IMG/VR virus record: IMGVR_UViG_3300008448_000746
Coordinates: 1-22,074 of that record
Length of the DNA: 22,074 nucleotides
Origin: a virus
Reading direction: 5' to 3' (one strand)
In this document: in pieces, positions 1-22,074 of the stretch
How positions within the stretch are numbered: the first letter of the stretch is position 1
Layout: the number at the start of each line of letters is the position of its first letter
Translations under genes and position numbers: made by a program
The notes under the pieces: generated by a model
Told to the model about the DNA's origin: nothing
Seen by the model: only the letters and a program-made list of their open reading frames with translations
Database searches by the model: none

Positions 1-613
1 CCTCATCAGTTGTTAAAACATATTCATTTTTTCCTGATTTTTCCATTTCTTCTTCTTTATCTACGAAGAAATCTGAAAGTTTCTGATTGTAAGGTCCTGA
101 ATCCAAACTTCTTAATTCAAGTTTTTCTTGAGCCGATTTTGGTCTGTATTTTTCAACCTTGGCTTCTAATGAATCTATTTTAGAAACTAATTTGTCCATT
201 TCACCTAATTTGCTTTGTAGTGTTTCTAATTGTGAAAATAGATTGTTAAAATATTCCTCTTGTTTTGATTCAATATTTTGTTGAGATGTCACCAAATCAG
301 TTATATCCATTTCTTCTGTTCCTTCACCTTCTTCTTCTGTGCTCCCTTCAGGTCCGATTTTTTCAACATCAGGGTCTGTTGCTGGGTCGATTGGTGTTGG
401 TTCTGCAGGAGGCGCAGGAGGTGCAGGTGCTGCTCCACCAGGAGGAGGTGTTCCAGCCGCTGCAGGGTCTGCCGCCGCTAAAGGGTCTGCAGGTGGTGCG
501 TCTGCTGGTGGGGGAACATCCAACGCTTCTTGTTCTGTGATATATCTATTTATTTGATTATATCGTCTAAGTTCTTCTAAAATTTTTTCGTCTACTCTCA
601 TTTTTTTATCCAT
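1..613 (-). CDS. Partial coiled-coil protein with a Pro/Ala-rich linker (C-terminus beyond window)
   Basis: The reading frame is open from an ATG at 613 to the left edge, giving about 204 residues with no stop, so the C-terminus is missing. A second in-frame ATG lies at 601. The N-terminus is a short charged helix (residues 1-30). It is followed by about 45 residues dominated by Pro, Ala, Gly and Asp, then an acidic Glu-rich stretch. A predicted coiled coil follows (pattern LETLQSKLGEMDKLVSKIDS), and then a compact segment containing EKLELRSLDSGPYNQKL. The start overlaps the stop of the 75-aa gene by 8 bases (ATGGATAA), suggesting translational coupling. I have a recollection, not checked, of the EKLELRSLDS segment in hypothetical proteins of environmental myoviruses. 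By position it is a late, probably virion or tail-associated protein. No function is assigned. Confidence 0.8.
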   Translation of the reverse strand, partial: MDKKMRVDEKILEELRRYNQINRYITEQEALDVPPPADAPPADPLAAADPAAAGTPPPGGAAPAPPAPPAEPTPIDPATDPDVEKIGPEGSTEEEGEGTEEMDITDLVTSQQNIESKQEEYFNNLFSQLETLQSKLGEMDKLVSKIDSLEAKVEKYRPKSAQEKLELRSLDSGPYNQKLSDFFVDKEEEMEKSGKNEYVLTTDE

Positions 614-833
614 TCAATAATTGTTTTATTCCTGTTGCGGTCTCAACCTGAATTTTCTTAGATTGATTCATTGTATTGTCTACTCTTTCGATAAGACCAT
701 CTTTCATTCTTACGGTATAACATTCACCGCTGTCCAAATCACAAACTTGTTTGGAACCATTTCCTAAATCTTTTTCGGATATCCTTGTGTTTTTACCAAG
801 ATAACTATCCAATATGTTTTTCACTGAGCTCAT
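606..833 (-). CDS. Small conserved-looking protein, 75 aa, unknown function
   Basis: This 75-residue protein starts at ATG 833, behind an A-rich leader with no Shine-Dalgarno sequence, 14 bases downstream of a TATTTAT motif. It is soluble, with no signal peptide or membrane segment. It has an N-terminal helix (MSSVKNILDSYLGK) and a central beta-rich part with two Cys in CDLDSGECYTVRMKDGLIER. It ends in a short helix (ETATGIKQLLNG). The CxxxxGxC pattern is not a recognisable zinc site by itself. The stop overlaps the ATG of the coiled-coil protein downstream by 8 bases, so the two are probably translated together. I do not recognise a family with a known function. The compact size and context suggest an accessory tail or virion protein. 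Confidence 0.7.
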   Translation of the reverse strand: MSSVKNILDSYLGKNTRISEKDLGNGSKQVCDLDSGECYTVRMKDGLIERVDNTMNQSKKIQVETATGIKQLLNG

Positions 834-847
834 AATATTTTTTTTAT

Positions 848-854
848 ATAAATA
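848..854 (-). promoter_or_regulatory. TATTTAT motif upstream of the 75-aa gene (candidate promoter element)
   Basis: On the minus strand TATTTAT lies 14 bases before the ATG at 833, in the 38-base gap after the 2132-aa gene. The same heptamer stands before the tape measure, 1538-aa, tube and sheath genes on this strand, and before the plus-strand RHH gene. It is inferred to be a promoter core or a leader element. Confidence 0.4.
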
Positions 855-871
855 TCTTCATTTACCATAAA

Positions 872-3800
872 TTACAACCCTAAACTTTTTGCATTAGAAA
901 TTGCTTCTTTGATTATTTTGATTCTATTTTTTATTGCATCGGTGTCTTTTTGTTTTGTAAAGACGTCGTCTATTTTTTTATTCGGCCATAAATTTGTAAT
1001 AAACTTTGCAAAGTTTTCGGCCATTTCGTCTTCAGTTTTTGTGAAAACACCACCACTTCTAAATTTTGCCACTTCATTTGCCCTTGAAGAAAGTGAGGAT
1101 ACCATGAAGGCAATAAAATTATTGAAATCTAAAAATGATGCAAAGGCATTTTGAACATTATTACTTTGTAAACAGAAAAATTTGTTCTCTAAAAATGCAT
1201 TTCTACTACCATAATCAAATTCTTTATCATTTTCTTTTACATTTAATTTAAGTGCCGCTAAATTCCAATTATATCCTTTGAATCCTTGAGGTGTCGAACT
1301 AGCCAAATACATAATTGACCAAACTAAATAATTAACTTTTGTTCGTGTAGTCTCATTTGTAATTTGTGATGAAGTGCTTGCAGTCAGAGTATCGAGTGCA
1401 TTTTTGAAATTAATTTGTTTCAATACCGGTGTGGTCTGTTCATATAATTCGTAGGCAGAATTTCTGACACAATCTCCATTAGGATTAACTTCAAGTTGGT
1501 TTGTGTTATTAGTACCCGCTTGAACTTGTTGTTGAGGTGTGTTTGCGGAGGTTTGGTTTGGTGTATCCTTGTTTTGTTTGAACTTATCAATGATAGAAGT
1601 TATCAAACTTTCCCTCATACTTTGTATATATGAATCCAATTTTGGTAAAGAGTAAATTGCCTGTCTGATACCCTTGAAATTTGTGTCGAAAGTTCCTGGT
1701 GTTATATTATGTTCAACCTCCATTATCATATAGGGTCCACTAAACATAGGTACATGCCTCAGATTGAAGTACATGGTCGGTTGTATTAGTGCATTACCCA
1801 TCATACTAACCGAACAAGAATATGACCTGTTTTTATATAAATTGTAAAGCGAAACATTTTGTGTAGAACTTCTTTTACCTGAAGCAGAACTTGCCATGTC
1901 AGAAATTGTTGCTAATGATTCTGATGTTGCTTTACCCGCATCTTGAGATACTGAAAAATTTGTGAAGACACCTTGATTTGTAGTACCAATGTCTACGTTA
2001 AATCCCACAACCCTATTGGACATCGCCCAATCTTGTTTGTTCGATTGATTTTCTGTGATGGGCACTTCACCCAATCTTTCCAACTTAAATCCGTCATTTT
2101 TGAATCTATATTCCCCTTTCAAATCCAAGTGCTCTGATGGTTTACCGGCATAAAGACATACCATTTTTGAAGTTGATTTCCTATAATCAACATTTTTAAA
2201 TGTTCCGAATAAAGCATTTGCGAATTCCAAATTACCCTCCAATTTAGGTTCCACGTTCTTTATAGGTGTATCCACGTTATAAAAATTTACGTAAGATGGT
2301 AATGGCATCATTTGAAAGTTGTTTTCTTGTAAAATACTTTTTACATACGCTAATAGATTACTCTTCATGTTAAGATTGGATAACAAATCATTCAATTTGT
2401 TTATGTCTATTATGATTTTATCTCCAATGTCTCTACTAGCTCTATCCAAGAGTAAAACATCCTCAAACAGAGTTCTTCTTGTTAAGTCAATTCCCGCTAT
2501 CCATTTATCATTCAAAGCTTTCAATGTTTCCCAAAGTTCAACTTTAGCCTGACTACCGAAAAGTTGACTAACAACTTCTCTTACCGGTGTTTCATTTACT
2601 GTCGGTAAAGAAGTATTCAACTTTTTTAACATATAATCAAAACTCTGATTTTGATATTGTATTGTTCCTAAAACAAATTCATTCAATTCATTTATAAATT
2701 TTTCATAACTATATGTTTCGTCTTGAGATTTTTTTGTCGCATAAACTCTTATCAATGGATAAAGTTTGGAAATTGCATTTTCAGTGAATTCTATATTAAC
2801 ATCAATAAAAAAATCAAACACGGTTGAACCAGTGTCTTTGAATTTTATTTTTTCTATGCTTGTATTTCCGACATACAGTTCGAGGGCCTTCCACGCTTCA
2901 GGGTACAGGATTTTAGAAGCCGCAATTGTAACACCATTATCCGCTGTCGGGAGCGCATCAGGAGTTTTTTCACTGTAGAAACCGAACTCAATTGGGTCAA
3001 TTACACTATCGGTACCTGCTTCGATATTATTTGTATCGTTCAACAATGATAGAAAAACTCTTCTATCATATTGACTTGAATTTCCTATTTTGAGTAAGAC
3101 ATCATAGTTAATGAAACTTTCTATTTGCGATTGGAAATTATTAAATTGTTGTTCTTTCGCTGAGTCAATATCATCAATACCTGTTTGACCACTATTCAAT
3201 GTTATTTCAAACATACTCCTAAACAACATATGGAAATTTTGATATTGATTTTCGATATCTGTAAAAGACCCTTGCACTGGTGTATCAGTCATAGGTTTGA
3301 AATCAAATCTGTTTGCGGTAAACTTAAGGAACAGGTCTTCAAAATAATCTAAAATTTCCTTTTTGAAAGTAGGAATCATATCATAGATTTTGGAATTATA
3401 ATTTGATTGACCTATAAAAAAGTTTTCTTGGCTATCAGTATTTGTATATATTTTTTTAAAGTATTCGTCAGGTGCTGGTTTACTAACTTTTTCATTATCA
3501 AAATAACCATAATTTGGTGCCGACCAAAATAATCTTGCAGAACCATTATACATATTTTTATTATTATTAAGTTCAATTTTCAAATTGGGTGATGACGCCG
3601 TTGAACTTATATTATCGAAACACTCATTAAATGTTTGGTTGAACGTATTTCCAAATGATGGCATTAAGTAGATAGAGTCTTTAGTCGAGTTAGGTAGATA
3701 AACTGACCAATAATTCATCGTAAGTGTTCTACCTGTATTTGATGAATCAAATCCTTGACTTAAATTTGCAAGCCCTTCCCTTTTGATTTGTAGATTATAT

Positions 3801-6800
3801 GTGTCAATAGCACTTTGTATGTCTTCATTAGTATACGTATTACCTGAAATTACATCATACCCATCAAAGAAAAATGAAAAGTCATTTATTAGTTTGGGAT
3901 AAAATCCTAAATTATATACTGACCTCACATTTGTACCCGCAGATATTTCGTTTTGAAGTGTTATGGAAGTTCCAGTTGTTTCCCCAATACCTGTGAAATA
4001 ATATGTTTTGGTTTGTGCCGATGAGATTGGGTCGTAATTTTCAAGGTAATTAAAGTCTGTCCAAACGTCATCCAATATATCAACACCATCTTGGATATAT
4101 TTTTTATATCTATGCCATATCGAGCCATACTTCAATACTAAAGAATATGGTATTTTGTGTATTCCTGAAAACTTCTTGAAACACGAAAAAATATAATTAA
4201 GGTTTTCGGTATCTGTTCCACTATAATTTTTATACTTTTCACTTACTGTACTCAATGGTAAAGAGTTCAAAAATAAATAAGCCGATTTAACAAATGGATT
4301 ATTTAAACCTAACTTTACCCTATTAACTCCTTGTTGAATAGAATTTATGAAATATGGTGTGTTCAACATTGATGTTGTTTGAATAGCGTTTGTTTGTCCA
4401 CTATAATTCGAATAGGATACTGAACCCTCTGTTGTAAATTGTTCTTTTACATTTGTACCAATCCTATTGGTGTAGAAATTTTTCAAGGTAGTAGTATCAA
4501 CTATACCACCAGTTGGTGTAAAATTTGGATTTGTTTTGTTTGTAAAATTGAAATGTGTAAATGGTCTTTTTGATTTAGAGCCATCTATTTGTAAAAAATT
4601 ACTAACGACTTTTTTGAATCCGTCATACTCCAAAACCTTTCTTGTATCAAAGAAAGTTTCTACATTTTGTAGAGACTCTCCATTTGAGACATTTGATTTT
4701 AAATAATCCAAATCCGTAAATGGGTAAGTGTCTAAAAAATCGGGTGTATCCACAGTTGTACTTTTGACATACTTTTGTATCTTATCTAAGTTTGGTATAC
4801 TATTAGACGACTGGTCCGCGTCGTTAATCTTGTTAAAGATTGTACTATCGTAAAAATACCAATCGTTTTTTGAGTAATTTTCTATATATGGAGTTGTGTA
4901 AATACCTCTAGAATATGTTTGCCAAAGACCTCCTTCACCTGAGTTTGATATTCGAGATAAAATTGTTGTAATATTACTTGAATTGATTGCAAATTCTTTT
5001 AGTTTCTTAATCAGAAATACATTTGTTGTACCTAAAGAATTAGAAACATTGGTAAATTCTGTTTCTCCGATTACTTCGTGAATTGATTCGGCTAAAGGGT
5101 TTCCTCTATTTAATCTACTATAATTAACGATAAAACTCATTCTTTCCCATAATTCATATATGAATTTGATTTCCTCTTTATTCAAGTAAGGTTCATTTGA
5201 GAATGGGTACTCTATCGCATTTAACATCAATCTTGTAACGGATTCTGTATTTGGGTCAGGTAAACTTTCGACAGGAATATCAGTAAGTTTCATTGTATAC
5301 CCTTTTATCAATTCCTCTACAAACTCTACTTCAGGCCAAACATCATATCTATATGATTGTGTTATAGCAGCATTATTAGCATCACCAGGATATTTGATTT
5401 CAAAAACGTTTTCTCCATCGATATTACTTTCCACAATATATTGTGGCCATGGATAGACAAATGTATTATTAGAATCGGAGTTAACCTTATTCAAAATCGT
5501 ACTTTTTCTGATTTCACTATCTTTTTGGTCAAATGCTTTTTTATGAACTTCATCCATAAGTCTCAGAAAAGCCTCTCCATTTGCAAAAAATACAGCAAGA
5601 ACATTTCTTATTGTTGGTATAAATCCTATTGAAAAAACACTCCCATCTTTAAGTAATTTGTTCAGTAAATCAGTTACATTTTTCATAAAGTCATTTCTCT
5701 TCTGAGAAAATTCTTTACTCATTTTTTTTGTTCTTTCTATAAATGCATCTTTACCCTCTATGGTTTTTCCTTCAAAAATGTAATAAAAAGAAGTTGAACC
5801 AGTATTGGTAAAGTTTAGAGAAACTTCGGCTTTCAAACTAGCTTTGAATAGTTCTGCGGTACCCGTCAGGGATGGATTAGTAGATGCCACGTTTCCTTGC
5901 GCAAGGTAAGTTGCATCGTAATCAACTTTTTCAGGTTCTAATTTAAATTCTATCCATTCGGGTAAATCAGAAATTGTTTTTATATTAATTTTTACGAAAT
6001 TTTTTTCATAGTCTATTAGATTTCTTACCTCATAGTCTTTATTTTTTCCGCATTGTGGGTTATCATCGAGTTTTTTATTATTTAGTGTTAAAATATTACA
6101 TAATTCTGTTGTAGCATTTATGGCTTCTTGTGGTGAAAGTTTTTTTAGTTTGTAAACTCTTTGTTTATCTTTTGTAATTATTACACTCTGTTTGTCTATG
6201 TATTTGTTAAACCAAGAACCCTTATTTGGGTCTTCATTCGGTTCCGTACTAAAGACTTCCTTCTGATAGTTTATCAAATCATTATTAAAAGCATCTATAT
6301 CAGTAAGAGGTTGTACATTGATTTCACCGAATTTTTGTAAAACTTCTTTGATAAAGGTTTCAAGTTTTTTTTGAAACTGAACCAATGTCAGTTTAGGAAA
6401 ATCTGAGGGTATCAATCCTTTAGCAATATACTCGTCATATACTTGTGAAATTTTTTCATATCCTCCATAAACTTCTCCACTCGAAAGATTGGCTAAATTA
6501 TTTATAGGATTAGATTGGGGTTGTTTAATCTCTATATTTGATTTAAACATGTAAGGCACTGCCATCAAATACGCCATAGTCACCTCAGATAACATGGAAT
6601 ATTTGTACGTTAAAAATTTTAATCTGACAACAAAATTTCCTGAGCTTGTATCAAAACTTGCATTAAAATTTTGCAACATGAGTTGATAACGTATAGCTTG
6701 ACCATAAAATCCTTTCATTGTCAAATAAAACTTAGGATACGGTAAATTGAAAAAGGATGCGTATGGAGACTTATCTCCTAATTCAAACAAAGCCCTACCC

Positions 6801-7270
6801 CTAACATCTTCTAATGTCACCGAAACCTCAGGCATGAAAGATAAGGTAGTTTTAACCTGAATTTGGGTTATACCCAATAGAGAGCTCTCTTTGACACCAT
6901 TACTATTAATATTTGGGTCCTCTTCGTATGACCTAAAAAAACCTGGTTTTTGTTTTGAGTTGTCTTGTTGATTAGTCGGAGGTGTAATAAACGAATCTAT
7001 GTAGTCGTTTGTTAAATATTTTTCACCACTCGGATTCAAAAAATTAATTTTTGCAATAGATACTGTCTGAATTTCTGAATTTTCTACACCTACTGTGAGT
7101 TTACTTCTCGGTATAACCTCAGCCTCTAAGTTGGCATACATAACTAAATCTTCATGTCTTACCAACCTTTGTTTTGGTTTACCATCAGAGTCTATTATTT
7201 TATTTGGGTCAATTACAAATATATTCTGATAATCAAATTCAACTAAAATATTTTCACCATTATCTGCCAT
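872..7270 (-). CDS. Giant baseplate/hub structural protein, 2132 aa
   Basis: This is probably a central baseplate or hub protein at the distal end of the tail. Residues about 145-225 contain a dense conserved-looking block (LEDVRGRALFELGDKSPYA, then NLPYPKFYLTMKGFYGQAIR). I associate this block with very large structural proteins of environmental T4-like phages. The middle (about 250-1780) is long, Asn/Tyr/Ser-rich and beta-rich. Residues about 1825-1870 (IQPTMYFNLRHVPMFSGPYM, then MEVEHNITPGTFDTNFKG) match the style of gp27/gpD-type tail hub domains: G-x-x-x-I-Q-P, then a V-x-H-x-I strand. A Gln/Asn/Thr-rich linker (about 1900-1925) leads to a separate helical C-terminal domain of about 200 residues. 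The start overlaps the 107-aa gene by 11 bases. It is far longer than T4 hub proteins, so fusion or domain accretion is likely. Exact role and stoichiometry are inferred. Confidence 0.85.
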   Translation of the reverse strand: MADNGENILVEFDYQNIFVIDPNKIIDSDGKPKQRLVRHEDLVMYANLEAEVIPRSKLTVGVENSEIQTVSIAKINFLNPSGEKYLTNDYIDSFITPPTNQQDNSKQKPGFFRSYEEDPNINSNGVKESSLLGITQIQVKTTLSFMPEVSVTLEDVRGRALFELGDKSPYASFFNLPYPKFYLTMKGFYGQAIRYQLMLQNFNASFDTSSGNFVVRLKFLTYKYSMLSEVTMAYLMAVPYMFKSNIEIKQPQSNPINNLANLSSGEVYGGYEKISQVYDEYIAKGLIPSDFPKLTLVQFQKKLETFIKEVLQKFGEINVQPLTDIDAFNNDLINYQKEVFSTEPNEDPNKGSWFNKYIDKQSVIITKDKQRVYKLKKLSPQEAINATTELCNILTLNNKKLDDNPQCGKNKDYEVRNLIDYEKNFVKINIKTISDLPEWIEFKLEPEKVDYDATYLAQGNVASTNPSLTGTAELFKASLKAEVSLNFTNTGSTSFYYIFEGKTIEGKDAFIERTKKMSKEFSQKRNDFMKNVTDLLNKLLKDGSVFSIGFIPTIRNVLAVFFANGEAFLRLMDEVHKKAFDQKDSEIRKSTILNKVNSDSNNTFVYPWPQYIVESNIDGENVFEIKYPGDANNAAITQSYRYDVWPEVEFVEELIKGYTMKLTDIPVESLPDPNTESVTRLMLNAIEYPFSNEPYLNKEEIKFIYELWERMSFIVNYSRLNRGNPLAESIHEVIGETEFTNVSNSLGTTNVFLIKKLKEFAINSSNITTILSRISNSGEGGLWQTYSRGIYTTPYIENYSKNDWYFYDSTIFNKINDADQSSNSIPNLDKIQKYVKSTTVDTPDFLDTYPFTDLDYLKSNVSNGESLQNVETFFDTRKVLEYDGFKKVVSNFLQIDGSKSKRPFTHFNFTNKTNPNFTPTGGIVDTTTLKNFYTNRIGTNVKEQFTTEGSVSYSNYSGQTNAIQTTSMLNTPYFINSIQQGVNRVKLGLNNPFVKSAYLFLNSLPLSTVSEKYKNYSGTDTENLNYIFSCFKKFSGIHKIPYSLVLKYGSIWHRYKKYIQDGVDILDDVWTDFNYLENYDPISSAQTKTYYFTGIGETTGTSITLQNEISAGTNVRSVYNLGFYPKLINDFSFFFDGYDVISGNTYTNEDIQSAIDTYNLQIKREGLANLSQGFDSSNTGRTLTMNYWSVYLPNSTKDSIYLMPSFGNTFNQTFNECFDNISSTASSPNLKIELNNNKNMYNGSARLFWSAPNYGYFDNEKVSKPAPDEYFKKIYTNTDSQENFFIGQSNYNSKIYDMIPTFKKEILDYFEDLFLKFTANRFDFKPMTDTPVQGSFTDIENQYQNFHMLFRSMFEITLNSGQTGIDDIDSAKEQQFNNFQSQIESFINYDVLLKIGNSSQYDRRVFLSLLNDTNNIEAGTDSVIDPIEFGFYSEKTPDALPTADNGVTIAASKILYPEAWKALELYVGNTSIEKIKFKDTGSTVFDFFIDVNIEFTENAISKLYPLIRVYATKKSQDETYSYEKFINELNEFVLGTIQYQNQSFDYMLKKLNTSLPTVNETPVREVVSQLFGSQAKVELWETLKALNDKWIAGIDLTRRTLFEDVLLLDRASRDIGDKIIIDINKLNDLLSNLNMKSNLLAYVKSILQENNFQMMPLPSYVNFYNVDTPIKNVEPKLEGNLEFANALFGTFKNVDYRKSTSKMVCLYAGKPSEHLDLKGEYRFKNDGFKLERLGEVPITENQSNKQDWAMSNRVVGFNVDIGTTNQGVFTNFSVSQDAGKATSESLATISDMASSASGKRSSTQNVSLYNLYKNRSYSCSVSMMGNALIQPTMYFNLRHVPMFSGPYMIMEVEHNITPGTFDTNFKGIRQAIYSLPKLDSYIQSMRESLITSIIDKFKQNKDTPNQTSANTPQQQVQAGTNNTNQLEVNPNGDCVRNSAYELYEQTTPVLKQINFKNALDTLTASTSSQITNETTRTKVNYLVWSIMYLASSTPQGFKGYNWNLAALKLNVKENDKEFDYGSRNAFLENKFFCLQSNNVQNAFASFLDFNNFIAFMVSSLSSRANEVAKFRSGGVFTKTEDEMAENFAKFITNLWPNKKIDDVFTKQKDTDAIKNRIKIIKEAISNAKSLGL

Positions 7271-7583
7271 AGTAATAGAATTGTGTTTCTAACGCGCTTT
7301 TATAATCCTGTAATGATGCTAATAAAGGAAATGGTATTGTCAATACTGTACCATCTGGTATATTGAATTCGTTGGACGAAAATTGTGGGTTAGCCATCAT
7401 AATTAACCACCCAAAAAAGGGAGAATTATAAAATTGTTGAGAAACTTTATCCATACGGGATTGACCTTGTTTGTATATATAGGTTCTATCAGTGGTCTTA
7501 ATTGTAAGTTTAACGTAGGGGACCACCGTTTGCTGACCATTAACCAAAAATTCATTATATCTGTTATAGTATTCCAATGCCAT
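7260..7583 (-). CDS. LysM-like / gp53-like baseplate protein
   Basis: This 107-residue protein has the layout of small baseplate proteins with a LysM-type fold (T4 gp53 and the P2 gpX group). After an N-terminal strand region come a Ser/Arg-Met-Asp-Lys-Val-Ser helix, FYNSPFFGWLIMMANPQF with its typical W-x-x-x-x-A-N-P, then NIPDGTVLTIPFPL with the characteristic I-P-D/G-T-x-L-x-I-P. In phages of this type such proteins lock baseplate subunits together and are not free wall-binding enzymes. No catalytic residues are expected. It begins 2 bases after the stop of the 1538-aa gene and overlaps the 2132-aa gene by 11 bases (ATGGCAGATAA), so all three are probably one translationally coupled baseplate unit. 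Family is fairly secure; the precise gp53 equivalence is inferred. Confidence 0.85.
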   Translation of the reverse strand: MALEYYNRYNEFLVNGQQTVVPYVKLTIKTTDRTYIYKQGQSRMDKVSQQFYNSPFFGWLIMMANPQFSSNEFNIPDGTVLTIPFPLLASLQDYKSALETQFYYYGR

Positions 7584-7585
7584 TT

Positions 7586-10500
7586 TTAATTAAATTTTTT
7601 CTTACCATTAAATTTATTTTCATCTCCGAAATTTAAAGAAGAAGCAATATCTGAAAATTTTTGTTTTTGCTCTTCAGTTGGTGATGCGGCACTTACATAG
7701 TCCAAAACTCTCTTATTAGAAAGTTTATTAAAAGGATTGAAGAAATTTACATACTTATTGAATTTTACCGCGGCCCTAATTTTCAAATTATATTTCTTAT
7801 TCTTTTGTTTTTGTTCCTTGGAAAAATTTTCATGCATTGAGTTGGCACCCAAATTAAAGTCGATAGCATCTATTATTCTCAATCCTAAAATTTTATCCAT
7901 AACATCATCAGGTTTTTTCGGAAGTGTAACTAAATTTCCTCCTATATTATTACCATCGGGCAACAAGAACTTCTTGAAACTTTCCAAATTATTTTTATCC
8001 AAAAAGACTTTTGACATTAACATAAAAAACCTTTGTTCGTATTCTTGTTGTAGAATATCTGACTCATAGGTAAATGTTGAGTCCGGTTGTGATAAGATTT
8101 CTTCGGCATATATAAATTGTAGAAAATCGGCATATTGTGTGGGAATCAAGGCGTAGTCAGATGTTAAATCGGTCTGAGATGAACCAGTCAAATTATATAC
8201 AACAACTTTACCCGAATTAGTTACTTTCCCATCTATTGATGTATAAATTATGTTCATCTTATCCAATAACGATATCAAACTTAGTTCTTGAGAATAAAGT
8301 TGTTCCAATTCTATATCGATTCCATTAACAAAATCCTGTCTCATGTTTTCAACATATGTTAACATGTTTGTTTTTATTAAACTTATTACGGTACCTTCGG
8401 TTGAAAATCCTTTGTCCAAATAAAATTTGATTATTGTATTGTCATTATTGTTTATATCGTTTTTAACATCATCAATCAATTTATTCATTTGTTGTTGTGT
8501 TTCTGAGCATTTTCCAAATAACAACTCATTATCTATTTCACTAGCAATGTCACCTTTTGTATACCTTCTTTTTGTTGTAATAGTTCTAACTACACCATAA
8601 TTATAACTTTCAGCTAAAGATGTTAATTTACTAATTACAGTTCCGAAATAACTTTGAGACTGGTCAACTATTTCTTTCATGATTTGTTTATAACTCAATC
8701 GACCTGTTTCTTGGGTATCGGAGAACGTTTGTGAAGTTTTACCTAATATATTAGAATCTATGTTTCCTATTGTTTTTCCTCCGGCATTCTGAGGAGGATT
8801 TACAGAGGGTGAACCTTTTACTTCATCATTTATTTTCTTTTTCTCGTCAATCAAAGCGTCCAATCTGGTCACATCTTCAGTTGCAACTGACCTTTCATCA
8901 TAAATTTCTGTATTAGCGTAATAGTTGAAAGATAGTGCGTTTTGCAAATCTTCCACAGGTTTTGCCAAACCGTGTCCTCCAATAAAATCGAATGATAAGG
9001 TTACGTTAGCAATCATAGGCTGAAATCCTATACCTTCAGGATTCATATCATAAATTTGTTCGTAAGTAATTTGTAGGTTTTTGGGTATGATTTTAGTGTT
9101 GTAGAAATCACCAATCCTCAAGACAAGTACTGGTGGCGAACCAAATGCGGTGTTCACTGAATCGTTATATATTGGTTGGCCATCTTCACCTATCACTGGA
9201 ATTGTATCACCTGGTCTCACACATTGATTCAAGAATGTCAGTCTCGAATTGAGTCCTTCAGGAGTTATGGAGTGGAATGATGGTGAAAAAATTTTGAGTT
9301 TTTTTCTCAATTCATCATATATAAAGGGGTCTTCAGCTTTGAGAACTTCAAAATAATCACATTCTGTTAGTAAGTCTCTAAGAACTTTCTTAGACAATCC
9401 AGGCCTTTGTATTACATTTACAGTAGTTGTGGTTTTACCCTTTATTACTTTTTGACCTGTGACTCTTTCCTCGAATTGTAATTGAGCGGGAGTAGTATTT
9501 TCATTATCAGCGGCAGGCGGCTCTGTTTTCTCACCAGGTGTTACCGTAATTGAATCAAATCTTACGCTTCTACAACCCATTGATTCTATCGTGTAAATAG
9601 CATCACTGTCCGTCATAGTTTTTCCTGAATTTGTACCTATAGTATACGTTGGGTTCTGACTGCAATTTTTCGAATCGTAAAATTTATCACCCTGTCCTTT
9701 AGGTGCCACACTTGTTTCTTCACCAACAGGATTTTCATTGATAACTAATTTTTGGTCTTCCATAAATTGACTAAAAGTTATCGGGTCTTCATCGCCACCT
9801 GCTGAGTAGTTTTTGAAAAACTTTATTACCGAATCAATCCTTCGTTTTGATAAATTTAAATTGTAATCTACAGAGGCACTTGCTGAAGCCGACCCTATCA
9901 TATTAATTGAAACTGTGCCACCATCTTTCAACACATTATATAAATCAACCAACATTTGGTCTTTAATAGTTGTAAAATTGTAAGATATTACTTGGTCGAA
10001 AAAGTTTCCAACACCTGTAGGGTCATTTTTAGCCTTATTTATGTAGATTAATTTTCTATTTATATATCCATTATACGAACTATTGTAATCTTCAGACGAA
10101 GTGGTTCCGTTGTTCGGTGGTGGAATATTATTATCAAAATAAAAACCCAATCCCACATATTTTTGTAAATCTACAGTGGAATTATCTTCCTCTTCTACAC
10201 TATTTACTTGTGCTGGAGTTACGGGATTGATTGGAATCTGCTCTTTTATATCTTCGTATTGGTCTGGAGATGTATTAAGTATCTTCTGTATTTCTTCGAA
10301 AACAGACCTATTTACGGTTCCGTACTTGGAGGCTAAATCATAAAGGTCGTATTTTTGACAACCAGCGAAAAATGAATCCAACATTTTATTAGCATCGATA
10401 GGCGTCTCATTTGCCAACACTTTATTTACTAATATATTTAGAACTGAAGGGTGGTCGACAACTATTTTCCAAGTCAAACTACCTGTACGTGAAGTATTTT

Positions 10501-12202
10501 TATAGGTATATATGGGTTCGGGTCTACCAAGAAATGCCTTTTCATCCCAATTTGCGTTGGATGAATCATTGAACGTTAGTCCGTATGGTGGGAACCACAT
10601 AATTCTTCCTCCATTCGGTCCCTTCTCACAAGTAGGTAAATCTTGATATGTATATCCTTTTCTAGCACCCGACTTCCAAGCCAAGTTTTCTAAAGAAAAC
10701 ATATACTTCGTGACAGAATTAGGACCGACATTTGTTGAATTTGCACCTTTCAAAGGGGCTATGTTAAGATTATATGTATTATCTAATATTGTGTTTTGAA
10801 ATCTTCTTCCATATCCTGAAATACCTTCAGGTTTTTGTAATCTCTCGTAAGTACTATAAGTGTCAGCCTTTGTGAAAACTCTACAATATTCCTCACCAAC
10901 CTTTTTTTCAAATAGTGGGTCTTTATAAGTAACCACTCTTGACCCTTTAGTTATTTGTTTATATCCGTCATTGAATATTTTACTGATTTGGTTGATAGCA
11001 TTTCCTACATGTTTGAACCTTTGTTCTCCTTGTAATCTGTCCGCTGACTCAATTAATCTTTGTGTGTCATCTAAAATCGAACCTGGTTTAAACGGTATCT
11101 CTGTGGAGTAAAATTTGCTTTGTCCTGCTTTATATTTGGGTGATACCCAAATCATATCACTTTCCAAATTACCTTGGTCAATGACAGCAACGGATTTCAA
11201 ACCGAAATTTAATTTACCTTCGTTTCCTTCATAGTCTTTACCCAAAACATCAGGTCCGTAAACAGGTGCTTGAGTGTCTCTTCCATAAACATCGATTGGA
11301 ACTGCATTAATTGGAGATGTCGCATAAGAAGGTTCCGATGTTATTGAACCAACGTAGTAAGCGCCAGGTAATTGTAATCCGAAATTATCTAATAAGTTGT
11401 TGATACCTGTTGTTATTAGATTACCTAACAATCCACTACCTGTAGAATCTCCATAAGCAGGACGGTAAATATTGTATGATAGATTTGAAAACAAAATACC
11501 TTTTTGTCCTTCGGTTGTATTTTGAAGGAATATTTGTGAAGGATTAATTTGTCTAGTAAGACTACCATTAAAGACTCCTCCTACAGTTGTACTTCTACCG
11601 GCAATAGAATTTATTGCCTCACCTAAAGTATCCGTCGTTCTTTTATTTAAACCATCTAAAAAGTAATCTCCTGGTATTGGTGATGTTGGTTGATATGCAC
11701 CTTCTAATTTACTTTCAAACGTGTCGTTAACATCAGTGGTTGTGATTTTAAAACTTATCTGTTCTCCACCTGTTGTATATAACTCTTCATAAACCGCACT
11801 TGAATCTACTAAAGACTTTTTTAGAACTTGTGCTCCAATTTTGGCGAGATAAGAATCTTCCGAAAGGGGACCAGGATTTCCCTGTGGGTCATTACTTGTG
11901 AGAATACTATATGGAGTATAAACTGACGGAACAATTTTGGCACCAGGGTTGTCATTTCTAATTATCGGTGGTCCATAACCATCCAAAAAGAATAACGTTT
12001 CGGGTGCTGATAAGTCAGGTTGTGTTTGCAGATATGATATAGACCCTTGTGGTTCTGAATTGATACCATTTATTGTGTATGGTTTTAAATTAAGAAGTAT
12101 CAAATTTTCTCTGAAAATTTGAGATGGTTCATATGATAAAAAACTTCCACCAATTGGTACTTCTACATCAGCAGGATTTACATTAACGGGTATTGTCGGC
12201 AT
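7586..12202 (-). CDS. Large baseplate protein with OmpA-like domain, 1538 aa
   Basis: This is probably a baseplate component, because it sits between the tape measure gene and the gp53-like gene. Around residues 530-560 is an aromatic-rich block (RIMWFPPYGLTF, then FLGRPEPIYTYKNTSRTGSL and a DHPSVLN motif). Residues about 725-795 form an OmpA-like domain ending in GSASASASVDYNLNLSKRR, with a probable last strand near residue 878 (CRSVRFDSI) after an insertion. Around 1000-1090 comes a third block (SFHSITPEGLNSRLTF, NPEGIGFQPMIANVTLSFDF, IGGHGL). I associate this block with large tail proteins of environmental myoviruses. The C-terminal 400 residues are helical and then Lys-rich. No signal peptide or membrane segment is seen. 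ATG at 12202 has an A-rich leader (CTGAAAAA) with no Shine-Dalgarno sequence, and a TATTTAT motif lies 21 bases upstream. Confidence 0.85.
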   Translation of the reverse strand: MPTIPVNVNPADVEVPIGGSFLSYEPSQIFRENLILLNLKPYTINGINSEPQGSISYLQTQPDLSAPETLFFLDGYGPPIIRNDNPGAKIVPSVYTPYSILTSNDPQGNPGPLSEDSYLAKIGAQVLKKSLVDSSAVYEELYTTGGEQISFKITTTDVNDTFESKLEGAYQPTSPIPGDYFLDGLNKRTTDTLGEAINSIAGRSTTVGGVFNGSLTRQINPSQIFLQNTTEGQKGILFSNLSYNIYRPAYGDSTGSGLLGNLITTGINNLLDNFGLQLPGAYYVGSITSEPSYATSPINAVPIDVYGRDTQAPVYGPDVLGKDYEGNEGKLNFGLKSVAVIDQGNLESDMIWVSPKYKAGQSKFYSTEIPFKPGSILDDTQRLIESADRLQGEQRFKHVGNAINQISKIFNDGYKQITKGSRVVTYKDPLFEKKVGEEYCRVFTKADTYSTYERLQKPEGISGYGRRFQNTILDNTYNLNIAPLKGANSTNVGPNSVTKYMFSLENLAWKSGARKGYTYQDLPTCEKGPNGGRIMWFPPYGLTFNDSSNANWDEKAFLGRPEPIYTYKNTSRTGSLTWKIVVDHPSVLNILVNKVLANETPIDANKMLDSFFAGCQKYDLYDLASKYGTVNRSVFEEIQKILNTSPDQYEDIKEQIPINPVTPAQVNSVEEEDNSTVDLQKYVGLGFYFDNNIPPPNNGTTSSEDYNSSYNGYINRKLIYINKAKNDPTGVGNFFDQVISYNFTTIKDQMLVDLYNVLKDGGTVSINMIGSASASASVDYNLNLSKRRIDSVIKFFKNYSAGGDEDPITFSQFMEDQKLVINENPVGEETSVAPKGQGDKFYDSKNCSQNPTYTIGTNSGKTMTDSDAIYTIESMGCRSVRFDSITVTPGEKTEPPAADNENTTPAQLQFEERVTGQKVIKGKTTTTVNVIQRPGLSKKVLRDLLTECDYFEVLKAEDPFIYDELRKKLKIFSPSFHSITPEGLNSRLTFLNQCVRPGDTIPVIGEDGQPIYNDSVNTAFGSPPVLVLRIGDFYNTKIIPKNLQITYEQIYDMNPEGIGFQPMIANVTLSFDFIGGHGLAKPVEDLQNALSFNYYANTEIYDERSVATEDVTRLDALIDEKKKINDEVKGSPSVNPPQNAGGKTIGNIDSNILGKTSQTFSDTQETGRLSYKQIMKEIVDQSQSYFGTVISKLTSLAESYNYGVVRTITTKRRYTKGDIASEIDNELLFGKCSETQQQMNKLIDDVKNDINNNDNTIIKFYLDKGFSTEGTVISLIKTNMLTYVENMRQDFVNGIDIELEQLYSQELSLISLLDKMNIIYTSIDGKVTNSGKVVVYNLTGSSQTDLTSDYALIPTQYADFLQFIYAEEILSQPDSTFTYESDILQQEYEQRFFMLMSKVFLDKNNLESFKKFLLPDGNNIGGNLVTLPKKPDDVMDKILGLRIIDAIDFNLGANSMHENFSKEQKQKNKKYNLKIRAAVKFNKYVNFFNPFNKLSNKRVLDYVSAASPTEEQKQKFSDIASSLNFGDENKFNGKKKFN

Positions 12203-12223
12203 TTTTTCAGAGTATTCTAAAAA

Positions 12224-12230
12224 ATAAATA
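12224..12230 (-). promoter_or_regulatory. TATTTAT motif upstream of the 1538-aa baseplate gene
   Basis: The minus strand reads TATTTAT 21 bases before ATG 12202, in the 64-base gap that follows the tape measure gene. It shares its sequence and orientation with the motifs before five other genes in the window. A promoter role is inferred. Confidence 0.4.
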
Positions 12231-12249
12231 GATTGAAATCTGTTTTTTT

Positions 12250-12262
12250 TAGGTAATACCTA
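12250..12262. promoter_or_regulatory. 13-base palindrome TAGGTAATACCTA (candidate operator)
   Basis: The arms TAGGTA and TACCTA are perfect inverted repeats around one central base. The site lies 4 bases past the tape measure stop and 19 bases upstream of the TATTTAT motif of the 1538-aa gene. There is no T-run on the minus strand after it, so it is not an intrinsic terminator for these genes. The arms resemble the AGGTAGA/TCTACCT hairpin in the RHH leader (20658-20677). Protein binding is a guess. Confidence 0.3.
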
Positions 12263-12266
12263 TCAA

Positions 12267-14816
12267 TTATCCAAATCCAGGTGGAGTAGAATATGGTTTA
12301 CCCTGAAGTTGTCCATATCCATTTTCTTTGTTTTTGATTTGCGTATAAATTGCATCGGTGAACTCTCCATTACCTACCATTCTTTTTACTTCATCTGTTA
12401 CGTATCTTGAGAATTCGTTTGGTACACCTCTGACCTCTACAACAATAGTGATTTGTCCTCCAACATCTAAGTTAGATTCCGACTTTGTAGTATTTGGTGT
12501 TAATTCTGTTATTGGTTGTTTCGATAATTCGGTTGGCGCAACTTCGTAAACTTTATCTAAACCTTCCGAAGTTTGTGTTGCAGCCTGTTCAGGTGTCAAC
12601 ATTTGTTTTACTTCACTTACCTCGACTTTGGTAAGTTCGCTTTCGGAAGAACTTTCTTTAAGTTCTTTTTTTTCTATGGTTGTTGGTTCCAATGATTTTA
12701 CACCTAATAACTTTTCTTGTGAGGTAATCAAACTATCGAACTTACTCATCAAGGGTTCAAAAACGGCTAAATAATTTTCATCTACTGGGTTGGAATTAAA
12801 TTTAGAATAATCAATTTCAAAGTTATTTTCTTTTGAAACTTCTATTAACATATCAAGTCTATCAACTATCCTATCAGTTTGAGTGATGTCCGAATCAATT
12901 ACGGGACCCATATTAACTGCGGGTGATTCAGACTTTTCTAATGAAGCCGTTAATAATTCTTCCATTGCTTTGAATTCTTCTTCATTTTTTTCTTGTTGTA
13001 TTTGTTCAGGTGTTTTATTTTCTGGAGTTGTGATTGTGGCTGGAGATTGCATTGTGCTTCTCATTTGTTCCATTGTTTGGTCTAAAGTTTCATGCCAATT
13101 CATACTTGAAGCACCACCCGCACCTGACCCAGAACCTGAGGTGGTTCCTGCTCCAGCTGAAGTACCACCACCTGCTGATGAAGAAGTAGTACCTCCTAGT
13201 CTTTCAGCTCTTTTTCTTTTAATTTCATCAGAAGCCGCTTGTAAGGTATTACCTACCGAATTCATAGTTTCTTTAGTCATTTCTGGTAGTTTGGTTGACA
13301 TTTTACCTGCTATTGTTTCGAATTGTGGGCCCAATCCTTCTAAAGTTGTCATTACTTTTGTAATGTCCCCTTCTTGTAGTCCCTTAACTAAATCTCCAGC
13401 TATTCTTGTTGGTATTTCAGCCATTGCATTTCCAATATCCCCTAATGTTTCTTTGGAAATATCATGTAAATCTTTGTCCTTTTTATCTTTTTTGAATGTT
13501 GCATTCATGGACTCTTGCATTAATTTGTCTGTGCTTGCTCTATAGTCTCTACCGCCCGCCGACTGAGTGACACCCGCCCTTCCTGCCGATGCAATGTATT
13601 CTAATTGTTTTAACATTTTTTGACCAACGGTTAACTGGTCTTTGGCATATTCTTCCATACTTTTTGGTTGAGCTTGTTTTTTTAACAATTCAACGTCCTC
13701 AGGTGCCAACTTGTTGACCGCAACCTCTTTTTCATCCCCTTTTTCATCTATAAATTTTACCTTGTATTCACCAGACTTCTTATCGAACTGAGCGATATTA
13801 GCAATCATCTCTCTATCTTCTTCCGTCATTGGAACCTTCATTTCAGGGAAACTTATTTTTTTCATCTTATTTTCCAACTCGGCCGACTTAATGGTCATCT
13901 CTGTGAATTTTTGTAATGGCATACCCATCGCATTTGCCAACTCTCTCATCCTTCCCATTTCACCAGGTAAAATACTTACCTTTCCTGAAGTTTCATCAAT
14001 TTTTGTCAATCCTTTGGTGACATTAACCATTTGATTCATCAGTTCTTCAGGATTATTCTGACCTAAATCCATAACTTTCAGTGGGTCCAATAAGTCAGAA
14101 GTAGTAACTCCGAGCCTTTGTAAGTTAGCCGCCAAATCAATCGCTTGTTCAGGGTCAAAAGCCTTCTCAGCTATTTTAAAAACATCCTCCATATTAACTC
14201 CCAAAACTGCGGATTTTGCAACCATTTTTGCCAATCCTTCAACTCCGTTTTGGAAATTGTATTGATTTAATTTATTTAGATTTGCCGAAACACCGGCCGC
14301 TACCGCTCCTACATTGACTCCAAGTTTTTGTGCAACATTTGCGGCTGTTTTCATTTGGTCTTGAACATCTGTCAGTTGGAAACCAACCTCTGAAAAATTA
14401 GCCGCTAAGTCTTTAGTAGAAACTCCAGTTGCTTGCGAAGTTGTTTCTAAACCTTTTATAACTTCAGCAGATGCTACAAAACTTCTTTTTGTTGCATTAG
14501 AGACCTCTACAACAATTTCTGAAGCCCTTTTCAGTGCTGCTTCATATGTCATCGCATTTTTTGAAACCTCCAAAAGTCCTGTTGCAGATTTTCCAATTGA
14601 AATCTCCATGTTTCGGACTTTATCACCAGCGAAACCAAATGTTTCGGAAACCCTTTCAGCACCTAATTCTAACTCTTTTAGGGTTTCTCCTATGTTTGTG
14701 ATTCTGTTTTTTACTTCCCCTATCTTATCCTTAAAACCTGTGTCGTAGATACTACTACTTTGTGCAGGTGGAATAGAACTTGATGGATTAACATCTCCGT
14801 CGTTTTGATAAAGCAT
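12267..14816 (-). CDS. Tape measure protein, 849 aa
   Basis: This protein sets tail length and occupies the tube lumen before DNA ejection. The identification rests on position (directly after the chaperone pair, before the baseplate genes), length and composition: long, Ala/Lys/Glu/Met-rich and mostly helical with few aromatics. Residues about 1-480 are predicted helices. A Gly/Ser/Ala/Thr-rich linker (residues about 538-572, including GGGTSAGAGTTSGSGSGAGG) separates them from a second helical half. Near residue 790 a beta strand (GQITIVVEVRGVP) precedes a final helix. No lysozyme or peptidase motif and no clear membrane span were seen. By the rule of about 0.15 nm per residue, the tail would be near 127 nm. 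ATG 14816 is 14 bases after a TATTTAT motif. The call is firm at the level of role. Confidence 0.85.
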   Translation of the reverse strand: MLYQNDGDVNPSSSIPPAQSSSIYDTGFKDKIGEVKNRITNIGETLKELELGAERVSETFGFAGDKVRNMEISIGKSATGLLEVSKNAMTYEAALKRASEIVVEVSNATKRSFVASAEVIKGLETTSQATGVSTKDLAANFSEVGFQLTDVQDQMKTAANVAQKLGVNVGAVAAGVSANLNKLNQYNFQNGVEGLAKMVAKSAVLGVNMEDVFKIAEKAFDPEQAIDLAANLQRLGVTTSDLLDPLKVMDLGQNNPEELMNQMVNVTKGLTKIDETSGKVSILPGEMGRMRELANAMGMPLQKFTEMTIKSAELENKMKKISFPEMKVPMTEEDREMIANIAQFDKKSGEYKVKFIDEKGDEKEVAVNKLAPEDVELLKKQAQPKSMEEYAKDQLTVGQKMLKQLEYIASAGRAGVTQSAGGRDYRASTDKLMQESMNATFKKDKKDKDLHDISKETLGDIGNAMAEIPTRIAGDLVKGLQEGDITKVMTTLEGLGPQFETIAGKMSTKLPEMTKETMNSVGNTLQAASDEIKRKRAERLGGTTSSSAGGGTSAGAGTTSGSGSGAGGASSMNWHETLDQTMEQMRSTMQSPATITTPENKTPEQIQQEKNEEEFKAMEELLTASLEKSESPAVNMGPVIDSDITQTDRIVDRLDMLIEVSKENNFEIDYSKFNSNPVDENYLAVFEPLMSKFDSLITSQEKLLGVKSLEPTTIEKKELKESSSESELTKVEVSEVKQMLTPEQAATQTSEGLDKVYEVAPTELSKQPITELTPNTTKSESNLDVGGQITIVVEVRGVPNEFSRYVTDEVKRMVGNGEFTDAIYTQIKNKENGYGQLQGKPYSTPPGFG

Positions 14817-14830
14817 ATGACTTTTAATTT

Positions 14831-14837
14831 ATAAATA
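14831..14837 (-). promoter_or_regulatory. TATTTAT motif upstream of the tape measure gene
   Basis: The minus strand reads GTATTTATAAATT between the 63-aa ORF and the tape measure, with TATTTAT ending exactly 14 bases before the ATG. This is the same spacing as before the 75-aa gene. The extended sequence TATTTATAAATTA also occurs before the plus-strand RHH gene. The promoter function is inferred. Confidence 0.4.
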
Positions 14838-14845
14838 CAATCTTG

Positions 14846-15037
14846 TTAGTTTTTTGGTGAATTGTCCTCAACAAGTTTATCTAAAAGGTATCTTCTCATA
14901 TATGTAGGTATGAGTTGAAAGTCGCTATACGAAATATGAAGGTACTTCGCTAGATAGTAAAATTGGTCTACTAAAGATTTGGTATAATCAGAAGAATGGC
15001 CGAAAAAACTCCACCCCGAAGTTGATATCAAATTCAA
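14846..15037 (-). CDS. Downstream tail-assembly chaperone segment (gp51/T-like), probably made by frameshift
   Basis: The ORF overlaps the 3' end of the 252-aa gene by 50 bases in the +1 frame. Its C-terminal half (LAKYLHISYSDFQLIP, then MRRYLLDKLVED) has the helical, aromatic and Arg/Lys-rich look of gp51-type hub assembly factors in T4-like phages. A position between chaperone and tape measure matches the T segment of lambda G/GT. There is no ATG near the beginning. The only early start is a TTG at 15037, preceded by AGGAG at 6 bases. Other starts here lack Shine-Dalgarno sequences, so a +1 frameshift at 15000-15011 producing a fusion of about 299 aa is at least as likely. In that fusion residues 13-63 of this ORF follow residue 248 of the upstream protein. 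That the frame is used is fairly safe; how it is started is not. Confidence 0.65.
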   Translation of the reverse strand: MNLISTSGWSFFGHSSDYTKSLVDQFYYLAKYLHISYSDFQLIPTYMRRYLLDKLVEDNSPKN

Positions 15038-15746
15038 CCTTTTCTCCTGACGGGGCTATTGCAACTCTTTTTAAATCTAAACTTGGTTCATTGTCGTTTA
15101 GAAAATTTCTTATGAATTTAGAATCACCTATTGGTAATGTTTCAATAGACTGAGAAATGAAACCTCTATCTTCATTGTCGTTTAGTGAGATGATTTGTTT
15201 GTTTAATCTCCATGAAACTTTTGGTGCTACTCTTCCGGCAGGATATTCATTAACCATTCTATCGATATCCATTGTATCGAACATGTTCATTGGTTTAAGT
15301 TTAGCCTTCATTCCGCTTTTTGGAAGAGTGACCTCAAAAAAACCTTGTTCATTAGGTTTGTGTTCACATTTTTTTATATTGATTTCATCCAATAAAACTG
15401 TGTGGTTAAATTTTTCCTTGGTTGCTGGGTCAGTAAGACCTATTGTATATTCAGAACCGAATGATGTATTTCTTAGGAAAATCAAAATCGCTTCGATATC
15501 CCCAGTTAACAACTCTTCAGGTCTTAAGTCAGGCTCGAATAGTTTATTCCTTAATAAAGACAATACAACACCATCTTTAACATTATTATTCAAAGACCCC
15601 AAAATTATATTTTCATCCGCAGCAGTCAAATAACCTACTTTAACAGATTTCTTTTTTGATTTGTAAAAAATTCCCCCTGTTGGTAACTGTACCAAGTCAT
15701 GAGGTAAATTAAACGAGTTTTGTCCATATGATTTGTAATCTTCCAT
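14988..15746 (-). CDS. Tail-assembly chaperone / gp26-like baseplate hub assembly protein, 252 aa
   Basis: The protein resembles the T4 gp26-type baseplate/hub assembly family. It has an N-terminal LPTGGIFY strand and turn, a helical region around LRPEELLTGDIEAILIFLRN, and mixed strands to the C-terminus. It is placed directly between tube and tape measure, the position of the G chaperone in many tailed phages. The role would be to keep the tape measure soluble and help start tube or hub assembly, without being in the mature virion. The frame is open from an ATG at 15794, but that ATG lies in the T-run of an intrinsic terminator. I therefore prefer ATG 15746 (MEDYKSYG), which has the A-rich leader typical here. 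The last codons contain a probable +1 slip site (UUU UUU CGG) leading into the 63-aa frame. Confidence 0.8.
   Translation of the reverse strand: MEDYKSYGQNSFNLPHDLVQLPTGGIFYKSKKKSVKVGYLTAADENIILGSLNNNVKDGVVLSLLRNKLFEPDLRPEELLTGDIEAILIFLRNTSFGSEYTIGLTDPATKEKFNHTVLLDEINIKKCEHKPNEQGFFEVTLPKSGMKAKLKPMNMFDTMDIDRMVNEYPAGRVAPKVSWRLNKQIISLNDNEDRGFISQSIETLPIGDSKFIRNFLNDNEPSLDLKRVAIAPSGEKVEFDINFGVEFFRPFF
15000..15017 (-). promoter_or_regulatory. Candidate programmed +1 frameshift site
   Basis: The minus strand reads GGG GTG GAG TTT TTT CGG in the frame of the 252-aa gene, 4 codons before its stop. Moving one base forward on the second TTT re-pairs tRNA-Phe with TTC and enters the frame of the 63-aa ORF. 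A purine-rich GGAG ends one codon before the slip codon, the same spacing as the Shine-Dalgarno-like stimulator in bacterial prfB. The A-site codon CGG is likely rare in such AT-rich DNA. A -2 slip on the six T's would reach the same frame. Confidence 0.5.
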
Positions 15747-15792
15747 AATTTGTTTTTGTTCAAAACATATGATACAAAAAATTAAAATAAAC

Positions 15793-15818
15793 AAAAAAAG
15801 TCCCTATTGGGACTTTTT
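15793..15818 (-). terminator. Intrinsic terminator after the tube gene
   Basis: On the minus strand a perfect 10-base stem (AAAAAGTCCC / GGGACTTTTT) with an AATA loop continues into seven T's. It begins 22 bases after the tube stop and lies before the 252-aa gene. It should end most sheath-to-tube transcripts. The other strand also has five T's, so weak bidirectional action is possible. Confidence 0.85.
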
Positions 15819-15840
15819 GTAAGTAATTGTTCGAAAATTT

Positions 15841-16329
15841 TTAGTATACTAAGATACAACGGTCCATTCTCAGGTTAGCAGAAATATCTGCTAAGTTGTC
15901 TGTTGAATAACCCAAAGCACCAAAGTCAACACTTGACAAGAATGTTCCTTGTAAAATCCATTTTTCTACCACAACACCGGTTGGGTCCAACATTTCCAAG
16001 TCAATATCTTTTTTATATCCTGCCGCATAACCCATACGACCTGTAACGGATTCTGCACAGAGACGTACCCATTCCATAAGAGCCTGAGCCGCTGATGGTC
16101 CGATAGGGTCACGGAATTTAACACCGATTTCATCCCAATTGAATCTACCCGCAACGTAAGTTGAAGTGTTCAAGAATTGTATTTCGGTTGCTGCGATTTT
16201 AATCGAAGGTCTTTTTGCACTTTCTACAAACCATTCGTTGATACCTAGACTCGAAGGGAATCTCAAGATGAACCTATTTTGTCGTTTCGGTTCATAAGGT
16301 ATCGGCATTTTCATTAGTAAATCAGCCAT
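15841..16329 (-). CDS. Tail tube protein (gp19-like)
   Basis: This is the inner tail tube subunit, stacked as hexamer rings inside the sheath. Its 162 residues are almost the same length as T4 gp19 (163). The order of elements fits the gp19 family: an N-terminal PYEPKRQNRFILRFP strand, a helix-bearing GINEWFVESAKRPSI segment, a beta region with FNWDEIGVKFRDPIGPSAAQ, then an LMEWVRLCAE helix. The end is a strand hairpin, WILQGTFLSSVDFGALGYST. There is no signal peptide, as expected for an intracellularly assembled structure. The start is ATG 16329 behind an A/T-rich leader with no Shine-Dalgarno sequence. A strong terminator follows directly, so it closes the sheath-tube transcription unit. 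The HAD gene lies 60 bases upstream, which separates the tube from the sheath. Confidence 0.92.
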   Translation of the reverse strand: MADLLMKMPIPYEPKRQNRFILRFPSSLGINEWFVESAKRPSIKIAATEIQFLNTSTYVAGRFNWDEIGVKFRDPIGPSAAQALMEWVRLCAESVTGRMGYAAGYKKDIDLEMLDPTGVVVEKWILQGTFLSSVDFGALGYSTDNLADISANLRMDRCILVY

Positions 16330-16361
16330 TTTATTTTATTTTTTTGTTCAGTTTATTTTTA

Positions 16362-16376
16362 TGATAAATATTATCA
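16362..16376. repeat. 15-base inverted repeat overlapping the tube promoter motif
   Basis: TGATAA and TTATCA are perfect inverted arms around a 3-base centre. On the minus strand the repeat includes the TATTTAT motif at 16364-16370, 34 bases before the tube ATG. It is too weak and lacks a T-run for a terminator. It may be a binding site, or just AT-rich coincidence. Confidence 0.3.
16364..16370 (-). promoter_or_regulatory. TATTTAT motif upstream of the tube gene
   Basis: The minus strand reads TAATATTTATC in the 60-base gap between the HAD gene and the tube gene, 34 bases before ATG 16329. The sheath gene has TAATATTTATT at 35 bases. This would give the tube its own transcript in addition to read-through from the sheath. 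Confidence 0.4.
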
Positions 16377-16389
16377 AATTTATTTTTTT

Positions 16390-17238
16390 TTAGTATTTCC
16401 TTTTAATTCCGCCAGCGGTTGAGTAAGTTTGTAAAATATTATCGGGTTCGTTTTCGAAATGTTTTTTCATAGTTTCAACATTTCTTATATCATCGTCAGA
16501 AAAACCTAAAGTTGGTTCAGGAATGAAGTTATTACTAACATCATTTTTAAGGAATGCCTTTTTTCCAATCGTATTTGAGATTTCTTTTATATATGATATG
16601 AATTCTTTCATCGCCTTTATTTTACCTTCTTCAGGACTTGTGGCAGAACCTTCACCGTATGATACAGGATAAAATCGACATAAATCAAGATATTCGTCTA
16701 AAATCTCCATTTTATCTTGTGTACCGTCATAACCTGCAATGTCTCTGTATTTCTCCAAATTTTTTACAAGTTCCATAAATGATATACCATCTCTGTTGGA
16801 TAATATAAGATTATAACAAGCCTCTCTCAAAACAGATGGTGTGTGTCCTCTTGCGGTGATAATTGCAAATATTGAACCGTTGTTGATTGCTTCCACAAAA
16901 TCAGACCAAGCAGGTCCTGTAGGTGCGGTCATAGAATCTATAATAAATTTTCTATCACCCTCAACTCCGAAGTTTCTGAAAGCATTTTCACCAAAACCTA
17001 CAATTGTTTCACCCTCATATTGAAAGTCTTCTTTACCAATCATACTTCTGTAATGTGCGAAATCTTCAGTTGACATTCCGACTTCTTCACCATCATCGTT
17101 TTTCAGGATAATTTTTGTTGGCATGTTCATAATGTTATCATCCCAATCAAAAGCATAATACTTCATGTCGGGAGTTCCAGCCTCCGTAATCCCTTCGGAC
17201 ACGGAAGCTGGTTTTTTATATATCCCTTTTTTAATCAT
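16390..17238 (-). CDS. HAD-superfamily phosphatase, 282 aa
   Basis: This is a soluble hydrolase of the haloacid dehalogenase superfamily, probably a phosphatase or nucleotidase. Motif I is FDWDDNI with the nucleophile Asp31 and general acid Asp33. Motif II is the strand AIITARGHTP with Thr128. Motif IV is LGFSDDDIRN, with acidic residues 248-250 that would hold Mg2+. Motif III Lys is not certain; candidates lie around residues 205-210. About 90 residues between motifs I and II would form the cap. The substrate cannot be read from the sequence; nucleotides, 3'-phosphate ends and small phosphate esters are all possible. The start overlaps the 36-aa gene as ATGA, indicating coupling. An enzyme between sheath and tube is unusual, since those two genes are normally adjacent. 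An alternative start at Met25 would retain motif I. Confidence 0.85.
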   Translation of the reverse strand: MIKKGIYKKPASVSEGITEAGTPDMKYYAFDWDDNIMNMPTKIILKNDDGEEVGMSTEDFAHYRSMIGKEDFQYEGETIVGFGENAFRNFGVEGDRKFIIDSMTAPTGPAWSDFVEAINNGSIFAIITARGHTPSVLREACYNLILSNRDGISFMELVKNLEKYRDIAGYDGTQDKMEILDEYLDLCRFYPVSYGEGSATSPEEGKIKAMKEFISYIKEISNTIGKKAFLKNDVSNNFIPEPTLGFSDDDIRNVETMKKHFENEPDNILQTYSTAGGIKRKY

Positions 17239-17345
17239 TTTGACAATTTTTGAATCAACCTTTCTAATTGAGCCTCACTTACTACTATTTTTTTCGGTTT
17301 GGTCTCTTTTATTTGAGTTGTCGTTTTTTTATTTTTATTATCCAT
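17235..17345 (-). CDS. Small 36-aa protein between sheath and HAD genes
   Basis: A 37-codon ORF starts at ATG 17345, three bases after the sheath stop, and ends in TGA overlapping the HAD start as ATGA. The first 19 residues are Lys/Thr-rich and probably disordered. The rest (KIVVSEAQLERLIQKLSK) is one strand followed by a short amphipathic helix. I recall, without having checked, a similar V-x-E-x-Q-L-x-R-L-I element at the start of other phage proteins. The tight fit between two coupled genes favours real translation. It may alternatively act mainly as a coupling leader for the HAD gene. No function is assigned. Confidence 0.6.
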   Translation of the reverse strand: MDNKNKKTTTQIKETKPKKIVVSEAQLERLIQKLSK

Positions 17346-17348
17346 ACG

Positions 17349-20300
17349 TTAGATATTTTCAAATGACGCACCTGTTGGAGTAATGTAGAATGTTATGTCG
17401 ATGAATTCCAACGCTCTTGTAGGTTTGATATAAATCGAACCAACCAATCTATTAGCATCCAAGTCTTCAGGTGTATTTCTTACAGTCACTCTGAAATCAT
17501 AAAGACCTCTATCTCTTCTAATTGAATCCAAAATAGGATTAACAGCATCCAAGAATTGTTGTCTTACAATATCGTCGTTTTGTTCGAATAGTAATCTTAC
17601 AGATACCGCAGAAATCAACTTACGTGCTTGTAATAACAATCTTCTTACGTTGATTCTATCAAGTGCCGATTGTGCGATTTGTAGAGTTTTATTACCCCAA
17701 ATTACAGTTCCTACGTCTGAGAAAGTCGCGATTGGATTGATTCTTCCTTCGTAAAGAACATCTCTGTCTTCTTGTGAAAGTTTCTTTCTTGCTTTGACAG
17801 CATTTACAAGACCTCTTGTATAACCCGCAGTTGCGAACCAAGGGAAAGCAACATTATCGGTAAGTGCCAAGTTTCTTGTTACTTCCGCAGTTGGTGGAAT
17901 ATAGATTTGTGTATTATTCACCGTGTCTCTTGTCAACACCCAAGGATAGTAAGTTGCGGTATAGTTTGAATCAATATTTGAGTTTACTAAGTTATCAACC
18001 GCAGATTGTGGTAATATTTGGTCTTGAGTATCATTTGTATTCGGTACGAACATTTCCCAGTCTGGTGTTGTTACCAAATATATTGAGTCCGCCCTATCAA
18101 ATTCTACAATATTAACCGCTTGATTTACCAATAATGAGTTGTTTACATAATCAATACCAGGTGTTACAAAAACGTTGATGTTTACTGCCTCAGGGTTAGA
18201 CATAGTTTCCATACCCAACAAGTATGCGTAGTAGTCTGTGTTAGCGTAATCCACAGTATTTTGGTCAATTGTGATTTGTTTGAAAGTACCACTTCCTGTT
18301 GCGGATGGGTATCTAGAATTAGGACAAGCCCCTTTCTTATATCCGGTACCACCTAAAATGAATCTGTCTGTATTTGTTCTTGATTCAGTATAGATATCCC
18401 AACCATCAAAACCACCTGCTGGTAATAAAGTGAATTTTCTTGCGAATGTTCTGAAGTATGGATTATCTGAGTTTTCAGGTTCAGATTGGAATGTTGCATC
18501 CCCGACGAAGAATTCAGGTGTACCACTTGTTTGATAAGTGTTTGATATTGTAATCGCACTAGCCTCTTTATCCATGTGGAATCCTCTAACTTTGTAATCC
18601 CAAGAATCTTGAGTTGCTTCAATACAAAGATTTCCAGCTCTTACCTTTCCTTTGTAATCAAAGAAATCTCCATCGAATCCAACTCTATCTGAAATACCCA
18701 AATAAGTTCTTCTAACATTGTCACCATTAGTTGTTAAACTTATTCCAGCACCTATTGGTGTGTTAAATGGTGGTTCAAAAATAGTAGTGCCAGGGTCTTC
18801 GTATTTTGTTTTATAGATTACGAACGGTGGTTTATTAACTGTGTATCCACTATATGTTCTCATTACATATCCTTCGAAACCACAAGGTAATGAATCAACC
18901 GGTGCATCCGTGTTCATCTCAACCATTACAAATTTAGAAATTAAAGAATATTCACCATTTGTAGAACCAATTCTTTTTGCAACATAATTGTTTAAGTTAG
19001 GATTCATCGAACATTGTGTGAATTTTTCAATCACAACAGGATTTTGGTCTGAGTCATAGTAATCTCTTACAAGAACGTCGAATGTATTATTTACAAAGGA
19101 CATATTAGCCAAAGAGATTTTGATTTCTCTGTTTGCTGAATTACCATCAGAAATTGTTCTGAACTTGAATAATCTGAACACGGTGTCTCCTCGAACTTCC
19201 GAAACCACCCAAGGTGTTTCAGGTGTTTGGTATTGTTCCAAATAATTTCCTAATGATGTAGTTGAACCACTTCTAGCAGATTCTAATGGAATTAAATTAC
19301 AATTAAGACCTCTGATGTATCCTTTATTATATGCGTAATTAAGTAAGTTTGAATAACTTTCTTCAACAAACAAAGGAACCTCTGTCTTTGGTTTGTCAAA
19401 ATTAGAAACACCAAATACTTTGGAAATATAATTTGTATTGGAGTTCAATAGTGATGTTTCAAATTGGAACGTTTGATTAGTTCTAGTCAAACCTGATAAT
19501 TTGAAAGTTGAATATGGATTAGAAGAAACTCCTGAATATGAACCCGTACAAATCATATTTACATTTGAAATTGTGGGAACTTCGTAAACAGGCCCATTAT
19601 CTGATATGTATGCCGATTTACCTCTCGAACGTAGAGTTGCAACAACTAAATTCTCGTAATCAGAAAAGGATGTACCTGAATATTCAAAGAAAACTACATC
19701 CATGTACCCTTGGATATCAGATAGACCAATTGAGAGAGCTTGTGTTGGTGTTTGTATAATATAGAAACCTAAACCAGTGTAAGAACCATTAGAATTATCA
19801 AAAGTTGCATAATACCAAGGGTCATTATCACTACTTGGAAGAGTGTTCGCTGATAAAGAAACCGCATTTACACCGAAAACATTTGTTTGTGCAGTATATG
19901 AAGATAAACCATCATAGTTAGAACTTGGTATAGAACCCCAGAAATGAACTATTGGTTCATCCACTGAAACTGTAGTATCTTCATAATATGATATTATATC
20001 AGAAATCCAATCTTTCACATCATCTACAATCGTAGATGTACTACCATCTATTTTTCTATAACTTTCATATATGTCAATTCCTGTCAAAGTTGACGCAAGT
20101 GTAGTTTCATCAAAACCAAAAGAATAAGTATTAAAACTACCACTAGACGTATCAGCACTGAACTGAATCGTACTTGGTGCCCCCGCGTTTGTTGTACCAT
20201 TATAACCTATTGTACTTGCATCGACATTCGCGATAGTTTTAATAGACCAAGATGGACCCGCATCATACCCTGATAGACCGAGGATTCTTGATACGAATAA

Positions 20301-20567
20301 TTGATTTGATTGTTGTAAATACGCCTTAGCAATATATGCCGCCTCATATTTAGGAATTTGTGTGTTCACAAATTTTTCTGGAGATGTCCCTCCGAATATT
20401 GTTTGAAATTCGTCATAGTTCTTGATGAAAATTGGTTCGAAAGCTGGACCCTTAAGAGTCTCACCCACAATACCCAACGTTGTAACACCAACACTAGAAG
20501 CAACAAAAGTCAAATCAACTTCAGATGTGTAAACTCCAGGAGAAACGAAAACTTTACTGTTTGCCAT
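17349..20567 (-). CDS. Tail sheath protein (gp18-like), 1072 aa
   Basis: This is the contractile sheath subunit that surrounds the tube and drives it through the envelope. The N-terminus (VFVSPGVYTSEVDLT, then LGIVGETLKGPAFEPIFIKN, and the YDEFQTIFGG segment) and the C-terminus (residues about 950-1072: EGRINPIATFSDVGTVIWGN, NVRRLLLQARKLISAV, RNTPEDLDANRLVGSIYIKP) are classical for gp18-type sheath proteins. At 1072 residues it is about 400 longer than T4 gp18 (659). The excess lies in the Ser/Thr/Tyr/Asn-rich, beta-rich middle, roughly residues 110-800. This would form outward-facing protrusion domains. The start is ATG 20567 behind an A-rich leader with no Shine-Dalgarno sequence. A TATTTAT motif lies 35 bases upstream. 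The stop is 3 bases before the 36-aa gene, so sheath, 36-aa, HAD and tube genes probably share a transcript. Confidence 0.93.
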   Translation of the reverse strand: MANSKVFVSPGVYTSEVDLTFVASSVGVTTLGIVGETLKGPAFEPIFIKNYDEFQTIFGGTSPEKFVNTQIPKYEAAYIAKAYLQQSNQLFVSRILGLSGYDAGPSWSIKTIANVDASTIGYNGTTNAGAPSTIQFSADTSSGSFNTYSFGFDETTLASTLTGIDIYESYRKIDGSTSTIVDDVKDWISDIISYYEDTTVSVDEPIVHFWGSIPSSNYDGLSSYTAQTNVFGVNAVSLSANTLPSSDNDPWYYATFDNSNGSYTGLGFYIIQTPTQALSIGLSDIQGYMDVVFFEYSGTSFSDYENLVVATLRSRGKSAYISDNGPVYEVPTISNVNMICTGSYSGVSSNPYSTFKLSGLTRTNQTFQFETSLLNSNTNYISKVFGVSNFDKPKTEVPLFVEESYSNLLNYAYNKGYIRGLNCNLIPLESARSGSTTSLGNYLEQYQTPETPWVVSEVRGDTVFRLFKFRTISDGNSANREIKISLANMSFVNNTFDVLVRDYYDSDQNPVVIEKFTQCSMNPNLNNYVAKRIGSTNGEYSLISKFVMVEMNTDAPVDSLPCGFEGYVMRTYSGYTVNKPPFVIYKTKYEDPGTTIFEPPFNTPIGAGISLTTNGDNVRRTYLGISDRVGFDGDFFDYKGKVRAGNLCIEATQDSWDYKVRGFHMDKEASAITISNTYQTSGTPEFFVGDATFQSEPENSDNPYFRTFARKFTLLPAGGFDGWDIYTESRTNTDRFILGGTGYKKGACPNSRYPSATGSGTFKQITIDQNTVDYANTDYYAYLLGMETMSNPEAVNINVFVTPGIDYVNNSLLVNQAVNIVEFDRADSIYLVTTPDWEMFVPNTNDTQDQILPQSAVDNLVNSNIDSNYTATYYPWVLTRDTVNNTQIYIPPTAEVTRNLALTDNVAFPWFATAGYTRGLVNAVKARKKLSQEDRDVLYEGRINPIATFSDVGTVIWGNKTLQIAQSALDRINVRRLLLQARKLISAVSVRLLFEQNDDIVRQQFLDAVNPILDSIRRDRGLYDFRVTVRNTPEDLDANRLVGSIYIKPTRALEFIDITFYITPTGASFENI

Positions 20568-20602
20568 TTTTTTTGAGTTTTTTTAGATTTATTATTTTCT
20601 CA

Positions 20603-20609
20603 ATAAATA
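20603..20609 (-). promoter_or_regulatory. TATTTAT motif upstream of the sheath gene
   Basis: The minus strand reads TAATATTTATT 35 bases before ATG 20567. It faces away from the plus-strand copy at 20646-20652, so the two form a divergent pair about 36 bases apart. On the same strand TATAAATA, identical to the T4 late promoter core, is read at 20653-20646 and is an alternative for the sheath promoter. Confidence 0.45.
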
Positions 20610-20645
20610 TTACCTCAAAAACCAAAAACTTTACTTGTTTCAAAA

Positions 20646-20652
20646 TATTTAT
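20646..20652 (+). promoter_or_regulatory. TATTTAT motif upstream of the RHH gene
   Basis: The plus strand reads AATATTTATAAATTA, with TATTTAT 35 bases before ATG 20688. This is the only plus-strand gene, and its motif is on the plus strand too, which supports an orientation-dependent signal. The adjacent bases match those before the tape measure gene. Confidence 0.42.
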
Positions 20653-20657
20653 AAATT

Positions 20658-20682
20658 AGGTAGATTATTTTCTACCTTTTTT
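20658..20682 (+). promoter_or_regulatory. Hairpin plus T-run in the RHH leader (attenuator- or operator-like)
   Basis: Perfect 7-base arms AGGTAGA and TCTACCT enclose a 6-base loop, and six T's follow on the plus strand (20677-20682). The structure ends 5 bases before ATG 20688. It has the form of an intrinsic terminator but sits in front of a gene, so attenuation or operator function is possible. On the minus strand no T-run follows. Confidence 0.5.
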
Positions 20683-20687
20683 ATCTT

Positions 20688-20852
20688 ATGGATTCTAAAG
20701 ACTCAGAAGTAAAAAATTTAAAGATTTCTAAAGAAGTTCACGACATCTTAAAGAGGTATTGTGAAAAAAGAGGGATAAAAATTTATCGTTTTTTAGAAAC
20801 TTTAATTCGTGAAAAGTGTGCTGACAAGAAAGACGTTTATGGTGAAAATTAA
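20688..20852 (+). CDS. Ribbon-helix-helix DNA-binding protein, 54 aa
   Basis: This is the only supported gene on the plus strand. Its 54 residues fit the RHH (Arc/MetJ/CopG) fold. A strand at residues 8-14 (VKNLKIS) would pair in the dimer and contact the DNA major groove. Helix A covers residues 15-28 (KEVHDILKRYCEKR), Gly29 forms the turn, and helix B covers residues 33-45 (YRFLETLIREKCA). The charge is strongly basic. RHH proteins of this size are dimeric repressors or antitoxin-type regulators. No partner toxin is next to it. The gene diverges from the sheath and ends tail-to-tail with the 347-aa gene, sharing the bases TTAA as both stop codons. A TATTTAT motif and a hairpin lie in its leader. 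The fold is a confident reading; the targets are unknown, with its own promoter and the sheath promoter the nearest candidates. Confidence 0.75.
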   Translation: MDSKDSEVKNLKISKEVHDILKRYCEKRGIKIYRFLETLIREKCADKKDVYGEN

Positions 20853-21892
20853 GTGTTGTTGAATGACTCAAACTTAATTTCTGAATCCAACGTGTTATCA
20901 GACTTTGTCACTATAAATTTCACATTATCATTAGTACTGATTTGTATAGTGGTTAAATCGGAACCATAATAATCATTATCTATATAAACATCAAACGATA
21001 ATACGTTTGTGGTATTAAGTAATGACAATGAATCGGTTAGATTGAATGTTTTGATTACTTCGGTAGTACCGGATGGAAAGTTTAATATCACCTCTTTCAT
21101 TTCTTGTGGTTCATTTCTCCCCTTAGTTTTTTTTGTTATCAATCTACCATCAGATTCAAAAATTTGTACAACTCTATTAATCGCAGGACTAACAGTAAAT
21201 TCTTCTTCGTCTATCAAGAATCCCAACATTATAAACTCATAACTCTGAACATAGTATTTTCTTTTGTCCAAGTCCATAACCGATTCATCACTGATATTGT
21301 TCCATATAATAGGAATGTAATGTCCCTTTACTACCGTATACGCCTGACGAGACGCAAATTTTCCAAGTACCACTTGATTGAACTTATTTAATTCTCTCAT
21401 TCTATTACACACAATTTTCACTTGGTATGTAATGTCGACAGGAATTGGTTGAGGTATTTTGTATACATCAGCACCTATTTTTTTTCCGTCCCATGTTGGT
21501 ACTGTTGCGTAAAAATATTGTCTTCTATTTGGTATGTTATAAAGTGTGGCAGGATTTGTTCCAAACTTAACTTCAGGAGTCCTTACTGTTGTAATAAATG
21601 GTGGTTTTACGTTGAAATCTAAATCAACAAAATTCCATGTTTCGGTAAACTGAGCCCAATTTTGTGTTGTGATTATTATATCTACCGTTGGCACTGTCAT
21701 TCCCTCAACAACTAATCCCAAATCGTTTTTAACGAAATCCAAAAAACCTTTATCTAAATCCGCATGTAAAATTGATTTAGGTAAGAATGTTCCATCTTGA
21801 TTAATTTTTTCCAACAACTCTTCTCTTCTTGGAAATAGAGTTTTCGGATAATTAAGTGGTAAGTGTTTTTTTATTTTTTTCGGAAATGCCAT
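20849..21892 (-). CDS. Neck or tail-completion protein, 347 aa (function tentative)
   Basis: The gene lies just upstream of the sheath gene in transcription order, where neck, tail terminator or sheath-cap proteins (T4 gp15 or gp3 roles) are expected. It has a basic N-terminus (MAFPKKIKKHLPLNYPK) and a mixed region. A central block of alternating strand and helix follows (PVDITYQVKIVCNRMRELNK, then FASRQAYTVVKGHYIPI) with the periodicity of tail-terminator folds. The YEFIMLGFLIDEEEF segment ends this core. Residues about 265-347 form a beta-rich Asn/Asp/Thr-rich extension that could be a separate small domain. No signal peptide or membrane segment is seen. ATG 21892 is one base after the stop of the partial upstream gene, so the two are coupled. 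It is certain as a gene; the role rests on position and general look. Confidence 0.8.
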   Translation of the reverse strand: MAFPKKIKKHLPLNYPKTLFPRREELLEKINQDGTFLPKSILHADLDKGFLDFVKNDLGLVVEGMTVPTVDIIITTQNWAQFTETWNFVDLDFNVKPPFITTVRTPEVKFGTNPATLYNIPNRRQYFYATVPTWDGKKIGADVYKIPQPIPVDITYQVKIVCNRMRELNKFNQVVLGKFASRQAYTVVKGHYIPIIWNNISDESVMDLDKRKYYVQSYEFIMLGFLIDEEEFTVSPAINRVVQIFESDGRLITKKTKGRNEPQEMKEVILNFPSGTTEVIKTFNLTDSLSLLNTTNVLSFDVYIDNDYYGSDLTTIQISTNDNVKFIVTKSDNTLDSEIKFESFNNT

Positions 21893-21893
21893 C

Positions 21894-22074
21894 TTATAAT
21901 CCTCTAAATTCGTTATCTGTCACAGGAGCCGCTGTTATTGTTCTGTAAAATGGTTTGTATCCCGCATAAGTATGTTTGTTATCTGAAACAACACGACCAT
22001 CATCTATTACGGAATAATATCTAACTCTTGTTTCTGATTCATAATATCCGATATAGTCACCAAATGCAATATCA
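21894..22074 (-). CDS. C-terminal end of an upstream neck/connector-type protein (partial)
   Basis: The minus strand has an open frame from the right edge to a TAA at 21894-21896, encoding the last 59 residues. The end of the protein is rich in Tyr, Arg and Asp (YIGYYESETRVRYYSVIDDG) and finishes TDNEFRGL. The next ATG follows after one base, so both genes are on one message. The start and most of the protein are outside the window. Its position upstream of the presumed terminator or neck gene suggests a neck or head-tail connector role, but the fragment is too short to identify. Confidence 0.7.
   Translation of the reverse strand, partial: DIAFGDYIGYYESETRVRYYSVIDDGRVVSDNKHTYAGYKPFYRTITAAPVTDNEFRGL

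Follow-up and report, generated by a model that had tools for sequence, protein, structure and literature searches.

The window, which is the whole stretch of DNA analyzed here, is a 22,074-base IMG/VR virus fragment whose minus strand encodes a contractile-tail module. The tail sheath protein (1,072 aa; 17349..20567, minus strand) was recognized by matches to PF17482 (1.5e-9), PF04984 (5e-8) and phrog_23 (1.8e-60). The sheath protein is unusually long and the matches to sheath domains are confined to its C-terminal third. A gene for a gp19-type tail tube protein (15841..16329, minus strand; phrog_4542, 6e-22) adjoins ORF1 on the upstream side, and ORF1 itself (14988..15746, minus strand) specifies a 252-aa protein. 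The gene directly downstream (12267..14816, minus strand) encodes a probable tape measure protein of 849 aa, an assignment based on position, length, a match to phrog_6557 which is a family of unknown function (9e-4), and synteny, as the corresponding gene bears a tape measure annotation in phages immuto and LIS04. Between the sheath and tube genes is the gene for a 282-aa protein (16390-17238, minus strand) whose FDWDDN motif hints at a HAD-type phosphatase and for which searches yielded neither a Pfam match nor a significant PHROG match. Two very large proteins are encoded downstream of the tape measure gene: one of 1,538 aa (7586-12202, minus strand), which elicited a sub-threshold OmpA-like match only, and one of 2,132 aa (872-7270, minus strand).

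The ORF1 product matched PF12322, the T4 gp26 family, with an E-value of 7.7e-9 and a score of 36 bits compared to the curated cut-off of 24.5, and also matched phrog_150 (4e-12). When an AlphaFold model of the protein (40-sequence input; pLDDT 85) was used as a Foldseek query, a baseplate hub protein of phage SP-15 (1.2e-17) and gp26 of Aeromonas phage 25 (1.9e-6) were retrieved. Sequence and fold searches of the PDB returned nothing useful, and no ORF1 relative was found in a search of the genome collection. The position of ORF1 between the gp19-type tube gene and the tape measure-like gene also is that of the T4 gp26 family. Judged from its sequence, ORF1 is a member of this family and specifies a predicted tail assembly chaperone, the short form or TAC-N. 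The initial annotation had proposed a pair of chaperone ORFs ahead of the tape measure gene. PF12322 is matched over its full length by both gp26 and gp51 of T4; a review lists the two proteins as hub assembly chaperones and describes gp51 as essential, with its function unknown (PMC3004832).

ORF1 extends from an ATG at 15746 to a TGA at 14990-14988, with sense codons at 15746-14991, and its 3′ end reads GGG GTG GAG TTT TTT CGG CCA TTC TTC TGA. The putative slip site TTT TTT C occupies 15002..15008 (minus strand), of which the two TTT codons are 15008-15003 and the second UUU is 15005-15003. It was assigned from the sequence and from the presence of TTT followed by a pyrimidine (TTT-Y) in relatives. 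The next codon, CGG (15000..15002, minus strand), would occupy the ribosomal A site. The overlapping frame in the +1 register (14846..15001, minus strand) comprises 51 sense codons, GGC...AAC (15001-14849), followed by a TAA stop at 14848-14846, and was identified by an extension HMM and profile matching as the predicted C-terminal domain of a long chaperone form, TAC-NC. The sole codon in the window that could act as an independent start upstream of the extension domain is an in-frame TTG (15035..15037, minus strand). Sequence and coordinates thus bear out the initial description of the end of a 252-aa gene overlapped by a +1-frame ORF without an ATG. A product of about 299 aa had been predicted and forced translation with a +1 shift, in which CGGC was read as glycine, gave exactly 299 aa. 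Codon 215 of the fused reading frame also reads TTTC. The base that precedes TTT TTT in the window is G, where the canonical -1 heptanucleotide X_XXY_YYZ would have U before UUU UUY.

Seven IMG/VR contigs are close relatives (87-89% protein identity) and form, with the window, a clade of eight. The +1 overlap arrangement was maintained in all seven. The 24-nt block TTTTTTCGGCCATTCTTCTGATTA was unchanged in 8/8 sequences of the window clade, including the CGG codon. The ORF1 end has six degenerate codons, all of them free of synonymous changes, compared to 63% of such codons changed elsewhere (P ~0.0025), although the overlap by itself would account for some of this constraint.

More distant relatives, with ~25% identity, possess a similar +1-frame extension. 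They include Microcystis phage Mel-JY01, Flavobacterium phage immuto, Listeria phage LIS04, Bacillus phage SP-15, Rhodothermus phage RM378, Streptococcus phage GXN1 and LR756508, such that the +1 clade spans phages of Flavobacterium, Microcystis, Rhodothermus, Bacillus, Listeria and Streptococcus. Frames were assigned with the extension profile, except that L013 was placed in the -1 group by hand, and 188 loci were in +1, among which 113 non-redundant (NR) relatives were <90% identical over 300 nt. An in-frame TTT followed by a pyrimidine was present within the overlap at 188/188 loci and in 113/113 NR relatives. In same-length stretches from the bodies of the same genes it would be expected by chance in ~6.8 of the 113, although the relatives share ancestry and hence are not independent trials. 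Where the overlap was nine codons or fewer, TTT-Y was found in 22/22 instances compared to one expected; the shortest overlap is six codons (TTC TTT TGG CCT). The most frequent site among the 188 loci was TTT TTT TGG (117), followed by TTT CTT TGG (35), TTC or CTT before TTT TGG CCT (17), TTT TTT CGG (8, the window clade) and TTT CTA TGG (4), besides singletons; the sequence in SP-15 is TTT TTT CAC. The constant element shared by all +1 sites is a UUU codon from which tRNA-Phe can move by +1 and pair again with UUY: slippage is impossible on the second codon of TTT CTA and on the first codon of TTC TTT. In one locus (L007, around 4400) ORF1 bears a frame-breaking mid-gene indel that is probably an assembly error; the slip site there is intact.

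The arrangement is very probably explained by a programmed +1 frameshift in which tRNA-Phe slips from UUU to UUY, so that one gene yields both a 252-aa short chaperone and a 299-aa long chaperone. A +1 move at UUU-Y had been proposed to join the two ORFs, and the comparison of 188 relatives favors this reading over the others. Most ribosomes would terminate at the TGA at 14990-14988 and release the short form, whereas a minority would stall while UUU occupies the P site and the very rare CGG the A site. The tRNA-Phe (anticodon GAA) would then slip forward by one base from UUU to UUC, and the shifted ribosomes would read GGC CAT TCT ... in the +1 frame to produce the 299-aa form with its 51-aa C-terminal domain; the predicted fusion peptide spans ...FGVEFFGHSSDYTK. 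By analogy with lambda gpG and gpGT, the short form may coat the tape measure protein, while the long form may use its extension to recruit tail tube subunits. We infer the occurrence and efficiency of slippage and the exact slip codon, as well as the stimulation by upstream G-rich sequence and a role in tail assembly.

The extension might instead be a separate small protein that is translated without frameshifting, either from the TTG at 15037 or through reinitiation in the vicinity of the ORF1 stop codon. The in-frame TTG is compatible with this proposal, as is the treatment of the homologous domain as a separate gene by annotators of cyanophage genomes. In 53/113 NR relatives the +1 frame also contains an ATG or GTG at some upstream position. 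However, the stretch from the upstream +1 stop codon to the domain is devoid of ATG, GTG and TTG in 35/113 NR relatives, and in 31 of these also of CTG and ATH. Moreover, the overlap is kept even when reduced to six codons and the 24-nt invariance in the window clade centers on the slip site and not on the TTG. Two relatives that are nested in the +1 clade (L119 and L125) do have the extension as a separate ORF with its own ATG, but these are the only members in which the slip codon is not TTT. The ORF in each (near 2205) starts right after the ORF1 stop codon and includes ~25 new N-terminal residues; by sequence, the chaperone is naturally split in these relatives. A separate ORF that has a good start codon, the case that the initial annotation had held against frameshifting, thus occurs in nature, but in the two relatives where the slip TTT is replaced by TTC, and the exception therefore supports the rule. 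Overall, independent translation is an improbable explanation.

A -2 frameshift on the U run, from UUU UUU to UUU as in Mu, would generate a 300-aa product with an extra phenylalanine. The six U residues in the window permit perfect re-pairing of tRNA-Phe for this movement, and the +1 and -2 frames are identical. Nevertheless, the sites TTT CTT TGG, TTT CTA TGG and TTC TTT TGG (57/188 loci; 31/113 NR) can re-pair only at +1 and no case that needs -2 was found, which makes the -2 mechanism very improbable. The junction predicted in the window is EFFGHSS under +1 and EFFFGHSS under -2. Transcriptional slippage, or a sequencing or assembly error, at the T6 run is exceedingly improbable: a six-T homopolymer is a common place for such errors, but relatives with TTTCTTTGG or TTCTTTTGG have T runs of four or fewer, and the same frame relation recurs in 188 separately assembled contigs and finished isolates, the latter being RM378, immuto, SP-15, LIS04, GXN1 and Mel-JY01, by which sequencing error is ruled out.

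Sequences that might stimulate +1 slippage were considered on both sides of the UUU codon. CGG is the rarest sense codon used in the window, where it appears once in 6,741 codons, and that single instance is the A-site codon; CGC is absent. The rarity of CGG had been proposed on the basis of the AT-rich genome and is more pronounced than was claimed. It fits a hungry-codon pause by analogy with influenza PA-X. As the codon after UUU in most relatives is UGG, CUU or CUA, the rare arginine codon is specific to the window clade and is not a rule for the family. On the upstream side, a GGAG that resembles the element at prfB had been noted. The sequence is present in the window, but window GTGGAG reads GTGGAC or GTTGAA in close relatives, so that it is lost even at 88% identity and its 3-nt geometry is private to the window; GGAG consequently was rejected as a conserved Shine-Dalgarno element. 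GGGG (15014..15017, minus strand) is located 5 nt before the first UUU and 8 nt before the second, and at the 8-nt distance is kept throughout the window clade. Among relatives with a glycine three codons upstream, GGG is used in 36/67 (54%) compared to 6.2% of glycine codons in ORF1 bodies. This enrichment and the invariance of GGGG in the window clade mark the latter as a candidate Shine-Dalgarno-like element. Within part of the Mel-JY01-like group GGG directly precedes the slip site (12/13). Shine-Dalgarno-like 4-mers were detected in part of the relatives, namely 46/113 NR (41%) compared to a background of 10%, an approximately fourfold excess. The patterns are consistent with the G-rich upstream sequence acting as a variable Shine-Dalgarno-like stimulator. 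No strong or consistent RNA structure was found downstream (mean z of -0.73 compared to -0.31 for the control; -1.7 in the window).

Sister lineages differ from the +1 group in that their extension lies in the -1 frame. They comprise Atu_ph07, PA5oct, 121Q, Vibrio 2.275, SCTP-2, CM1, Bakedbeans, Cygsa01, C48C1, S-RIM8, L131 and LR756511. Nearly all of these carry U_UUU_UUY; Cygsa01 has AGC ATT TTC instead. Additional cyanophage contigs had the extension in the -1 frame in 80/80 cases with NNT TTT TTC as the site. The base before TTT TTT was T in each of these 80 cyanophage sites, but in none of 80 NR +1 sites. Slippage by -1 at U_UUU_UUY thus is unavailable in the +1 group as the preceding base is never T. 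The record for Synechococcus phage S-SCSM1 (L109; MK867354.2; 3150-3400) places the extension in the +1 frame, which is probably due to a single-base indel in the record given the uniform -1 arrangement in its 80 cyanophage relatives, and the phage was excluded from the count. Profile comparison revealed that the +1 extensions are homologous to the -1 extensions (Prob 96.8, P=2.6e-10). The match of the -1 extension profile in T4-type gp51 coincided exactly with the C-terminal tail (P=1.3e-5; gp51 residues 218-252), whereas no match with gp26 was detected. Direct comparison of the +1 extension with gp51 produced a weak match at the same place (P=0.01; 218-252). In a tree of the N-terminal domain, gp26 and gp51 of Straboviridae fell in one clade and at least three state changes were required among the frameshifting groups, a tally that is slightly too high because the doubtful S-SCSM1 sequence was included.

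Tail chaperones of T4-like phages use either frameshifting or duplicated genes, as reported by Vladimirov et al. (2022) according to papers that cite the work (PMC10885494; PMC12846349), and the concept of short and long chaperones in these phages is, to the extent conveyed by the citing papers, prior knowledge. T4 gp26 (TAC-N) and gp51 (TAC-NC) resemble the ORF1 system in belonging to PF12322, in the pairing of short and long forms, in the extension domain and in their place in the tail module. However, T4 employs two paralogous genes, whereas cyanophages and jumbo phages have a -1 site at U_UUU_UUC and the +1 clade has a putative +1 site at UUU-Y. The G and GT proteins of lambda likewise derive from a pair of overlapping ORFs that precede the tape measure gene and provide a short protein and a minor fusion (PMC5009743), but the shift in lambda is -1 compared to +1 in the window and the 188 loci. 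The hallmarks of a G/GT-type system, i.e., short and fusion forms, overlapping frames and a slip site, are reflected here in the frames, the site and their conservation.

The slip sequence TTT CGG in the window is like UUU CGU of influenza PA-X, in which P-site UUU re-pairs with UUC while a rare arginine CGN codon is in the A site, a parallel that had been drawn at the outset. Streptococcus phage GXN1 has TTT CGT, one of the singleton slip sites in the census and the PA-X sequence itself. PA-X differs in that the window involves a bacterial ribosome and a tail chaperone, and most relatives do not have CGN in the A site. The prfB site (AGGGGG UAU CUU UGA) shares with the +1 chaperone group a +1 shift, re-pairing that starts with a pyrimidine and, for only part of the relatives, an upstream G-rich element; many relatives are prfB-like in having CTT T, or GGG TTT TTT T with 3-nt spacing. 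Unlike prfB, which has a stop codon in the A site and mediates autoregulation of a release factor, the A-site codon in the window is CGG and the stop codon is four codons downstream. The initial suggestion of a distinct mechanism was too broad, since +1 sites are known in structural genes of Listeria phages PSA, A118 and A500, and the HSTV-2 tail chaperone very likely uses +1 (PMC5009743). The Listeria phages slip at CCC and the capsid or major tail protein is affected, whereas slippage in the window would be at UUU in a tail chaperone gene. HSTV-2 is haloarchaeal and its likeness to the locus is a +1 shift in a tail chaperone gene.

The forward direction of slippage in the T4-type chaperone family, retained by more than 100 relatives, appears to be undescribed, as far as the content of Vladimirov et al. 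(2022) is represented in papers that cite it. We consider it reasonably probable that a single Phe-Phe stretch has been used in opposite ways to recode one and the same C-terminal domain, with -1 slippage at U_UUU_UUC in cyanophages and jumbo phages and +1 slippage at UUU-Y in a large clade, that recoding was replaced by gene duplication in T4 and by a split gene that lost UUU in two relatives, and that the +1 sites constitute an undescribed class of tail-chaperone recoding. Tail assembly then would need a short and long chaperone pair, but the route to the long form would be free to change between -1, +1, duplication and a split gene. The locus also would provide a natural and phylogenetically replicated +1 site of a kind rare in bacteria, namely one whose A-site codon is not a stop codon, with 113 NR examples and many more in the database. 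The comparison flags hundreds of phage genomes that either lack an annotation for the C-terminal domain or present it as a separate small gene. For example, a "baseplate hub assembly catalyst" (gp51) is annotated after gp26 in three cyanophages (L100, L107 and L109) as an ORF of 34-54 codons. On sequence grounds, the gp51 ORF annotated in these phages is the frameshift extension of gp26 and not a separate gene.
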